Shown piece after piece: positions 1-64,000 of a stretch of 64,000 nucleotides of DNA (positions are counted from its first letter, which is position 1; the number at the start of each line of letters is the position of its first letter). Source of the stretch: an uncultured Nocardioides sp. (GTDB lineage: Bacteria > Actinomycetota > Actinomycetes > Propionibacteriales > Nocardioidaceae). The stretch covers positions 1-64,000 of the forward strand of contig CADCUM010000064.1 in NCBI GenBank assembly GCA_902805885.1, in the 5' to 3' direction. The translations under genes and the position numbers were made by a program. Below the pieces are notes generated by a model. The model ran no database searches. It had not been told where the DNA came from and worked only from the letters and a program-made list of their open reading frames with translations.

Positions 1-921
1 GACCGGGGCCAGCACGGCTCCGAGCTGCTCGCCGGCCTCGGTCAGCACGTCGTCGCGGTCGACGCCCTCGCGGGCGAGCCGGTCGCGCAGCCGAGGGACG
101 GCCAGGACCGTCTCGAGGCAGCCGGCGCGCGAGCACGCGCACCTCTCGCCGTCCGGGTCGACGACGACGTGGCCGATCTCCCCCGCCGCGCCGAGGTGGC
201 CGTGGAGCAGCGACCCGCCGAGCACCAGCCCGGCGCCCACGCCGGTGCCGACCCGGACCACGAGCAGGCCGCCGTCGCCGGAGGCGCCGAAGGTGTGCTC
301 GCCGAGCACCGCGGTGTTGGCGTCGTTCGCCACGAAGACCGGCAGCGCGAGCTCGTCGGCGAGGCTGGTGGCGAGCGGCGTACGCGACCACGCGAGGTTG
401 GGGGCGTCGATGACGGTGCCGGCGGTGTCGACCACTCCCGGGCTGCCCACGCCGACCCCGAGGACCGGGCGGTCGGTGAGGGCGATGAGGTCGGCGGCCA
501 GACGGTGGACCAGGGCGACAGCCGCGTCCCCGGTGGCCCCGTCGCGCGGGACGTCGAGCCGCGCCTGGACCTCACCGGCGAGGTTGAGCACGGCGCCGGT
601 CATCCGGTCGGTGCCGGAGAGGTCGATGCCCACGACGTGGGTGGAGTCGACGGACAGGCCGACCAGGGTCGGCGGCTTGCCGACCCGGCTCTCCGCCGGC
701 GCTCCGAGCTCGGCCACGAGCCCCTCGGCGAGCATGTCGCCGACGAGGTCGGAGACGGTCACCCGCGTCAACCCGCTCGAGCGGGCGAGGTCGGCGCGGC
801 TGGCGGGGCCCTCACGGAAGAGCTGCTGCAGCACCAGGGAACGGTGGTGCCGGCGGGCGTCCTCCTGGAGGAGCTTGCCCCGCGGCCGGAGCGGGCGGCC
901 GATCGGTGTGGTCGTCGTCAC
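1..921 (-). CDS. ROK family transcriptional regulator (3' end cut off)
   Basis: Partial gene running off the left edge; 307 codons are visible. The N-terminus (about residues 22-65) reads as a winged helix-turn-helix, with LVLQQLFREGPASRADLARSS followed by RVTVSDLV. A ROK sugar-kinase-like fold follows, with the motifs GVGVGSPGVVD and FVANDANTAVLGE. The ROK zinc signature is present as CACSRAGCLE near residue 259. The HTH plus ROK arrangement is that of NagC/XylR-type sugar-responsive repressors rather than a plain glucokinase. The GTG start at 921 is chosen because the HTH begins soon after it. The sugar sensed cannot be read from sequence. Confidence 0.88.
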   Translation of the reverse strand, partial: MTTTTPIGRPLRPRGKLLQEDARRHHRSLVLQQLFREGPASRADLARSSGLTRVTVSDLVGDMLAEGLVAELGAPAESRVGKPPTLVGLSVDSTHVVGIDLSGTDRMTGAVLNLAGEVQARLDVPRDGATGDAAVALVHRLAADLIALTDRPVLGVGVGSPGVVDTAGTVIDAPNLAWSRTPLATSLADELALPVFVANDANTAVLGEHTFGASGDGGLLVVRVGTGVGAGLVLGGSLLHGHLGAAGEIGHVVVDPDGERCACSRAGCLETVLAVPRLRDRLAREGVDRDDVLTEAGEQLGAVLAPV

Positions 922-926
922 GTTTG

Positions 927-965
927 TTAGTTCATCGCACTTACATATTGCTCGTCAAGAGCCAT
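927..965 (-). CDS. Possible 12-residue leader peptide upstream of the ROK gene
   Basis: Tiny ORF encoding MALDEQYVSAMN. Its ATG at 965 is preceded by a strong GAGGAGG ribosome binding site (complement of about 968-974). Its stop lies 5 nt before the GTG of the ROK gene, in a different frame. It could be a translated leader that couples ribosomes onto the repressor gene. A TTGACG hexamer inside it could instead be a -35 box, in which case the ORF is fortuitous. Confidence 0.3.
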   Translation of the reverse strand: MALDEQYVSAMN

Positions 966-1022
966 GACCTCCTCAATTCGGCCACAAGCTGGCGGGCCTT
1001 GATCCTGCGGCCGTGGTGGCAA

Positions 1023-1143
1023 GCGGTGAGTGATGCAGGTTCTTCCGCGCCCCGAACCTGTCTCACTCACCGCCCGCGCCCCGCCCCTGTCGAGCGGTGC
1101 GTGAGGCAGGTTTGCAGGCGTCAGAACCTGTCTCACTCACCGC
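1023..1143. repeat. Two tandem imperfect palindromes with identical right arms
   Basis: The 20-mer GAACCTGTCTCACTCACCGC occurs twice, at 1054-1073 and 1124-1143. Each copy is preceded by its near reverse complement: 1023-1042 (2 mismatches, 11-nt spacer) and 1094-1113 (3 mismatches, 10-nt spacer). The result is two strong hairpins 70 bp apart between the ROK gene and the amidohydrolase, both on the minus strand. They could terminate the amidohydrolase transcript or be a REP-like repeat. There is no U-tract. Confidence 0.75.
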
Positions 1144-1173
1144 GCCGGGCGGCGAGCGCCGGCCGCGGGGCGC

Positions 1174-2043
1174 TCACCCCAGCAGGGCCGTCGCGTTGTC
1201 GTGGCAGACGGCACGCAGCCAGTCGTCGCCGAGGTCGAGCCGCTCGAGCGCCGTGAGCTGGTCGGCGTAGGGGTAGGGGATGTTGGGGAAGTCGCTGCCC
1301 AGGAAGACCTTCCCGGCGAGGCCGAGGTCGCGCAGCCGTGGCAGCAGGCCCGGCGGATAGGCGCCACCCATCTCCTCGAAGAACGGCGTGAACACCATCG
1401 TCGTGTCCAGACCGACCCGCTCGTGCTGCTCGGCGAGCCCGAGGAACTCGGCGTACTCCGGGGCTCCTGCGTGGGCGATCACCAGGCGCAGGTGCGGGTG
1501 CCGTCGCAGCAGACCCGCCACCGGCTCCGGACCGGTCAGCGGCGTCGGCACCGGCCCGGAGCCGGCGTGCGTCACCACGGGAGTGCCCGCCTCCGCCAGC
1601 AGCCCCCACACCTCGTCGAGGAGCGGGTCGCGCACGTCGAAGCCTCCGACCTGGACGTGCACCTTCCACACCTGCACGGCGTCGAGCCGCTCCCCCACGT
1701 ACGTCGCCGCCGTCGGCTCCGGGAAGAACGTGCCGCAGACGAGCGCCTCCGGGGTCCGCTCGGCGTAGCCGGCCGCCCAGTCGTTGAGCCAGTCGGCCAT
1801 CCCGGTGCGGTGCGCGTAGGGCAGCGCGCTCCAGCGCAGCACGCCGTACGAGCGCAGGAGGTCGGCGAGCGGCTCGTCGTCGTCGCGGTAGAACAGCGGC
1901 CAGGGGCGGCCGATCAGCGGTCCGGCCGCGTCGAACTGCGCCCGGACCTTGGCCATCACGCGCGGCGGCAGGAAGTGGGTGTGCAGGTCCACCACCCCCG
2001 GCAGCCCGAGCGCTGCGGCGAAGTCCCGCGGAGACGTGACCAT
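1174..2043 (-). CDS. Amidohydrolase family protein (ACMSD-like TIM barrel)
   Basis: 289-residue metal-dependent hydrolase of the amidohydrolase-2 family. The metal-binding HxH is at residues 21-23 (DLHTHFLPP). Further ligands follow in order: H159 (VVTHAG), H191 (IAHAG) and D251 (LGSDFPNIPYPY). Full length for the family, with no signal peptide, so cytoplasmic. Family members hydrolyse or decarboxylate small cyclic carboxylates; the substrate cannot be inferred. It lies 10 nt downstream of smpB on the same strand and may be transcribed with it. The start is placed 20 residues before the HxH. Confidence 0.85.
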   Translation of the reverse strand: MVTSPRDFAAALGLPGVVDLHTHFLPPRVMAKVRAQFDAAGPLIGRPWPLFYRDDDEPLADLLRSYGVLRWSALPYAHRTGMADWLNDWAAGYAERTPEALVCGTFFPEPTAATYVGERLDAVQVWKVHVQVGGFDVRDPLLDEVWGLLAEAGTPVVTHAGSGPVPTPLTGPEPVAGLLRRHPHLRLVIAHAGAPEYAEFLGLAEQHERVGLDTTMVFTPFFEEMGGAYPPGLLPRLRDLGLAGKVFLGSDFPNIPYPYADQLTALERLDLGDDWLRAVCHDNATALLG

Positions 2044-2053
2044 CGGCCGGCCG

Positions 2054-2533
2054 TCAGTCGCGGTAGCCCTTGAGGCGCCGCTGGACCGCCTGCTCCTTCT
2101 CCCGGTTGGCCTGCCGCTCGGCGAGGCTGTGCCGCTTGTCGTAGGCCTTCTTGCCCCGGGCGAGGGCGATCTCCACCTTGGCGCGGCCGTCCTTGAAGTA
2201 GAGCGCGAGCGGGACGATGGTGTAGCCCTTGTCGGTGATCTTGCGCTCGATCTTGCTGATCTCGGCGCGGTTGAGCAGCAGCTTGCGGCGGCGGCGGGCC
2301 GAGTGGTTGGTCCAGGTGCCCTGGCTGTACTCCGGGATGTGGACGCCGAGCAGCCAGGCCTCGCCGTTGTCGATCTCGGCGAAACCGTCGACGAGCGAGG
2401 CGCGGCCCATCCGCAGCGACTTCACCTCGGTCCCGACCAGGACGAGCCCGGCCTCCCAGGTGTCCTCGATGTGGTAGTCGTGGCGCGCCTTCTTGTTCTG
2501 CGCGACCATCTTCTGGCCCTGCTCCTTCGGCAT
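2054..2533 (-). CDS. smpB: SsrA-binding protein SmpB
   Basis: 159 residues, the usual length. SmpB binds tmRNA and delivers it to stalled ribosomes for trans-translation. Diagnostic stretches are [37 protein letters not shown], the beta-barrel segment ending [10 protein letters not shown], and a basic C-terminal tail ([20 protein letters not shown]) that occupies the mRNA channel. It is the last gene of the conserved actinobacterial order prfB-ftsE-ftsX-M23-smpB. No tmRNA gene was recognised beside it. An alternative start at GTG/ATG codons a few residues in would change little. Confidence 0.97.
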
Positions 2534-2561
2534 CCGCCCATTCTCGCAGGGCGGCGCCAGG

Positions 2562-2621
2562 GGTTTCGAGACGGTCGCTGCGCGACCTCCTCGACCACCG
2601 GGCGCACGGGGTCTCGAGACC
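2562..2621. repeat. 60-bp REP-like palindromic element
   Basis: The element fills the smpB/M23 peptidase gap. GGTTTCGAGAC (2562-2572) and GTCTCGAGACC (2611-2621) are inverted with one mismatch. Between them is a perfect 6-bp hairpin, GGTCGC/GCGACC, with a 3-nt loop (2573-2587). From memory, very similar sequence recurs between genes in Nocardioidaceae genomes, but I cannot confirm that here. It may act as a terminator or a dispersed repeat. Confidence 0.6.
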
Positions 2622-2624
2622 GGA

Positions 2625-3938
2625 TCAGAACCACTTCATCGGGTCCACCGGCTTGCCGTTGGCCATCACGGTGAAGTGGAGGTGGCAGCCGGTCGACCAG
2701 CCGGTCGAGCCCTCGAAGCCGATGACCTGCCCACGCGTCACCTGGGTGCCGACGCCCACGGTGTAGTCGCTGGCGTGGTTGTAGACCGTCGCCAGACCCA
2801 CGCCCGAGTGCGCGCCGTGGTCGATGACGAGGCGGTTGCCGTAGACGGCGCTCCAGTACGACGCCACCACGCGGCCCTGGGCCGACGCCCGCAGCGGCGT
2901 GCCGCAGCCGCCGCCGAAGTCGACGCCGTCGTGCATGCCCCAGTAGTGGTAGATGGGGTGGGTGCGGTAGCCGAAGGGCGAGGTGACGTAGCCGTCGACC
3001 GGATAGCTCAGCACGCCGTCGCTCGGACCGGAGACCGCGCTGCGCGCCCGGGCGCTCGCGGCCTTGGCCGCAGCCGCGGCCCTGGCCCGGCGGAGAGCGG
3101 CGGCAGCCCGCCGGCGCAGCATCTCCTCGATCTCGTCCTGCTGGCGCTGCAGCGCCCGGAGCTTGGCGGCGTCGGCGGCGCGGATGGCCCTGGCCTCTGC
3201 GCGCGCGGCCGCGCGCTCCTCCACGAGCGAGCGCACCGACGCGCTGGCAGCGGCCTTCTCGGTCTCCAGCTCCTGCATGAGCACGAGGTGGTCGGCGGCC
3301 TCCGCGCGCCTGCCGGCCACGGCGTCGCGGGCCCGCTCGACCTGCTCCTCGCGCACGACCATCATCACCTCGGCGGCCTTGAGCTCGTCGTACGCCCGCG
3401 CCTCCTGGCCGACGACCACGTCGCGGACGCCGTCGCGGCGGGTGAGCTCCTCGGTGGACTCGGCGTCCATGAGGGACGTGAAGGCGATGAGGTCGGGGTC
3501 GCCGTCCATGTACATCTCGGCCACGGTGGTGGCGACCCGCTGCCGCTGGGCGTCGCGGTCGATCCGTCCCTGGGCCAGCTCGGCCTCGGCGGCGGCGAGC
3601 TCGGCCTCGGCGGTGTCCAGCGCGGCCTGCATGACGGCGTCGCGCTCCTCGGCGACCTCGAGCTTGCCGCGAGCGGTCGCCAGCTCCGCCTTCGCCGCGG
3701 CGAGCTGCTCCTGGGCGGCGGCGAGCCGAGCGGATGCCTTGCGCAGCGCCGCGCTGGACTCGTCGAGGTCCTCCTCGGCGTGCTCGACCCGCTGCTCGAC
3801 CTGCTTCTTCCTGTCCTCCAGGTCGTCGGCGCGCGCCGTTGCGGTGGGCATGGACATCGACGTGGTGCCCACGGCCATGGCCAGGGCAAGGGTCGCTCCG
3901 GCCATGCGGCGATGAGCGGTACGGGGGAAGTGACGCAC
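2625..3938 (-). CDS. Secreted M23 metallopeptidase with coiled coil, probable FtsEX-controlled cell-wall hydrolase
   Basis: 437 residues. A signal peptide (about 1-37, ending TATARA) is followed by a long Ala/Glu/Arg-rich coiled coil (about 38-270), a basic linker and a C-terminal M23 (LytM) domain (about 320-435). Zinc-site motifs are HDGVDFGGG and GCHLHFTV. The coiled coil plus LytM layout matches EnvC-like proteins. Position directly after ftsE-ftsX suggests that FtsEX gates its activity during septal splitting, an inference from the EnvC and PcsB/RipC systems. Both zinc motifs are intact, so it may be catalytically active itself. Confidence 0.88.
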
Positions 3939-3992
3939 CGGGCTGCCTTAGGTGTTCGGGGAAGTGAACGCCCCGAAACTAACCCCCGGCGG

Positions 3993-4901
3993 TCAGACTT
4001 TGAGGTATTTGCGCGTCAGCACGAGTGTCGGGAGCAACGTCAGCAACGGCCCGAGGATCGCCACGGCCGCCAGCGCGAGCTGGAACTCCTCCCAGCCGAT
4101 CCACGGGATGAACCTCAGGCTCTCCTTGAGGTCCCCGATCGCGAAGCGGAGGAAGGCTGCGAGCGCGCCCCCTGCGAGCGCCACGCTGACGAGTGCGGTG
4201 ACCAGGGCCTCGAGCAGGAACGGCAGCGCGATGTAGAGCGTCGACGCGCCCACCAGCCGCATGATGCCGATCTCCTTGCGGCGGGCGAACGCCGCCAGGC
4301 GGATCGTGTTGGCGACCAGCAGGAGTGCGGCCAGCACGAGGAGCGCGGCGGTGCCGAGCGCGTACGTGCGCATCTTGGTGATCGAGGCGAGGATGGGGCC
4401 GATCTGCTCTCGGAGGTCGCGCACCCGGGAGACCCCGTCGAGACCCTTCACCGCGCTGGTGATGCCCTCGAACTGCTCGGGGTCCTCCAGCGTGATCCAG
4501 ATCGTCTGCGGCATGTCCTCCGCGGTCAGCGCCGGGTTGTCGCCGGAGAACAGCTCGTCGCCGTAGAGCTCCTTGGCCTTCTCCAGCGCCACCTCGCTGG
4601 ACTCGAAGCGGTAGTCGGAGACCTCCGGGTTGTCCTCGACCACCTGGGCGATCTCGGCCTTCTGCGCCTCGGTCACCGGGTTGGGGCAGACCGGGTTGGT
4701 GTCGCCGTTCCGGCACAGGTAGACGGTGATCTGGAGCTGGTCGCCGAAGTGGGTGGCGGCCTTGCTCGCCTGCTGCTGGAACATCAGTCCCACCCCCACC
4801 AGGGTCAGCGAGACGACGAGCGTCAGGATCACGGCCAGGTGCATGGTCAGGTTGCGGCGCAGGCCCTGGCCGAGCTCGGAGAAGACGTAGCGAAGCTGCA
4901 T
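3993..4901 (-). CDS. ftsX: Cell division ABC-like membrane protein FtsX
   Basis: 302 residues. A cytoplasmic start (MQLRYVFSELGQGLRRN) leads into TM1 (about 20-43), then a large extracellular domain (about 45-175) that carries two cysteines (YLCRNGDTNPVCPNP). Three more TM segments follow (about 178-200, 225-250 and 268-292). This is the FtsX topology: no transport function, but ATP-driven signalling across the membrane to a peptidoglycan hydrolase. It lies between ftsE and the coiled-coil M23 peptidase, its likely partner. The gap to ftsE is 63 nt. Confidence 0.95.
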   Translation of the reverse strand: MQLRYVFSELGQGLRRNLTMHLAVILTLVVSLTLVGVGLMFQQQASKAATHFGDQLQITVYLCRNGDTNPVCPNPVTEAQKAEIAQVVEDNPEVSDYRFESSEVALEKAKELYGDELFSGDNPALTAEDMPQTIWITLEDPEQFEGITSAVKGLDGVSRVRDLREQIGPILASITKMRTYALGTAALLVLAALLLVANTIRLAAFARRKEIGIMRLVGASTLYIALPFLLEALVTALVSVALAGGALAAFLRFAIGDLKESLRFIPWIGWEEFQLALAAVAILGPLLTLLPTLVLTRKYLKV

Positions 4902-4964
4902 GGAGACGAGGGCTCTCGATCTGTCGGTGGAGTGCTCGGTCGGTTCGAACGGTGGGTTCGGCGG

Positions 4965-5654
4965 TCAGTTCTGGTGGCCGTAGACGCCCTGCGTCTGGTC
5001 GCGCACGACGTGGCCGTTCTCGAGCTCGATGACCCGCTTGCGCATCTGGTCGACGATCCCGGAGTCGTGGGTGGCCATCACGACCGTGGTGCCGGTGCGG
5101 TTGATGCGGTCGAGCAGCTTCATGATGCCGATCGACGTCGTCGGGTCCAGGTTGCCGGTCGGCTCGTCGGCGATGAGGATCATCGGCCGGTTGACGAACG
5201 CCCGCGCCACCGCCACCCGCTGCTGCTCGCCGCCGGACAGCTCGTCGGGCATCCGGTCCCCCTTGCCGGTCAGCCCGACCAGCTCCAGGGTCTCGGGGAC
5301 GACGTCGCTGATCTCCCGGCGCGACTTGCCGATGACCTGGAGGGCGAAGGCGACGTTCTCGCTGACGGTCTTGTTGGGCAGCAGGCGGAAGTCCTGGAAG
5401 ACGGTGCCGATGTCGCGGCGCAGGCGCGGCACCTTCCAGCTCGCCAGCCGGTTGATCTCCTTGCCGGCGACGTAGACGCGGCCCGCCGTGGGGCGGTACT
5501 CGCGGAGCACCAGGCGCAGGAAGGTCGACTTGCCCGAGCCGGACGATCCCACGAGGAAGACGAACTCCCCCTTCTCGACGTCGACCGAGATCTGGTCGAG
5601 GGCGGGATGGGGGTGGCCGGGGTAGGTCTTGGTCACCTTCTCGAAGCGGATCAC
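4965..5654 (-). CDS. ftsE: Cell division ATP-binding protein FtsE
   Basis: 229 residues from a GTG start: [16 protein letters not shown] ATPase with Walker [10 protein letters not shown] (37-45), Q-loop ([12 protein letters not shown]), signature [15 protein letters not shown] and Walker [12 protein letters not shown]. Full length for FtsE. The frame is open for another 93 codons upstream to 5933, but that extension is Arg/Ser/Pro-rich and absent from FtsE proteins, so the internal GTG is chosen. There is no Shine-Dalgarno before it; a TAGCCT hexamer 7 nt upstream suggests a leaderless message. Confidence 0.95.
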
Positions 5655-5661
5655 GGCGTCG

Positions 5662-5667
5662 AGGCTA
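5662..5667 (-). promoter_or_regulatory. Candidate -10 box for a leaderless ftsE transcript
   Basis: On the minus strand TAGCCT fits the actinobacterial TANNNT -10 pattern and ends 7 nt before the ftsE GTG. Transcription would then begin at or near the start codon. No good -35 is visible. The absence of a ribosome binding site agrees with leaderless translation. Confidence 0.35.
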
Positions 5668-5927
5668 CGCGAGGAGGAGGACGGATCACGCATACGCTGG
5701 CGTGGGGCGGAGACCTTCGGCGACCCGGGCGCCGCGTTCACCTGCGGGCCGGACACCGGCGCGCCGGTGACGGGGATGCGAGGACTGGTCGACGCGACCT
5801 GGGTCTCGTGCGAGATCGCCGGCACGGACGACCTCGATCGCGTGGGTCGCTGGTGCGCGCTGCGGTGCTGGAGACGCTCTCCACGGCCTGACGGGACGTG
5901 GGCAGCTCGTCCGGGACCTACCAGCTG

Positions 5928-5947
5928 GTTCATTCACGTGAATGAAC
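5928..5947. promoter_or_regulatory. Perfect 20-bp palindrome, operator-like
   Basis: GTTCATTCACGTGAATGAAC is its own reverse complement with no loop, in an otherwise GC-rich gap between prfB and ftsE. Its relatively high A+T content and dyad symmetry resemble a dimeric-repressor site (TetR, MarR or GntR) more than a terminator. The regulator is unknown. Confidence 0.55.
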
Positions 5948-5982
5948 GGCCCAGGACCCTTCGGCAGGAACCCTCGAGGCGC

Positions 5983-6018
5983 CCAGACCCGCGACCAGAC
6001 CCGCGCCCAGACCCGCGC
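5983..6018. repeat. Three 12-bp direct tandem repeats
   Basis: CCAGACCCGCGA, CCAGACCCGCGC and CCAGACCCGCGC follow each other without gaps, ending 6 bp from the prfB stop codon. The copy number may vary between strains by slippage. Confidence 0.8.
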
Positions 6019-6024
6019 ATCGGG

Positions 6025-7140
6025 TCAGGCGTCGACCTTCTCCGCTCCCCTGCGCCAGCGGATGCCGGCCTCGAGGAAGTCGTCGAGGTCGCCGTCGAAG
6101 ACGGCCGACGGGTTGCCGCTCTCGTGGCCCGTCCGCAGGTCCTTGACGATCTGGTAGGGGTTGAGGACGTAGTTGCGCATCTGGTCGCCCCAGCTCGCCT
6201 GGACGTCCCCGCGCATCTCGTCGAGCTGCGCCTTCTCCTCGGCCTTCTTCAGCGCGAGCAGCCGGGCCTTGAGCACGACCATCGCGCTGGCCTTGTTCTG
6301 GAGCTGCGACTTCTCGTTCTGGCACGACACGACCGTGCCGGTGGGGATATGGGTCAGCCGGACGGCGGAGTCGGTGGTGTTGACCGACTGGCCGCCGGGG
6401 CCCGACGAGCGGTAGACGTCGACCTTGATCTCGTTCTCGTCGACCTCGATCTCGTCGGTCTGCTCGAGCACGGGCACCACCTCGACCGCGGCGAAGCTGG
6501 TCTGGCGGCGGCCCTGGTTGTCGAAGGGGCTGATCCGCACCAGACGGTGGGTGCCTGCCTCGACGGACAGCGTGCCGTAGGCGTAGGGCGCGTGGACGGC
6601 GAACGTCGCCGACTTCAGGCCCGCCTCCTCGGCGTACGACGTCTCGAAGACCTCGACGGAGTAGCCGTGCTGGTCGGCCCAGCGGGTGTACATCCGCATC
6701 AGGGTCTCGGCGAAGTCCGCCGCGTCGACGCCGCCGGCGCCCGCGCGGATGCTCACCAGCGCCTCGCGCGCGTCGTACTCGCCGTTGAGGAGGGTGCGGA
6801 TCTCGAGCGACTCGACCGACTTCTTGATCCGGAGCAGCTCGCGCTCGGAGTCCGCCATCGTCTCGGCGTCGCCCTCCTCCTGGCCCATCTCGACCATCAG
6901 CTCGAGGTCGTCGACCCGCGACTCCAGGCCGGTGAACTTGTCCAGCTCGCCCTGGAGCGTCGAGAGCCGCCCGGTGACGCGGGCTGCGTTCTCCTGGTCG
7001 TCCCACAGGTCCGGCGCGGCCACCTGCTCGCTGAGGTCGGCGATCTCACGGCGCATCTCGTCGAGGTCGAGGACCTGACCGATGGTCTTCATGGTCGCCC
7101 GGAGCTGCCGGATCTCTGCGTCGAAGTCGGTGCTTGCCAC
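6025..7140 (-). CDS. prfB: Peptide chain release factor 2
   Basis: 371 residues from the GTG at 7140 ([13 protein letters not shown]). An alternative start at 7161 adds seven residues that do not look conserved. RF2 catalyses peptide release at UGA and UAA. The SPF stop-recognition tripeptide is in [16 protein letters not shown] and the catalytic GGQ in [20 protein letters not shown]. The frame is continuous near codon 25, so the programmed +1 frameshift of many bacterial prfB genes is absent, as is common in actinobacteria. It heads the prfB-ftsEX block but is separated from ftsE by 370 bp. Confidence 0.96.
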
Positions 7141-7271
7141 AGCAGGCAAGCCTACGGCCAAAGGTGTGCCGTGGCTCGATCGGCGGCTCGCCCGGCGCCG
7201 TGCGACTGGGCGCGGAGCCAGTGGGTACCCGCGTGGATCGAGACGAGACGAACCAGGGACTGGAGGTCCGC

Positions 7272-7793
7272 ATGGCCGGCGACACGCCCGACATCGACAC
7301 CGCGATCGGCACCGACCCCGCGGTCGACACGACGCAGGACAGCACGGACAACGAGAGCTACCACGGCTACAGCGTCGACGACGAGACGCAGCCGCAGGAC
7401 ACCGGCGACAGCCTCGTCGACTCCGATCGCGGGCTCGCGGACCCGCTCGACGAGGGCTACTCGCCCCCCGAGAAGTGGTCGGCGGGCCAGGGCTACGGCA
7501 ACACCCCGCTCGAGGAGAGTCTGGGCGAGTCGTTCGACCAGCGGGTGGCGCAGGAGATCCCGGAGCCCGACCCCTACGAGGTGGCGGAGAACGAGGACCT
7601 CGACGACGAGCTCGACGAGCCGGGGTCCGAGGCCGGTGCGCTGCGGTCCGGCCGCCTCGTCGCGCCCGACGAGGGTGCGCACACGGACGTGGACAGGGAC
7701 CTCGTGGCGACGGACGTCGGCATCGACGGCGCCGCTGCCGGCGCCGAGGAGGCGGCGATGCACGTCATCGACGAGGACGAGCTGCCGGGCTGA
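7272..7793 (+). CDS. DUF5709 family acidic protein
   Basis: 173 residues, extremely Asp/Glu-rich and soluble, with no signal peptide or membrane segment. Motifs typical of DUF5709 are [24 protein letters not shown], here in shortened form, then [17 protein letters not shown] and a C-terminus ending [15 protein letters not shown] at 7262-7266 lies 5 nt before the ATG, which fixes the start although the frame is open further upstream. The function is unknown across actinobacteria. It is transcribed away from prfB, so their promoters share 7141-7271. Confidence 0.85.
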
Positions 7794-7809
7794 GCCCGGC
7801 CGGACGCGC

Positions 7810-7852
7810 GACGGCCCGCCCGGTCACCGACGAGGTGACCGGGCGGGCCGTC
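7810..7852. terminator. Bidirectional hairpin terminator between convergent genes
   Basis: Perfect 19-bp inverted repeat (7810-7828 with 7834-7852) around a 5-nt loop. It lies 16 nt after the DUF5709 stop and 10 nt before the stop of the convergent secreted-protein gene. No T-run is present, as is usual in high-GC actinobacteria. Confidence 0.85.
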
Positions 7853-7862
7853 TGCTGCGGGG

Positions 7863-8669
7863 TCAGTCGAGGCAGAGCACCTCGGGTGTGCCGATGGCGG
7901 CCGAGCCTGCCGGAGCAGCGGAGGCCACGGCGTCGAAGCGCAGCCGGAAGGCGCCGGTGATGTCGACCGTGCGGTCCTCCGCGATGACACCGGTGGACAG
8001 GGCGTGGGTGGCCTTGGCGGTGCCGTCGACCGTCACCGTCACGGCTCCGGTGGCGCCCGTGGCCGAGTCGTCGGTCAGCGCGTAGGTGGCGCGCAGGGTG
8101 CGGCACTTGCGTCCGAGCGTGTACTCGACGAAGCCGGGGGTGCCTGCCGTCTCGGTGACCAGGCTCGACCGGAACGCCTCGGTCCCGAAGTGGGTCGTCG
8201 TGTTGCGGACGATGCCGGCGTTGGCGCCCGCCGGGCGGTAGGCGAGCCTGCCCCACGCCCAGACCGACAGCTTCAGCTCGCGGCTCCTGCCCGCCGCCAG
8301 CCCGTTCCCGGCCGGCTTGAGGACGCGGTAGAACCGGACGCCGGGGCTGGACGGGTCGTCCTTGAGCACGAACCTGCCCGTCGCCTTGACCTTGGCGGTC
8401 CCGGACTTCTTCCAGCGCTTGCTGCCCTCGGCACGCTGCTGGAGCACGACCGGCTTGCCTGCGGCGGCGGGCCTGACGCGGCCGGTGATGCGCACGGTGT
8501 CCTCACCGGCGACGACCTCGGCCCTGTTGATCTTGGCGCTGACGGCGTACGGCGCCGCGGCCGGCGCGTCGCCGGCCGACGGGGCGGCGGTGGCGGTGGG
8601 GCCGGTGAGCGCGAGGGCCGGGGCCAGCGCGGTGAGCGCGGCGGTGGCGACGAAGGTGCTGCGGTTCAT
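7863..8669 (-). CDS. Secreted protein of unknown function
   Basis: 268 residues. An export signal (MNRSTFVATAALTALAPALAL, cleavage near TATAAPS) is followed by two beta-rich segments. The first (about 45-135: RAEVVAGEDTVRITGRV, VVLQQRAEGSKRWKKSG) resembles the bacterial surface Ig-like repeats that bind or space cell-wall proteins. The second (about 140-268) recalls NPCBM-type carbohydrate-binding folds (FVEYTLGRKCRTLRATYAL, then RLRFDAVASAAP) and has two cysteines. GAGGAG precedes the ATG at 8669. The domain assignments rest on pattern and are tentative. It converges on the DUF5709 gene. Confidence 0.72.
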   Translation of the reverse strand: MNRSTFVATAALTALAPALALTGPTATAAPSAGDAPAAAPYAVSAKINRAEVVAGEDTVRITGRVRPAAAGKPVVLQQRAEGSKRWKKSGTAKVKATGRFVLKDDPSSPGVRFYRVLKPAGNGLAAGRSRELKLSVWAWGRLAYRPAGANAGIVRNTTTHFGTEAFRSSLVTETAGTPGFVEYTLGRKCRTLRATYALTDDSATGATGAVTVTVDGTAKATHALSTGVIAEDRTVDITGAFRLRFDAVASAAPAGSAAIGTPEVLCLD

Positions 8670-8778
8670 GGTGTTCTCCTCGTGGGGGCGGGCCCTGGGC
8701 GGCCCGGTCAGCACGTGAGATGCGGCAGCGCCCCCGTTGGTTGCGGGCGCGTGGATCCTGTCCGGACGGAGCCGGCTG

Positions 8779-9570
8779 CTACGCGGGCTGCTCCGCGTCG
8801 GAGGCCGGCCCGATCCCCTGCGCGATGCGCGCCCGGATGAGCTGCTCCAGCCGATCGAGGTCCTGGGCCAGCCCCAGCTTGGGTGCGAACTCGCGCATCA
8901 CGTCGACGAACATGTCACCGGACTCGATGACACGCGGGTCCATGTGACCGAAGACCTCGAGGGCGACCACGCCGTAGAGCCGCGTCCACCCCTGCATGTA
9001 GAGCCAGACGATGCCGCGGTCGCCCTCGGCCAGGCCGTCGACCTCCGCCGGGATGAGCGGGTCGAGCACGGCTCCGCGGACGGCCGGCGGCAGCTCCTCG
9101 AGTGCCGGGAGCGGGTGGTGGTCGGCCTCCCACAGGGCCCGCATCTGGTCGGTGAACAGGTGCCCGGAGGAAGCCAGCGTCAGCAGCTCCCGGCGCACGC
9201 AGCTCCCGTCGGCGACGGGGTTGGCGAAGACGAGGGAGAACTCGCGCGGCGACCCGAGCGCCCACTGGCGGAACTCGGTCACCGAGACCACCAGCCGACC
9301 ACCGAGGTCGTTCGCCGGCAGCGCCTCGGCAGCCGCGCGGAACGTCTCCGTGGCCGCCTTGTCGATCTCGAAGGCCACCAGGTCGACCAGCTCCTGATAG
9401 CTCGCGACGTAGCGGTAGAGGGCGGGCGCGGTCAGGCCCATCCGGGCGGCGACGGCCCTCAGCGACAGCTCCGCACCGTCGGCGAGCAGCGCCCGCGACG
9501 CGCGCACGATCTCGTCGTACGTCGCCTCGCGCTGGCGTTCACGCCTCGTCGGCTCCAACAGCTTGCCCAC
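8779..9570 (-). CDS. TetR family transcriptional repressor
   Basis: 263 residues from GTG 9570 (VGKLLEPTRRERQREATYDEI), with a purine-rich ribosome binding site 7 nt upstream. The N-terminal HTH (about 30-65) includes LSLRAVAARMGLTAPALYRYVASYQELV, typical of TetR. The C-terminal ligand domain reads like the WHG subclass, with a WLYMQGWTRLYGVVALEVFGHM stretch near the end. It is divergent from the MMPL exporter at 9723 and probably represses both itself and the exporter through the shared 150-bp region. The frame is open to 9690, but the added residues are not conserved-looking. Confidence 0.9.
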   Translation of the reverse strand: MGKLLEPTRRERQREATYDEIVRASRALLADGAELSLRAVAARMGLTAPALYRYVASYQELVDLVAFEIDKAATETFRAAAEALPANDLGGRLVVSVTEFRQWALGSPREFSLVFANPVADGSCVRRELLTLASSGHLFTDQMRALWEADHHPLPALEELPPAVRGAVLDPLIPAEVDGLAEGDRGIVWLYMQGWTRLYGVVALEVFGHMDPRVIESGDMFVDVMREFAPKLGLAQDLDRLEQLIRARIAQGIGPASDAEQPA

Positions 9571-9647
9571 GCCCTGGCCTCTCCCTCGGGTCCGCGTCGA
9601 TGGTCCGTCATCCGTGCGTGGAGTCACACGGCGGCCCCCACATGTGC

Positions 9648-9677
9648 TTGACGAGAAAAGATTACACCGTTTACTGT
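9648..9677 (+). promoter_or_regulatory. Probable promoter of the first MMPL exporter
   Basis: TTGACG (9648-9653), an 18-nt spacer and TACTGT (9672-9677) lie about 45 nt before the ATG at 9723. This is close to the vegetative sigma consensus and in a locally AT-rich stretch. Confidence 0.55.
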
Positions 9678-9683
9678 TAACGG
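9667..9683. promoter_or_regulatory. Candidate TetR operator overlapping the -10 box
   Basis: CCGTTTACTGTTAACGG is an imperfect 17-bp palindrome (14 of 16 flanking bases symmetric) covering the -10 hexamer of the MMPL promoter. The position suits repression by the divergent TetR protein. Confidence 0.5.
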
Positions 9684-9722
9684 CGTTCACACAAATGATG
9701 CATGTTCACGAGGAGCGGGACG

Positions 9723-11933
9723 ATGATCGACACGTGGGGCGCCGTCGTGGCGCGGAGGGCGGTGGCGGTGCTCCTGGCGGGGCTCGCCGTGGTGCTGGCT
9801 GCGGGGGCGTACGGCCTGGGGGTGTTCGACCACCTGTCCCAGGGCGGCTTCGACGACCCGGGCTCGGAGAGCGCCCGTGAGCTGAGGGCCGAGCAGGCCG
9901 AGTTCGGCAACACCTCGCTCGACGTCGTGGCGATCTACTCCAGCGACGACCTGCGGGCGGACGACCCCGAGTTCCGGTCGGCCGTCGAGCGGGTGGTCGC
10001 CGGCATCCCGGGCGACGTCGTCGCCACGGTGCTGCCCTACTACGCCGACGGGGCACCGCCCGGCCTGGTCAGCGAGGACGGCCACGCCGCGCAGGTGCAG
10101 ATCTCCCTCGCGGGCGACTCCCAGGACGACTTCCTCACCCACTACGACGAGCTCGCGCCCGAGCTCGAGGCCGAGGGGCTGGAGACCGACCTCGCCGGGT
10201 CGTTCGCCGTCTTCAACGACGTCAACGAGATCACCTCGGAGGACCTCGAGCGCGCCGAGCTCGTCTCCATGCCGATCGTGGTGCTGCTCGCGCTGCTGAT
10301 CTTCGGCAGCCTCGTCGCCGCCTCGCTGCCCGCCCTCGTGGGCGTCATCGCCATGCTCGGCGCCCTCGCGGTGGTGCGGCTGCTCACCGAGGTCACCGAG
10401 GTCTCGATCTTCTCCGTCAACGTCATCTCGCTGCTCGGCATCGGCCTCGCGATCGACTACGCCCTGTTCGTGATCAGCCGGTTCCGCGAGGAGCTGGCGC
10501 AGCTCCCGGTCGACGACCCGACCGCCGCCGCGACCGCCGTACGACGCACGATGGGCACCGCCGGCCGCACCGTCCTGGTCTCGGGCCTCACCGTCGCCGC
10601 CGCGATGGCGAGCCTCCTGATCTTCCCGCAGGCGTTCCTGCGCAGCATGGGCTACGGCGGCATCGCCGCGGTGCTCGTCGCGATGCTCGCGGCCCTCACC
10701 GTGCTGCCCGCCGCCCTCCGCCTCCTGGGGCGACGCGTCGACGCGGGGCGCATGCCACGAGCTCTCAGCCGGCGCCGACGCCGCCCGGTGGCCGTGGCCG
10801 ACCCCGACGGCAGGTGGGCACGGCTCGCCCGCGGGGTGATGCGGCGGCCCGTCACCGTCATCGCGGTGACCGTGGTGGGCCTCCTCGCGCTGGCGTCCCC
10901 GTTCCTCGGCGCCAGCTGGGGCGGGGTCGACCACCGTGTCCTGCCCGAGGACGCGCCGGCCGCTCAGGCCTTCGCCCTGCTGGAGGAGGAGTTCGGGGAG
11001 GAGCAGTCCACCGCCAGCCTGCTGCTGCAGGGCACGGCGCCCCGCGACGTGGCGGCGTACGCCCGGGCCGTGGAGCAGGTCGACGGCGTCGTGGCGGTGG
11101 TCCCCGTCGACCGGTCGGACGACGCCACCCTGCTGCGCGCCGTCTGGGACGGCAACAGCCAGACCGAGCGGTCCCAGGAGCTCGTCGAGGACCTGCGGGC
11201 GGTCGAGCCGGACAGCGGGTCCGTGCTCGTCGGCGGCCAGACGGCGAACACCGTCGACCTGATCGACTCCGTGGCCCAGAACCTGCCGTGGATGGGCCTC
11301 ATCGTGGTGTCGGTGATGCTCGTGCTGCTCTTCCTGGCGTTCGGCTCGGTGGTGCTGCCCGTCAAGGCCGTGGTGATGAACGCGTTCTCGATCACCGCGT
11401 CGTTCGGCGTCGTGACCTGGATCTTCAACGACGGCAACCTGGCGGACCTGCTCGGCTTCACACCGCAGGGCTTCCTCGACGCGACCAACCCGATCCTCAT
11501 GCTGGCGATCCTCTTCGGGCTCTCGATGGACTACGAGGTGTTCCTGCTGTCCCGGGTCCGCGAGCAGTGGGACCGGACGCACGACAACGACGAGGCGGTG
11601 GCGACCGGGGTGCAGAAGACGGGGCGCATCATCACCAGCGCCGCGCTGCTGCTCGCCGTGGTCATCGGAGCCTTCGGGACGAGCGGCATCGTGCTCATCA
11701 AGATGCTCGGGATCGGCATGCTGGTCGCGCTGCTCATCGACGCGACCGTGGTGCGGGCGCTGCTCGTCCCCGCCACGATGAAGCTGCTCGGCCGCTGGAA
11801 CTGGTGGGCCCCTGCTCCGATGGCCCGCTGGTGGGAGCGGCACGGGCTCCGCGAGGAGTCGCGCGAGGTGCACCCGCCCTCGGCCGGACCGGCGGACCTG
11901 GCGGACCGCGCACCCGAGCCGGCCGGCGTCTGA
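9723..11933 (+). CDS. MMPL (RND superfamily) membrane exporter, TetR-linked
   Basis: 736 residues. Twelve predicted TM helices are arranged 1+5+1+5, with two large extracytoplasmic domains (about 40-180 and 400-530). The MMPL hallmark LGIGLAIDYALFVISRFREEL is in the first half and GLSMDYEVFLLSRVREQWDRTHDNDEAV in the second. Such proteins export lipids or hydrophobic compounds using the proton gradient. AGGAG followed by 7 nt precedes the ATG at 9723, preferred over the in-frame ATG at 9702. The substrate is unknown; the TetR neighbour hints at induction by a small hydrophobic molecule. It ends 12 nt from the convergent treZ. Confidence 0.93.
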   Translation: MIDTWGAVVARRAVAVLLAGLAVVLAAGAYGLGVFDHLSQGGFDDPGSESARELRAEQAEFGNTSLDVVAIYSSDDLRADDPEFRSAVERVVAGIPGDVVATVLPYYADGAPPGLVSEDGHAAQVQISLAGDSQDDFLTHYDELAPELEAEGLETDLAGSFAVFNDVNEITSEDLERAELVSMPIVVLLALLIFGSLVAASLPALVGVIAMLGALAVVRLLTEVTEVSIFSVNVISLLGIGLAIDYALFVISRFREELAQLPVDDPTAAATAVRRTMGTAGRTVLVSGLTVAAAMASLLIFPQAFLRSMGYGGIAAVLVAMLAALTVLPAALRLLGRRVDAGRMPRALSRRRRRPVAVADPDGRWARLARGVMRRPVTVIAVTVVGLLALASPFLGASWGGVDHRVLPEDAPAAQAFALLEEEFGEEQSTASLLLQGTAPRDVAAYARAVEQVDGVVAVVPVDRSDDATLLRAVWDGNSQTERSQELVEDLRAVEPDSGSVLVGGQTANTVDLIDSVAQNLPWMGLIVVSVMLVLLFLAFGSVVLPVKAVVMNAFSITASFGVVTWIFNDGNLADLLGFTPQGFLDATNPILMLAILFGLSMDYEVFLLSRVREQWDRTHDNDEAVATGVQKTGRIITSAALLLAVVIGAFGTSGIVLIKMLGIGMLVALLIDATVVRALLVPATMKLLGRWNWWAPAPMARWWERHGLREESREVHPPSAGPADLADRAPEPAGV

Positions 11934-11945
11934 GGACGCCGCGCC

Positions 11946-13691
11946 TCAGCGCAGCAGCGCGCCGGTGTGGGGAGGCAGGGCGATCGTCCCGTCCTCGACG
12001 GAGACCCCCGTGGGCGTCTCGAAGAGGACCTCCCGCTCCCCCACCGGCGCGGTGGCCGCGGAGTCGCCTGCGTTCACCACCAGCAGGACGTCGCCGCGCT
12101 CCATCGTGAAGACCCGGCCCTCCACCGTGCACGACACCGACCCGAAGTCCGGGTCGGTCAGCGCGGGGACCGTACGGCGCAGCTCGGCGAGCCGGCGGTA
12201 GCAGTCCAGCAGCACGGCGTGCCGACCGGTGCTGATCTCGTCCCAGTCGAGCTTGGAGCGCTGGTACGTCGCGGGGTCCTGGGGGTCGGGGACGACGGCC
12301 GGGTCCCAGCCCATCTTCTCGAACTCCTCGATCCGGCCCTCAGCCGTGGCCCTCCCGAGCTCGGGCTCGGGGTGGGAGGTGAAGAACTGGAACGGCGAGG
12401 ACGCCGCCCACTCCTCCCCCATGAAGAGCATCGGGGTGAACGGCCCGGCCAGCGTCAGCAGCGCTGCGCACGCGAGCTGGTCGTCGTCGAGGTGCTCGGT
12501 GAGCCGGTCGCCGCGCGCCCGGTTGCCGATCTGGTCGTGGTTCTGGTTGCAGACCACCAGCCGCCAGGTCGGCATGTGCTCGGTGTCGACGGGCCGGCCG
12601 TGATCGCGCTCGCGGAACGACGAGTACGTCCCGTCGTGGAAGAAACCCTTCGTGCACACCTTGGCCAGCGCCTCGAGGGGCTCGAAGTCGGCGTAGTAGC
12701 CGGCCGTCTCCCCCGACAGCGCGACGTGCACCGCGTGGTGGAAGTCGTCGCTCCACTGGGCGTCGAGCCCGTAGCCGCCGGCCTCCCGCGGCCTGACCAG
12801 CAGCGTGTCGTTGAGGTCCGACTCCGCGATGAGCGTCATCGGCCGGCGGTGGTGCGCCGACAGCGCGGCCGTCTCGATCGCCATCTCCTCCAGCAGGTGG
12901 ACCTCGGAGGTGTCGCTCAGCGCGTGCACGGCGTCGAGCCGCAGCGCGTCGACGTGGTAGTCCTCGAACCACATGCGGACGTTGTCGAGGATGTAGCGCC
13001 GGACCTCGGCCGAGTCCTCGCCGTCGAGGTTGACCAGGTCGCCCCAGGTGTTGCGGCCCTGCTTGAGGTAGGGACCGTAGAGCGGGAGGTAGTTCCCGGA
13101 GGGGCCGAGGTGGTTGTGGACGACGTCCTGCACGACCCCGAGGCCGGCGGCGTGACAGCCGTCCACGAACCGCTGGTAGCCCTCGGGGCCGCCGTACGAC
13201 TCGGTCACCGCGAACCAGGCGACCCCGTCGTACCCCCAGTTGTGGGTGCCGTTGAAGGCGTTGACCGGCATCACCTCGACGAGGTCGACGCCGATGCTCT
13301 TCAGGTGGTCGAGCTTCCCCAGGGCCGCGTCGAACGTGCCCTCCGGCGTGAAGGTCCCGATGTGCAGCTCGTAGATCACCGAGCCCGCGAGCTGGCGGCC
13401 CGTCCAGCCCTGGTCGGTCCACGAGAAGGTCGAGGGGTCGTAGGTGCGCGATCGCTCGTGCACGCCGCCGGGCTGGCGCCGCGACCGCGGGTCCGGGCGG
13501 GGCGTGTCGTCGTCATTCACGAGGTAGCCGTAGTCGACGCCCTCGGCAGGCACGTCCGGGAGGTCCCCGTCCGGCGTCCACCAGCCGTCGTCGCGCCTCG
13601 TCATCTCGAGCGTGGTCTCGCCCACGGACAGGCGCAGCCGGTCCGCGGCCGGCGCCCACACGTCGAAGTGGGTCGTCAGGGGGGCAGTCAT
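11946..13691 (-). CDS. treZ: Malto-oligosyltrehalose trehalohydrolase
   Basis: 581 residues, GH13. It releases trehalose from the maltooligosyl-trehalose made by TreY. Visible are an N-terminal beta-sandwich (about 1-90), the family motif [14 protein letters not shown], the nucleophile region [11 protein letters not shown], the acid region [10 protein letters not shown] and the late histidine region [13 protein letters not shown]. The start ATG is 1 nt beyond the treY stop, so the two are translationally coupled. It is the last gene of a glgX-treY-treZ operon converting glycogen or maltodextrin to trehalose, a compatible solute. Confidence 0.96.
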
Positions 13692-13692
13692 C

Positions 13693-15969
13693 TCAGGACT
13701 CCTTCACCAGCAGGGCGACGGGGTGCACGGCGAGCAGGTCGGCGAGCCGGCCGTCGGTGCTCGCCCCCGTCAGGACGTCGTGCCAGGCGCCGGGCGGCAG
13801 CTCGAGGGTGGTGTCGCCCCAACCGCCGTCCCGGTCCAGGCCGACGGGCAGCCGGGTGGCGACGGTGATCGCGCCGCCCCGGTCGAACGCGACGACGTGA
13901 CCGGCCGCAGAGCCGGTCGCCGTCAGCGGGGTGTACGACGTGAACAGCTCGGGCCGCTCGCGCCGCAGCGTCAGCGCCGACGCGGTGACGTGCAGCTTGT
14001 CGACGGCGTCGTCGGTGTCGGTTCCGGCCAGGACGGCCGCCCGGTGCTCGAAGTCCACCGGACGGCGGTTGTCCGGGTCGACCAGCGAGGTCTCCCACAG
14101 CTCGCTGCCCTGGTAGACGTCCGGCACGCCCGGGATCGTGATCGAGAGCAGCTTCGCCGACAGCGAGTTGGACCGACCGGGCTCCTCGATGCGGGCGCAC
14201 AGCCCGGTGAGCACGCGTCGTACGTCGTCGTCGTCGAAGACCGCGTCCACCGCGGCGTGCACGGCCTGCTCGTAGGCCTCGTCGGGCTCGGTCCACGTCG
14301 TGCGGTCGCCCGCCTCGCGCATCGCCTTCTCGGCGTAGCCGTGCAGCCGCTGCCGCAGGTCCGGCAGGTGGTTCGGCGTCCAGGCGCCGACCACCGCCTG
14401 CCAGAGCAGCGAGCCGAAGCCGGGGTCCGGGACCGGCGCGAGCCGCAGCAGCTCGTCGAGGGCGGCCTCCCACACGTCGGGAATCTCGGCGAGCGCGGTG
14501 ATCCGGGCACGGACGTCCTCGCCGCGCTTGGTGTCGTGGGTGGAGAGGGTGACCATCGCGGCCGGCCAGTCGTTCTGCCGGACCTGCATCTGGTCGTGGA
14601 AGTCGTCGACGCCGACCGAGAAGATCGACGGGTCGCCACCGACCTCGTTGAGCGAGGTCAGCCGGGACCAGCGGTAGAACGAGCAGTCCTCCACGCCCTT
14701 GGCCATCACCATCCCCGACGTCTGCTGGAGGCGCTTGGCCGGGTCGGCGTCGGGGTCGCCGAGCACGGGCTCGAGGACGTCGTACGTCGCCGCGAGGTCG
14801 GGACGCTCGGCGCGGGCGCGGGCGAAGGCGTGGTCGAGGTGGTCGCGACCCTCGGGGAGGTAGGAGCGGTAGACCGGGAAGCAGGCGAGCAGCTCGGCGA
14901 CGGCGTCGACGACCCGGTCCTCCGGCGCCTCGTCGACGACCCGCAGGACCTCGCGGGTGATCCGGCGCACCTCGGAGCCCAGGATGCCGTCGGCCACGGC
15001 CCGCTTGTTGTCGTGGACCATCCGCTCCCAGTCGACGTGGCTGTCCCGCAGACGGTCCTCCAGGGCGGTGAGCGGCTCCGCGGCGGCCGGGTCGGTGAGC
15101 ACCCGGTCGATGAAGGCGAGCGCGTCGTACCCGGTGGTCCCGGCCGTGGCCCACGAGGACGGCAGGACCTCGCCGGGCTCGGTGATCTTCTCGACCAGCA
15201 CGTAGCGGTCGCCGGTCAGCTCCGCGAGGTCGTCGAGGTACTTCTTCGGGTCGCGCAGGCCGTCGGGGTGGTCGACCCGCAGCCCGTCGACGAGCCCCTC
15301 GTCGAACCAGCGCCTGATCTCGACGTGCGTGTCGGCGAACACGTCCGGGTCCTCGACCCGGACGGCGGCGAGGGTGTTGACGGCGAAGAACCGGCGGTAG
15401 TTGAGCTGGTCGTCGGCGGTGCGCCAGTTGACGAGCGCGTAGTGCTGCTCCTCCAGCGTGGACGTCCCCGGCGCCAGCGGGAAGCGCTGGTCGTGGTAGC
15501 GGACCTCGCCCCCCTCGATGCGGATCGAGCCCTCGTCGCCGTCCCCGACGACCGGGATCCGCAGCTTGCCGCCGCCGGCCTCCCAGTCGATGTCGAAGGC
15601 GTCGGCGCGCGCCGACTCCCGACCGTGCGTGAGCACGTCCCACCACCACGCGTTCTCCGCGGGGGTGGCGACCCCGACGTGGTTGGGCACGATGTCGACC
15701 AGCACGCCCAGCCCGAGCCGGCGCGCCTCCGCGGAGAGGGCGGCGAGGCCCTCCGCCCCGCCCCGCTCCGGGTCGATGCGGTCGAACGCGACGACGTCGT
15801 AGCCGTGGGTGCTGCCGGGCTCGGCGGCCAGGATCGGCGAGAGGTACACCCAGTCGACACCCAGGTCGCGCAGGTACGGCAGCAGCTCGGCGGCCCGGAA
15901 CAGGTCGAGGTCGCGGCTGATCTGGAGGCGGTAGGTGCTCTGCGGGACGCGGGGCGCGGTGGCGGTCAC
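13693..15969 (-). CDS. treY: Malto-oligosyltrehalose synthase
   Basis: 758 residues, GH13. It isomerises the reducing-end alpha-1,4 bond of maltodextrins to the alpha,alpha-1,1 bond of trehalose. It starts [16 protein letters not shown], followed by [18 protein letters not shown]. The nucleophile motif is [14 protein letters not shown], the acid motif [13 protein letters not shown], and [10 protein letters not shown]-like text ([15 protein letters not shown]) is near the C-terminus. The GTG start overlaps the glgX stop as GTGA. The frame extends upstream into glgX, but homologous sequence begins at the GTG. Length is normal for TreY. Confidence 0.96.
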
Positions 15970-18140
15970 GCGGGCTCTGTACCCGCGACGACCGTCAGCG
16001 ACGCGGCGACGGAGTGGTCGGTTTCCTCCTCGGGCACGACGACGTGCTGACGCAGCACGAGCGTCGTGCGCTCGCCGAGGTAGACGATGCTGCCCGCCGC
16101 CGACGTGCCGTGCTCGTCGGCGACCCCGCCGGTGTCGATCAGCACGTCCCACGCCTCGGCGTACTCCGCCGGCGGGAGGGTCACCTCGCAGGCCTCGCCC
16201 GCGTTGAACCACAGGAGGAAGTGGTGGTCGGTGACCTGCTTGCCGCGCACGTCGCGGGTGCCGATGGCCTGCCCGTTGAGGTACATCCCCATCGCGCGAC
16301 CGCCCTCCCAGTCCTCCTCCGACATCGGCCGGCCGTCCGGATGGAGCCAGACGATGTCATCGGGACCGGACCCGGGCGCACGGCCCTTGAAGAACTGCCG
16401 GCGCTGGAACGTGGGGTGCTCCCGGCGGAGGCGGGAGAGGGCCGCGGTGAACTCGACGAGGGGCTGGTCGACCTGGTCCCAGTGCATCCAGGTGATCTCG
16501 CTGTCCTGGGCGTAGCCGTTGTTGTTGCCGTGCTGCGTCCGGCCCATCTCGTCGCCGTGGAGCAGCATCGGGACGCCCTGGCTCAGCAGCAGGGTGGTGA
16601 TGAAGTTGCGCTGGTCGCGAGCGCGGGCGGCGTTGATCTCCGGGTCGTCGGTCGGACCCTCGACGCCGTGGTTCCACGAGCGGTTGTGGCTCTCGCCGTC
16701 GTTGTTGTCCTCACCGTTGGCCTCGTTGTGCTTCTCGTTGTAGCTCACCAGGTCGCGGAGCGTGAACCCGTCGTGGGCGGTGACGAAGTTGATGCTGGCG
16801 AACGGGCGGCGCCCGGAGTTCTCGTAGAGGTCCGAGGAGCCGGCGACGCGGGAGGCGAACTCGCCCAGCGCCGGCTCACCGCGCCAGAAGTCGCGGACCG
16901 TGTCGCGGTAGGCACCGTTCCACTCCGTCCACTGCGGGGGGAAGTTGCCGACCTGGTAGCCGCCGGGACCGACGTCCCACGGCTCGGCGATCAGCTTCAC
17001 CTGGCTGACGACCGGGTCCTGCTGCACGAGCTCGAAGAAGGTCGCCAGCCGGTCGACGTCGTAGAACTCGCGCGCCAGCGCCGATGCGAGGTCGAAGCGG
17101 AAGCCGTCGACGTGCATCTCGGTCACCCAGTAGCGCAGCGAGTCCATGATGAGCTGGAGCGAGTGCGGGTGCCGCACGTTGAGGGTGTTCCCGGTGCCGG
17201 TGTAGTCCATGTAGTACTGCTGGTCGTCCTCGACGAGGCGGTAGTAGGCCGCGTTGTCGATGCCCTTCATGCTCAGCGTCGGCCCGAGGTGGTTGCCCTC
17301 GGCGGTGTGGTTGTAGACCACGTCCAGGATGACCTCGATGCCGGCCGCATGGAGCTCCTTGACCATGGACTTGAACTCCTGGACCTGCTGGCCGTGGTCG
17401 CCGTTCGCGGCGTACGACGCCTGCGGGGCGAAGAAGCCGATGGTGTTGTAGCCCCAGTAGTTGCGCAGCCCCTTCTGGACCAGGGCGTCGTCCTGCACGA
17501 ACTGGTGCACGGGCATCAGCTCGATGGCGGTGACGCCGAGCTTGGTGAGGTGCTCGATGACCGCCGGGTGGGCGACCCCGGAGTAGGTCCCACGCAGCTC
17601 CTCGGGCACCTCGGGGTGCAGCTCGGTGAGGCCCTTGACGTGCGCCTCGTAGATGAACGTCTCGTTGTACGGCGTGCGCAGCCGCCGGTCGTCGGCCCAG
17701 TCGAAGAACGGGTTGACCACGACGCCCAGCATCATGTGGTCGAGCGAGTCGTCGTCGTTGCGCGAGTCGGGGTAGCCGAAGTCGTAGGAGAACAGCGACT
17801 GGTCCCAGTCCATCTCCCCCACCGTCGCCTTCGCGTAGGGGTCGAGCAGCAGCTTGGCCGGGTTGCACCGCTGGCCCGTGCTCGGGTCCCACGGTCCGTG
17901 GACCCGGTAGCCGTAGCGCTGCCCGGGCTGGACGTTGGGCAGGTAGGCGTGCCAGACGAACGCGTCGACCTCGGTGACCTCGACACGTGTCTCCAGGCGC
18001 TTCCCCGGGTTCTCGGGGTCGTCGTCGATCAGGCACAGCTCGACGCGCTCGGCGACCTCGCTGAAGAGCGCGAAGTTGGTGCCGCTGCCGTCGAACGTGG
18101 CGCCGAGGGGGTAGGCCTGTCCCGGCCAGGTCTCCGTCAT
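15966..18140 (-). CDS. glgX: Glycogen debranching enzyme (GlgX/TreX type)
   Basis: 724 residues. It hydrolyses alpha-1,6 branches of glycogen, feeding linear chains to TreY. An N-terminal CBM48-like domain (PLGATFDGSGTNFALFSE, about 9-100) precedes a GH13 barrel with VYNHTAEGN, nucleophile DGFRFDLASAL, acid KLIAEPWDVGPGGYQVG and SINFVTAHDGFTL. It is first in the glgX-treY-treZ operon, and its promoter must lie in the 88-bp gap to the oxidoreductase gene. Its close identity to isoamylase-type GlgX/TreX cannot be refined by eye. Confidence 0.96.
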   Translation of the reverse strand: MTETWPGQAYPLGATFDGSGTNFALFSEVAERVELCLIDDDPENPGKRLETRVEVTEVDAFVWHAYLPNVQPGQRYGYRVHGPWDPSTGQRCNPAKLLLDPYAKATVGEMDWDQSLFSYDFGYPDSRNDDDSLDHMMLGVVVNPFFDWADDRRLRTPYNETFIYEAHVKGLTELHPEVPEELRGTYSGVAHPAVIEHLTKLGVTAIELMPVHQFVQDDALVQKGLRNYWGYNTIGFFAPQASYAANGDHGQQVQEFKSMVKELHAAGIEVILDVVYNHTAEGNHLGPTLSMKGIDNAAYYRLVEDDQQYYMDYTGTGNTLNVRHPHSLQLIMDSLRYWVTEMHVDGFRFDLASALAREFYDVDRLATFFELVQQDPVVSQVKLIAEPWDVGPGGYQVGNFPPQWTEWNGAYRDTVRDFWRGEPALGEFASRVAGSSDLYENSGRRPFASINFVTAHDGFTLRDLVSYNEKHNEANGEDNNDGESHNRSWNHGVEGPTDDPEINAARARDQRNFITTLLLSQGVPMLLHGDEMGRTQHGNNNGYAQDSEITWMHWDQVDQPLVEFTAALSRLRREHPTFQRRQFFKGRAPGSGPDDIVWLHPDGRPMSEEDWEGGRAMGMYLNGQAIGTRDVRGKQVTDHHFLLWFNAGEACEVTLPPAEYAEAWDVLIDTGGVADEHGTSAAGSIVYLGERTTLVLRQHVVVPEEETDHSVAASLTVVAGTEPA

Positions 18141-18228
18141 GCGTCCGAACGTACCGGCGGTCCGTGGTGGCGCCGGGTGTCGCCCACCCGCGCAGGTGGG
18201 GCCGAGTGGAGGTCGTCACACCACCCGG

Positions 18229-19416
18229 TCAGACCCTGCCGCGGAGGATCCGGCGCCAGTAGACCTGCGGGAGGGCGTACCGGTCGGCCAGCCACGTCGA
18301 TCTCCGTGGCCGGGTGAGGTCCACGCCGGGGACGCTCGGCGCCGGGTTCCCGTCGCGGTCGACCTCGACCAGCATCAGGCGCCGGCGGCTGGTGGTGATC
18401 GGCATGACGGTGTAGCCGTCGTAGTGCTGGAGGGACGCGTCGTCGCCCGCGGCGATGTTGTGGGACAGGACGGCCACCTGCTTGCGCAGTGCACCGCCCG
18501 ACGGCCGGGTGCGCACGTCCGCGACGTCGCCGAGCGACCAGACGGACCGGAAGCGCCGGTGCTTCAGCGTCAACGGGTCGATGTCGACCAGGCCGGCCGC
18601 GGTGTCGCCGGCGAGTCCGCTGTCGACCACCCACCGGGGAGCGCGGTAGTGCGGGACGACGTGCGCGTACGCCACGTCATCGAGGTCCTCGACCGTGTCC
18701 TCGCCCGTGACCGTGACGCGGCGGTCCGACAGGCGGGAGACCCTCGACCCGCGCAGGACGCGCACGCCGTACGACGTCAGCGTGCGCTCCAGCCGTCCGT
18801 CCGGCCCGCGGAGCCCGAGCGGCGACGGCCCCGGGATGACGAGCACGACCTCGAGGTCCGCCCGCACCCCGCTGCGACGCCAGTGGTCGCACGCCATGAA
18901 CAGCGGCTTCAGCGCGGTGGCGCCGCAGGGTGCCGGCTCCGGCGGCACCGTGAACACGACGCGACCGGCGCGCAGGTCGCGCAGCGCCGGCCACACGTCC
19001 GGCGCGATGGTGTCGTCGAAGGTGGAGCCGGCCCAGCCGGCGGCGTACGCCTCCCGCAGGCCCGGCGTGGCCTCCCAGTCCTCCTCGAGGCCGGGGCACA
19101 CCACCAGCGCCGAGCAGGTGAGCCGCCGTCCCGACCGCGTGGTCACCGCGAGGGACGCCGGGTCGGCCGAGACGACCTCGTCGCGGATCGCCGTGCAGCC
19201 GTCGGGCACGACGCGGTCGGCCGTCCGCTCCAGCGACGCCATCGTCGCCTCTCCCGCGCCGACGTAGTTGAGCAGCGGGCGGTAGCGGTGCACGGACTGC
19301 GACTCGACCACCGCCACGTCCTCGGCCCCGTCGCGCAGCAGCTTGGCAGCCAGCGAGATGCCGGCGTTGCCACCGCCGATGATGAGCACCCCGTGGTGGT
19401 CCGTCCTGTCCGGCAT
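18229..19416 (-). CDS. FAD-dependent oxidoreductase resembling sulfide:quinone reductase
   Basis: 395 residues. The dinucleotide-binding motif VLIIGGGNAGISLA is at 9-22. A disulfide-reductase-like fold with YRPLLNYVGAG, the mid-domain segment RVVFTVPPEPAPCGATALKP and the C-terminal FAD motif VWSLGDVAD resembles sulfide:quinone oxidoreductases (SQR/SQOR). The cysteine in PAPCGAT sits where SQRs have their first catalytic cysteine, but no cysteine follows in the C-terminal third, so sulfide oxidation is uncertain. GGAGG precedes the ATG at 19416. Likely a peripheral membrane enzyme using quinone. It is divergent from the second MMPL gene. Confidence 0.75.
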   Translation of the reverse strand: MPDRTDHHGVLIIGGGNAGISLAAKLLRDGAEDVAVVESQSVHRYRPLLNYVGAGEATMASLERTADRVVPDGCTAIRDEVVSADPASLAVTTRSGRRLTCSALVVCPGLEEDWEATPGLREAYAAGWAGSTFDDTIAPDVWPALRDLRAGRVVFTVPPEPAPCGATALKPLFMACDHWRRSGVRADLEVVLVIPGPSPLGLRGPDGRLERTLTSYGVRVLRGSRVSRLSDRRVTVTGEDTVEDLDDVAYAHVVPHYRAPRWVVDSGLAGDTAAGLVDIDPLTLKHRRFRSVWSLGDVADVRTRPSGGALRKQVAVLSHNIAAGDDASLQHYDGYTVMPITTSRRRLMLVEVDRDGNPAPSVPGVDLTRPRRSTWLADRYALPQVYWRRILRGRV

Positions 19417-19513
19417 CCGTCCTCCACGTCCTCGTCGGGTCGTCCCTGCGACCGTAGCGACCGGTCCCTCGCCCGCCCGCTGACGGCCGGACCGCCGGTG
19501 CGAGGCTTGGCCC

Positions 19514-21766
19514 GTGACCGAGCGCGCTCCCCTGTTGTTCCGGCTGGGCCGCAGCGCCGCCCGGCACCGGGGCCGGTACGTCGCCGCGTGGCTGGTCCTG
19601 GTGGTCCTCGGCTTCGCCACCAGCCTCGGGCTCGTGGGCAACGAGTCGCTCTTCGACCGGCTGGGGACGGGCGAGCTGGAGGCGCCCGGCCAGGCCCAGA
19701 CGGGCCGCGAGCTGCTGGACGAGTCAGGGGCGACCGGCCTGACCGTCATGCTGCGCGTGGACGGCGCCGACGTCCGCGACGCAGGCCTGGCCGGCGCGGT
19801 GGAGGAGCTCGTGGCCCGCGTCCGCGAGGTCGACGGCGTACGCCGCGTGGACGCGCCGATGACCACGCCGGGCTGGCCGGCCGACCCGCGCTCGCTGGTC
19901 CTCGTCGGCGAGGGCGACCCCGCGAGCGGCTCGTTCGTGGTCGTCGCCGAGACCGGCGGCGACCCGGGCGGACCGGTGCAGGACGCGACCGTCCGGGAGC
20001 TCGAGGCCGGCATGGAGCTGCTGGCGCCGTACGCCGACGAGCTGACGATCGGGGGCAGCGCGCTGCTCGTCGAGGACATCGTCGGCCAGATCGAGGACGA
20101 CCTGAAGCGGGGTGAGGGCATCGCCCTGCCGCTGTCGCTGCTGCTGATGGTCGTGGTCTTCGGTGGCTTCGTGGCGGCCGGGATGCCGATCGTCGGCGCG
20201 ATCGCCGCGATCTCCGGGGGGCTCGCGATCCTGCTCGGCTTCTCCCACGTCATGGAGCTCGACGCGTCGGTCGTCAACATCGTCACCGTCATGGGGCTGG
20301 CGCTGTCCATCGACTACGGCCTGCTGCTCGTCAGCCGGTTCCGCGAGGAGCTCGCGCGCGTGGCCCCCGGCGTGAGCTCCCACGACCTGACCCGTCAGCA
20401 GGTCGAGGACGCGGTCGCAGGGGCCGTCGCGACCGCCGGCCGGACGGTCCTGTTCTCCGGCCTGATCGTCGGCATCTCCCTGTCCGGGCTGATGTTCTTC
20501 GAGGCGACGGTGATGCGCGCGATCGGAGCCGCCGGGGTCTCGGTCGTGCTGGTGGCCCTCGTCGTGGCCCTGACGCTCGTGCCGGCGCTGTGCTCGCTCG
20601 GCGCGCGGCGCCTCGGCCGCCGCCGGGGGGCGGAGGCCGCTCCCGAGGAGGGCGTGTTCAGCCGGCTCGCCGCGGCCGGTCAGCGTCGTCCCGCGCTGAC
20701 GACGCTGGGCAGCGTCGCCGTCCTGCTCCTCCTCGCCGTCCCGGCGCTCGACCTGCGGCTGAACACCTCCGGCGTCGAGCTGCTGCCCGCGGACGCCGAG
20801 CAGCGGGTGTTCTTCGAGCAGCTCGACGAGGACTTCCCCGCCCTGGTCGCTCCCACGGTCACCGTCGTCGCCCGGGCCACTCCGGAACAGGTCGCCGCGT
20901 GGGCCGCGGACGTCGAGGCGCTCGACGGGGTGACCAGGATCGACCCGCCCGAGCTGCTCGGCGCGGCGGAGGGCGGCGGGGGCGACGCCGGCCTGGTCGC
21001 GCTCGGGATCCACACCGACGGCGGCACGATGGACGACGCCGCTCGCGACGTGTCGCGCACGCTGATGGGCTCCGACCCGGGCTTCCCGACGTGGACGACG
21101 GGGCAGGCCGCGTCGCTGCACGACTTCACCGACTCGGTGCTGGACCGCGCCCCCGTGGCGGCGCTCTGGATCGCCGGTGCCACGTTCCTGCTCCTCTTCC
21201 TGCTGACCGGGAGCGTCGTCATCCCCGTCAAGGCGCTGGTGCTCAACGTGATCTCCCTCGGCGCGAGCCTCGGCATCACGGTGTGGGTCTTCCAGTGGGG
21301 GCACCTGGAGTCGGTGCTGCGCTTCGACTCCGCCGGCGGGATCGAGTCGGTGATCCCGCTGCTGGTGCTGGCGTTCGGCTTCGGCCTGTCGATGGACTAC
21401 GAGGTCTTCCTGCTGGCGCGGATCATCGAGCTCCACGAGCAGGGGCTCGACGACGACACCGCCGTACGCCTCGGCCTCCAGCGCTCGGGGCGCATCATCA
21501 CCTCCGCCGCCCTGATCATGGTCATCGTCTTCTCGGGCTTCGCGGCGGGCGAGATGCTGGTGATCAAGCAGACCGGCCTCGCCTTGGCGGTGGCGGTGCT
21601 GATCGACGCCACCATCGTCCGGATGGTGATCGTGCCCGCCACCATGACCATGCTCGGCCGCTGGAACTGGTGGGCCCCGGCGTGGATGACGAGGCTCCAC
21701 GAGCGGTACGGCGTCAGCGAGCACGCGTCGCCGCTCGCCGCCGTGACCCACGCGCCTCGGGGCTGA
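19514..21766 (+). CDS. MMPL (RND superfamily) membrane exporter
   Basis: 750 residues from a GTG start. It has the same 12-TM layout as the exporter at 9723: LALSIDYGLLLVSRFREELAR in the first half, GLSMDYEVFLLARIIELHEQGLDDDTAV in the second, and a MLGRWNWWAPAWM tail shared with its paralogue. The extracytoplasmic loops (about 45-180 and 415-545) differ clearly, arguing for a different substrate. No dedicated regulator is adjacent; it is divergent from the SQR-like oxidoreductase with 97 bp between starts. Confidence 0.92.
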   Translation: MTERAPLLFRLGRSAARHRGRYVAAWLVLVVLGFATSLGLVGNESLFDRLGTGELEAPGQAQTGRELLDESGATGLTVMLRVDGADVRDAGLAGAVEELVARVREVDGVRRVDAPMTTPGWPADPRSLVLVGEGDPASGSFVVVAETGGDPGGPVQDATVRELEAGMELLAPYADELTIGGSALLVEDIVGQIEDDLKRGEGIALPLSLLLMVVVFGGFVAAGMPIVGAIAAISGGLAILLGFSHVMELDASVVNIVTVMGLALSIDYGLLLVSRFREELARVAPGVSSHDLTRQQVEDAVAGAVATAGRTVLFSGLIVGISLSGLMFFEATVMRAIGAAGVSVVLVALVVALTLVPALCSLGARRLGRRRGAEAAPEEGVFSRLAAAGQRRPALTTLGSVAVLLLLAVPALDLRLNTSGVELLPADAEQRVFFEQLDEDFPALVAPTVTVVARATPEQVAAWAADVEALDGVTRIDPPELLGAAEGGGGDAGLVALGIHTDGGTMDDAARDVSRTLMGSDPGFPTWTTGQAASLHDFTDSVLDRAPVAALWIAGATFLLLFLLTGSVVIPVKALVLNVISLGASLGITVWVFQWGHLESVLRFDSAGGIESVIPLLVLAFGFGLSMDYEVFLLARIIELHEQGLDDDTAVRLGLQRSGRIITSAALIMVIVFSGFAAGEMLVIKQTGLALAVAVLIDATIVRMVIVPATMTMLGRWNWWAPAWMTRLHERYGVSEHASPLAAVTHAPRG

Positions 21767-21894
21767 GCGGCGCGCGCCCGGTTCTCCCCCGGCTGCGCCG
21801 GACGGGCGTCCCGGCGGCCGAATCGTCCGGACCACGGACGAACCCGGCCTTGACCCGGGCGCGACGGCCGACGATCGTCGAGGGCACCGCAGGC

Positions 21895-21910
21895 GTGGAA
21901 GCGCTTCCAC
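21895..21910. promoter_or_regulatory. Perfect 16-bp LacI-type palindrome before the GH6 gene
   Basis: GTGGAAGCGCTTCCAC is fully self-complementary, with the central CG typical of LacI-family operators. It resembles the published CelR/CebR cellulose-regulon operator of actinomycetes (TGGGAGCGCTCCCA), differing at two symmetric positions. It lies 50 bp before the cellulase ATG and should mediate cellobiose-type induction. Confidence 0.75.
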
Positions 21911-21960
21911 ACCGTGCCCCGCACCGGCACCCCGACCCCTCCACCCAGGAAGTCCGACCG

Positions 21961-23265
21961 ATGCCCCTTGCCTCCCCCCGCCGCTGGGCGGCCGCCGCCG
22001 GCGCCGCCGTACTGCTGGCGAGCCTCGGCGCCGCGCCCACGGCGAACGCCGACCTGCCCGACGACACCGAGTTCTACGTCCCCCAGCCCAACCACGACGC
22101 GAAGCGACAGATCGCCGACCTGACCCGGCGGGGCCGCAAGGCCGACGCCGCGCTCGTCCGGGAGATCATCGAGACCCCGACGGCGGTCTGGGTGGAGAGC
22201 GGCTCCCCCAAGAAGGCCGAGCAGCAGGTCCGCCAGGTCACCCGCCAGGCCGCGGGCAAGGGAACCGTGGCGACGCTGGTGATCTACAACATCCCGTTCC
22301 GTGACTGCGCGCAGTACTCGTCCGGTGGCGCGACCACGATGGCGGAGTACAAGGCCTGGATCGACGGGGTCGTGCGCGGCATCGGCGACCGGCAGGTGCT
22401 CGTCGCCCTCGAGCCCGACGGCCTCGGGATCATCCCCCACTACACGAACCTCGACGGGCAGCTCGAGTGGTGCCGGCCGGACGAGGCCGACGCCGCGACC
22501 GCAGCGGCCGAGCGCTTCGAGATGCTCAACCACGCCGTGGACGCGTTCGCGGCCCTCTCGAGGACCAAGGTCTACCTCGACGGCACCCACAACGGCTGGC
22601 TCAACGTCGGCGACGCCGCCGACCGCCTGCTGAAGGCGGGCGTCGCGGAGGCGGACGGGTTCTTCCTCAACGCCTCCAACTACCAGCACACCCAGAACCT
22701 CGTGCAGTACGGCACCTGGCTCTCCTCCTGCCTCGCCTACGTCACCGAGGTCAGCGCCGGCGACTTCGGCAGCTGCGGCAACCAGTACTGGAGCGGCGGG
22801 CCGGCGAACGGCTGGACCGGCGTGGCCCTGGACCCGGCGAAGATCTGGAGCGACACGGCCGCCGACCCGACGGCCAGCACCGCGGGCATCAACTCGCGCT
22901 ACGCCTCGATCCTCGGCGACGTCGAGCCCAGCAAGACGTTCATCATCGACACCAGCCGCAACGGGCAGGGCCCCTGGATCCCGACCGCCGAGCAGACCGC
23001 GGCGTTCCCCGACCCGCAGACGTGGTGCAACCCCCCGGACCGCGGCATCGGCCCGCGGCCGACGGCTGACACCGGGCACCCCCTGGTCGACGCCTACGTG
23101 TGGATCAAGGTCCCGGGCGAGTCCGACGGACAGTGCAGCCGCGGGCTCGGCACCGGTGACGACGTCGTGGACCCGATCTGGGGCCAGGTCGACCCCGACG
23201 CCGGCGTCTGGTTCCCCGAGCAGGCGCTGGAGCTCGCGCGGCTGGCGGTGCCGCCGCTGAACTGA
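21961..23265 (+). CDS. Secreted GH6 family cellulase (endoglucanase or cellobiohydrolase)
   Basis: 434 residues. Signal peptide about 1-30 (RRWAAAAGAAVLLASLGAAP, ending TANA). The GH6 catalytic domain carries LVIYNIPFRDC (catalytic-acid region), VLVALEPDGLG, YLDGTHNGWLNV, FIIDTSRNGQGPW and AYVWIKVPGESDGQC. GH6 enzymes are inverting beta-1,4-glucanases. Six cysteines are in the typical region. There is no cellulose-binding module, so it is a catalytic domain alone. The palindrome at 21895 suggests control by a LacI-type cellulose regulator, none of which is encoded nearby. Confidence 0.93.
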   Translation: MPLASPRRWAAAAGAAVLLASLGAAPTANADLPDDTEFYVPQPNHDAKRQIADLTRRGRKADAALVREIIETPTAVWVESGSPKKAEQQVRQVTRQAAGKGTVATLVIYNIPFRDCAQYSSGGATTMAEYKAWIDGVVRGIGDRQVLVALEPDGLGIIPHYTNLDGQLEWCRPDEADAATAAAERFEMLNHAVDAFAALSRTKVYLDGTHNGWLNVGDAADRLLKAGVAEADGFFLNASNYQHTQNLVQYGTWLSSCLAYVTEVSAGDFGSCGNQYWSGGPANGWTGVALDPAKIWSDTAADPTASTAGINSRYASILGDVEPSKTFIIDTSRNGQGPWIPTAEQTAAFPDPQTWCNPPDRGIGPRPTADTGHPLVDAYVWIKVPGESDGQCSRGLGTGDDVVDPIWGQVDPDAGVWFPEQALELARLAVPPLN

Positions 23266-23279
23266 CGCCGCCGCGCAGA

Positions 23280-23334
23280 GCGACCGGACGGTCGGCTGTC
23301 CCGTCCACGGGGGACAGCCGGCCGTCTCGGTCGC
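23280..23334. terminator. Long hairpin terminator after the GH6 gene
   Basis: GACGGTCGGCTGTCCC (23287-23302) pairs with 23311-23326 with one mismatch. The stem extends through GCGACCG on the left and CGGTCGC on the right with a single-base bulge, giving about 23 bp around an 8-nt loop. Confidence 0.8.
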
Positions 23335-23340
23335 CGACCG

Positions 23341-23375
23341 CGCCGGGTCTCGTACGCCGACATCGCGACCTGGAC
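23341..23375 (-). pseudogene. Fragment duplicating the 3' end of the adjacent LuxR-type regulator gene
   Basis: This 35-bp stretch matches 23549-23583, the tail of the response-regulator gene, at about 31 of 35 bases. On the minus strand it reads VQVAMSAYETRR, against VEVAMWAYETGR in the intact gene. It looks like the remnant of a duplicated regulator or a partial tandem duplication. The rest of 23376-23535 shows nothing recognisable. Confidence 0.45.
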
Positions 23376-23535
23376 TGGATCTCAGCGTGCGAGCTCGCTG
23401 GTCGGGACCGACGTCACAGTGCGGAGCGTGTGACGCAGCAGGTGCACCACAGGCACCGCACAACGGCGCGGCAGCGGCCGGTCCCGCCGCTCGACATCAG
23501 GTGCGTTCGAGCCCGCGTGACTGGAGCCGGCCGTG

Positions 23536-24195
23536 TCAGTCGACGACCCGCCCGGTCTCGTACGCCCACATCGCGACCTCCACGCGATTCCGGGCGCCCA
23601 GCTTGGTCATCAGGCTGCCGATGTGGGTCTTCACGGTGCTGAGGCTGATGTGCAGCTCGTCGGCGATCTCGGCGTTGGTGCGCCCGCGCGCGATGGTGAG
23701 CAGCACCTGCTCCTCACGCTCGGTCAGCGGGTCGACCGGCTGGACCGGCTGCCGGCCCCGGCTGCTGGTGCCGGCGAAGGACGACAGCAGCCGGCGGGTG
23801 ATGCTCGGCGAGATCAGCGAGTCGCCGCGCGTGGCGGCCCGGACCGCCTCCCCGAGCAGCTCGGGCCCCGCGTCCTTGAGCAGGAAGCCCGACGCGCCTG
23901 CCTGCAGCGCCCCGTGGACGTACTCGTCGAGGTCGAAGGTCGTGATGACGACGACCGCCACGGGATCGGTCACCCCGGGACCGGCCAGCAGCCGGGTCGC
24001 CTCGACGCCGTCGAGCACCGGCATCCGGATGTCCATCAGGCAGACGTCGGCGCGCTGCTCGCGGGCGACCCGGACGGCCTCCCGCCCGTCACCGGCCTCC
24101 CCCACGACCTCGATGCCGTCGAGGGTGCCGAGGATCAACCGGAGGCCGGTCCGGACGAGGTCCTGGTCGTCGGCGACCACCACGCGGATCGTCAT
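23536..24195 (-). CDS. NarL/LuxR-family response regulator
   Basis: 219 residues. The receiver domain (1-120) has phosphoacceptor D55 in CLMDIRMP, acidic pocket ADDQ (8-11) and the switch lysine in GFLLKDAGPE. The C-terminal LuxR HTH (about 155-205) includes LTEREEQVLLTIARGRTNAEIA and STVKTHIGSLMTKLG. Its ATG overlaps the stop of the histidine kinase as ATGA, so the two are translationally coupled. The pair is divergent from an MMPL exporter, a likely target by analogy with exporter-linked NarL systems. Confidence 0.95.
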   Translation of the reverse strand: MTIRVVVADDQDLVRTGLRLILGTLDGIEVVGEAGDGREAVRVAREQRADVCLMDIRMPVLDGVEATRLLAGPGVTDPVAVVVITTFDLDEYVHGALQAGASGFLLKDAGPELLGEAVRAATRGDSLISPSITRRLLSSFAGTSSRGRQPVQPVDPLTEREEQVLLTIARGRTNAEIADELHISLSTVKTHIGSLMTKLGARNRVEVAMWAYETGRVVD

Positions 24196-25337
24196 CGGCG
24201 CACCTCCTTCGGCAGCGTCGCCTCGACGGTCCAGCCCCGCGGGCTCTGCGGTCCGACCACGCACTCGCCGCCGAGGAGCTGCGCTCGCTCGACCATGCCG
24301 GTGATGCCGAACCCGCGACCCGTCGCGGACAGGGGTTCGCCGTCGTCCCGCACGCTCAGCCTCACGGCGGCATCGTCCCCCTCGACCCGGACGTCGACCG
24401 CGGATGCGTGCCGGGCGTGCCGGCGGGCGTTCGTGACGGCCTCCTGGACGATCCGGTAGACGGCCGCATCGACCGCTGCCGGCAGCTCGTCGAGGGCTCC
24501 GGACAACGAGACCCGCACCGGGGGTCCCGCGCCGGCGGCCGACGCCAGTCCCGGGAGGTCCGCGACGCCGTGCCGGGGGGCGTACTGCGCCGGATCCTGG
24601 TTGCGCAGCACCCCGACCATGGCCCGCATCTCCCCCAGCGCCCGGGACGCCTCGCGCTCGATCACCTCCAGCACCTCGACCGATGCCTCCGGGCGGGTGG
24701 CGGCGAGCGCTCGTCCGGCCTGCGCCTGGATGGCGATCGCGGAGACGTGGTGGGCCACGGTGTCGTGGAGCTCCCGGGCTAGCTGGACCCGCTCGTCCAC
24801 CTTCGCCTGCTCGAGCCGTCGGATCCGCACCGCGTGCTGGGAACGTACGGCGACGCCCAGCGCCATCGAGGTGAGCAGGATGGTGATGCCGCCGATCGCC
24901 TCGTCCAGCCCTGCGTCCGAGTCGACGACGACCCCGAGCACGGCCGCGACGGAGATGACACCGAGACCCAGGGCCACCTCGCGGCCCGAGCCCCACCTGA
25001 GGAGCGCGTAGGGGAGCAGCAGGAACCAGACGGCGGAGTACATCTCCAGCGTGGAGCGGTCCGCGACGAGCAGCCCGATGTCCACGGCGATCGCGACGCC
25101 GAAGCACACCGCGACCGTCGCGAGGGGTCGGCTGCGCCGCCACCGGACGGCTGGCACCAGACCGACCGTCACCACCCACGACAGCCATGGCAGCCGGAGG
25201 CCGTCGCGCAGGACCACCTCCAGGGTCGCACCGGCGACCACCACGGCGATCACGACCCAGTCCCGCGTGCGGCCGGCGTTGCTCCCCGGTGAGGGGGCAC
25301 GAGGCTCGTCCAGGAGGGACTGCCACGGGATGGTCAC
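24192..25337 (-). CDS. Sensor histidine kinase (HisKA_3 / DesK-like)
   Basis: 381 residues. Four to five TM segments (about 28-160) have almost no extracytoplasmic domain, implying that the signal is sensed in the membrane. The dimerisation and phosphoacceptor region is QLARELHDTVAHHVSAIAIQ (His near 194), and the HATPase domain includes EAVTNARRHARHA and DDGEPLSATGRGFGITGM. This is the partner of the NarL-type regulator it overlaps. Small-membrane-sensor kinases of this class often detect antibiotics or envelope perturbation, an inference that fits the divergent MMPL exporter. Confidence 0.95.
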   Translation of the reverse strand: MTIPWQSLLDEPRAPSPGSNAGRTRDWVVIAVVVAGATLEVVLRDGLRLPWLSWVVTVGLVPAVRWRRSRPLATVAVCFGVAIAVDIGLLVADRSTLEMYSAVWFLLLPYALLRWGSGREVALGLGVISVAAVLGVVVDSDAGLDEAIGGITILLTSMALGVAVRSQHAVRIRRLEQAKVDERVQLARELHDTVAHHVSAIAIQAQAGRALAATRPEASVEVLEVIEREASRALGEMRAMVGVLRNQDPAQYAPRHGVADLPGLASAAGAGPPVRVSLSGALDELPAAVDAAVYRIVQEAVTNARRHARHASAVDVRVEGDDAAVRLSVRDDGEPLSATGRGFGITGMVERAQLLGGECVVGPQSPRGWTVEATLPKEVRR

Positions 25338-25510
25338 CGCGCCAGCCTAGGGAAGCCGGACCTGCGCCGTACCGGCCGAAAGTCTGATCCGCCCTCGGCC
25401 ACTCGGACGGCACGGCTCGGGCCTCGCGTCCGATGACCTCGAGGCACCGCTGGCGCGACCGTGGACGCACCGGCCGGCCGACGGCGCCGCCCCACTCGAG
25501 GAGAACACCC

Positions 25511-27718
25511 ATGTCCCGTGTCCTGATGCGGCTCGGCCGCTTCGCCGCCCGCCGACCGTGGGTCGTCATCGCGACCTGGGCCGCGATGTGCGTGATCGTG
25601 CTCGCCTCCGCAGCCGGATTCGGCAAGGAGCTCCACGACCCCTTCGAGGCGCCCGGTCTCGACTCGCACGCCGCCAGCGAGCTGCTGACGCAGGCCGGTG
25701 ACGGGGACATGGGGCTCGGCGCCGACGTGGTGCTGACGCCCCGCCAGGAGGGCGTCGACTTCTTCGGCTCGCCCGAGGCCCGCGCCGACGTGACCGAGGC
25801 CCAGGCGGCGCTCGCAAAGCTCCCCCACGTGCTCGGCACCAGCGACCCCGCGGGCGCCCTCGCGAAGGGCCGGCAGGCTGCCGTCGGCTCCGGCGTCGTC
25901 TCCCCGGACGGGACCGTGGCCCTGGTGCGGGTCCAGTACCCCGACCGCGAGGACCTCTCGGCGGCGGACCTCGAGCGCCTGGAGACGGTCCTGGAGGACC
26001 TGCGCGACACCACCTCGCTCCGGGTCGAGGCGGGTGGCGACCTGCACTTCGCGTTCGAGCAGCCACCCGCCGGGCTGTCGGAGGCGCTGGGCCTGCTCGC
26101 AGCCGTCGTCATCCTGCTGGTCGCGTTCGGGTCCGTCGTCGCGATGGGCCTGCCGATCGGCACGGCGCTGCTCGGGCTCGCGGTCGGTGGCGGCTCGCTG
26201 TCGCTGGTGGCGTACGTCGTGGACATCCCGAGCTGGGCCACGATGATCGGCGCGATGGTCGGCCTCGGCGTCGGCATCGACTACTCCCTCTTCGTGCTCA
26301 CCCGCTTCCGCGAGCACCTGGCGGAGGGCCGCAGCGTGGAGGACGCCGTCGGGCTCTCGCTGGCCACCGCCGGCCGTTCCGTCGTCTTCGCCGGCGGCAC
26401 GGTCGTCGTCGCGATCCTCGGGCTCGCCGTCGCCCGGATCCCCTTCGTCACCGCCGGCGGCGTCGGCATCTCGTGGGTGGTGCTGGTGATGGTGCTGGCC
26501 TCCATCACGCTGCTCCCCGCCCTGCTGGGGCTCGCGGGCCACCGGGTCAACGGCCGTCGCCGTCGTACCGAGGGCGTCAGCGGCCGCTGGCGCCGCTGGG
26601 CCGCCCACGTCGGCCGGCACGCGGTGGCCTACACGGTCGGCGCCACCCTCCTGCTCCTGGCCATGGCCGCACCGATCACCGCCCTGAACCTGGGCTTCCC
26701 CGACGAGGGCACCATGCCCGAGTCCCGGACCGAGCGCCGCGCCTACGACCTCATCGAGGAGGGCTTCGGGCCGGGCGCCAACGGACCCCTGGTCATCGCC
26801 GTCGACGTCGCAGGTGACGAGGCGGTCCTCGAGCCGCTGGCCGACGCGGTCGCCGCGGACCCGGGCGTCGCCGAGGTCTCCCCCGCCCGGGTCAGGGGCG
26901 ACGTCGCCGTCCTGGTCGTCGAGCCGACGACGTCGCCGCAGGCCGAGGCCACCCACGACACGATCGCCCGGTTGCGGGCCGAGGTCCTCCCCGACGTCCT
27001 CGCGGGCAGTGAGGCGAAGGCGCACGTCGGCGGTCAGGTGGCGGTCTTCGCCGACCTGGGCGACCGCGTCCAGGAGCGTCTCCCGTGGTTCGTGGCCGCC
27101 GTGGTCTCGCTGTCGGTCCTGCTGCTGCTGGTGATGTTCCGCTCCGTCGTGGTGCCGCTGAAGGCGGCGGTGATGAACCTGCTGAGCGTCGGCGCGGCGT
27201 ACGGCGTGATGGTGATGGTCTTCCAGTGGGGCTGGGGCGCGAGCCTGATCGGCCTGGAGTCGACGGTGCCGATCCTGTCGTTCATCCCGCTCTTCATGTT
27301 CGCGATCCTGTTCGGCCTGTCGATGGACTACGAGGTGTTCCTGCTGTCGCGGGTGCGGGAGGAGTTCCTCCGGACCGGCGACAACGACGAGGCGGTCGTC
27401 CGGGGTCTCGCCGGCACCGCTCGGACGATCACGTCGGCCGCGCTCATCATGGTCGCCGTCTTCGGCAGCTTCGTCCTCGGCGAGGACCCGCTCGCCAAGA
27501 TGATGGGCCTCGGCCTCGCGACCGCCATCGCGGTGGACGCGACGATCGTCCGGCTGGTGCTGGTGCCGGCGTCGATGAAGCTGCTCGGCCGGGCCAACTG
27601 GTGGCTGCCCGGGTGGCTCGACCGGGTGCTGCCGGGCGAGCCGGTCCCCGCCCGGGTCGTCCACCCGGACGCCGGTCCCGCGGACGCCGAGCAGCCGCGG
27701 GCCGTCGTACCGGCCTGA
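25511..27718 (+). CDS. MMPL (RND superfamily) exporter beside a two-component system
   Basis: 735 residues. GAGGAG at 25497-25502 precedes the ATG at 25511 (MSRVLMRLGRFAARRPWVVI); the frame is open upstream without conserved sequence. Twelve TM segments; hallmarks are GLGVGIDYSLFVLTRFREHLAEG and GLSMDYEVFLLSRVREEFLRTGDNDEAV. The C-terminal tail KLLGRANWWLPGW is a diverged form of the tail in the other two exporters here. The kinase/regulator pair starts 173 bp away on the other strand and probably controls it. Confidence 0.93.
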   Translation: MSRVLMRLGRFAARRPWVVIATWAAMCVIVLASAAGFGKELHDPFEAPGLDSHAASELLTQAGDGDMGLGADVVLTPRQEGVDFFGSPEARADVTEAQAALAKLPHVLGTSDPAGALAKGRQAAVGSGVVSPDGTVALVRVQYPDREDLSAADLERLETVLEDLRDTTSLRVEAGGDLHFAFEQPPAGLSEALGLLAAVVILLVAFGSVVAMGLPIGTALLGLAVGGGSLSLVAYVVDIPSWATMIGAMVGLGVGIDYSLFVLTRFREHLAEGRSVEDAVGLSLATAGRSVVFAGGTVVVAILGLAVARIPFVTAGGVGISWVVLVMVLASITLLPALLGLAGHRVNGRRRRTEGVSGRWRRWAAHVGRHAVAYTVGATLLLLAMAAPITALNLGFPDEGTMPESRTERRAYDLIEEGFGPGANGPLVIAVDVAGDEAVLEPLADAVAADPGVAEVSPARVRGDVAVLVVEPTTSPQAEATHDTIARLRAEVLPDVLAGSEAKAHVGGQVAVFADLGDRVQERLPWFVAAVVSLSVLLLLVMFRSVVVPLKAAVMNLLSVGAAYGVMVMVFQWGWGASLIGLESTVPILSFIPLFMFAILFGLSMDYEVFLLSRVREEFLRTGDNDEAVVRGLAGTARTITSAALIMVAVFGSFVLGEDPLAKMMGLGLATAIAVDATIVRLVLVPASMKLLGRANWWLPGWLDRVLPGEPVPARVVHPDAGPADAEQPRAVVPA

Positions 27719-27723
27719 CCGCT

Positions 27724-28074
27724 TCAGCCCGCAGGCGCGCGCAGCACCTTCTCCATCGCCTTGCCGCGGGCGAGCTCGTCGACGAGCTTGTCGAGGTAGC
27801 GGATCCTCTGCATCAGCGGGTCCTCGATGTCCTCGACGCGGTGGCCGCAGATCACGCCGGTGATCGCCGAGGCGCGGGGGTTGAGCCGGGCGGCGGCGAA
27901 GAAGTCCTCGAACGTCGTGCCTGCCGCGAGGTGGTCGGTGAGGGCGGCGTCGTCGTAGCCGGTCAGCCACTCGATCACCTCGCGCAGCTCCGCCTCCGTG
28001 CGCCCCTTCTTCTCCACCTTGGCCACGTAGTGCGGATAGACCGAGGCGACGCTGGTGGTGAAGATCCGGCTCAC
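27724..28074 (-). CDS. DUF2200 family protein
   Basis: 116 residues from a GTG ([26 protein letters not shown]), which matches the usual N-terminus of DUF2200 proteins; the longer frame to 28167 is not conserved-looking. Other family text is [11 protein letters not shown] and [33 protein letters not shown]. Small, soluble, cytoplasmic, function unknown. It is convergent with the MMPL exporter (5-nt gap) and divergent from the hydrolase gene. Confidence 0.9.
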
Positions 28075-28120
28075 CCCGGGAAGGCTAGTGAGCCGGGGAC
28101 GCCGTGCGCCACCATGAGGA

Positions 28121-28951
28121 ATGCGCGGGGCCGGTCGCAGGTGGAGGATCGCTCGCGGTCTCGTCATGGCGCTGCTGCTGCTGGGGGTGGGGACAGGGAT
28201 GCTCTGGGCGCTGCAGCGTCAGCTGATCTACTTCCCCGACGAGCGCGCGGTGCCGCCGGCGGGCGAGGTGGTCGACGGGGCCCGTGACGTCACGCTCCGC
28301 ACCGAGGACGGCCTCGAGCTCGGGGCGTGGTTCCTCCCCGCGGGCGGGACCGACACGGGGCTGGCGGTCCTGGTCGCGCCGGGCAACGGCGGGAACCGCG
28401 CCGACCGGGCCGGCTTCGCCCAGGAGCTGAGCCGACGCGGGCTGGCCGTGCTGCTCATGGACTACCGCGGGTACGGCGGCAACCCGGGCACGCCGAGCGA
28501 GGACGGCCTCGCGGCCGACGCGGACGCCGCGGTGGCAGCGCTGGCGGAGCTCGGCTACCCGCCGGAGCGGACGATCTACGTCGGCGAGTCGCTCGGGACC
28601 GGGGTCGTGGCGGCGCTCCAGGCCCGGCACCCCCCGGCGGGGGTCGTGCTCCGGTCGCCGTTCACCTCACTGGCCGACGTGGGTGCCCACCACTACCCCT
28701 GGCTCCCCGTGCGGGCCCTGCTCCGGGACCGCTTCGCCGTCGAGGAGCACCTCGTCGCCACGGACGTCCCGGTGACGGTCGTCCACGGCGACCGCGACTC
28801 GGTCGTGCCCACGGCGCTGAGCGCGCGCGTCGCCGACCGGGCGCCGTCGCTGGTCGAGCGCGTCGTGCTGGAGGCCGACCACAACGACCCGGTGATGTTC
28901 GGGCCGGAGGTGGCCGACGCCGTGGCGAGGCTGGCCCAGGACGTGGGCTGA
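28121..28951 (+). CDS. Membrane-anchored alpha/beta hydrolase
   Basis: 276 residues. An N-terminal TM anchor (about 12-32, [19 protein letters not shown]) is followed by RQLIYFP, a signature of BEM46/ABHD13-like hydrolases. The nucleophile elbow GESLGTG is near 148; the acid is in [10 protein letters not shown] and the histidine in LEADHNDPV. The catalytic domain would face outward. The substrate is unknown, probably an ester or thioester. The ATG is weakly supported by an immediately preceding AGGA, and an out-of-frame ATG lies 7 nt upstream. Confidence 0.85.
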
Positions 28952-29002
28952 AGTCCCCGCGCTGGCGTGCCCCGCACTCCGCAGGACGCGGTACCGTCGA
29001 GC

Positions 29003-29185
29003 ATGGCCTCCTCAGCGCTCGTCCGTCCCCGCAGCGGCAAGATGATCGCCGGCGTGTGCGCCGGCCTGGCGAGCCGGTTCGGGCTGTCGAAGGGCATGGT
29101 GCGTCTGCTCTTCGTGGTCTTCGGTCTCGTCGGCGCCGGCGAGATCGCCTACATCGTGCTCTGGATCCTGATGCCCAAGGAGTGA
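29003..29185 (+). CDS. Small PspC domain protein
   Basis: 60 residues. Nearly the whole protein is a PspC domain: GKMIAGVCAGLASRFGLSKGMVRLLF followed by one TM helix (about 36-57) and MPKE. PspC proteins take part in phage-shock-like envelope stress responses; in actinobacteria, stand-alone copies are common and poorly characterised. It lies 51 nt after the hydrolase on the same strand. The ATG at 29003 begins the recognisable domain. Confidence 0.88.
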   Translation: MASSALVRPRSGKMIAGVCAGLASRFGLSKGMVRLLFVVFGLVGAGEIAYIVLWILMPKE

Positions 29186-29197
29186 GCGCCGAGGGAG

Positions 29198-29860
29198 TCA
29201 CCCGGCAGCAGGCGCGAGCCTGCGGGCCAGCGGGTCGCGCGTCGCCAAGCCGAGGACGCCCAGCCCGACCAGGCCCAGGGCCGCCCACCGGATGAGGCTG
29301 GCCTCCCACGGAGGGCCCCAGGTCTGCGCCTGTATCAGGACGTACGTCTGCGGCACCACGTTGGTCAGCAGCGCCAGGGCCAGCAGTCCGACCACGGCGA
29401 GGTGCGACGGTCGGTGGATGTCGCGCCAGGCGCGGAGGCCGGCGCCCACCGCCAGCCCGAGCGCCGCGAGTGCGAGCGCCTCGACAGCCAGGGGCAGGAC
29501 GGGGGTGGCGGGCACGACGACCTGCACGGCCGCGCTGCAGGCGGCCCAGGCGACGACCACGACGCTGCCGGCAGCGAGGAACCGCGCACCCGTACGGGCC
29601 GGCCGGGGGTACGGCGACGCCGCGGTCACCTCGCCGGCTGGATCGTCGACGGCAGCGACCCAGGCGCAGGCGAGGATCAGCCCGACGCCACGCACCAGCC
29701 TGAGGGCGTGGAAGTCCGCCTCGATGAGGACCAGGGTGACGCCCGTGAGCAGCAGCGCCCCGGCGACGGGGACGAGCAGCTCCGGCCGCCGTACCAGCCA
29801 CCACGAGACGGGGAGCAAGGTACGGAGCGGGCCCGCCCCGGTCCCCACCGCGGACCTCAC
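29198..29860 (-). CDS. Polytopic membrane protein, last gene of the SOD-sigma-ABC operon
   Basis: 220 residues from a GTG that overlaps the permease stop as GTGA. Six TM segments are predicted, with no soluble domain. I do not recognise a family. Its position after an ABC ATPase and permease suggests a second membrane subunit. Trp and Arg residues at helix ends (RRPELLVPVAGALLLTG) fit a permease-like fold. It converges on the PspC gene. Confidence 0.72.
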   Translation of the reverse strand: MRSAVGTGAGPLRTLLPVSWWLVRRPELLVPVAGALLLTGVTLVLIEADFHALRLVRGVGLILACAWVAAVDDPAGEVTAASPYPRPARTGARFLAAGSVVVVAWAACSAAVQVVVPATPVLPLAVEALALAALGLAVGAGLRAWRDIHRPSHLAVVGLLALALLTNVVPQTYVLIQAQTWGPPWEASLIRWAALGLVGLGVLGLATRDPLARRLAPAAG

Positions 29861-30710
29861 AGCGGACCTCCGGGCATCTGCAGGTAGCCGGCGGCCAGCG
29901 CCGCCGCGAAGCAGGTCAGGCCGAGGACGACGACCGGCCCACGGCGGGCGGCCACCCGCACCCAGGCGGCGGCGAACGCCAGCGCGCTGAGGGCGACCAG
30001 GTAGGCGACGTGCAGCGGCGGCGACCCGGCGTACACCCCTGCCCAGTCGCCGGCGGACATGCCCCAGCGCGTCCAGGTGAAGGCGGGACCGAGCACCCGC
30101 AGGTCGTCCTGGTTGTCCACCCAGACGTTGGCGACCACGATCGCGACCACGCCCACCACGGCGGTGACGCGCGCTCGCGACCAGACCCCCAGCATCAGTC
30201 CGTAGAGGACGGCGCCCGAGAGGGTCACGGGCGCGGCGAGGACGTGCCACAGCCCGGGGATCCCGTCGGGGGCGCTCGTGTACTGGTCCGTCGCCAGGAA
30301 GGCGGTGCGGACCGCGGTGGAGATGCCCAGGCCCAGCAGCGCCGGCGCCAGCGAGGCGAGCGCGATCGCCTTGACCCGCTCCTCCTGCCGGGCGGGGACG
30401 GGCGCGAGCATCTCCTCGGCACCGGCGCGGTGGTCGCGCGTGGCCACGAGGTAGCCGACCAGGATCAGCAGCACGCCGGGGTAGAACGTCAGGATCAGGG
30501 TGGTGGTCTCGAACGCTGCGCGCGGCCCGTCGTCGCCGAAGAGCGTGACGGTCGTGCCGACGAGGTTGATCGCCAGTCCGACCAGGGTGAGCGGGTGCAG
30601 CAGCAGACGGCGCGCCTCCTGCCGCGCCAGGGTCGGCACGACGGACCGGACGGGCGCCGCCGCCACGAGGCGGGGGCGAGCCGGCGATCCGGCGGGGAGT
30701 GCGGCGGCGC

Positions 30711-30714
<4 letters not shown>
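29857..30714 (-). CDS. ABC-2-type transporter permease
   Basis: 285 residues. A hydrophilic N-terminus (about 1-35) is followed by six TM helices starting RLLLHPLTLVGLAINLVGT. The general layout is that of ABC-2 permeases that move peptides, lipids or antibiotics outward. Its ATG overlaps the ATP-binding gene stop as ATGA, and its own stop overlaps the next membrane gene. The substrate is unknown. It shares loose pattern similarity with the membrane part of the zinc-finger protein upstream (a DHRAGAEEMLAPVP segment against DPAHEIVAATPYS), perhaps reflecting common ancestry. Confidence 0.8.
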
Positions 30715-31573
<859 letters not shown>

Positions 31574-31577
<4 letters not shown>

Positions 31578-32404
31578 GCGGTTCTCCTGATGACGTCGGC
31601 GATGTCACGCCGTTGGACGAGGAGCACCGCCGCGGCCGCGGCCAGGGCGACGGTGCAGCCCAGCACCACCGGTGTGGTGGTGACGAGCAGGGGGTCGTGT
31701 CGGGGAGCGAGCGCTCGCAGCGAGACCGCCAGCCAGGCCACCGTGAGGGCGGCGGCCGCCTGGTGCGGGGCGATCCAGGTGCTGACCGCGACGGTGCCGA
31801 CGGTCAGCGCGAGGCCCGGGAGCAGCCAGGCGAGCGCCAGGTGGGCCGGGCCGGGCAGCAGCAGCCCCGCGACCGCGGCGGGCACGAGGGTGGTGGCGAC
31901 GACGAACGCCGTACGCAGCGCCAGCAGCCGCACCGCGGAGTACGGCGTCGCCGCGACGATCTCGTGGGCGGGATCGGCCGCCGGTCCGTAGGCGGCTGCC
32001 ACACCGAGGGCCGGGAGCACGGGAGCGAGGGCCAGGAAGACGGCCACGCCGTTGTCCGCGACGTACGCGGCGAGCAGCGAGAGCGCCAGGACGACGCTCA
32101 TGCCCGTCACCCACGCGCCGCGCAGTGACGGGGTGGCGGCGACGAGACGGGCCGTCGCGTCGCTCATCCCGATGCTGCCGAGGAGGCGCTCGAGCAGCGT
32201 CGGTCGCGGTGCCTCGACCTCCTCCAGGACCTCGGCCCACACCAGGTCGAGGCGGGGGGTGTCGACGTGGGGTGCGAGCAGCGACCGGCAGGGAACGCAG
32301 GCGACCAGGTGCTGCTCGACGGAGGCGGCGAGCACCGGGCCGACCGTGCCGACGGCGTAGCGACCCGCCAGCTCGCCGTCGAGGTGCCACGGGGTGGTGG
32401 TCAT
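31574..32404 (-). CDS. Zinc-finger (zf-HC2) membrane protein, probable anti-sigma factor fused to a permease-like domain
   Basis: 276 residues. The N-terminus carries a ZAS-type motif HxxxCxxC in EQHLVACVPCRSLL (about 31-44), the mark of zinc anti-sigma factors. After a linker, six TM helices occupy about 95-265. It starts at an ATGA overlap with the ECF sigma gene, the classical sigma/anti-sigma arrangement. A six-TM membrane region is larger than the usual single helix and looks like an ABC-2 permease, so it may couple sensing by the transporter to sigma release. That coupling is inferred. Confidence 0.8.
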
Positions 32405-32931
32405 GCCAGCTCCTTCCGCAGGGCGCGCCGCGCGCGCATCATCCGGGTCTTGACTGTCCCGGCAGGGACTCCGAGCAACCGTGCCGCCTCGCGCGTGGTG
32501 AGACCGTCGAGGACGGTCGCCTGGACCACTGCGCGGAGCTCGGGGCTGAGGCGGCCCAGCGCGCCGGCCAGGTCGCCGTGCTCGACGCCGAGAAGCACCC
32601 GGTCCTCGGCGGACTCGAGGGTTCCGAAGGTCTCGACGTCCTCGAGCGGGCGGGACGAGGGGGGCTGGCGCCGGAACGCGTCCACGAGTCGGCGTACGGC
32701 GATGCCCCACAGCCAGGCACCTGCATCGCCCGTGCCCTCGTAGCGTCCCGCGCCCTTCCAGACCGCGACGAAGGTGTCCTGGAGGACCTCGTCGACGACG
32801 CTCGGGTCCGCACACCGCCGGCTCAGCCGGATGCTGAGCCAGGCGGCGTGGCGGCGGTAGAGCTCCTCGAGGGCCGCCGTGGAACCGGAGGCGACGGCGG
32901 AGAGCAGGTCGGCGTCGGAGGGCTGGTCCAT
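32401..32931 (-). CDS. ECF RNA polymerase sigma factor
   Basis: 176 residues from ATG 32931, which follows GGAGGAGG and 8 nt; the frame is open to 32982 but lacks a good site. Region 2 (about 10-80: ALEELYRRHAAWLSIRLSRRC, DEVLQDTFVAVWKGAGR) and region 4 (about 115-172: LSPELRAVVQATVLDGLTTREAARLLGVP, TVKTRMMRARRALRKE) are intact. It is coupled to the zinc-finger protein that likely restrains it, and lies 50 nt after the SOD-like gene on the same strand. Confidence 0.95.
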   Translation of the reverse strand: MDQPSDADLLSAVASGSTAALEELYRRHAAWLSIRLSRRCADPSVVDEVLQDTFVAVWKGAGRYEGTGDAGAWLWGIAVRRLVDAFRRQPPSSRPLEDVETFGTLESAEDRVLLGVEHGDLAGALGRLSPELRAVVQATVLDGLTTREAARLLGVPAGTVKTRMMRARRALRKELA

Positions 32932-32981
32932 GTGCCGGTCCTCCTCCCGCACCTCGTCCCGGTCACGCACGGCGAGCACCA

Positions 32982-33542
32982 TCAGAAGTCGACGGTGAGG
33001 CAGGCGAGCCGGGCGCCGGCAGTGCCCGCGGGTCCGTCAGGTCCGGTGTGGGTGTGCTCTGCGTGAAGCATGACCGAACCGGCGGCCCGATCGGGAGAGA
33101 ACTGCCACGGCACCTTGGTCTGGGCGACCGCGTTGCCTTCCTCGTCCGTGGTGACGTCGAGCCAGATCTCGTTGGTCGGGTTGGCGTAGGCGGGGTCGGT
33201 GGCCGAGGAGCCCTGGGGGAACGGGACGTGCTGGAAGTGGCCTCCGGCCGCCATCGGGTTGGTGGCGTGGCACGCGAAGCTGTGGGCGTGCGCGCCGTAC
33301 TCGTGGTTCGGCAGCAGGCCGCGGACGTGGAGCGTGACGATGGTGTCGCCGGCGGCGTTGTAGACGGCCTGCACGCGGGCGGTGGCGCCGGCGGGGACGT
33401 GGTGCCCGGTGCCGTAGCGGACGAGCTCGCCCTCGCTGCGGACGCGGTCTGCGCCCGCGATCGACGGCGACGCCGCGAAGAGGACGAGGCCGGTCGCGAT
33501 CGCGGCGACCGAGAGGTGACGAGTGGTGTGGGGCTTGCGCAT
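32982..33542 (-). CDS. Secreted superoxide dismutase (Cu/Zn) family protein
   Basis: 186 residues. Signal peptide about 1-30 (ending PSIAGA). Copper-ligand-like histidines occur as HAHSFAC, GGHFQHVPFP and MLHAEHTHTGPDGPAG, with the C-terminal GARLACLTV typical of the family. The spacing is shorter and looser than in classical SodC, and the electrostatic-loop region is reduced, so catalytic competence is uncertain. It heads the operon with the ECF sigma factor, suggesting an envelope or oxidative stress response. A 14-bp palindrome lies about 97 bp upstream. Confidence 0.8.
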   Translation of the reverse strand: MRKPHTTRHLSVAAIATGLVLFAASPSIAGADRVRSEGELVRYGTGHHVPAGATARVQAVYNAAGDTIVTLHVRGLLPNHEYGAHAHSFACHATNPMAAGGHFQHVPFPQGSSATDPAYANPTNEIWLDVTTDEEGNAVAQTKVPWQFSPDRAAGSVMLHAEHTHTGPDGPAGTAGARLACLTVDF

Positions 33543-33917
33543 CGTGCTGCTCCAGTTCGGATGACGTGTGGACGTGGTGTCACCTCCCTTGTCGTCGCCC
33601 GGCGCCTCGGCGGTTCACACCACGGACGGAATCCCCGACAGGTCTAGACCTGCATGGGCTCGGCACGATCCCGTGTGACCGCCGGGCACGGCACAGCCCC
33701 GGGTCGGGGCGTCGTACGGCGCGCTCCACAGGCACGTCCCGACGTCTGCGGCACTACGAGGAGGCCGCCTGGACGGCTAGCGACCGCGGGCCGGGGGTGG
33801 CTGGAGCGGCTCGTCGCGCGATGGAGGCGGTCGAGGCCCTTGAGCAGCAGCGCACTGACGACGCGAAGGTCGTCGTCACCCTGGACGACGGACGACAGGC
33901 TCCGACGCCGTCGCAGC
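33543..33917. other. 375-bp gap with the SOD promoter region and a possible gene remnant
   Basis: The left part should hold the promoter of the SOD-sigma operon and contains a 14-bp palindrome (33639-33652). From about 33746 the plus strand reads LRHYEEAAWTASDR and later MEAVEALEQQRTDD with partly coding-like codon use. No start, ribosome binding site or family could be assigned, and it runs into the end of the opposite gene at 33958. Confidence 0.4.
33639..33652. promoter_or_regulatory. 14-bp perfect palindrome upstream of the SOD-like gene
   Basis: CAGGTCTAGACCTG is self-complementary, with the CTAG core rare in high-GC genomes. It may be an operator; the regulator is unknown. Confidence 0.35.
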
Positions 33918-34430
33918 TCAGCCGTTGCCTGAGAACTCCGCCGCGGCCAGCCCGCTGAGGTCCCTGAGGCCGGCCGTGAGCAGCTCGGCGACCGTCATCG
34001 GCGGCACGTCCACCAGCTCGGCGGCCTCCTGGTGGGTGAGCCCGCCGAAGACGCAGAGAGCCAGGCAGGCGCGCTGCAGCGGTGCGAGCTTGCCGAGCCA
34101 CACCATCGCGGGCGGGAGGTCGAGGGTGCGGAACGTCTGGTCGACCAGCTCCTGGCTGCGCGCGTAGACGTGTCGGGAGAGGGTGCGGTGCGCGGTCTCG
34201 GCCGGCACGGTGTCCTCGGAGCGGGCGAGGTCGGTCATCGCGAGCGTGACGGCCTGGGTGGCCGCCGCCTCGTCGCCGAGCAGCGCGCTCGCGAGGGCGT
34301 ACGCCGCCGGGCCGTGCCGGTCCCACACCTCGGCGGGCCTCAGTCCGGCGCCCTCTGCACGCACGGAGCGCAGGGTGGCCCAACGGCGCGACGTGCCTGC
34401 CGACCTGGTGTCCTGACGTACTGATCTCAT
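33918..34430 (-). CDS. Sigma-70-like regulatory protein with degenerate region 2
   Basis: 170 residues. GGGAGG, 7 nt before the ATG, supports the start. The middle (about 33-70: VWDRHGPAAYALASALLGDE) echoes sigma region 2, and the C-terminus (about 113-160: LAPLQRACLALCVFGGLTHQEAAELVDVPPMTVAELLTAGLRDL) resembles region 4 with its HTH. Promoter-melting residues of region 2 are not recognisable, so it may be an atypical ECF sigma or a sigma-like DNA-binding protein. A promoter lies at 34487-34515. Confidence 0.68.
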   Translation of the reverse strand: MRSVRQDTRSAGTSRRWATLRSVRAEGAGLRPAEVWDRHGPAAYALASALLGDEAAATQAVTLAMTDLARSEDTVPAETAHRTLSRHVYARSQELVDQTFRTLDLPPAMVWLGKLAPLQRACLALCVFGGLTHQEAAELVDVPPMTVAELLTAGLRDLSGLAAAEFSGNG

Positions 34431-34486
34431 CCGGCGTCCTCCCTGCCCTCACGCGATCGGTCGAGCCGTCGCGTCCTCCGGGACTC

Positions 34487-34515
34487 AACCTAAGCGCCTC
34501 CACAACCTTTGTCCA
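34487..34515 (-). promoter_or_regulatory. Probable promoter of the sigma-like gene
   Basis: On the minus strand TGGACA (34510-34515), a 17-nt spacer and TAGGTT (34487-34492) match the vegetative pattern about 57 nt before the ATG. AACCTTTGT (34504-34512) and ACAAAGTT (34524-34531) form an inverted repeat over the -35 side that could bind a regulator. Confidence 0.5.
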
Positions 34516-34602
34516 GGGTTTGTACAAAGTTCCTGCGAACCTTGGACGCTGCCTGGACGACCGACGCTCTCGGCACGGCCACCTCGCTGCCTCCGCCGGT
34601 GG

Positions 34603-34836
34603 TCACCCGCCGTCCGGCGGGGTGAGGTACGTCCAGTGCTCGGCCCCCGTCGCCTCCACGCACCGGGTGACCGCCTCCCGCGCCCGGCTGTCCAGCAGCT
34701 CGGCGTGCTCCGACGTCCCCAGCGGCTCGGCGCCGCCGCCGAACCGGCCGGTCTCGCCGACCGCGGGCTCTCTGCCCGGCCACGACACGACCCGCGCCTC
34801 GGCGTCCCAGGAGAAGTCGGCCGTCCAGGCCGGCAC
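34603..34836 (-). CDS. Small hypothetical protein
   Basis: 77 residues from a GTG (VPAWTADFSWDAEARVV), ending EHWTYLTPPDGG. Third codon positions are almost all G or C and the composition is balanced, which argues for a real gene; the ribosome binding site is weak (GGGCAGGG). Acidic, soluble, with four tryptophans, no signal peptide and no cysteine pair. No family recognised. It lies between the Tad pilus operon and the sigma-like gene. Confidence 0.55.
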   Translation of the reverse strand: MPAWTADFSWDAEARVVSWPGREPAVGETGRFGGGAEPLGTSEHAELLDSRAREAVTRCVEATGAEHWTYLTPPDGG

Positions 34837-34873
34837 GCCCTGCCCAGCATCAGGTCAGTCGGGGAGGGGCGCG

Positions 34874-35317
34874 CTACTCCAGCACGGTCACGGCGGCCGT
34901 GCTGCTCGCCCCGACCACAGGGTCCGACGACCAGCCCGGCACGGCCAACGGCAGGTCGAGCGGCGCGCGGAGGCTCACGGTCACGGATCGTCCGGCGGGG
35001 TCGACCACGACGGAGGTCTGGATCCCGGGGTAGCGGCCGGCGGCCCCGGAGTCGCGTAGGTAGTCGTGCACCGCGGCACGCACGGAGTCCGCCTCCTGGA
35101 GGAGCCGGTCCTCGGGCAGGCCCTCGGTGTAGACACCGGCCGAGCCGAGGTCCGCACCGTGCAGAGCCGCGCCGTCGGCCAGGCTGGCGAGTCCCTGGCG
35201 CTGCAGGTAGGCCGCGGACGCGTCGATCACCACGACGACCGCCATCAGCAGGATCATGGCGAACCCGATGATCAGCAGCGTGACCTGCCCGGAGTCGTCC
35301 CGACGGCGCGGGCTCAC
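34874..35317 (-). CDS. TadG/TadE-like pilus-assembly protein
   Basis: 147 residues from a GTG that overlaps the preceding gene's stop as GTGA. The N-terminus RRRDDSGQVTLLIIGFAMILLMAVVVVIDASAAYL carries the short basic leader and hydrophobic pseudopilin-like helix of Tad minor pilins. The rest is an extracellular domain (about 40-147). It contains GLASLADGAALHGADLG, the typical TadG-N region. It is the last gene of the Tad operon. Confidence 0.8.
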   Translation of the reverse strand: MSPRRRDDSGQVTLLIIGFAMILLMAVVVVIDASAAYLQRQGLASLADGAALHGADLGSAGVYTEGLPEDRLLQEADSVRAAVHDYLRDSGAAGRYPGIQTSVVVDPAGRSVTVSLRAPLDLPLAVPGWSSDPVVGASSTAAVTVLE

Positions 35318-35781
35318 GGGCTGTCCTCCTGGTCGGCGACGCTCTCGACGTACTGCCCGATCGGCACCCGGTGGGTCGCGCTCAGGGCGAACGACGCGGC
35401 GTCGCGACCCAGGACCTCGGGCGCCATCGGCAGCCGGACCGAGGACGTGATCTCCACCGTGATGACCGCGGTCCCGACGTGGCAGCTGCCGGGCGCCGGC
35501 GTCTCGCAGCTCACCGACACCGTCGCCTCCTGACCGTCGGACCCCTGGTCGGCCAGCACCTGTCGCGCCGCGGCGTTGGCGCGCTCCAGCCCGGTGGCGT
35601 CGTCGGGGGCGAGGGCGTACGCCCGGCCGGCGGCCCGCGCGGCCGCGCTCGTGGCGAAGGCGCCGCGCTGCACCTCGAACACCGACAGCACGATCCAGAC
35701 CAGCGGGACGATCAGGATCACCGCGAGCCAGGTGAACTCGACCAGGGCGCTGCCCCGGTCGTCCCGGCGCCGCCGGCTCAC
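35314..35781 (-). CDS. TadE family pseudopilin
   Basis: 155 residues. MSRRRRDDRGSALVEFTWLA is a TadE-type leader with the conserved Glu of prepilin-like signals, followed by one TM helix. The domain FATSAAARAAGRAYALAP is characteristic, and two cysteines (SCETPAPGSC) could form a disulfide. Its start overlaps the previous TadE gene stop as ATGA and its stop overlaps the TadG-like gene. A minor pilin or assembly protein of Tad pili. Confidence 0.85.
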   Translation of the reverse strand: MSRRRRDDRGSALVEFTWLAVILIVPLVWIVLSVFEVQRGAFATSAAARAAGRAYALAPDDATGLERANAAARQVLADQGSDGQEATVSVSCETPAPGSCHVGTAVITVEITSSVRLPMAPEVLGRDAASFALSATHRVPIGQYVESVADQEDSP

Positions 35782-36158
35782 GGCTGCACCTCCGCGACCG
35801 CGTGCCCGGTGACCCGGACCTGCACGGCCGGACCGCCGAGGCCCAGGACGGGGACGTCGGCGACGACCACGGCCTCGTAGCCCGGCGCGCCACCCACCTC
35901 CGCCGGACGTACGACGACGTCATGGGCGAAGTCGCCGGACACGGCCTCAGCGACCTGCTGGCGGATCTTGGCCTCGCCCTGTTGCGCCGACGACCCCGCG
36001 ACAGCGGCATGGCGAGCTCCCTCCGAGGCCGCCGAGGCCAACGTGTTGCGCACGTGGAGGACGAGGGCGAGCTGGAGCACCCCGATCACCAACGGCAGCA
36101 GGAGGAGCAGCACGAGCACGAAGTCGACGACCGCGGCTCCTCGCTCGTCCCGGGTCAC
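35778..36158 (-). CDS. TadE family pseudopilin
   Basis: 126 residues from GTG 36158 (VTRDERGAAVVDFVLVLLLLL). TadE leader and TM helix, then VRNTLASAASEGARHAAVAG, the family's conserved stretch. The classical Glu at position 5 of the mature helix is Asp here (AAVVDF). It lies 17 nt after the small pilin-like gene and overlaps the second TadE gene. It probably works with that protein in pilus assembly. Confidence 0.85.
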   Translation of the reverse strand: MTRDERGAAVVDFVLVLLLLLPLVIGVLQLALVLHVRNTLASAASEGARHAAVAGSSAQQGEAKIRQQVAEAVSGDFAHDVVVRPAEVGGAPGYEAVVVADVPVLGLGGPAVQVRVTGHAVAEVQP

Positions 36159-36175
36159 CGGCTGCCCCGCCCGGG

Positions 36176-36379
36176 TCAGCCCCGCACCGAGCTGAACGCC
36201 GCCGCGAGCATGGCCTGCAGCTCGTCGCGGACGAACGGCAGCAGCGCTGCGACCACGGCGGCGGTCATCACCGTCACCATGACCCAGCCCGGCACGTCGC
36301 CGCGCTCGTCGCGCGGTCGTTCGGGCAGCGCCAGCTGGCGGAGGATGGTGTGGAGCAGTCCCGAGAGTGGATCGCGCAT
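36176..36379 (-). CDS. Small Flp pilin-like protein of the Tad locus
   Basis: 67 residues: a cytoplasmic leader (about 1-29, RQLALPERPRDERGDVPG) followed by one hydrophobic helix (WVMVTVMTAAVVAALLPF) and a short tail ending SSVRG. Position between tadC and tadE is where Flp pilins or their actinobacterial equivalents sit. The canonical Flp processing motif (G followed by xxxxEY) is not present, so it may be a structural component rather than the major pilin. Confidence 0.65.
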   Translation of the reverse strand: MRDPLSGLLHTILRQLALPERPRDERGDVPGWVMVTVMTAAVVAALLPFVRDELQAMLAAAFSSVRG

Positions 36380-36436
36380 CGTGGTTCCTCATCTGTTGTC
36401 GTGGTCCGGGGATCGTGTGGTCAAGGGAAGTGGGTG

Positions 36437-37384
36437 TCATGGGGTGGCGAGCCGGAGGCCGATGACCCCGGGGAAGAAGGCGAAGAGGATCGTCACGGGC
36501 AGCACCAGGAACACCACCGGTGCGAGCATCGCGACCTCCTTGCGGGCCGCGGACTCGATGAGCTGCCGCCGCCCCGCCTCGCGCACGTCGGCCGCTTGCG
36601 CGTGCAGGACGTCGGCCAGCGGGGTGCCTCGCTCGATGGCGACGGCGATGCCGGTCGAGAAGCGGGCCACCAGGGGCAGGCCGGTGGTGGCCGCCAGGCC
36701 GTCGAACGCGCGGGCCACGGGCTCCCCCGTGCGGATCCGTGCGAGCACGGCGGCCAGCTCCTCCGACAGCGCCCCGTGGCTGCGCCGTACGACGCGGTCG
36801 AGCGCTGCGACGGGGCTCTCCCCTGCGGCGACGGAGAGCGCGAGGAGCTCGGCGACGGTGGGGAACTCGACGAGGATCGCCTGCTCGCGCTCGCGCACCT
36901 GGCTGCTGAGCCGGTTGTCACGCAGCAGGACGCCGCAGGCGAAGCCCACGACGCAGAGCAGGAGCGCCGAGACCGGGTCGACCGCACCCGTCAGGGCCCG
37001 GAGCAGCTGGATCGCCGCGACCACGGCGAACCCGGCCACGCCCCACAGCACCTGCTCCACCCGGAAGTCGTGCACGGTCGCGTCGCGCCCTGCTCGTCGG
37101 AGCCTGCGTCGCACCGAGGCGCTGCCACCGAGCACCCGCTCCACCATGTCGGCCGCTGAGCGCAGCAGGGGGCCGAAGATCCCTGCCGCCGCGGTCGTCG
37201 GTGACGACGAGGCGGACCTCAGCGCGGGGACGGCACCCGTGTCCCGCCGCGGCACGTCGCGGAGGTAGGGCAGCACGCGGACGGCGAGCTGGGGACGACG
37301 CAGGGCCAGGACGCGGAGAACGACGAGGACGAGGCCGCCGCCGGCGGTGCCGCCCAGCACTGCGCCCCACGCAGCTGTGCTCAC
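36437..37384 (-). CDS. tadC: Tad secretion inner-membrane protein TadC (GspF family)
   Basis: 315 residues from a GTG overlapping tadB as GTGA. An N-terminal TM, a central TM pair (about 115-160) and a C-terminal TM (about 285-310) flank a T2SSF domain: FPTVAELLALSVAAGESPVAALDRV and ERGTPLADVLHAQAADVREAGRRQ. It forms the membrane platform with TadB for the TadA ATPase. The frame opens further upstream, but conserved sequence and the coupling overlap favour this start. Confidence 0.88.
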   Translation of the reverse strand: MSTAAWGAVLGGTAGGGLVLVVLRVLALRRPQLAVRVLPYLRDVPRRDTGAVPALRSASSSPTTAAAGIFGPLLRSAADMVERVLGGSASVRRRLRRAGRDATVHDFRVEQVLWGVAGFAVVAAIQLLRALTGAVDPVSALLLCVVGFACGVLLRDNRLSSQVREREQAILVEFPTVAELLALSVAAGESPVAALDRVVRRSHGALSEELAAVLARIRTGEPVARAFDGLAATTGLPLVARFSTGIAVAIERGTPLADVLHAQAADVREAGRRQLIESAARKEVAMLAPVVFLVLPVTILFAFFPGVIGLRLATP

Positions 37385-38229
37385 GACAGGATCCGCCGTT
37401 CGACCGGGAGCCGACCGATCCGCGTCATCAGCCGGTAGGCGAGCAGGCAGAGCCCGGCGCCGATCGACAGCACCACGACCCCGGCGGGCGAGGCGTAGCG
37501 CTGGATGACCGTCGTCTGGAACGACATCAGCAGCAGCACCGCCCACGGAGCGGCCACGGCGAGCCGAGCGCCGTTGACGGTCCACGCCTGGCGCGACTCC
37601 AGCTCGGAACGGGTGCGGGCGTCGTCGCGCAGGAAGCCGGAGAGGTTGCGGAGGAGGCGGCCCAGGTCTCCTCCGCCGACCTCACGGGCGACCCGCAGCC
37701 CCTCCACGACCCTGTCGCCCACGGGATCGGCCAGCCGGTCCTTGAGCAGGTCGAGGGCGTCGCCGAAGCGGCCGCTCACCTGGTAGTCGACGGCGAAGCG
37801 GGCGAAGGGCTCGCGGAGCACCTCCGGACCGGACGTGCCCAGGGCCGCGACGGCGTCCGGGAGCGACAGCCCCGCCCGTACGGCGCTGGCGAGGTTGTCG
37901 ACCGCCTCGGGCCAGACCTCCGCGAAGTCCCGCTGGCGCCGCAGGGCGCGCTGGCGCAGGACGCCGATCGGCGCCCAGCCCGCCATCAGGGCGAACACGA
38001 CCGCCACGGGCACCGTCCTGGAGACCGCCTGGACCAGCGCGAACGTGACCGCGGCCAGGACGACGCAGAGAAGCACGACACCGGTGGGGGTGACGTCGGC
38101 GAGGCCGGCCCGGGCGAGCAGCCGCGTCACCCCGTCGCCGCGCGTCGTCCGGGGCGTCCGTGGCATCGTGAAGGACGACCAGATCAGCAGGAGCCCCACG
38201 CCGACGCCGAGCCCGACGAGCGCCCCCAT
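37381..38229 (-). CDS. tadB: Tad secretion inner-membrane protein TadB (GspF family)
   Basis: 282 residues. Two N-terminal TM helices (about 3-20 and 50-80), a cytoplasmic T2SSF domain (WPEAVDNLASAVRAGLSLPDAVAAL, then LLKDRLADPVGDRVVEGLRVAREVGGGDLGRLLRNLSGFL) and C-terminal TM helices. Its ATG shares one nucleotide with the tadA stop (TGATG). It is the partner of TadC in the pilus assembly platform. Confidence 0.9.
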   Translation of the reverse strand: MGALVGLGVGVGLLLIWSSFTMPRTPRTTRGDGVTRLLARAGLADVTPTGVVLLCVVLAAVTFALVQAVSRTVPVAVVFALMAGWAPIGVLRQRALRRQRDFAEVWPEAVDNLASAVRAGLSLPDAVAALGTSGPEVLREPFARFAVDYQVSGRFGDALDLLKDRLADPVGDRVVEGLRVAREVGGGDLGRLLRNLSGFLRDDARTRSELESRQAWTVNGARLAVAAPWAVLLLMSFQTTVIQRYASPAGVVVLSIGAGLCLLAYRLMTRIGRLPVERRILS

Positions 38230-39485
38230 CAGGCACCCTCCCGGGAGAGCAGATCGTGGACGTCGATCCCGACGCGCTCGTACCGCTCGGTGCGGGCCGG
38301 CATCCCGCCGCTGCGTCGCAGCTCACCACCGGCGCGGACGAAGATCGGCTCCACCTCGATCACGTCGGACTCCACCCGGCCCGGGACGGCCGCGATCTCG
38401 TTGACCCGACGCACACCGTCGTGCCCCAGCCCGAGGTGGAGGACGAGGTCCACCGAGCTCGCGACCGTCGGCACCACGAACCTCGCCGAGATGTTGTCGC
38501 CGGCCAGGAGCGGGAGGGTGCACATCTTGACCAGCGCCTCGCGCGCGCTGTTGGCGTGCAGCGTGCACATGCCGGGCAGCCCGGCGTTGAGCGCGAGGAG
38601 CAGGTCGAGGCACTCCCCCGCCCGCACCTCCCCCACGATGATCCGCGACGGCCGCATCCGCAGCGACTCCTTGACGAGGTCGCGCAGCGCGATCTCGCCG
38701 GTCCCCTCCAAGCCGGCCTGCCGGGTCTGCATCGCCACCCAGTCGGGGTGGGCGAAGCGGAGCTCGAAGACCTCCTCGACACTCACCACCCGCTCGCCGC
38801 CAGGGACGGCCGCAGCGAGGCAGTTGAGCATGGTCGTCTTGCCTGCCTGTGTCCCGCCTGCGACCAGGATGTTGAGGCCCGCGCGCACGGAGGCCTCCAG
38901 GAACGACGCGGCGTGCGGGGTCAGGCTCCCCAGCGCCACCAGGTCGACGAGCCGGTGGGCGCGCAGCACGAACTTCCGGATGTTGACGGCGCTGAAGCCA
39001 CGGCTGATGCCCTCCAGCACGACGTGGAGGCGGTGGCCCTCGGGGAGCATCGCGTCCACGAAGGGCCGGCTCACGTCGATCCGCCGGCCGCTGGACTTCA
39101 GCATCCGCTCCACTAGCTCGTGGACCTGGGCGGGCTCGAGCACGAGGTTGGTCAGCTCGTGACGTCCGCCCCTCGCGACGAAGACACGGTCGGGTGAGTT
39201 GATCCAGATCTCCTCGACCTGCGGGTCGTCGAGGAAGGGTTGCAGCGGACCGAAGCCCGAGATCCGGGCCACCAGCTCGCCGACCACCGCGCTCGGGTCG
39301 GGCACGGGCGCGACGGCCCCGGTGAGGCTGAGCTCGTCGTGCAGGCGGACGACGTCCTCGGAGATGCGTCGTACGACGGCAGGCTCGCGCTGCGGGTCGA
39401 CGCCCTCGCGCCGCACCCGCTCGCGGACGTGTGCGTCGAGCGTCTCGACGACGTGGTCAGGTGAATCCGGACGCGTCAGCGTCAT
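38229..39485 (-). CDS. tadA: Tad pilus assembly ATPase (CpaF/TadA)
   Basis: 418 residues. Secretion ATPase of the VirB11/CpaF family: N-terminal PLQPFLDDPQVEEIWINSPDRVFV, Walker A VAGGTQAGKTTMLN (about 208-221), Asp/His boxes and Walker B LRMRPSRIIVGEVRAGECLDLL. It powers assembly of Flp-type pili. It is first in the visible Tad operon; no TadZ/CpaE, TadV prepilin peptidase or RcpC gene is present in the window, so these must be elsewhere. Confidence 0.95.
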   Translation of the reverse strand: MTLTRPDSPDHVVETLDAHVRERVRREGVDPQREPAVVRRISEDVVRLHDELSLTGAVAPVPDPSAVVGELVARISGFGPLQPFLDDPQVEEIWINSPDRVFVARGGRHELTNLVLEPAQVHELVERMLKSSGRRIDVSRPFVDAMLPEGHRLHVVLEGISRGFSAVNIRKFVLRAHRLVDLVALGSLTPHAASFLEASVRAGLNILVAGGTQAGKTTMLNCLAAAVPGGERVVSVEEVFELRFAHPDWVAMQTRQAGLEGTGEIALRDLVKESLRMRPSRIIVGEVRAGECLDLLLALNAGLPGMCTLHANSAREALVKMCTLPLLAGDNISARFVVPTVASSVDLVLHLGLGHDGVRRVNEIAAVPGRVESDVIEVEPIFVRAGGELRRSGGMPARTERYERVGIDVHDLLSREGA

Positions 39486-39693
39486 GGTGGTGCCCCCGCT
39501 TCCCGAGAAGGTTGCGACGTCACGCTACCCAGCGCGAGCAGGCCTGAAACAGGGGTCGGGACCGGTCTGTGGAGAACCACTCCTCGGCCTCCGGTGCGCG
39601 ATGCTCGGTGTCAGCCGATCCGCGGACGAGCCGCAGGCGCGCGGACGCCGATCGTCACCCGCCGCGCTCGTTCGCGCGGCGAGCTCCTCGACG

Positions 39694-41124
39694 TCAGTAG
39701 GCCCCGTCCTTGCCGAGGACGACTCGCACGGTCCTGAAGAGGATCACCAGGTCGTTCGTCAGCGACCAGTTGTCCCGGTAGTAGAGGTCGAGACGCATGG
39801 CGTCCTCCCAGGTGAGCCGGGACCGGCCCGACACCTGCCACAGGCCGGTGATCCCCGGCAGCACGTGGAGTCGCCGCCTGGCCGTGTCGTTGTAGGTGTC
39901 CACCTCCCACTGCTGCTGCGGTCGCGGTCCCACGAGGCTCATGGAGCCTCCGAGGACGTTGAGGAGCTGTGGCAGCTCGTCGATCGAGTACCGACGGATG
40001 ACCCGGCCGACCGGTGTGACCCGCGGGTCGTGCTCCATCTTCCAGAGCGCGCCGTCGTGGCCCGCTGCGGCTCGGAGCTCGGCCTCCCGGAGCTCGGCGT
40101 CGACGTGCATGGAGCGGAACTTCAGGCAGTCGAACGGCTCTCCGTGCAGTCCCACGCGACGTTGGCGATAGAGCACCGGACCGCCGTCGTACAGCTTGAT
40201 GAGGACGGCGGTGATCACCATCACCGGCAGCACGGCGAGCACCGCCCACGACGCGACGACGACGTCGAAGACGCGCTTGGGCCAGGCGTTGGCCCGCGAC
40301 GCACGAGGTCCGGCGACGTACACCAGCGGGACGCCGCCCACCGGGCGGATGTCGAGTCGTTGCCGGCCGATCTCGGCCAGGGGCGGCACGACGATGAGGT
40401 CGATGCTGCGTGTCTCCAGGCCCCAGGAGAGATCTCTCAGGTCGAGGCCGGCGCCGTCGGTCACCATGACCGTGTCCGCGCCCCAGCGCGAGCAGTCGGA
40501 CGCGAGGTCCGACACCGAGCCGAGCGCCCGGGCCGGCAGGGCGTCCTGCGGAAGCGCGTCGACATCGTCCACCACGTAGCCCACGACCCGGTAGCCGGAC
40601 TGCAGCTCCAGCGCGAGGCGGCCGGACAAGAGGCGGGCGGAGCCAGCCGACCCCACCACGACCACCCGGTGCGTCAACGCGCCGCCCGCCACCCGGCGTC
40701 GGCGCAGCCACACCCGGATGACCGAGCGCTCCAGCAGCAGCAGAGCCGCTCCCACGACGAGGAAGCTGACGAGGAACCCGCGGGAGAGGCTCGTATCGGT
40801 GAAGTAGCTCATGGCCGCGACGGTGACGAAGCTGAAGAAGACGGCCTCGATCACGCCGACGGACTCCTCGAGCGGGCTCCCCAGGCGTCGCGGGGTGTAG
40901 CAGCGGGTCCACCAGAGCATCGCCAGGGTGAGGACGATCAGGGCCGGGGTCATCAGGAGCGCGAAGCGGAATCCTGACTCGGTCGCCGTGGGCGCACCGA
41001 GCAGCACGGAGCGAGCCGGCCAGGCCAGGGCCGCGCTCAGGCAGAGCACCAGGATGTCCGTGACGAACACCGTCCGGCCCAGCACGTGCAGCGGGCTCCC
41101 GGGTTGGGACCCGCTCGGCCCCAT
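39694..41124 (-). CDS. Initiating sugar-phosphate transferase of exopolysaccharide synthesis
   Basis: 476 residues from ATG 41124. Four to five N-terminal TM helices, a CoA-binding-like domain (HRVVVVGSAGSARLLSGRL, about 175-290) and a C-terminal bacterial sugar-transferase domain. The latter has KRVFDVVVASWAVLAVLP, GGPVLYRQRRVGLHGEPFDCLKFRSM, DELPQLLNVLGGSMSLVGPRP and VLPGITGLWQVSGRS. Transfers a hexose-1-phosphate to undecaprenyl phosphate, the first step of repeat-unit assembly (WbaP/ExoY type). A very long open frame continues upstream to 43497, but it is non-coding antisense sequence. Confidence 0.95.
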   Translation of the reverse strand: MGPSGSQPGSPLHVLGRTVFVTDILVLCLSAALAWPARSVLLGAPTATESGFRFALLMTPALIVLTLAMLWWTRCYTPRRLGSPLEESVGVIEAVFFSFVTVAAMSYFTDTSLSRGFLVSFLVVGAALLLLERSVIRVWLRRRRVAGGALTHRVVVVGSAGSARLLSGRLALELQSGYRVVGYVVDDVDALPQDALPARALGSVSDLASDCSRWGADTVMVTDGAGLDLRDLSWGLETRSIDLIVVPPLAEIGRQRLDIRPVGGVPLVYVAGPRASRANAWPKRVFDVVVASWAVLAVLPVMVITAVLIKLYDGGPVLYRQRRVGLHGEPFDCLKFRSMHVDAELREAELRAAAGHDGALWKMEHDPRVTPVGRVIRRYSIDELPQLLNVLGGSMSLVGPRPQQQWEVDTYNDTARRRLHVLPGITGLWQVSGRSRLTWEDAMRLDLYYRDNWSLTNDLVILFRTVRVVLGKDGAY

Positions 41125-41600
41125 GACGTGGGCCGAGCGACGACGTTGCCGCCCCCTTCCCGGTCTCGACCGCGCAGGCCCCGGGGCGATGACGTTCGTC
41201 CCAGCGGACCGACGCCGACCCTGGCGTCCGACGACTGCTCCTTGTGCGTCCCTCAATGCCCCACGCATTCGAGATTCACCCCCACCTTCGACCTGCACTG
41301 GACGGTTGCGACCTGGGTCCCGAGTTGTCCAGACGTCGTGGTGAAAGTACCTGCATCCCGTCGCCCGCCTGCCCGCCCGAGCACCCTCAGGGGTGCATCT
41401 GCGCGTCTTCTTGACGTGACCTCGACGAACCCTGCTGTTCACCGCCGCTTCATCAACGTCGGCAGGCAACTCCGCTGCCCGACGAGCCTCGCCGCGGGAG
41501 CGTCCGCGCGGGGTGTGCGGTCGATGCCGGGCGCCGGTGGGGGCAGCGCCCGGGCCTGCGCCGAGCCCCTGCCGACGGCCTCGAGTGACGTGCTGGCGCT
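41125..41600. other. About 475-bp leader region upstream of the sugar transferase
   Basis: No supportable gene on either strand; the open frames have poor composition. It should contain the promoter and 5' UTR of the sugar transferase gene, but no clear -35/-10 pair was found. Confidence 0.5.
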
Positions 41601-41747
41601 CTAGCGGACGGCCGCTGGGGAGGTCGGCTGCGGCTCCGGCTCCGGCGCCGTCACGTCGCGACCCGGCCGCGACGCCAGGAGACGACCGCACACGGGGCTG
41701 ACGATGACTGCGAAGGACAGCCATCCCAGAAGCAGGAGCCACAGCAT
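41601..41747 (-). CDS. Possible small single-pass membrane protein
   Basis: 48 codons: MLWLLLLGWLSFAVIVSPVC, a basic stretch (GRLLASRPGR) and an acidic Pro-rich tail (TAPEPEPQPTSPAAVR). A hydrophobic helix followed by a charged tail is typical of real small membrane proteins. Against it, the only purine-rich site (GGAGG) is 14 nt from the ATG. It lies at the head of the glycan locus beside the initiating transferase. Confidence 0.4.
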   Translation of the reverse strand: MLWLLLLGWLSFAVIVSPVCGRLLASRPGRDVTAPEPEPQPTSPAAVR

Positions 41748-41919
41748 GACCGCATCTTTGCACCTCCGGGCGAGCGCGGGACGAATATCGGAAAATCACC
41801 CCGTGTCGTGATCTGCGCATGGTGGCGACGGGACGTCCCCGCCGGCGGGAGCGCAGGCGGCCCCTTCGCACGAGCGCCGTTGGTATCGTCGCGCCCATGC
41901 CGCCCTGGTGCCGAGACAC

Positions 41920-43893
41920 ATGAGCGGACCCGGGGCGCCCGCGATGAGGCCCGTGCTCGTCACCGACGGGGGGAACGGCCAGAGCAGGAGTGCGCTGGCA
42001 GCGGTACGGGCGCTCGGGGCCGCCGGCCATGACGTGCACGTCACCACGACAGGCCCCGTGTCGGTCCCGGGATGGTCGCGGCACTGCCGGCGGCAGATCC
42101 GTACGCCGGTCGTCACGAGTGCCGCCTACGCTGCTGCGATCAACGCCCTGCGGGCGCAGGTGGACTACGCAGCGGTGTTCCCGGCGAGCGACGCGGCGCT
42201 GCTGGCCCTGGACTGGCCGGGCTCGTCCCTGGTGCACAAGCTCGAGGTGGCCCGGTCCGCTGAGCGTGCGGGGTTTCCCGTGGCCGCGCAGCGCTCCTTC
42301 GACGCCGCGGCGCAGCTGCTCGACGCCGCGGAGGTGCTGCCCTACCCCGTGGTGGTGAAGACGGAGGCACGGCAGTCGCCGAGCGGCCCCGCGGTGTGGC
42401 GTGCCGACGAGCCGGCGGACCTCGCGCCCGCCCGGGGGCGACCGGGCCCCTTCGTGGTGCAGGAATGGCTCACCGGAGGGATGACGGCGGTCGCCGGGGT
42501 CATCTGGGACGGTGAGCTCCGCGCGGTCGCTCACCAGGAGTACCTCCGCACGTGGCCGCGCGCCTGCGGCGTCGCCAGCGCGGCGCGGACCACCGGGCCC
42601 GACCTCGAGCTGGAGGGTCGTCTGCCGCAGCTGCTCGCCGGGTACGACGGGATCTTCCAGGTCCAGCTCATCGGGGACCACGTCATCGACATCAACCCCC
42701 GGGTCTACGGATCGATGGCGCTCGGTGTGCGGGCCGGGGTCAACCTGCCGTCGTTGGTGTGTCGGCTCCACCAGGGCGACGGGGACCTGGCCGCGCCACG
42801 GCGCGCTCGGTCCGGTGTGCGGTACCGCTGGCTCGAGGGGGACGTACGACACGTGGTGCAAGCCGTGGGCGACGGGCAGGTGGGCCTGGCGGCGGCTGCC
42901 GGTGCCCTCCTCCCGCGACCCGGAACGGCGCACGGGGACGTCTCGGCGACCGACCCGCTGCCGACGGTGGCGCGACTGCTCTACGCCGGACGATCGACGA
43001 GCCGTGCCGCCGAGCTCCCGGTCCCGTCGCCACAGTCCCCGCCACCGCCACCGCCGCCCCCACCCTCGGCACAGGCAGCACGCGACCGGGAGCTCACGCA
43101 CGACACCGTGGCGACCGCGCTGGCCGACGTCCTGCACGAGGGCGGTCTGCGCGTGTCCCCCCTGGGGCCGGCGTGGTCGCGGGACGTCGACGCCTATGTC
43201 CGGGACTGGCCCGACGCCGCGACGCTGGAGGGGAGGGGATGGATCAACGTCGACGACCTCCTCGGCCGCCTCGGCCACGGCACCACGGGCCGTTGGGCGG
43301 TCGTCGTCGACGAGCGCATCGTCGGGGCGGCCGACCTCGAGCGGACCGCTCCCCCGCATCCGGTGGACGCCGTCGTGGCGAGGATCGCCCGACAGGGCTG
43401 GTGCGGGCCGCGAGAGCACGCCGAGCTCGCCGTCCTGCGGAGCCGGGGCCTCACGGTGCCGGCGGATCTCCCGACGGCCACGTCGCCCCCGGTCCACCGC
43501 CGACTGCGGTGGGCGCTCAGGAACATGCTGCGCCCCCGGGTGGTGCTCCGGCTCACCGGCGCGGACGCCTCGACCCGCCGGCGGCTCCGCGCCCGCATCG
43601 TCGAGGACCTCGATCGCGCGGGCGTCCCGGCACGGGCGAGCCGCGCGCTGCTCGCGGCGAGAGGGGTCGTGCTCGTGGACGACCGTCCACCCAGGCCGCT
43701 GCCTCGCCGGCCGTCGTCGACGCGCCAGAGGGGCGCGGGTCCCGGCCCGGGCGAGGGCTGGGCCGTCGTCGACCTCGACGAGGTCGCCGCCATGGCCGCC
43801 GGCGCGCCGAATGCCGGGACTGTCGTGTCCTGGCAGTCCTCCGAGGTCCTCCGACGCCTTGCTCGGTCGACCGGACGACCACAGAGAGGCTAG
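41920..43893 (+). CDS. ATP-grasp protein with a long, possibly nucleotidyltransferase-like C-terminal half
   Basis: 657 residues. The N-terminal half (about 9-345) is ATP-grasp: nucleotide-fold RPVLVTDGGNGQSRSALAA, lysine motif YPVVVKTEA, FVVQEWLTGG and the metal-binding DINPRVYGSMAL. A proline run (about 368-385) links to a second domain of unknown family (about 390-600). In that domain SRDVDAYVRDW carries a DxD motif like minimal nucleotidyltransferases. ATP-grasp enzymes ligate carboxylates to amines or thiols. The start is uncertain (41908 GTG, 41920 ATG or 41944 ATG). It converges on the thymidylate-kinase-like gene. Confidence 0.7.
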   Translation: MSGPGAPAMRPVLVTDGGNGQSRSALAAVRALGAAGHDVHVTTTGPVSVPGWSRHCRRQIRTPVVTSAAYAAAINALRAQVDYAAVFPASDAALLALDWPGSSLVHKLEVARSAERAGFPVAAQRSFDAAAQLLDAAEVLPYPVVVKTEARQSPSGPAVWRADEPADLAPARGRPGPFVVQEWLTGGMTAVAGVIWDGELRAVAHQEYLRTWPRACGVASAARTTGPDLELEGRLPQLLAGYDGIFQVQLIGDHVIDINPRVYGSMALGVRAGVNLPSLVCRLHQGDGDLAAPRRARSGVRYRWLEGDVRHVVQAVGDGQVGLAAAAGALLPRPGTAHGDVSATDPLPTVARLLYAGRSTSRAAELPVPSPQSPPPPPPPPPSAQAARDRELTHDTVATALADVLHEGGLRVSPLGPAWSRDVDAYVRDWPDAATLEGRGWINVDDLLGRLGHGTTGRWAVVVDERIVGAADLERTAPPHPVDAVVARIARQGWCGPREHAELAVLRSRGLTVPADLPTATSPPVHRRLRWALRNMLRPRVVLRLTGADASTRRRLRARIVEDLDRAGVPARASRALLAARGVVLVDDRPPRPLPRRPSSTRQRGAGPGPGEGWAVVDLDEVAAMAAGAPNAGTVVSWQSSEVLRRLARSTGRPQRG

Positions 43894-44579
43894 GCAGCGT
43901 CCTTGCGGAGGAGGGGCCGGACCACCGACCAGGCAGCGCTCACCAGCTCCTCGGGATCCGCGGTCCCGTCCAGCACCACGATCCGGGGATGCACCGGCAG
44001 CTCCGCGTCGTAGGCGTCCAGCTGCGCTCTCACCGCGGCCTCACCGATCATGTCCAGCGGCTTCCTCGCGTGCGCCACCTCTGCGGGTACGGCGAGGTAG
44101 AACGCGACGTCCGGCTCGGGCAGGAGAGCACGCACCAGGCGCTCTGCGAGAGCGACGTCGACACCGGCGTAGAAGACGCGCAACGTGACGAAGGCGTCGA
44201 GGACGTACCGGTCGCACACGACGACTCCCTCGGCTCGCCGCAGGGCGCTGGTGACGTGCCGGACGTACACCGCAGTGACCAGGAGGCACCACGCGTACCC
44301 GAGCGGCCCTCGACGGCTACGGGGTACGTCGCCGGTGCCGGCGCGGGTGATCGCCGGGGCTTCCGGTTGCCGGAGCAGCCGCTTGACCGCTCGGGCCGGT
44401 GCATCCAGCCAGCCCATGCCCATGCCGGGCCGGAACCAGACCACCTCCGATGCCGCGCCGGCGCGCTGGAGCTCCGACGTCAGCCCCGTGACCAAGGAGG
44501 ACTTGCCGGAGCCGTCGACACCGCTCACCGCGATGATGCACCGGGGACCGGTGCCACGCTCGGACGGACGACGCCTCAC
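43890..44579 (-). CDS. Thymidylate-kinase-like P-loop protein
   Basis: 229 residues from GTG 44579 (VRRRPSERGTGPRCIIAVSG). P-loop GVDGSGKSS at 20-28 and the TMPK-like DRYVLDAFVTLRVFY segment with the DRY/F motif; the C-terminus includes FYLAVPAEVAHARKP, typical of deoxynucleoside-monophosphate kinases. A TM-like stretch (GYAWCLLVTAVYVRHV) and its genomic context differ from the housekeeping Tmk, so it more likely phosphorylates a sugar, nucleotide or lipid precursor of the glycan. The frame is open to 44714, but that part is not protein-like. Its stop overlaps the convergent ATP-grasp gene. Confidence 0.75.
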   Translation of the reverse strand: MRRRPSERGTGPRCIIAVSGVDGSGKSSLVTGLTSELQRAGAASEVVWFRPGMGMGWLDAPARAVKRLLRQPEAPAITRAGTGDVPRSRRGPLGYAWCLLVTAVYVRHVTSALRRAEGVVVCDRYVLDAFVTLRVFYAGVDVALAERLVRALLPEPDVAFYLAVPAEVAHARKPLDMIGEAAVRAQLDAYDAELPVHPRIVVLDGTADPEELVSAAWSVVRPLLRKDAA

Positions 44580-44716
44580 GACCAGCGCCCCCGGGACGAG
44601 GAGAGTGCCACCACGGTTGCGACTGCCACTGCTGCAAGCCTCCTCGCTCGGACGCGCACGGGTGGCTCTGAGCTCGACGCCGAGCCAGTTCCGAGGTCCC
44701 CCCGTGGCTGTCAACC

Positions 44717-44722
44717 TAGACT
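44717..44722 (+). promoter_or_regulatory. Candidate -10 box for a leaderless Wzz-like gene
   Basis: TAGACT ends 6 nt before the ATG at 44729. With no ribosome binding site in the gap, the message may be leaderless. The -35 side is weak. Confidence 0.35.
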
Positions 44723-44728
44723 AAGCCC

Positions 44729-45973
44729 ATGAGCGACCTGGGAAGCACGGGCGACCGGGGCGGAAGCCCGCGCGAAGGCGACGCACTGGCGGTCTTGGGC
44801 TGGGGGTTGCGGCACTACTTCTGGATCATCGTGCTGTGCGTGTGCACGCTCGGCATCCTGTCGCCGATCCTGGTCGAGCGGACGCCTGCCACCTTCGAGG
44901 CGGAGGCGCAGGTCGGACCCGACGCGGCCCTGAACCTGCAGAACCTCGACCCGCTTCCCCGTCTGGGTGAGTCGCTCTTCCGCAACGGCAGGGTCGCCGA
45001 GTCGGTGCGGCAGTCCTACGATCCCCCGCTGTCGCCCACGGAGGAGGTGATCCCGCAACGCGTCCGCCTCGTCACGGCACAGGACAACGTGGTGCTGACG
45101 GTCGTGGGCACCGCGCCCGACGCGGAAGAGGCTGCCGGCCTGGCCAACGCGGCGGCCGAGACCCTGGCCGACGAGCTCACCCGCTACGAGAGCGCCGTCG
45201 GAGCGTTCGCCGTCCAGCGATCCGCCACGCCGCCGGGTGCACCCGTGCCGAGGATGGGTCGGACCTCGGCCGCGGGTCTCGGCGGTCTCGCCGGCCTCGT
45301 GGCCGGTCTCGGGATCGTCGGACTGCTCCTCGTGCGACGCAGGCCCGTGCTGAGCGCCGAAGGTGCGGAGGCGGCCACCGGGGCCCTGGTCCTCGGCCAG
45401 GTCTGGCTCGGCAGGACGTCCGCCGAGTCACGGGGGCTGCCCCAGCTGTGCCACACCATCGAGGCGTTCGGTTGCGAGGAGCTCCTGCTCGTCGGCAGTC
45501 GCCGGACCAGGACCCGCCGGCGCGAGCTGGTCACGCTGCTGACCGAGGTGTTGTCCGGCCGACGCGACGTCACGGCCGTCAACGGGCTCCCCCGCGACCG
45601 TTCAGGCCCGCGTCCGAAGGGACGCGTGTCCGGTGGGCGCGCTCCGATCTTCCTCGCCGAGGACGCCTCCCAGGCACAGGTCGTCGCCCGGTCCGACCGG
45701 TCGGTCGCTGTCCTGGTCGTGCCCCGCGGCATCAGTCGGGCGTCCCTGGCTCGCCAGGTCCAGCAACATCTCGACGGAGGAGCGGCCGGGATCCTCCTGG
45801 TGCGGGACGCGGCACGCCGCCGTCGCCTGCTGGACAGGGTGCGACCCGGCAACCGTGCGTCGAGCAAGGATCCCGCACCCGGTGGGCCGGTGGGCGGGCC
45901 GGCCACCACCGGCAACGGGTCGGGACCACGGACGGGTTCAGCGGAGCCGGAGCGAACGGGCGGTAGTCGCTAG
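44729..45973 (+). CDS. Wzz-like polysaccharide chain-length protein
   Basis: 414 residues. TM1 (about 31-48) and TM2 (about 182-204) flank an extracytoplasmic domain (about 49-180) containing FEAEAQVGPDAALNLQ, the PCP/Wzz topology that sets polymer length. The cytoplasmic C-terminal half (about 205-414) occupies the place of a BY-kinase but has no Walker A, and its tail is disordered and Pro/Gly/Arg-rich. It is therefore not a tyrosine autokinase. Convergent with the polymerase gene: the two stop codons share the palindrome CTAG (45970-45973). Confidence 0.75.
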   Translation: MSDLGSTGDRGGSPREGDALAVLGWGLRHYFWIIVLCVCTLGILSPILVERTPATFEAEAQVGPDAALNLQNLDPLPRLGESLFRNGRVAESVRQSYDPPLSPTEEVIPQRVRLVTAQDNVVLTVVGTAPDAEEAAGLANAAAETLADELTRYESAVGAFAVQRSATPPGAPVPRMGRTSAAGLGGLAGLVAGLGIVGLLLVRRRPVLSAEGAEAATGALVLGQVWLGRTSAESRGLPQLCHTIEAFGCEELLLVGSRRTRTRRRELVTLLTEVLSGRRDVTAVNGLPRDRSGPRPKGRVSGGRAPIFLAEDASQAQVVARSDRSVAVLVVPRGISRASLARQVQQHLDGGAAGILLVRDAARRRRLLDRVRPGNRASSKDPAPGGPVGGPATTGNGSGPRTGSAEPERTGGSR

Positions 45974-47316
45974 CGTTCTGGCCGCGGGGTCCTCGAGGAG
46001 GGGGAGGCGGTCGCGTGCCCGGCACGCAAGGATGGACGCCCGTGCTGGGCGGCGACGCCGTTCCGGTGCAACGCGATCAGGATGAACACCATCCAGAAGC
46101 ACTTGAACTCCAGGCTGGACAGGAAGAAGACGGCGAAGACCAGCCCCACGAGGGCGCTGAACGGTGGGCCTCGGACTTCTCGGGGCAGGCGCCAGCCGTC
46201 GACGAGGCCCCGGACCAGCGCCCAGGTCAGCAGCAGGAGCCCCAGGACCCCCAGCTCCACGACGGCCAGCAGCCAGACGTTGTGCGCCTGGTAGGCGCCC
46301 GTGGCGCCGGCCAGCACCTTCGCGCTCGGGACGGACGCCTGGGTCTCGGCGTAGACCTGCGAGAACGTCCCCCACCCCGAGCCGTACCAGCAGTGCTGGG
46401 GGCAGGCGGCAAGGCCCACGCTCCAGATCTCCAGGCGGCCCGACGACGAGGTCGCCGACTCGTAGTTCCGGGAGGCCACGCCGGCGGGCTGGTAGACCCA
46501 CACCGACAGCGCCACGACCACACCCACGGCAAGGACTCCCAGCATCCTCGCCCGCGCCTGCACCGGCCCGCTCCACGCCAGGGCGAGAACGACCAGTCCC
46601 GCAGCGATCGTGCCGGTGCGCGACCCCGTCATCAGGATGCCCCAGAAGACGAGCGCCGCCACGCCGAGGTGCAGCATCCGCGAGCCGGCGGCACGACCCC
46701 CCGGGGACGCCGACGCCCGGCTCAGCGCCAGCACGAAGGGCAACAGCAACGACACCGCCTCGATACCTGGGCCCAGCATGTCGTTGCCGAACCGGCCGCC
46801 CTCCACGATGCCGCTCCCCGGCTCGTCACCGGGGAAGCCGCCGAGGTAGAACAGCTGGTACAGCCCGTAGCAGACCACCAGCGCCCCACCCGTGAGCAGA
46901 CCGTTCTCCGTACGACGGACGGCAACGGCGTCGACCGGGCTGAGGGTCACGAGGACGTACACCAGGACGAGGCTCCCGAGCACGAACAGCCCGGTGACCG
47001 TGACCTGCAGGTCGACCGTCCACAGCATCGTCGCGCACGCGAGGCCGAGGAAGAGCAGCCACACGGCCGCCGTGGAAGACACTGTCGGGGCGACGGCTCG
47101 GTTGCGGGTGAACTGCAGCAGCAGCCCAGCGGACAGCAGCAGTCCGAGCATCGAGGACACCGACCCGAAGGGCGAGTTGCCCACCGACAACAGGCCGCCG
47201 AAGGGAATGACGGCGGCGAAGAGGGGCAGCGTGACCCGCAGGGGATCGCGCAGGCAGACCGCCACCAGGGCGAGGAGTCCCGGGGCCGCGACTGCAGCCC
47301 ACATCCACCATGTCAT
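45970..47316 (-). CDS. O-antigen ligase / Wzy-like polymerase membrane protein
   Basis: 448 residues, about 11-12 TM helices. The Wzy_C/WaaL signature region is GILMTGSRTGTIAAGLVVLAL followed by the large periplasmic loop with YGSGWGTFSQVYAETQ and AHNVWLLAVVELGVLGLL, where the His and the downstream Glu are conserved family features. It would polymerise undecaprenyl-linked repeat units outside the membrane. Its ATG overlaps the next gene's stop as ATGA, coupling it to the unknown secreted protein. C-terminal Ser/Arg-rich tail. Confidence 0.88.
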   Translation of the reverse strand: MTWWMWAAVAAPGLLALVAVCLRDPLRVTLPLFAAVIPFGGLLSVGNSPFGSVSSMLGLLLSAGLLLQFTRNRAVAPTVSSTAAVWLLFLGLACATMLWTVDLQVTVTGLFVLGSLVLVYVLVTLSPVDAVAVRRTENGLLTGGALVVCYGLYQLFYLGGFPGDEPGSGIVEGGRFGNDMLGPGIEAVSLLLPFVLALSRASASPGGRAAGSRMLHLGVAALVFWGILMTGSRTGTIAAGLVVLALAWSGPVQARARMLGVLAVGVVVALSVWVYQPAGVASRNYESATSSSGRLEIWSVGLAACPQHCWYGSGWGTFSQVYAETQASVPSAKVLAGATGAYQAHNVWLLAVVELGVLGLLLLTWALVRGLVDGWRLPREVRGPPFSALVGLVFAVFFLSSLEFKCFWMVFILIALHRNGVAAQHGRPSLRAGHATASPSSRTPRPER

Positions 47317-48347
47317 GACGGGTCGGTCTCGTCGACGGACGTCTCGTCGACGGCCATGACGTCCCAGTGGGTGGGCGAGAACGGCAGGTCGCACAACGCG
47401 TCAGCCGACACGTCCCACAGCTGTCCGCGGCCCTCCGTCGCCGTGTCCTCCAGCTTGAGGGCCGTGGTGCCGCCGGAGTCCCCGATGTAGGCGCCGTAAC
47501 GCTGGAGCGCCTCCGCGATGACCCGAGCCTCGGGATGGAGGTCCACCGCGTCGAGGTCGACGGACGGCTTGATCCTGAGGCGGACCCCTTGCGGCGGCAC
47601 AGCCGGGTCGTCGCCGGCGTAGTCACCGTCGGAGCCGACCATCGGGAAGACGTGGTCCCGCGACATCTCGGGTCCGACCGCGATCTTGAGGACGTGCCTG
47701 ATCTCGCCGTCCTCGACGTCCTCCCAGGCGGCGGCCATCGTCGCCCCGTTGTTGCCCCGGTGCGTCCCGCGGTTGCGGGGGTCGTCGGACCGCCCCGTCT
47801 CCACTCGCAACCCGTTGGACTCCAGGTAGGTGACCGTCGCCCCGTCGGCCGACCAGGAGTCGTCGCCGGCGTCGTAGGCCGCGTCCGTCAGCGCGACGAC
47901 GAAGCCCTGCTCGCGGTCGTAGACCGTCATGCTCCCGTCGCTGTTGGCCGCCGGGCGGGCTCCGCGAGGTATGCGGAGGCGGGCGAGCTCCGGGAGATCG
48001 ATGCTCTCGGGAACCTGCAGCTCGTACGTCGGGTCCGGGGGGCTCGCCCAGTAGATCGGGTGGCCCCAGGGGCTGTCCCCGGCACCCGCCAGTGTCAGGC
48101 AGCCCGGCCCGCTGCCTGGCGCGGTGCGCAGGTGGTCCAGGATCTCGGGTCCGAACGGGTGCAACGGGGCGTCGTCGGCCACAGGGGTGTTCCACCACGA
48201 GTCCGGGCTGAAGGCGCGGAAGCCCTCGGGTGGGGCGTCACGAGCAACGCGCGGCGGGCTGTCGTCGGTCGACTCCATGGCGCTGCCGACCAGCGCCAGG
48301 GCGAGGCAGGCCAGCGCCGTCGCCACGAGCAGGTGCCGAAGTCGCAT
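47313..48347 (-). CDS. Secreted protein of unknown family (homologue of the one at 50178)
   Basis: 344 residues. Signal peptide about 1-24 (MRLRHLLVATALACLALALVG). The mature part contains FSPDSWWNTPV, GDSPWGHPIYW, RGTHRGNNGATMAAAW, a histidine-containing core (IRHVLKIAVGPEMSRDHVFP) and the C-terminal motif ARVIAEALQRYGAYIGDSGG. These align in order with the Tat-exported protein at 50178. No catalytic family recognised; conserved His, Asp and Trp residues suggest an enzyme or glycan-binding protein. It is coupled to the polymerase gene downstream, so it probably acts on the exported polysaccharide. Start: ATG 48347, or GTG 48350 one codon earlier. Confidence 0.75.
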   Translation of the reverse strand: MRLRHLLVATALACLALALVGSAMESTDDSPPRVARDAPPEGFRAFSPDSWWNTPVADDAPLHPFGPEILDHLRTAPGSGPGCLTLAGAGDSPWGHPIYWASPPDPTYELQVPESIDLPELARLRIPRGARPAANSDGSMTVYDREQGFVVALTDAAYDAGDDSWSADGATVTYLESNGLRVETGRSDDPRNRGTHRGNNGATMAAAWEDVEDGEIRHVLKIAVGPEMSRDHVFPMVGSDGDYAGDDPAVPPQGVRLRIKPSVDLDAVDLHPEARVIAEALQRYGAYIGDSGGTTALKLEDTATEGRGQLWDVSADALCDLPFSPTHWDVMAVDETSVDETDPS

Positions 48348-48390
48348 CACGCCCCCCGTCGGAGTGCCGGCACGAGCCCGCCCGGGCCGG

Positions 48391-50019
48391 TCACCGTGCG
48401 TCTCGCTTCCCGAGAAGCGTACCCACGAGGGGGATGCGAGCGAGCTCGGGGAACGTGTCCACGAGCTGCAGCGCCTGCCGGCTTCCCAGCACGACGACGG
48501 CGGAGGTCACGACGACCGCAGCCGCTGCGAGCAGCAGCCCCGGATCCACCACGACCTGGAAGACCCACAACGCGACGGCGCACACGGTGATCGTCGCGTA
48601 GGCCCGTCGACACTTCTCGTCGATGAACCGGCTGTGGAGGTCACGCCGCATCCCCCACTGGTTCAGCACGTTCTGGCCGACGAGCGCGGCGCAGCTGGCC
48701 GCCGCCACCCCCACCGCTGCGAACGGTGGAGCCAGCAGCAGGCACAGGGCGATGTTGAGCAGCGCGGTGACGCAGTTGACCCCCACGACGTACCTCAGGC
48801 GTCCGCAGACCTGGAGCGCGTAGGCGTTGAAGCCCAGCATCACGTTGACGTAGTAGCCGACCGCCAGCCACGCGAGCACCGGCGCGGAGCCGGCGTAGCG
48901 CTCGCCGAAGAGCACATCGGTCGTCAGGGGAGCCAGCGGTCCCGTCAGGGCGAAGATCGGGAACGAGAACACGGCCACGAACGCGGCCGTGTGCCAGTAC
49001 GTGCGTCTCAGCCCGTCGATGTCGCCGCGGGCATGGAGCCTGGCGATGGCCGGCAGGAACAAGGTGGCGAACGACGCGGTGATCGCCGTGTTCAGCCGCG
49101 CTGCGCTGAACACCGCCCGGAAGTTCGCGACCTCCACCACGGAGTGGTACCACCCGAGGATCACGACCCCACCGACCGTCATCGACAGGAGGGCGAGCTC
49201 GCCGGTGATGAGGGGGAAGGAGAACTCGAACACGCTCCGGAACGGCACGATGATCTGACGGGGACGCAGCTCCTGGAGCAGTCCGCGTTCACGCAGGACC
49301 TTGACGAGCAGGCTGACGTAGAGCGCCACGCCGACGACGGCAGCGAGGACGTAGCCGATGGCGAGGAACTCGACACTCGCGCCCACCAGGATCAGGCACA
49401 GGACGACGACCAGCCGGAGTCCCGGACCGAGGAGGTGCTTCCTGAAGAAGATGGTCCGTGGCTTCGTGAACACCGCGAACAGTGACACGAACACCTGGTC
49501 GAGGGCCTCGAGCGGCGACAGCAGGATCAGGATGAGCACGAGGCGGACCGCCTCGTCGCTGTCGACGACCGACCCGATGAGCTGGTCGCTGAAGAGGAAG
49601 AGGGCCCCGATGCTCAGCACGCTGGTCACGAAGATGGTGCCGACCGCGAGGACCATGGCGCCGAACATCCGCGCGTAGTCGCGCTGCTCCTCGTAGGTCG
49701 CCATGAAGCGACTGAGGAGCCTGCCCTGTCCGAGGCTCAGCAGGATCCGCGCAGCAGCGGCGATGGCCAGTGCGTACGCGAACGCACCGAACTCGACCTT
49801 GGTGAGGGTGCGGACGATGAGGACCTGCGTGACGATGCCGAGGAGGAGAGCGATGACCCGTCCCAGGACCAGCAGCGCTGAACCGCGTACGTGGCCCCGA
49901 CTGTCGCTGACCTCCTGCTCACCCAGGACCTGATCGCCCTGACGGTCCCGGTCCGGCACGAGTTCGAGCTCCTTGTCCCCCGAGGCATCTGCCCAGCCTT
50001 CTCGGCCCAGCACGTCCAC
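48391..50019 (-). CDS. Polysaccharide flippase (Wzx/MATE-like)
   Basis: 542 residues from GTG 50019. About 14 TM helices starting RGSALLVLGRVIALLLGIVTQ, followed by TKVEFGAFAYALAIAAAARIL, the polysaccharide-synthesis-protein pattern. The N-terminal 42 residues are hydrophilic and acidic, which is unusual; a shorter start is possible. It flips undecaprenyl-linked repeat units across the membrane for the polymerase at 45970. It sits between the two homologous secreted-protein genes. Confidence 0.9.
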   Translation of the reverse strand: MDVLGREGWADASGDKELELVPDRDRQGDQVLGEQEVSDSRGHVRGSALLVLGRVIALLLGIVTQVLIVRTLTKVEFGAFAYALAIAAAARILLSLGQGRLLSRFMATYEEQRDYARMFGAMVLAVGTIFVTSVLSIGALFLFSDQLIGSVVDSDEAVRLVLILILLSPLEALDQVFVSLFAVFTKPRTIFFRKHLLGPGLRLVVVLCLILVGASVEFLAIGYVLAAVVGVALYVSLLVKVLRERGLLQELRPRQIIVPFRSVFEFSFPLITGELALLSMTVGGVVILGWYHSVVEVANFRAVFSAARLNTAITASFATLFLPAIARLHARGDIDGLRRTYWHTAAFVAVFSFPIFALTGPLAPLTTDVLFGERYAGSAPVLAWLAVGYYVNVMLGFNAYALQVCGRLRYVVGVNCVTALLNIALCLLLAPPFAAVGVAAASCAALVGQNVLNQWGMRRDLHSRFIDEKCRRAYATITVCAVALWVFQVVVDPGLLLAAAAVVVTSAVVVLGSRQALQLVDTFPELARIPLVGTLLGKRDAR

Positions 50020-50177
50020 GCCGAGTCGTGGAGATCATTGTCGCTGTCGGTCGCCGGCTGAGCGGAACATAGCAAGGTGCCCGTCCGGACTGTCCATCCC
50101 TGAGGGTGGCACGCCGTGGGTGCGAGGCCTCCGGGAGGAGCTCCCCGCCGTCGGGCGGCGACGAGGTACGGGAAGCG

Positions 50178-51233
50178 TCAGCGGTGCTGCAGCACGACGA
50201 AGTCGTCCCACCTCAGGTCTCGCAGGGAGTCCTGGTGCAGCAGACGGCCCCACACCGGGTGGTCCTCGGTCTCCTGCTCGGCCTTCAGGGCGGACGCCGT
50301 ACCGGCGTTGTCCCCGATGTAGCAACCTCGGACCTGGAGGGTCCTGGCGATGACGCGAGCGGCAGGCGAGAGCCGCCTGGTCGCCAGGTCGACGTCAGCC
50401 CGCACGGCCAGGCGCTGGCCCTCCGCTCCGAATCCGAGCTTGCCGGACTCGGCTCCGACCATCGGGTGCCGGGCACCGGCGGCGGAGCTCGTCTCCACCA
50501 GGAACAGGTGGAGCACGTGCCCGAGGTCGGTGTCGTGCTCGATGCCGTGGTCGACCAGGTCCCTGCGGATGACCATCGCGTCGGAGATCCGGCCACGGCT
50601 GGTGAAGTTCCGGGGCTCGTTGGACTTCTGGTTGCGGTGGTCCAGGCCGTTGGAGGCATGGCGGGTGACACCGGCGCTCCTGACGTCGAGCAGGCGGCGG
50701 CCGACGACGTCCACACCGGTGAGGAACACGGTGAACCCGGAGGCCACGTCCATCACGCACAACGGGGAGTCGGACGTGCCCGTGATGACGTCGGAGAGCC
50801 AGCGGGGCGCCCGGAAGCCCCGCGTCCGCAGCACCCGGTTGAGCGGGTTGGAGTTGTCCTCGATGTTGCGGACCCGCCACACCGGGTGCGCCGTGGTCCC
50901 GCGAGCCCACGGAGTTCCCCAGCGGTTGTCCCCCGTCCCGTTGATCTTGGGGTAGGGGACGCCTCGCTGCTCCGGGAAGCTCGCCATGAACTCGTGGAAC
51001 CGTCCCGTCGCCTCGACGTCGACCTTCGATCCGGTCACGCGGCTGCGGAAGTAGGACCTCGGCCCATAGGGAACGTACGGCGGTCGCTGCCGTGGTGCAG
51101 ACGCGCTGGAGGCGGCCGAGGCGGCACCGGCACCCGTCAGGGGTGCGACAGCGGCGGATCCCATCAGCAGCGTCCGCCTCGTCAGGGAGACCGGCGTCGG
51201 GGTGGGCTGGAAGTGTGGGTGGAAGACGGGCAT
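50178..51233 (-). CDS. Tat-exported protein of unknown family (homologue of the one at 47313)
   Basis: 351 residues. The N-terminus PVSLTRRTLLMGSAAVAPLTG is a twin-arginine signal, cleaved near ASA. Shared landmarks with the protein at 47313 are GDNRWGTPW, a central SGFTVFLTGVD strand, GHVLHLFLVET, HPMVG and ARVIARTLQVRGCYIGD. Tat export implies folding, perhaps with a cofactor, before secretion, unlike the Sec-type homologue. No known catalytic family recognised. It is divergent from a sulfotransferase gene. The start ATG is chosen because the Tat motif follows within 20 residues. Confidence 0.75.
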   Translation of the reverse strand: MPVFHPHFQPTPTPVSLTRRTLLMGSAAVAPLTGAGAASAASSASAPRQRPPYVPYGPRSYFRSRVTGSKVDVEATGRFHEFMASFPEQRGVPYPKINGTGDNRWGTPWARGTTAHPVWRVRNIEDNSNPLNRVLRTRGFRAPRWLSDVITGTSDSPLCVMDVASGFTVFLTGVDVVGRRLLDVRSAGVTRHASNGLDHRNQKSNEPRNFTSRGRISDAMVIRRDLVDHGIEHDTDLGHVLHLFLVETSSAAGARHPMVGAESGKLGFGAEGQRLAVRADVDLATRRLSPAARVIARTLQVRGCYIGDNAGTASALKAEQETEDHPVWGRLLHQDSLRDLRWDDFVVLQHR

Positions 51234-51396
51234 GCCTGTCCTGCTCGTGACTCGGGGGCGACGGATCAAGAGGCGCGGGGGGCGACCCGCAAGGAACGAG
51301 GGTATATGTTCGCACCAACCGTGACGCCTCCACCGGAGGCGGAGCCCCGCCTCGACGCCACGTCGCCGTTTCACGCGGACCACCGAGGAGCGATTG

Positions 51397-52365
51397 ATGA
51401 GCACGGATCGGCCGAGGTTGAAGGTCCTCTCCATGGTCGGCGCCGGGCGCAGCGGGACGACCGTCCTGGCGAGCATCCTCGGCGAGGTCGAGGGGGTCCT
51501 CAGCGCCGGTGAGCTCCGCTGGCTGTGGGAGCGCGGCGTGCTCGCCGGACGGCCGTGTGGCTGTGGGGCGCCCCCTGCCGAGTGCCCCCTGTGGGGGCCC
51601 GTCATCGAGCGAGCGGTCCAGGACCTCGGGGGCCGGGACGTCCGGGAGACCGCCCAGCGCATCGTCGCCGCCCAGCACGAGGTCGGTCGGAGGAAGAACC
51701 TGCCCAGGGTCCTCGCCAGCGCCGGTGGCCGACCCAGCGACTGGCCGGCCCTCCGCCTCGTCCAGCAGGCGACCGCAGCGGCCTGCGAGGCCCTGGTGCA
51801 CACGACCGGGATGCTGACGCTGGTCGACACCTCGAAGCGGCCGATCGACGCAGCGATCGTCGCCAGCGTGCCGGGCATCGACCACTACGTCCTCCACATC
51901 GTCCGGGACCCGCGCGCCGTGGCTCACTCCTGGAGCCGCGTGAAGACCTTCACCGCGGCGGGCTCGACGCGGACGATGGGCCGACTGGGAGCCAGGTCCA
52001 CGGCTCGGCGGTGGGTGACCAACGCACTGGCCGCCGAGCTGCTGCTGCGCCGTACCCCACCTGAGAGGTGGCTCCGGCTGCGCTACGAGGACTTCGCCGC
52101 CGAGCCACGCCCGCGCGTGGACGCCATCTTGTCGTTCCTGGGGCACGGCGGCCCGGCGCCGTTCCTCGATGACCAGACCGTCCTGCTCGGCCCCAACCAC
52201 ATCGTGTCCGGGAACCCCAACCGGTTCACGACCGGCGAGGTGACCATCCGGCCCGACGACGAGTGGCGGCGTCAGATGCCTGCGCCGAAGCAGCGCGGCG
52301 TCGCCCTGGCCGCGTTCCCGCTGATGGTGAGGTACGGCTACCTCGGGCGCCGGCCGCGCCGCTAA
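51397..52365 (+). CDS. Sulfotransferase family protein
   Basis: 322 residues. The PAPS-binding P-loop GAGRSGTTVLASIL is at 15-28, followed by a cysteine cluster (CGCGAPPAECPLW, about 53-65) seen in a bacterial sulfotransferase subgroup, and the 3'-phosphate-binding segment LHIVRDPRAVAHSWSR. KRPIDAA and LRLRYEDFAAEPR are further family motifs. It would transfer sulfate from PAPS to a hydroxyl of the glycan or a lipid. GAGGAG precedes the ATG at 51397. It is the only plus-strand gene in this half of the locus until 57481. Confidence 0.85.
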   Translation: MSTDRPRLKVLSMVGAGRSGTTVLASILGEVEGVLSAGELRWLWERGVLAGRPCGCGAPPAECPLWGPVIERAVQDLGGRDVRETAQRIVAAQHEVGRRKNLPRVLASAGGRPSDWPALRLVQQATAAACEALVHTTGMLTLVDTSKRPIDAAIVASVPGIDHYVLHIVRDPRAVAHSWSRVKTFTAAGSTRTMGRLGARSTARRWVTNALAAELLLRRTPPERWLRLRYEDFAAEPRPRVDAILSFLGHGGPAPFLDDQTVLLGPNHIVSGNPNRFTTGEVTIRPDDEWRRQMPAPKQRGVALAAFPLMVRYGYLGRRPRR

Positions 52366-52403
52366 GGCCGACACCCCTCGAGGTGCCCTGGCGACGGTCC
52401 TGC

Positions 52404-53540
52404 TCAGCGACCCGCGCCGGCCAGGTCCAGCACCGCGTCGGCCTGCTCCCGGACGTACGCCGTGGCCCGGATGAGGGAGGATCGGCGCAGCGGGGACCGG
52501 CCGCGCTCTGCCGCATCGAGCAGCGCGGACCACTTGTCGAAGAGGACCAGCAGCTCGTAGCAGCGGAGCTGCTCGACCTGCACCGGCCCGTCCCCCGCGT
52601 AGCCGTGGATGACCTCGCGCTCCACCCGGTCCACCGTGGTCCGGCTGAACGCACGCCCGTGGGTGTGCACCTGCAGGCCGAGCAGACGCACGCTGACCAG
52701 CATCCGGCCGAGGTCCTCGTGCGCAGGCACCACCCACCAGGGCATGGGGTCGAACACGGTCAGCCGGTCGTCCCGCCCGACGAACACGTTGCGAGGGGCG
52801 AAGTCCCCGTGCGCGACCGCCATCGGCAAGCGGTCCGGCAGCACGCCGGCGGCCAGCTCCGAGCCCCGCGTCCCCAGGTCGGCGAAGCGTGTGCCCAGCC
52901 GCTGCGAGAGGTAGGAGCCGTAGGCGTCGAACCGTTCGAGGACGTCCTCCCGGGTGCCCTGTCGAGCCGGCCGCTCGCCGTGAGGGGTCGCCTGCTGGAA
53001 CACGCGGAGCCAGGCGCCCGCCCGCCGCCACGGTTCCCACGAATCCTGTGCCCGGAACGGGTGCCTCGACGAGACGCGGTTCTGCGCCAGCAGCCGGCGC
53101 CGGAGCGTCGCGGCCTGGACGTACTCCATCAGGATCACGTTCTCCTGCTGGAGGTGGTCGAGGGGCCGGACCGACCCGAACCTCGGGTCGGTGTCCGAGA
53201 ACATCTCGTGCAGGGACCGCAGGCCGTCGTACTCCATCGCGCTGAGCTCGGACACGCTCGGGACGCCCGCGGCGAGCACCGGCCTGCGTGGCACCTGTCC
53301 GGGAGACGACGCCGACGGCTCGCGCCGGACCTTGGCGATGACCCGAGGGGTCCCCGGATCCTCACCGAGGTACACCGCGAGCAGCAGGGCGCGCGGCCGG
53401 CTGTCGACCTGACGGACCCGGACGGCCGACGCCGGACCGGTCCCTGTGCCGAACCACTCCTCCGCACACTCGGTCACCCGCCGCTTGACCACGTCGGCGG
53501 CGTGCCTGTCCTCCTCGGCGCGTTCGGCGCTCAACCGCAT
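52404..53540 (-). CDS. Phosphotransferase (kinase-fold) family protein
   Basis: 378 residues. Kinase-like fold of the APH/choline-kinase class: MAVAHGDFAPRNVFV gives the catalytic HGDxxxxN motif and VFDPMPWW the metal-binding Asp, with MEYVQAATLRRRLL in the hinge. The conserved His-Gly-Asp catalytic loop is intact. Such proteins phosphorylate sugars, choline or aminoglycosides; here a glycan sugar or substituent is plausible. The start is ATG 53540, four nt after the sulfotransferase stop; the frame is open further but not conserved-looking. Confidence 0.78.
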   Translation of the reverse strand: MRLSAERAEEDRHAADVVKRRVTECAEEWFGTGTGPASAVRVRQVDSRPRALLLAVYLGEDPGTPRVIAKVRREPSASSPGQVPRRPVLAAGVPSVSELSAMEYDGLRSLHEMFSDTDPRFGSVRPLDHLQQENVILMEYVQAATLRRRLLAQNRVSSRHPFRAQDSWEPWRRAGAWLRVFQQATPHGERPARQGTREDVLERFDAYGSYLSQRLGTRFADLGTRGSELAAGVLPDRLPMAVAHGDFAPRNVFVGRDDRLTVFDPMPWWVVPAHEDLGRMLVSVRLLGLQVHTHGRAFSRTTVDRVEREVIHGYAGDGPVQVEQLRCYELLVLFDKWSALLDAAERGRSPLRRSSLIRATAYVREQADAVLDLAGAGR

Positions 53541-53544
53541 CTCC

Positions 53545-54666
53545 TCACTCGCCCGCGGGCGGCGACGCGGTGCCAGGCACGCCCCGGAGGGTCCCCCACG
53601 CCTCGCGGACATCGCTCACGCGCCGGCCTCTCTGCACCTTGCGGAAGGCGTCCACCACGCGCACCGCGCGGCGGGCTCGAGCCCGGACCAGGGCCTGCTC
53701 GACCATGGCGAGACGTGCGGCGAGCTGTTCCGGACTGGCGTCGACGACGCTCGCAGGCCGGCCGGGGGGGTCGGACGGGCGGTCGCGCCACTCGCTCCAG
53801 CGACGAGCCAGGTCGTCGCCGTCGACGATCCGCCGCCGAGCTGATCCCGGCACCAGCGGCTCGTGCAGCTCCGGACCGAGCGGTCGGTAGCCGAACACCT
53901 CGGCGAGCCCGCCCGTGCGGCGGAGCGCGACGTGGTCCGTCGGGGTGACGGCGTCGGTCCACCGGTCAGCCCGCGTGGGGTCGATGGCGTCCCGGGTGCT
54001 CGTGGCGCCCTCCACGATGCGGGGCGCGCCCTGCGCGCGCTGCACCTGGTGGTGCTCGAGCAGGTGCGGGTGCCACGGTTCGCCGATCGCAACCATCAGC
54101 TCGCGCAGCACCGCCTCGCCGTCCCCCACCAGGTCCTCGTAGCGGACCAGGAAGAAACGTCGGGACAGGGCGCTCCCCGACTGCGCCATCTCGTAGTTCG
54201 TCGAGACCCAGTAGTCCACCGCGTCGGCGAAGGTGTAGTGGAACTTCTTGCGGAGGGAGACGGCGACAGCGCCGGGGTGGCGGACGATCCCGACGAAGAC
54301 AGCGTCGGGGAACACCCGCGCCATCTCGTCGATGTGCGAGGTGTGGAACGGGGTCTTCTCCCCCCAGCGTCGTTTGCCCTGCTGCTGGGCGTGGCGACGG
54401 AAGATCCCGTCGTAGAAGACGCGCAGGCGCTCGTCGATCTCGTCCTCGGACCACCCCAACCGCTGGAACCACCCGGCGCCGTGCTGCCAGTCCGGCACCT
54501 CCTTGACCCCGGCGAGACCACTCATGAAGCCCGACTCGGGACCGACGGCGATGTGCGGATGACTGTCGAGGATCAGGCGCAGGAGGGTGGAGCCGGACCG
54601 CATCGAGCCGACGATGAAGACGGGTCCCGGCGGCGTGGGCTCCTCCGTGGTGCCGGTCCCCGTCAT
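53545..54666 (-). CDS. Sulfotransferase family protein
   Basis: 373 residues. PAPS-binding P-loop FIVGSMRSGSTLLRLIL (17-33), GEKTPFHTSHIDEMARVFPDAVFVGIVRHPGAV in pieces as the central strand and 3'-PB motif (GIVRHPGAVAVSLRKK), and LVRYEDLVGDGEAVLRELM. Typical of the Sulfotransfer_1/3 family; the C-terminal 100 residues are Arg-rich and variable. Its ATG overlaps the deacetylase gene stop as ATGA. Together with the other two sulfotransferase-like genes it implies multiple sulfate sites on the product. Confidence 0.9.
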   Translation of the reverse strand: MTGTGTTEEPTPPGPVFIVGSMRSGSTLLRLILDSHPHIAVGPESGFMSGLAGVKEVPDWQHGAGWFQRLGWSEDEIDERLRVFYDGIFRRHAQQQGKRRWGEKTPFHTSHIDEMARVFPDAVFVGIVRHPGAVAVSLRKKFHYTFADAVDYWVSTNYEMAQSGSALSRRFFLVRYEDLVGDGEAVLRELMVAIGEPWHPHLLEHHQVQRAQGAPRIVEGATSTRDAIDPTRADRWTDAVTPTDHVALRRTGGLAEVFGYRPLGPELHEPLVPGSARRRIVDGDDLARRWSEWRDRPSDPPGRPASVVDASPEQLAARLAMVEQALVRARARRAVRVVDAFRKVQRGRRVSDVREAWGTLRGVPGTASPPAGE

Positions 54667-55424
54667 CGTCGCGCACCTCGGACGGTCCAGACGGCGTGCT
54701 GGGCGGCCCGGTAGCCACGACTCGTGCGGACGCCGAGATACGGCCGCGCGGTCTTGACCCGCAGGTGTGCAACGCCGTTGCCCCGGTGGATCCCGACGCG
54801 CGGGATCGCGAACGGACCCGGCGCCTCCCGCGTCTCGGGGAGCGTGAAGGCGTGGGAGTACCCCGCTCGTTCGGCGGCGGCGCGGACGGACGCGTCGTGG
54901 CGCCCACGCGGGTAGGCGAGCAGGCGCACCGGGTGGCCCAGCAGGGACTCGAGGAGCTCTCGACTGCGGGTCAGGTCGTCGACGCACTCCTGGAAGCTGA
55001 GCTGGGTCAGGTCGAGGTGGGAGTAGCTGTGCGACTCGAAGTGCACGCCCGCCGCCTGCATGTCCCTGACCTGGTCCAAGGTGAGGGTGGCGAGCGGGTA
55101 CGGCGGCGGCGTGTCGACCCAGTCGACCGCACGGCCGGCGTCCGTCAGGGTCTCGGCGACGAGGAAGACCGTCGCCGGGATCCCCAGCCGCGACAGCACC
55201 GGCGTCAGGTGGGCGTGCAAACCCGCGAAGCCGTCGTCGAAGGTCAGCGCGGTGGTACCGCGTGGAAGGCGACCGTCACGACCGACGGTCCGCACCGCCG
55301 ACTGCAGCGGCACGACCGTGGTGCGACGGACCAGCCACTCGGCGTGCTCCGCGAAGGCCTGGGGTTCCATCGCCATCGGCGACTCCCAGTCCGGTTGCAC
55401 CGCGTGGTAGCACAGGATCGTCAT
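54663..55424 (-). CDS. Polysaccharide deacetylase (NodB homology)
   Basis: 253 residues. NodB-domain motifs: MTILCYHAV at the start, LTFDDGFAGLHAH (metal-binding and catalytic Asp pair), HFESHSYSHLDLT (HSxxH metal ligands) and LLAYPRGRHD. It hydrolyses N- or O-acetyl groups of polysaccharides. No signal peptide is visible, so it may act on cytoplasmic precursors or be exported otherwise. Its start overlaps the GT4 gene stop, and its stop overlaps the sulfotransferase, giving a tightly coupled GT4-deacetylase-sulfotransferase unit. Confidence 0.92.
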   Translation of the reverse strand: MTILCYHAVQPDWESPMAMEPQAFAEHAEWLVRRTTVVPLQSAVRTVGRDGRLPRGTTALTFDDGFAGLHAHLTPVLSRLGIPATVFLVAETLTDAGRAVDWVDTPPPYPLATLTLDQVRDMQAAGVHFESHSYSHLDLTQLSFQECVDDLTRSRELLESLLGHPVRLLAYPRGRHDASVRAAAERAGYSHAFTLPETREAPGPFAIPRVGIHRGNGVAHLRVKTARPYLGVRTSRGYRAAQHAVWTVRGARR

Positions 55425-56503
55425 CGTGCTCCTCTCCCCAGCGTCAGGTACAGGTCTGACACCGCCCTCGCCGTGGCCCGGGACGAGAAGTGCTCCCGTG
55501 CCCGTCGACGGCCCGACTCCCCGACGCGTCGGCGCAGGTCCGCATCAGTCAGCAGTGTGCGCAGGGCCCCCGCGATCGCCGTGGGTGACTGGGCAGCGAC
55601 CACGTACCCCGTCTCGCCGTCGACCACGAGCCGTCCCACGTCGCCGACGTCGGTGGCCACCACGGGCAAGGACGCCGCCATGGCCTCCAGCACCGACAAC
55701 GGCATCGCCTCCCACCACGAGGGCAGGCAGAACACGTCCGCAGCGGCGTAGGCAGCCGGCATCTCGTGCGGAGGTCGGGTGCCGAGCAGCGTCGCCCGTC
55801 CCCTGGCCGCGGCGACGACGGGTTCGGCCGCCGCCGGGCCCTCGTCCGGGGTGCCCCCCAGCAGCAACAGCTCGTGCTCGATGCCCTCGGCGCACAGGGT
55901 CTTGGAGGCCTCGATCAGGTCCAGGACCCCCTTGCGGGGTGTCAGCAGCCCGACGTAGAGGACCCTCGGCGCAGCGAGCGACGGCTGTGGGGGGAGGAAG
56001 CGGTCGGGGTCGACCCCGTTGTCGATCAGGAGCACCCGGTCCCGACCGACCGCGCTCACCAACGCCCTCTCGCCGGCGCTCCACACGGCCACGACCCGGT
56101 CGACCGGCCACATCGCCGCTCGCATCAGCGCTCTGTTGCGTCGGCCGACCAACCAGGTCTCGATGTTCCCGCCGTGGGCGTGCATGATCACGCCGCACCC
56201 CCGCGACCTGGCCGCCAGGGCCAGCAGCCCGGCACGCGCCACGGTGACCGCCGGTGCCAGCGCCGAGTTGATGTGCACGACGTCGTGGTCCTGCGACGAG
56301 CGCCACACCCGCACCGCGTCCTTCAACGTGCGAGCGACGTTGGCGAGGGTGGGCTCGCCGCCCTCGGGCGTCCCGTGATGGGCGACGTTCAGGAAGGTGA
56401 TCGCGTGCTCCTCGGCCAGCGGCCCGCTGCGCAGGTCCTCCAGGAAGCTCGGGATGCCGCCACGATCCGGGGCCCCCTTCCCCACGAGCAGAACCCGCAC
56501 CAT
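55421..56503 (-). CDS. GT4 family glycosyltransferase
   Basis: 360 residues. GT-B fold: N-terminal VRVLLVGKGAPDRGGIPSFL with the acceptor-side HINSALAP, and a C-terminal donor domain with VLYVGLLTPRKGVLDLIEA and the EX7E-type motif in SWWEAMPLSVLEAM, then PVVATDVGDVGRLV. It is a retaining glycosyltransferase adding one sugar of the repeat unit; the donor is unknown. The ATG at 56503 follows a GGTGGGGAAGC site. It is first of the coupled three-gene unit. Confidence 0.92.
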   Translation of the reverse strand: MVRVLLVGKGAPDRGGIPSFLEDLRSGPLAEEHAITFLNVAHHGTPEGGEPTLANVARTLKDAVRVWRSSQDHDVVHINSALAPAVTVARAGLLALAARSRGCGVIMHAHGGNIETWLVGRRNRALMRAAMWPVDRVVAVWSAGERALVSAVGRDRVLLIDNGVDPDRFLPPQPSLAAPRVLYVGLLTPRKGVLDLIEASKTLCAEGIEHELLLLGGTPDEGPAAAEPVVAAARGRATLLGTRPPHEMPAAYAAADVFCLPSWWEAMPLSVLEAMAASLPVVATDVGDVGRLVVDGETGYVVAAQSPTAIAGALRTLLTDADLRRRVGESGRRRAREHFSSRATARAVSDLYLTLGRGAR

Positions 56504-56602
56504 GCTTCCCCACCCTCGCCTCGAACGACCTCGTGACCCCACGGCCCGCGCCCCGGCTGCGCCGGGCTGGCAGGCAGCGTACGCGCGGCGCGCCGCGGTC
56601 GC

Positions 56603-57346
56603 CTAGCGATGCTGGGTGCCGCCGTGCTCGAGAGCCAGCGCGGCGTACTGGTCGTAGAGGCGTTCCGCCTGGCGGAGCAGCCGTTGGGTCCGGGGCCGGC
56701 CCATCATCGTCAGCACGGCGTCCTTGCGACTCTCGCGCTCCTGCGAAGGCCGCCCGACGTGCGTCTCGACGACCTCACCCCGGCACTCCTTCCGGTTCAT
56801 CTCCTCGACCAGCCTGAACGCCTCCGCCCGGTTCGCCTCCGTGGGCTCGTACGGCACGAAGGAGGTGTCGAAGCGCGCGTTGACCGCTCGCACCACCTCG
56901 CCGAAGTCACGGGTCACCTGGTCGAACAGGGCGACGACGAAGCCGCGCCGCGCGCGCCACGCGGCGCGGTAGAAGTCGAGGTACTCCAGCAAGGCGTCGT
57001 CCGGGGTCAGCGTCGGGCGGCGGACCAGGTAGGACGCCACGGCATCCGCCGGCTGCCTGATGAGCACGACCGTCGGGAGGTCGAGACGGACCGCTCGAAG
57101 CACGTGGGGCGCTCCGTGGAGGTGGCGGCCCACGTGCATCCCGGGCTCGTTGGTCACGGTGAACGCAGCGACGCTGAACGTGTTGCCGGACCGGAGGAAC
57201 CCTTCGATGACGATCGCGGAGTCGCGTCTCGCCAACGTCGTGCGCTTGTCCTTGCGCACCACCATCGCGGCATCCCACAGGTAGGGAGCACGAGCCAGCG
57301 GTCGACGCGCGTGGTGGCGGAGTCGGTCGACCGAACGAGACGTCAC
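56603..57346 (-). CDS. Sulfotransferase-like P-loop protein
   Basis: 247 residues from a GTG, shorter than usual. The P-loop-like EGFLRSGNTFSVAAF (48-62) and the 3'-phosphate-binding-like LPTVVLIRQPADAVASYLVRR are present, with DFYRAAWRARRGFVVALFDQVTRDF following as in sulfotransferases. The canonical KTG/SGTT variant is replaced by SGNTF. It probably transfers sulfate, but the fold could serve another nucleotide-dependent role. It is separated by 99 nt from the GT4 gene. Confidence 0.65.
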   Translation of the reverse strand: MTSRSVDRLRHHARRPLARAPYLWDAAMVVRKDKRTTLARRDSAIVIEGFLRSGNTFSVAAFTVTNEPGMHVGRHLHGAPHVLRAVRLDLPTVVLIRQPADAVASYLVRRPTLTPDDALLEYLDFYRAAWRARRGFVVALFDQVTRDFGEVVRAVNARFDTSFVPYEPTEANRAEAFRLVEEMNRKECRGEVVETHVGRPSQERESRKDAVLTMMGRPRTQRLLRQAERLYDQYAALALEHGGTQHR

Positions 57347-57480
57347 CGCCTCACGGTACCCCCGCGACCAGATGGGCCTCGCCCCGTTCGGTCGCGGTCA
57401 CGGTCGCGAGACCCGGCTGGTCCAGTCCACCTCGTCCCGGCGGCCTATCCTCGTGTCTCGGCCACCGATCTGGAGCAGGC

Positions 57481-58497
57481 ATGCACGAGGACCTCGTCAC
57501 CGTCGTCATTCCCGCCTACAACGAAGCCGCCCACCTCGGGGCGTGCCTCGACTCGGTGCGTGCCCAGGAGCACGCCCACCTCCAGATCGTGGTGGTGGAC
57601 GCCGACTCCTCCGACGGGACCGCCGACATCGTCCGCGAGCGGATGGCGGAGGATCCGCGCGTCGAGCTCGTCCACCATCCCCGCCAGAACATCCCCTCCT
57701 CCCTCAACGTCGCGGTGGAGCACGCCCGCGGCAGGTGGCTCGTGAGGGTGGATGCCCACTCCACGATCGGGCCGACGTACGTCGGCACAGCGCTCGCCCG
57801 CCTGCGCCAGCCCGGGTGGGCCGGCGTCGGAGGACGCAAGGACGGCGTGGGCTCCACCCCCGCGGGCCGAGCCATCGCCGTGGCGATGGCCAGCCGCTTG
57901 GGCGTCGGCAACTCCGTCTACCACTTCGGCACGACACCGCAGGAGGTGGATCACCTCGCCTTCGGTGCCTACCGCCTCGACGTCGTGAGGGAGATCGGCG
58001 GGTGGGACGAGAGGCTGACCGCGAACGAGGACTTCGAGTTCGACCACCGGCTGCGCAAGGCGGGACACCACCTGCTCTTCGACCCGGCCCTCGTCATCGA
58101 CTGGCAGTGCCGTCAGTCGGTCCCTGACCTGTTCCGCCAGTACCGCCGGTACGGCCGGGGCAAGGTGGACGTGGCGGTGCTCCACCCCGACTCGCTGCGG
58201 CCACGACACCTCGTGCCGCCCCTCTTCGTCGCCTACTCGACGGTGGCGACCGTCCTCGGTGCCCGGCGTCCGCGCTGGTTCGGGGCGATGCTGGGGCCGT
58301 ACGTCGCGGCGGTCCTGGCCGAGTCCGTCAGGTCCGGATCCCGCCTGTCGTCGACCCGGGAGCGCCTGTGGCTGCCGGCGGCGTTCGCCGCGATGCACGT
58401 CGGCTGGGGGGTGGGGGTGTGGTCGGCCGCACGTGAGAAGTTCTGGCGCGGCGCTCGCGACCGCGTACGTCCCCGTACCCCCACGCGCCGACCCTAG
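57481..58497 (+). CDS. GT2 family glycosyltransferase (ExoA-like)
   Basis: 338 residues. GT-A domain: LVTVVIPAYNEAAHLGACLDSV, donor-binding VVDADSSDGTADIV, metal-binding LVRVDAHSTIGPTYV and the catalytic-region WDERLTANEDFEFDHRLRKAG (ED motif). A hydrophobic C-terminus (about 240-320) would anchor it to the membrane. It resembles succinoglycan ExoA, which adds an early sugar to the lipid-linked repeat unit. It is divergent from the short sulfotransferase-like gene and last in the glycan locus. Confidence 0.92.
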   Translation: MHEDLVTVVIPAYNEAAHLGACLDSVRAQEHAHLQIVVVDADSSDGTADIVRERMAEDPRVELVHHPRQNIPSSLNVAVEHARGRWLVRVDAHSTIGPTYVGTALARLRQPGWAGVGGRKDGVGSTPAGRAIAVAMASRLGVGNSVYHFGTTPQEVDHLAFGAYRLDVVREIGGWDERLTANEDFEFDHRLRKAGHHLLFDPALVIDWQCRQSVPDLFRQYRRYGRGKVDVAVLHPDSLRPRHLVPPLFVAYSTVATVLGARRPRWFGAMLGPYVAAVLAESVRSGSRLSSTRERLWLPAAFAAMHVGWGVGVWSAAREKFWRGARDRVRPRTPTRRP

Positions 58498-58615
58498 GTA
58501 ACGTCAAGATTCAACCCACACCTGTTGGGGTGGGCAGATCGGGGCGGGAAAAGACTTTCCATGGACCCGGGCTCGAAGGAAGCCCTGCGTAGGGGAGATC
58601 GGTGGGGCGGTCGGT

Positions 58616-58649
58616 CACACCTACGCACCGGTCTGCTGGTAGGGGTGTG
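58616..58649 (+). promoter_or_regulatory. Hairpin covering the ribosome binding site of the VWA gene
   Basis: CACACC (58616-58621) pairs with GGTGTG (58644-58649), with an inner ACC/GGT pair. The AGGGG that serves as Shine-Dalgarno (58641-58645) lies at its right arm, 10 nt before the ATG at 58656. It could restrain translation until melted or bound. Confidence 0.4.
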
Positions 58650-58655
58650 CGAACT

Positions 58656-60275
58656 ATGGAACGACGCAAGAGGTCCACTGCGGGCGCGATAGCCGGGGGT
58701 GTGGTGGCCGCCGTCGCGGTGGCCGGGCTCACGGCGCCACCGGCGCTGTCCGCCGCCACGCTGAGCATCGATGCGCCGGCGTCTCCGACGGCCGGCACGG
58801 TGACGCTGACCGGAAAGGTCGGACCAGGGGCACAGGGCGTGACGAGTGTCATGTACGTGCTCGACGCGTCCATCTCGACCAGGTCGTCCGCGGGATCCGA
58901 CTGCTCCGGGAACGGTGTCGTCGGTGACGAGGACGACCTCAACGGCGATCGCGGGACCCCCGGTGGCAAGACCGGCGACGTCCTGGACTGCGAGATCGCC
59001 GGGGTGCTGGCCCTCAACCGCAGCCTGCCCCAGACCGGGACGCAGGTGGGCGTCGTCGCCTTGGCTCAGGCGGCCGCCGCGGCGGACGTGGACCCGGGGG
59101 CCTCGGCCACCGCCTTCGTCGCGCCCGGATTCACCGGGGGCGATCCGCAACCCCGGATCGAGACCGTGGCACGAAGCATCGTGCGCCAGCGGATCGGTCT
59201 CTACGAGCCGCGAGACCTCGGCGGTGAGGGCACGAACTTCGACGGAGCGATCGACATCGCGTTGTCGACGCTGGCGAGCGCCCCTGCCGGGCCGAAGTGG
59301 ATCATGTTCCTCTCCGATGGCGAGGCGCCCGTCGACGACGCGGTCGTCGAGCGCCTTCGGAACTCCGACGTCCAGCTGCGCAGCTTCGGCATCGGCGAGC
59401 GCGCCACCTGTGGGCGCTTCGCGAGCCTCTACCGACTCGCCAACGCGACCGGGGAGACCTGCGAGCTGGTGCCCAACCCGGCGTCGCTCGCGTCCAGGCT
59501 CACCGCGTCGCAGCCCGACTCGGTCAACGGCGTCACGGTGACGATCAACGGCGTCTCGGTGGCAGCGGACATCGACGCCCTCGGCGGCTGGAACGCCCGG
59601 TTCACCCTGGGCGCGGGCACGTACACCGCGACGGCCCGCGCCGGCTTCGCCTCGGGTGCGACCGTCAGCACGGAACGGACCTTCGCCGTCGCTCCCAGTG
59701 CAGCCGGTCCTCCGCCGGGATCCGTCTCACCCGGCCCGGGATCGCTCAGGGCCACCGCGATCAAGGTGGACAAGCCCAAGCCGACGCGGAAGGCCCTCCC
59801 GGCCGCCGTGACAGGTCGGGTGGGCCGCTTCGCCTCCCGGTTCGACGTCACCCCGAGGCTCGACGGGGCGACCGTCGTCCTGGAGGCCCGTCAGGCCGAC
59901 GGCGCGGCGTGGAAGGCTGTGGACCGCGACAAGGCCGACCGGTCCGGCAGGTTCGCCCTGAAGTGGCGGGTCAAGAAGTCGATGACGATGCTGCGCGTGG
60001 TGCTCAGGCCCCACCGGGGCTTCGCCGGCAGCGTGGTTCCCGTCCCCGCACCGCCCATCTCCAACTGCAAGGTGACGCCGCGCGGCAACGGGTGGACGTT
60101 GAAGTGCAGCACGACAGCCAAGAACGGGAGCCGGGTGCGCTTGCTGAAGGGCGGGACCACTGTGGGCTTCGGTCGCGTCAAGGACGGCGCCTTCTACCTC
60201 CGCGGTGCTGGATCCGTCGGCGCGTTCACGGTCGACGTCGCCACGCGCAAGAAGCACATCCGCCTCAACCTCTGA
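58656..60275 (+). CDS. Secreted VWA domain protein
   Basis: 539 residues. Signal peptide about 1-32 (GAIAGGVVAAVAVAGLTAPP, ending LSAA). The VWA domain (about 60-285) has a complete MIDAS: DxSxS in VLDASISTRSS, Thr in GGEGTNFDGAID and Asp in MFLSDGEAP. A calcium-like loop GDEDDLNGDRG is inserted. Ig-like repeats follow (about 290-370), then a Pro-rich linker and a basic beta-rich C-terminus (ending HIRLNL). No LPxTG sorting signal. Probably an adhesive surface protein. The ATG is preceded by AGGGG. Confidence 0.85.
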   Translation: MERRKRSTAGAIAGGVVAAVAVAGLTAPPALSAATLSIDAPASPTAGTVTLTGKVGPGAQGVTSVMYVLDASISTRSSAGSDCSGNGVVGDEDDLNGDRGTPGGKTGDVLDCEIAGVLALNRSLPQTGTQVGVVALAQAAAAADVDPGASATAFVAPGFTGGDPQPRIETVARSIVRQRIGLYEPRDLGGEGTNFDGAIDIALSTLASAPAGPKWIMFLSDGEAPVDDAVVERLRNSDVQLRSFGIGERATCGRFASLYRLANATGETCELVPNPASLASRLTASQPDSVNGVTVTINGVSVAADIDALGGWNARFTLGAGTYTATARAGFASGATVSTERTFAVAPSAAGPPPGSVSPGPGSLRATAIKVDKPKPTRKALPAAVTGRVGRFASRFDVTPRLDGATVVLEARQADGAAWKAVDRDKADRSGRFALKWRVKKSMTMLRVVLRPHRGFAGSVVPVPAPPISNCKVTPRGNGWTLKCSTTAKNGSRVRLLKGGTTVGFGRVKDGAFYLRGAGSVGAFTVDVATRKKHIRLNL

Positions 60276-60296
60276 CATGAGAAGGTACCTCGGGCC

Positions 60297-62033
60297 ATGA
60301 GAAGTCATCGACACACGTTCCGTGGGGTCCACGCGCTCCTCGTCGCCCACACGCTCGTCGCCTGCCTCGCCGTGCTGGTGCAGCCCGCACCTGCCGGCGC
60401 GGCGGGCGGCGTCGACGAGATCGCCTTCCCTCCGGTCGCGGACGCGTTCGTCAACGCCGCCGATCCCACCAGGAGCTACGGCACGACCGGCGAGCTCTGG
60501 GTCGACGCCAGTCCGGTGAAGCAGACGTACCTCCGCTTCGACCTGGGAGGTCTGGCCGACCGCGACGTCCAGCGCGTGGTCCTGCGGATGCACTCCACCG
60601 ACTCGTCGGCCAACGGCGGAGACGTGCACGAGGTGGGACCGGGAGCGTGGGGGGAGTCCGTCACCTACAACACCCGACCGGCCATCGGCGCTCGGGTCGG
60701 GACGTTCGGCCCGGTCGTCAGTGGGGGCTACCACGAGGCGCCACTGAGCCTGGACGTGTCGGGGCGCACCGTCGTCTCGCTCGCCCTCACGTCGCCATCG
60801 AGCGACGGAGCGCGTTGGGCCAGTCGCGAGCAGGTGCCGTTGCCCGAGCTCGTCGTCGAGGTCGCCGCCGAACCCGGCTCGACCACGGACGGGCTCAGCG
60901 TGGTCGCCGAGAGCTTCCAAGGTTCCAGCAACCCGACGTACTACGCCTCCAACCAGCACCTCGCGGTGACCGCCGGCGGTCGACAGCTCGCTGTGCACGG
61001 CCTTCACAAGACCGGTGTGCAGCTCGCGTGGCGGGACCCTGCCGGCAGCTGGCGGCGACGCTCGACGGGCGGCGTCACCGACGGGGTGCTGCTGTCCGGC
61101 GCCGGGACCGGCGACAGGCCGGCGACCATCGCCGTCTTCCGAGACGCGACCGGCGCCGAGGGGGCCTGGGTCGTGTGGTCAGGTCCCACACCCAGGGCCT
61201 CCACCACGGTCGGGGTGGCCGTTCAGATGCGCCGGTTGTCCGACCTCGACTCGCCGGCCGGGCCCACAGTGGGACCCCTCGTCAGCGTGGCGCAGCCGGG
61301 GATGGGCAACTTCCGCGCCGACCTCACGTTCGAGCGGACAGCAGCGGGCGACCCTCGTGGGGTCGTGACCTGGGTGCGTCGCACCGGCTCGACGGCCTAT
61401 GAGCTCGTCGTCAGCGCGTTCGACGCGAGGGACGCCACGCCGACGATGGCACCGCCTCACCTGCTCGCCACCTATGCGGCGATCTCGTTCTCCACCACGA
61501 TCGTGGCGACACCCACCGGCGCCCAGGTGGTCGCTCGCCTTCCCGACGGGAGGGTGACCGTCCTCTCGCACGACGCCGGTGCTCCCCTGTCAGCCTGGAC
61601 CCAGGGAGCGCCGGGGCGTCCGGCCGCCGCCAACGCCGTGGTGGCGGCGGCGGCGACCACCGGCGACGAGGTCGTCAGCGTCGCCGAGACCAGTACGACA
61701 AAGAACCTGGTGACGGTCCAGAGGTTCGTCTCCGGACGGCCGCAGGCGGTGGAGGCGACGTTCACGGGCTACACGCAGCCGGCCGTGGCCAGCGACGGCA
61801 GCTCCGTCTGGGTCGTCATGGTCCGCGTGTCCGACGGCCATGTCGTGTCTCGCACCTTCCGCAGCGGCACCGGCTGGACGACGGTGGACCGGGTCGAGCT
61901 CGCGACCCAGGCTGGCGGACATCGGTGGCCGAGCGTGCAGCGCGAGGTGGACGGGCGGCTCCGGATCCTGGTCCGGTCGACGGGCGGGACCTCGCTCACC
62001 TCACGCGTCCTGGCGTGGCAGCGCGTCGTCTGA
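60297..62033 (+). CDS. Secreted DNRLRE/CBM96-like protein
   Basis: 578 residues. Signal peptide about 1-36 (ending PAGAAG). A carbohydrate-binding DNRLRE-type domain (about 40-190) is shown by ADAFVNAADPTRSYGTTGELWV, TYLRFDLGGL, VVLRMHSTDSS and GESVTYNTRPAIG. The rest (about 200-578) has repeating WVVWSGP, TWVRRTGS and SVWVVMVR units suggestive of a beta-propeller. No catalytic motif recognised. It lies 21 nt after the VWA gene and probably shares its transcript. Likely binds surface or environmental glycans. Confidence 0.78.
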   Translation: MRSHRHTFRGVHALLVAHTLVACLAVLVQPAPAGAAGGVDEIAFPPVADAFVNAADPTRSYGTTGELWVDASPVKQTYLRFDLGGLADRDVQRVVLRMHSTDSSANGGDVHEVGPGAWGESVTYNTRPAIGARVGTFGPVVSGGYHEAPLSLDVSGRTVVSLALTSPSSDGARWASREQVPLPELVVEVAAEPGSTTDGLSVVAESFQGSSNPTYYASNQHLAVTAGGRQLAVHGLHKTGVQLAWRDPAGSWRRRSTGGVTDGVLLSGAGTGDRPATIAVFRDATGAEGAWVVWSGPTPRASTTVGVAVQMRRLSDLDSPAGPTVGPLVSVAQPGMGNFRADLTFERTAAGDPRGVVTWVRRTGSTAYELVVSAFDARDATPTMAPPHLLATYAAISFSTTIVATPTGAQVVARLPDGRVTVLSHDAGAPLSAWTQGAPGRPAAANAVVAAAATTGDEVVSVAETSTTKNLVTVQRFVSGRPQAVEATFTGYTQPAVASDGSSVWVVMVRVSDGHVVSRTFRSGTGWTTVDRVELATQAGGHRWPSVQREVDGRLRILVRSTGGTSLTSRVLAWQRVV

Positions 62034-62056
62034 GCGGACTGCTCGCCGGGGCTTCG

Positions 62057-63121
62057 CTACCCCAGGGGCAGATCGACCTGCGCCACGATGACGGGCGCAG
62101 GCGTCCGGCCATCGATGTCGACGTACCACACGCCGTCCTCGACGCGGCCGCACGGCGTCATGGCAGTGCCCTGGGAGCCGCACGCGACCGACAGCACCTC
62201 CACGCCGCCGATGGAGTGGGTGATCCGCACCGGCTCCTCATCGGTGCCGACCACCAGGCCGGCGGCGTGCGTCAACGCGCGACCCGGCACGGACCCGTTG
62301 CGCTGGGTCACCCCCCGGAGCACGTAGTCGACCCGTAGCTCGTCGCTCGGATCGAACCGGAAGTCCACCCGCTCCCCCGAGACGGCAGCCGGTCCCGGGA
62401 TGGTGACTCCGTCGGCGACCACGCGCACGCTCGTCGCCTCGACCTCGCCAGCGGTCGTCGGCACCTCCGGCTCGGCCAGGCTGAGCGTGGTCACGGGCCG
62501 TTGTGTCACGACCCAGTGCGACGTCCTCAGCGTGCCGTCCACCAGCACGCGCGTGCGCACGAAGGCCTCGCCCGGCACCATCGGGACCGGCGGGGCGAAG
62601 GCCACGGCCTCCGCCCCGGCGACCTCGGGCGGCTCAGCGACTGGCGGCGCAGGCCTCGGCACCTCGTCCCGGACCGTCATCGCTCCGATGACGACCACCG
62701 CCAGGACGAGCGGCGCCACCAGCACTGCCTCCGCCCGGACGCGACGCCTGCCCGTCGGCCCATCTCCGTGCTTCTCGGGCCGGCGCGGAGGCGGCGGAGG
62801 GGAGCCGCTGCCACGGGCCGGCGGTGGCATCCGCCCGGACGCCTTCCCACCGGCCGGCCGGGGGTCCGCAGACAGGCTGCGAGCCCGGAGCTCGTCGCGG
62901 TGCCCTGCAGTGCTCGTGGTGGGGCTCGGAGCCTCTCGGGGAAGCCGTGCCGCCGCGAGACGCTGTCGGGGGGTCGTGGTCTCGTCACCGACACGACTCC
63001 TTCCGGAGACGGTCCCCGGTGGGGTCGAGCTGGCTCGGAGCGCCGCATCCAGACGGTTGCGCAGCTGCCCTCGTCCAGGCTCCCCGCCCGGATCGTCCCG
63101 ACCGTCAGGGTGCTGGGTCAC
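62057..63121 (-). CDS. Single-pass membrane protein of unknown function, coupled to the sortase
   Basis: 354 residues from a GTG overlapping the sortase stop as GTGA. A long basic, Pro-rich cytoplasmic region (about 1-130) is followed by one TM helix (about 133-152, VLVAPLVLAVVVIGAMTV) and an extracellular domain (about 155-354) with a cysteine pair (VACGSQ, MTPCGR). The domain is beta-rich and ends APVIVAQVDLPLG. No family recognised. Position after the sortase suggests a partner or regulator; no sorting signal of its own is visible. Confidence 0.7.
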   Translation of the reverse strand: MTQHPDGRDDPGGEPGRGQLRNRLDAALRASSTPPGTVSGRSRVGDETTTPRQRLAAARLPREAPSPTTSTAGHRDELRARSLSADPRPAGGKASGRMPPPARGSGSPPPPPRRPEKHGDGPTGRRRVRAEAVLVAPLVLAVVVIGAMTVRDEVPRPAPPVAEPPEVAGAEAVAFAPPVPMVPGEAFVRTRVLVDGTLRTSHWVVTQRPVTTLSLAEPEVPTTAGEVEATSVRVVADGVTIPGPAAVSGERVDFRFDPSDELRVDYVLRGVTQRNGSVPGRALTHAAGLVVGTDEEPVRITHSIGGVEVLSVACGSQGTAMTPCGRVEDGVWYVDIDGRTPAPVIVAQVDLPLG

Positions 63122-63798
63122 GAATCCGTCCTCGTGGCGCGACCCAGCGGTCGGGCCACCACGATCGCGAGGTTCTGGTAGCCGCCGCGGGTGCGGTCGT
63201 ACGGCGGGGCGCAGGTGACCAGCGTGAGCCGGTGAGGGCCGGCAGCCGCGTAGATCCAGTCCCGTCGCGACAGGTCGCCCTGTGGTACGAGGCGGAACGT
63301 GACAACCCGGTAGCGCTGCTCCAGGCCGCGCGACGCCACAGTGACGATCGCCCCGGGACGGACCTGGAGCAGCTCGGCGAACGGCCCGAGTCCTTCGGTC
63401 CGCGAGTCGACGTGTGCTGCCACGAGGACGGAGCCGAAGGGATCACCGACGCGCGCGCCTCCCCGCCACCAACCCGCGCTGTCCAGGCCCGGAGGTACGG
63501 CGAGCCGCCCGTCCCGCGCCGTGCCGACGGCTCGTATGGTCACCCGGCTGCCGCTGGGCAGGCTCAGAGCCCGCGGTCGCTCGGGGACGACCTGCGACTG
63601 GGCGCGTCTCGCGGGCACGACGCGCTGGCGGAGCGCATCGCCCTCAGCGTCGCCGGCATCGCCCGAGCGCGGGGACAGCGATCGCGCCTCGCGTGCCGGC
63701 GCCTCCGCCCGGAGACCGGTCCGGGCGTCCAAGAACACCCCGGCGGGAACCGCCAGGGACACTGTCAGCGCCGCGGTCAGGACGACCGCGCGGATCAC
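63118..63798 (-). CDS. Class F-like sortase
   Basis: 226 residues. An N-terminal signal-anchor (about 1-22) is followed by a disordered Arg-rich stretch and the sortase barrel. The catalytic His is in VLVAAHVDSRTEG, the Cys in LTLVTCAPPYD and the Arg in DRTRGGYQN. This TLxTC-His-Arg layout with a short barrel fits class F sortases of actinobacteria. It would attach proteins to the cell wall, yet no LPxTG protein is in the window, so substrates lie elsewhere. The GTG start overlaps the upstream gene as GTGA. Confidence 0.85.
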   Translation of the reverse strand: MIRAVVLTAALTVSLAVPAGVFLDARTGLRAEAPAREARSLSPRSGDAGDAEGDALRQRVVPARRAQSQVVPERPRALSLPSGSRVTIRAVGTARDGRLAVPPGLDSAGWWRGGARVGDPFGSVLVAAHVDSRTEGLGPFAELLQVRPGAIVTVASRGLEQRYRVVTFRLVPQGDLSRRDWIYAAAGPHRLTLVTCAPPYDRTRGGYQNLAIVVARPLGRATRTDS

Positions 63799-64000
63799 GA
63801 CAGGTCCGGGGACCGCAGAGGACTCAGCACGGCCGCCGGTCGGGCCGACGCAACAGCGCGCAGGACCGTGGGGAGAAGGCGCAGCAGCCGGGCGGCCACA
63901 GCGGCCGCGTCAGCACGCGTCCTCGCCTCGGCGCCGAGCCTGAACCGTGAGCCGACCACGAGGTCGCCTGCGAGCCCGGCACGTCCTGTCTCGATGGTCC
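63795..64000 (-). CDS. C-terminal fragment of an unknown gene leaving the window
   Basis: About 67 codons of an open frame entering from the right edge, ending LSPLRSPDLS and overlapping the sortase GTG start as GTGA. Third positions are mostly G/C. The visible part is Ala/Arg/Leu-rich and helical (ARLLRLLPTVLRAVASA); no family can be assigned from it. Coupling suggests a role linked to the sortase. Confidence 0.6.
   Translation of the reverse strand, partial: TIETGRAGLAGDLVVGSRFRLGAEARTRADAAAVAARLLRLLPTVLRAVASARPAAVLSPLRSPDLS

Follow-up and report, generated by a model that had tools for sequence, protein, structure and literature searches.

What two related secreted proteins do on either side of the flippase of a glycan cluster is the question raised by this locus, which lies in a window (the whole 64,000-nucleotide stretch analyzed) from an uncultured Nocardioides sp. 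Protein A, an exported or membrane-anchored member of an unassigned family, is encoded on the minus strand at 47313-48347 from an ATG start, or at 47313-48350 from a GTG start. Protein B belongs to this family as well, carries a twin-arginine motif and is encoded on the same strand at 50178-51233. As the original prediction had it, a Wzx flippase lies between them (48391-50019, minus strand, start codon possibly further in; PF01943, E = 5.7e-19). The proposed coupling of A to the polymerase gene was seen as an ATGA overlap at 47313-47316, where the TGA stop of A (47315-47313) runs into the ATG (47316-47314) of a Wzy-type polymerase/O-antigen ligase-like membrane protein (45970-47316, minus strand; PF04932, E = 1.3e-18).

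The surrounding genes are those of a polysaccharide cluster. A polyprenyl glycosylphosphotransferase of the kind that starts a polysaccharide is found at 39694-41160 (minus strand; TIGR03025, 415 bits with a cut-off of 295.55), and a putative chain-length/Wzz-like membrane protein at 44729-45973 (plus strand), which has no Pfam or NCBIfam match, was named by eye and has homologues in related loci. On the other side are a sulfotransferase (51394-52365, plus strand; PF13469, E = 5e-14), an APH-like kinase whose homologues occur in four related loci (52404-53612, minus strand; PF01636, E = 3.2e-5), a second sulfotransferase (53545-54669, minus strand; PF13469, E = 2e-33), a polysaccharide deacetylase (54663-55424, minus strand; PF01522, E = 1.8e-27) and glycosyltransferases of family 4 (55421-56542, minus strand; PF00534, E = 5.4e-32) and family 2 (57481-58497, plus strand; PF00535, E = 1.1e-25).

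Homology, Motifs and Export Signals of A and B

The homology of A and B claimed originally is borne out by BLASTP (76 bits, E = 5e-20, 32% identity over 233 residues), and the likeness is not due to chance, because relatives of each protein recur across many genomes. The predicted motifs occur in both proteins in the same order, GDSPWGHP/GDNRWGTP, FVVALT/FTVFLT, HVL, FPMVG/HPMVG and ARVIAEALQRYGAYIGD/ARVIARTLQVRGCYIGD (A/B), but the fixed gap from HVL to the following Glu did not hold, since A has 6 residues there and B has 5. In a tree of 46 of the 88 alignment rows plus three phage rows, rooted only at the midpoint, A and B belong to two distinct, supported clades (A-type and B-type), which rules out a recent local duplication of A into B.

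Export signals of the two expected kinds were found by eye: in A, a short run of basic residues precedes a hydrophobic segment at the N-terminus, and B carries the twin-arginine motif SLTRRTLLMG. The split into two export routes follows lineage only in part: a Tat-like motif was also read in the B-type relatives L006 and L048, and it is absent by eye from the B-types L011, L052 and L065. A by-eye likeness of the N-terminal part of L011 to a DNRLRE module was dropped, as no profile supports it.

A Widespread Family Outside Pfam and NCBIfam

Pfam has no family for A or B at E ≤ 10, and profile searches of A, B and 88 aligned relatives against Pfam, NCBIfam and PDB sequences gave no credible match, in agreement with the view that the family is an unrecognized one. 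Polysaccharide lyase and glycoside hydrolase families of Pfam and NCBIfam were likewise without credible match to the shared domain in the 88 members, and the PDB sequence profile search returned a single row, a molybdopterin oxidoreductase at E of about 0.1. No enzyme of established activity was found among the members. In open PMC papers, searching for the family or its setting turned up a single article, on a Cobetia marina capsule, and a search on new folds gave nothing on this family among the 15 of 53 hits listed, judging from titles and the first lines of abstracts.

With a wider profile the family was detected in 66 of 147 genomes of the genus; in the phylum it was seen in 56 of 396 genomes. 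A species-wide scan gave 56 loci, record titles place the family in about ten bacterial phyla, and six plasmid records match A. The wider profile was required: with B alone as query, matches came from 6 of 58 near genomes and were only marginal in four.

Linkage to wzy

We also searched the same 396 phylum genomes for the Wzy of the window independently of the family. Seven genomes have this Wzy and five of them carry a family gene on the same contig within 14 kb (four of six without the window's own genome), while the remaining two (G132 and G401) have no family match at all. Co-occurrence per genome is significant by Fisher's test (p = 8e-4; p = 0.004 without the window's own genome). Within the genus, this Wzy is present in 3 of 147 genomes, the window's own included, and all three have a family gene within 1 kb. 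At six loci (the window; L047, from Nocardioides caldifontis YIM 730233; G268; L048; L053; and G346) wzy is immediately preceded, on its own strand, by a family gene; besides the ATGA of the window, candidate overlaps are ATGA in L047 and TTGA in G268. An exopolysaccharide (EPS)-initiating sugar transferase lies within about 10 kb of 11 of 49 loci versus 0.53 expected, and of 9 of 42 versus 0.45 expected after removal of the Nocardioidaceae and Geodermatophilus telluris loci.

The link does not extend to every member. Among 18 sampled genus loci of other subfamilies (9 kb each), none yielded a gene homologous to the wzx, wzy, sulfotransferase or transferase genes of the window at E ≤ 1e-10, as was also the case in the control stretches (0/17), and this rules out the idea that the whole family consists of polysaccharide-locus genes everywhere. 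At such loci, valS, folC, der and cmk are among the neighbors identified by eye; L173, also in this sample of 18, lies about 2 kb from a glycosyltransferase of Pfam GT2. In the gene-neighborhood survey suggested earlier, the polysaccharide link holds for A-type genes, for some B-type genes and for a portion of the wider family.

Phage Relatives and Domain Fusions

The minor tail protein profile PHROG 17388 matches 72 of the 88 members at E ≤ 0.01, A among them (E = 1.4e-10, core residues 7-265); this profile thus recognizes A and 71 other members despite the silence of Pfam and NCBIfam. The domain is encoded in 69 Gordonia phage records, a fold search of a viral library gave five matches with probability 1.00 and E down to 2e-17, and a phage query on the viral collection found 14 loci. 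Nearly all phage matches come from Gordonia phages, with one Microcystis phage match beyond them; queries A2 and L062 found no relative in viral contigs, and query L083 found no phage. The phage copies resemble A and B in sharing the same domain, and three phage proteins retain the Asp, His and Asp motifs. The phage copies differ in that an N-terminal part precedes the domain and an extra domain follows it at the C-terminus; no activity is assigned to them by PHROG.

These relatives bear on the possibility that A and B are transferases or ligases that would couple either the completed polysaccharide or a substituent to cell wall or polymer. Such a role would suit genes adjoining a polymerase, a flippase and sulfotransferases, but the domain is likewise present outside clusters of this type and in the tails of phages, where ligating an own polymer would be senseless, and we regard it as quite unlikely.

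Some members are fused to carbohydrate-related domains (CBM60, CBM96, malectin, PKD, YdjC deacetylase or alginate lyase), and of 20 longer members examined individually, 11 have no second Pfam domain. Fusion to separate CBM60, CBM96 and malectin modules suggests a catalytic role for the shared domain. It argues against a reading of A and B as non-catalytic glycan binders, that is, lectins or co-polymerase/retention factors beside Wzy, with the phage-tail domain as an adhesin. In favor of the binder reading, minor tail proteins are often adhesins, the C-terminal stretch of the copy in Gordonia phage Trax (gene 22) is weakly like Laminin_G_3 (E = 0.089, below the cut-off), and direct coupling to wzy would suit a polymerase partner. 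The binder reading is also opposed by the conservation of three residues: Asp138 (87 of 88 rows), His219 (84) and Asp291 (85) of A, equivalent to Asp155, His239 and Asp308 of B, are near-invariant in an alignment with a mean column identity of 20%, and in that setting they look like an active site. Metal binding by a lectin would be an equally good explanation of these residues, and we consider non-catalytic binding a possible but rather unlikely role.

Predicted Structures and the MltA Comparison

AlphaFold models of A and B are confident (pLDDT 95 and 97) and show mixed helix and strand. The structural comparison advised in the original prediction gave no PDB match under E = 1 by Foldseek for either model, a result that does not in itself establish a new fold. 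We noticed no tailspike in the Foldseek matches listed, and the lack of such a match does not exclude one. For the B model, rows for ribosomal L25/TL5 and SAS-6 were weak (Z of 3.0 or less), covered part of the chain only and were disregarded.

Apart from a weak overlay on MltA, neither model has a structural match to a known carbohydrate enzyme. In a second comparison, Escherichia coli MltA with chitohexaose (2pi8) was the top row for both models, with VIA Z 3.0 and rmsd 6.5 over 170 residues for A and Z 3.6 and rmsd 6.4 over 180 residues for B, where Z under 4 is weak. This whole-length overlay, and a D-x-G-G motif late in the chain of MltA and many family members, would fit a lytic transglycosylase fold remotely like that of MltA (GH102) and acting on peptidoglycan or an aminoglycan. 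Profile comparison with eight MltA sequences gave a probability of 0.1, equal to the reversed control, and MltA membership was dropped on this result. Moreover, Pfam MltA (PF03562) and 3D (PF06725) do not match A or B at E ≤ 10 and are not among the families listed for the 88 members at E ≤ 0.1, and a scan of 40 genomes of the class with the 3D profile found nothing. The three conserved MltA aspartates given in PMC4499186 are D261, D297 and D308, the catalytic one 11 residues past the second. The acid 10 residues past Asp291 in A (11 in B) is not conserved, being Glu in only 45 of 88 members and Gln in 16, nor is the three-aspartate pattern of the 3D domain conserved across the 88. For the double-psi beta-barrel of MltA, the models offer only the Z values of 3.0 and 3.6. 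We consider an MltA-like enzyme very improbable.

Proposed Function and Significance

Taken together, phage-tail relatives, carbohydrate-domain fusions and linkage to wzy argue for a glycan role, and they support the earlier proposal that A and B may act on the exported polysaccharide. We favor, with a probability of roughly 55%, the explanation that both proteins are enzymes of a new family that cleave polysaccharide after export; their role, though not their family, would be that of WceF, and the polymer assembled by the neighboring genes is probably what they cut or trim. The neighboring genes would start the polysaccharide, polymerize it (Wzy), flip it (Wzx) and probably sulfate it. Protein A may be exported by Sec or held by an N-terminal anchor, and B may be exported by Tat, judging from the signals read by eye. 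Outside the membrane, both would act on that polysaccharide, most likely by chain cleavage as a depolymerase, hydrolase or lyase, at a predicted site around the conserved Asp, His and Asp residues. Cleavage may set chain length, release the product or remodel the matrix.

A polysaccharide-cleaving protein, putative in our case, kept within a biosynthetic operon has precedents in AlgL, PslG and BcsZ, periplasmic lyases or hydrolases of EPS operons; these belong to named families, whereas the A/B family matches none in Pfam. WceF of Pantoea stewartii is described in PMC7949094 as a stewartan hydrolase encoded in the EPS cluster and having a phage tailspike fold. A and B are similarly encoded in an EPS cluster and akin to phage tail proteins, although action on the organism's own EPS is only proposed for them; WceF is a trimeric parallel beta-helix; the models of A and B show mixed helix and strand, with no solved fold under E = 1 by Foldseek.

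EPS clusters with their own depolymerase are of a known kind, but Pfam, NCBIfam and solved structures gave no match to the A/B family, even though it is frequent in an actinobacterial genus and present in several other phyla. In a broader reading, which we hold tentatively and at somewhat less than even odds, the domain would be a new carbohydrate-active superfamily with its own fold and an Asp-His-Asp site, spread over about ten phyla, with which bacteria, keeping it beside wzy, cut their own, probably sulfated, polymer or set its size, and which diverse Gordonia phages use as a tail domain to pass the host surface glycan. If this is an enzyme family, many secreted proteins now called hypothetical would gain an annotation, the host-glycan tool of Gordonia phages would be named, and there would be a handle on the sizing and release of Wzy-dependent polymers in Gram-positive bacteria.

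Putatively Exported Proteins A and B in a Wzx/Wzy-Type Locus

Proteins A (47313-48347) and B (50178-51233), both on the minus strand, are homologous as originally predicted (32% over 233 residues, E 5e-20), and the motifs listed as common to them are present, with one spacing difference. The predicted coupling of A to the polymerase gene was also borne out: its stop codon and the start codon of the Wzy-type gene (45970-47316, minus strand) coincide in an ATGA, and the gene between A and B indeed encodes a Wzx flippase (48391-50019, minus strand). The locus further encodes a polyprenyl glycosylphosphotransferase, GT4 and GT2 glycosyltransferases, a polysaccharide deacetylase, an APH-like kinase and two Sulfotransfer_3 proteins, and because of this gene content it looks like a Wzx/Wzy exopolysaccharide (EPS) cluster. 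A third gene, at 56603-57346, resembles a sulfotransferase by eye and has no Pfam match. Since sulfotransferase homologues recur in related actinobacterial loci, the exopolysaccharide is probably sulfated. Just past the locus, a VWA-like protein (58602-60275, plus strand; by eye, without NCBIfam match) precedes a DNRLRE-domain protein (60297-62033, plus strand; 46.4 bits against a cut-off of 34). The window also contains a class F sortase-like protein under its family cut-off (63121-63798, minus strand; 63 vs. 166 bits) and, by eye, three large MmpL-like transporters (9702-11930, 19514-21763, and 25433-27715).

Family Extent and Conservation

Searches with A and B gave no Pfam family at E<=10, nothing in NCBIfam except one row at E 0.11, and no match among PDB sequences; the description of the family as unrecognised holds in these searches. 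Across 88 aligned members, no credible Pfam or NCBIfam match falls inside the shared domain. The family is present in 56/396 phylum genomes (profile search, E<=1e-3) and 66/147 genus genomes (E<=1e-5), with five matches in the window's own genome. A profile scan of one genome per species placed it at 56 loci, going by record title many in Actinomycetota and others in Verrucomicrobiota, Planctomycetota, Acidobacteriota, Armatimonadota, Calditrichota, Myxococcota, Bdellovibrionales, a gammaproteobacterium and a Chitinophagaceae genome; many of these are metagenome bins, hence single phyla could be binning errors. Mean column identity in the alignment is 20%. Asp138, His219, and Asp291 of A (counted from the GTG start; one less from ATG) are conserved in 87, 84, and 85 of 88 rows; Pro236, Gly255, and Gly286 are invariant.

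Linkage to wzy and EPS Genes

When the window genes were used as queries against 14 related loci, homologues of Wzx, Wzy, sulfotransferase or GT4 were found in eight (L046, L047, L048, L050, L051, L053, L012, and L014) and no glycan-gene homologue in six (L006, L011, L052, L056, L059, and L065); L006, L011, L012, and L014 span about 4 kb each and L065 6 kb. Wzy was also sought independently of the family in the same 396 phylum genomes and was present in seven. Five of these (G000, G082, G257, G268, and G346) carry both genes on one contig, directly adjacent or up to 14 kb apart, and two (G132 and G401, the latter with a contig of just 9 kb) have no family match genome-wide or around wzy (Fisher p 8e-4 for co-occurrence; 4/6, p 0.004, without the window's genome). 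Three of 147 genus genomes encode the window's Wzy (G000, G024, and G521, which contains L051), each with a family gene <1 kb away. In the window, L047, L048, L053, G268, and G346, a family gene on the wzy strand immediately precedes wzy; the two overlap by 4 bases in the window, and L047 (ATGA) and G268 (TTGA) have candidate 4-base overlaps. In L051 and G024 the two adjoin on opposite strands. The EPS-initiating transferase (39694-41160, minus strand, in the window) occurs in 11/49 family loci vs. 0.53 expected from its per-genome frequency (Poisson P 1e-11, which is optimistic because relatedness among the organisms makes their loci partly dependent), and in 9/42 vs. 0.45 without Nocardioidaceae and G. 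telluris loci.

In 18 loci of other subfamilies, sampled from the genus matches, no homologue of the window's polysaccharide genes was found, the same as in 17 control stretches; in the five whose neighbors were read by eye, these include valS, folC, der and cmk. The survey of homologous neighborhoods thus supported Wzy linkage in some loci and not in these, and EPS synthesis is not the setting of every member; for some, the target may be a cell-wall or foreign glycan. One domain subfamily (L172-L175) is accompanied, at all or most of these loci, by two additional genes similar in length; in L173 the two encode a PBP-like and a further secreted protein, and a GT2 glycosyltransferase gene lies some 2 kb upstream.

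At least two family genes per locus or contig neighborhood were seen in 7/12 Wzx/Wzy-type loci: the window, L047, L048 (three), the L051 contig G521:C67 (12 kb apart), G024 (about 12 kb apart, provided the contig is circular), G082, and G268 (in tandem). Single genes were found in L046, L050, L053, G257, and G346. A and B fall into separate supported clades, and the recurrence of multiple copies suggests that the copies differ in role or substrate rather than being redundant. By eye, Tat-like motifs are present in B, L006, and the B-type gene of L048, and A-type relatives show, at the N-terminus, a hydrophobic stretch that could be an anchor or a cleavable signal.

Domain Fusions, Phage Relatives and Putative Activity

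Among 40 mostly longer members scanned whole, out of 105 listed reading frames, three matched malectin, two CBM60, and one each CBM96, YdjC deacetylase and alginate lyase; some carry PKD or beta-propeller modules. In the 20 scanned in detail, the partners were CBM96 (L056), YdjC (L058), malectin (L061), CBM60 (L023 and L062), MBG plus alginate lyase (L092), PKD (L022), and beta-propeller (L066), and 11 had no match. In the L058 case, from a Phycisphaerales genome, one open frame (9071-10987) encodes the family domain together with a YdjC-type deacetylase at residues 50-293.

PHROG 17388, a minor tail protein, matches 72/88 family members. Among 50,697 phage records, A found 69, all Gordonia phages; the Mycolicibacterium relative L062 found 66 (65 Gordonia and one Microcystis), and the Acidobacteria relative L083 none. 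The records listed with the domain are about 50 to 152 kb; it sits in the structural region of Trax, in Gibbles its neighbors include genes for lysin and minor tail proteins, and one depositor labeled the Stormageddon protein "glycosylhydrolase". Fourteen viral contigs (44-151 kb), some being, by their length, the same Gordonia phages again (e.g., the 75,943-base one), carry the domain at 71-100% identity with Trax; with such similarity across contigs so different in length, it looks like a module swapped among unrelated phages. The loci concerned are L111 (7827-9506), L112 (7830-9509), L113 (7587-9503), and L144-L157.

AlphaFold gave confident models of the mature domains of A (pLDDT 94.6) and B (pLDDT 96.7), and Foldseek found no PDB match to either below E 1. 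In a second structural look, the top match of either model was E. coli MltA with chitohexaose; the overlays are weak (A, Z 3.0, rmsd 6.5, 170 residues; B, Z 3.6, rmsd 6.4, 180 residues), and profile comparison gave them no support. Against a viral structure library, the A model had five matches (E<=0.001, probability 1.00), including the minor tail protein of Gordonia phage Guillaume and, from an uncultured phage, a protein annotated as "Parallel beta-helix repeat".

The simplest account is that A and B are probably exported polysaccharide-cutting enzymes, since the family gene travels with the polymerase gene, the domain occurs fused to other polysaccharide enzymes or to modules that bind carbohydrate, and phages bear it in their tails. 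Rival readings to this putative cutting activity are a lectin-like protein, a transferase and an MltA-like enzyme. Pantoea stewartii WceF, described in PMC7949094 as a proven EPS-cluster enzyme with a phage-tailspike fold, likewise combines an EPS-cluster gene with phage-tail kinship. The protein family of A and B, and perhaps their fold, is without assignment; given the WceF precedent, their proposed role is of a known kind.
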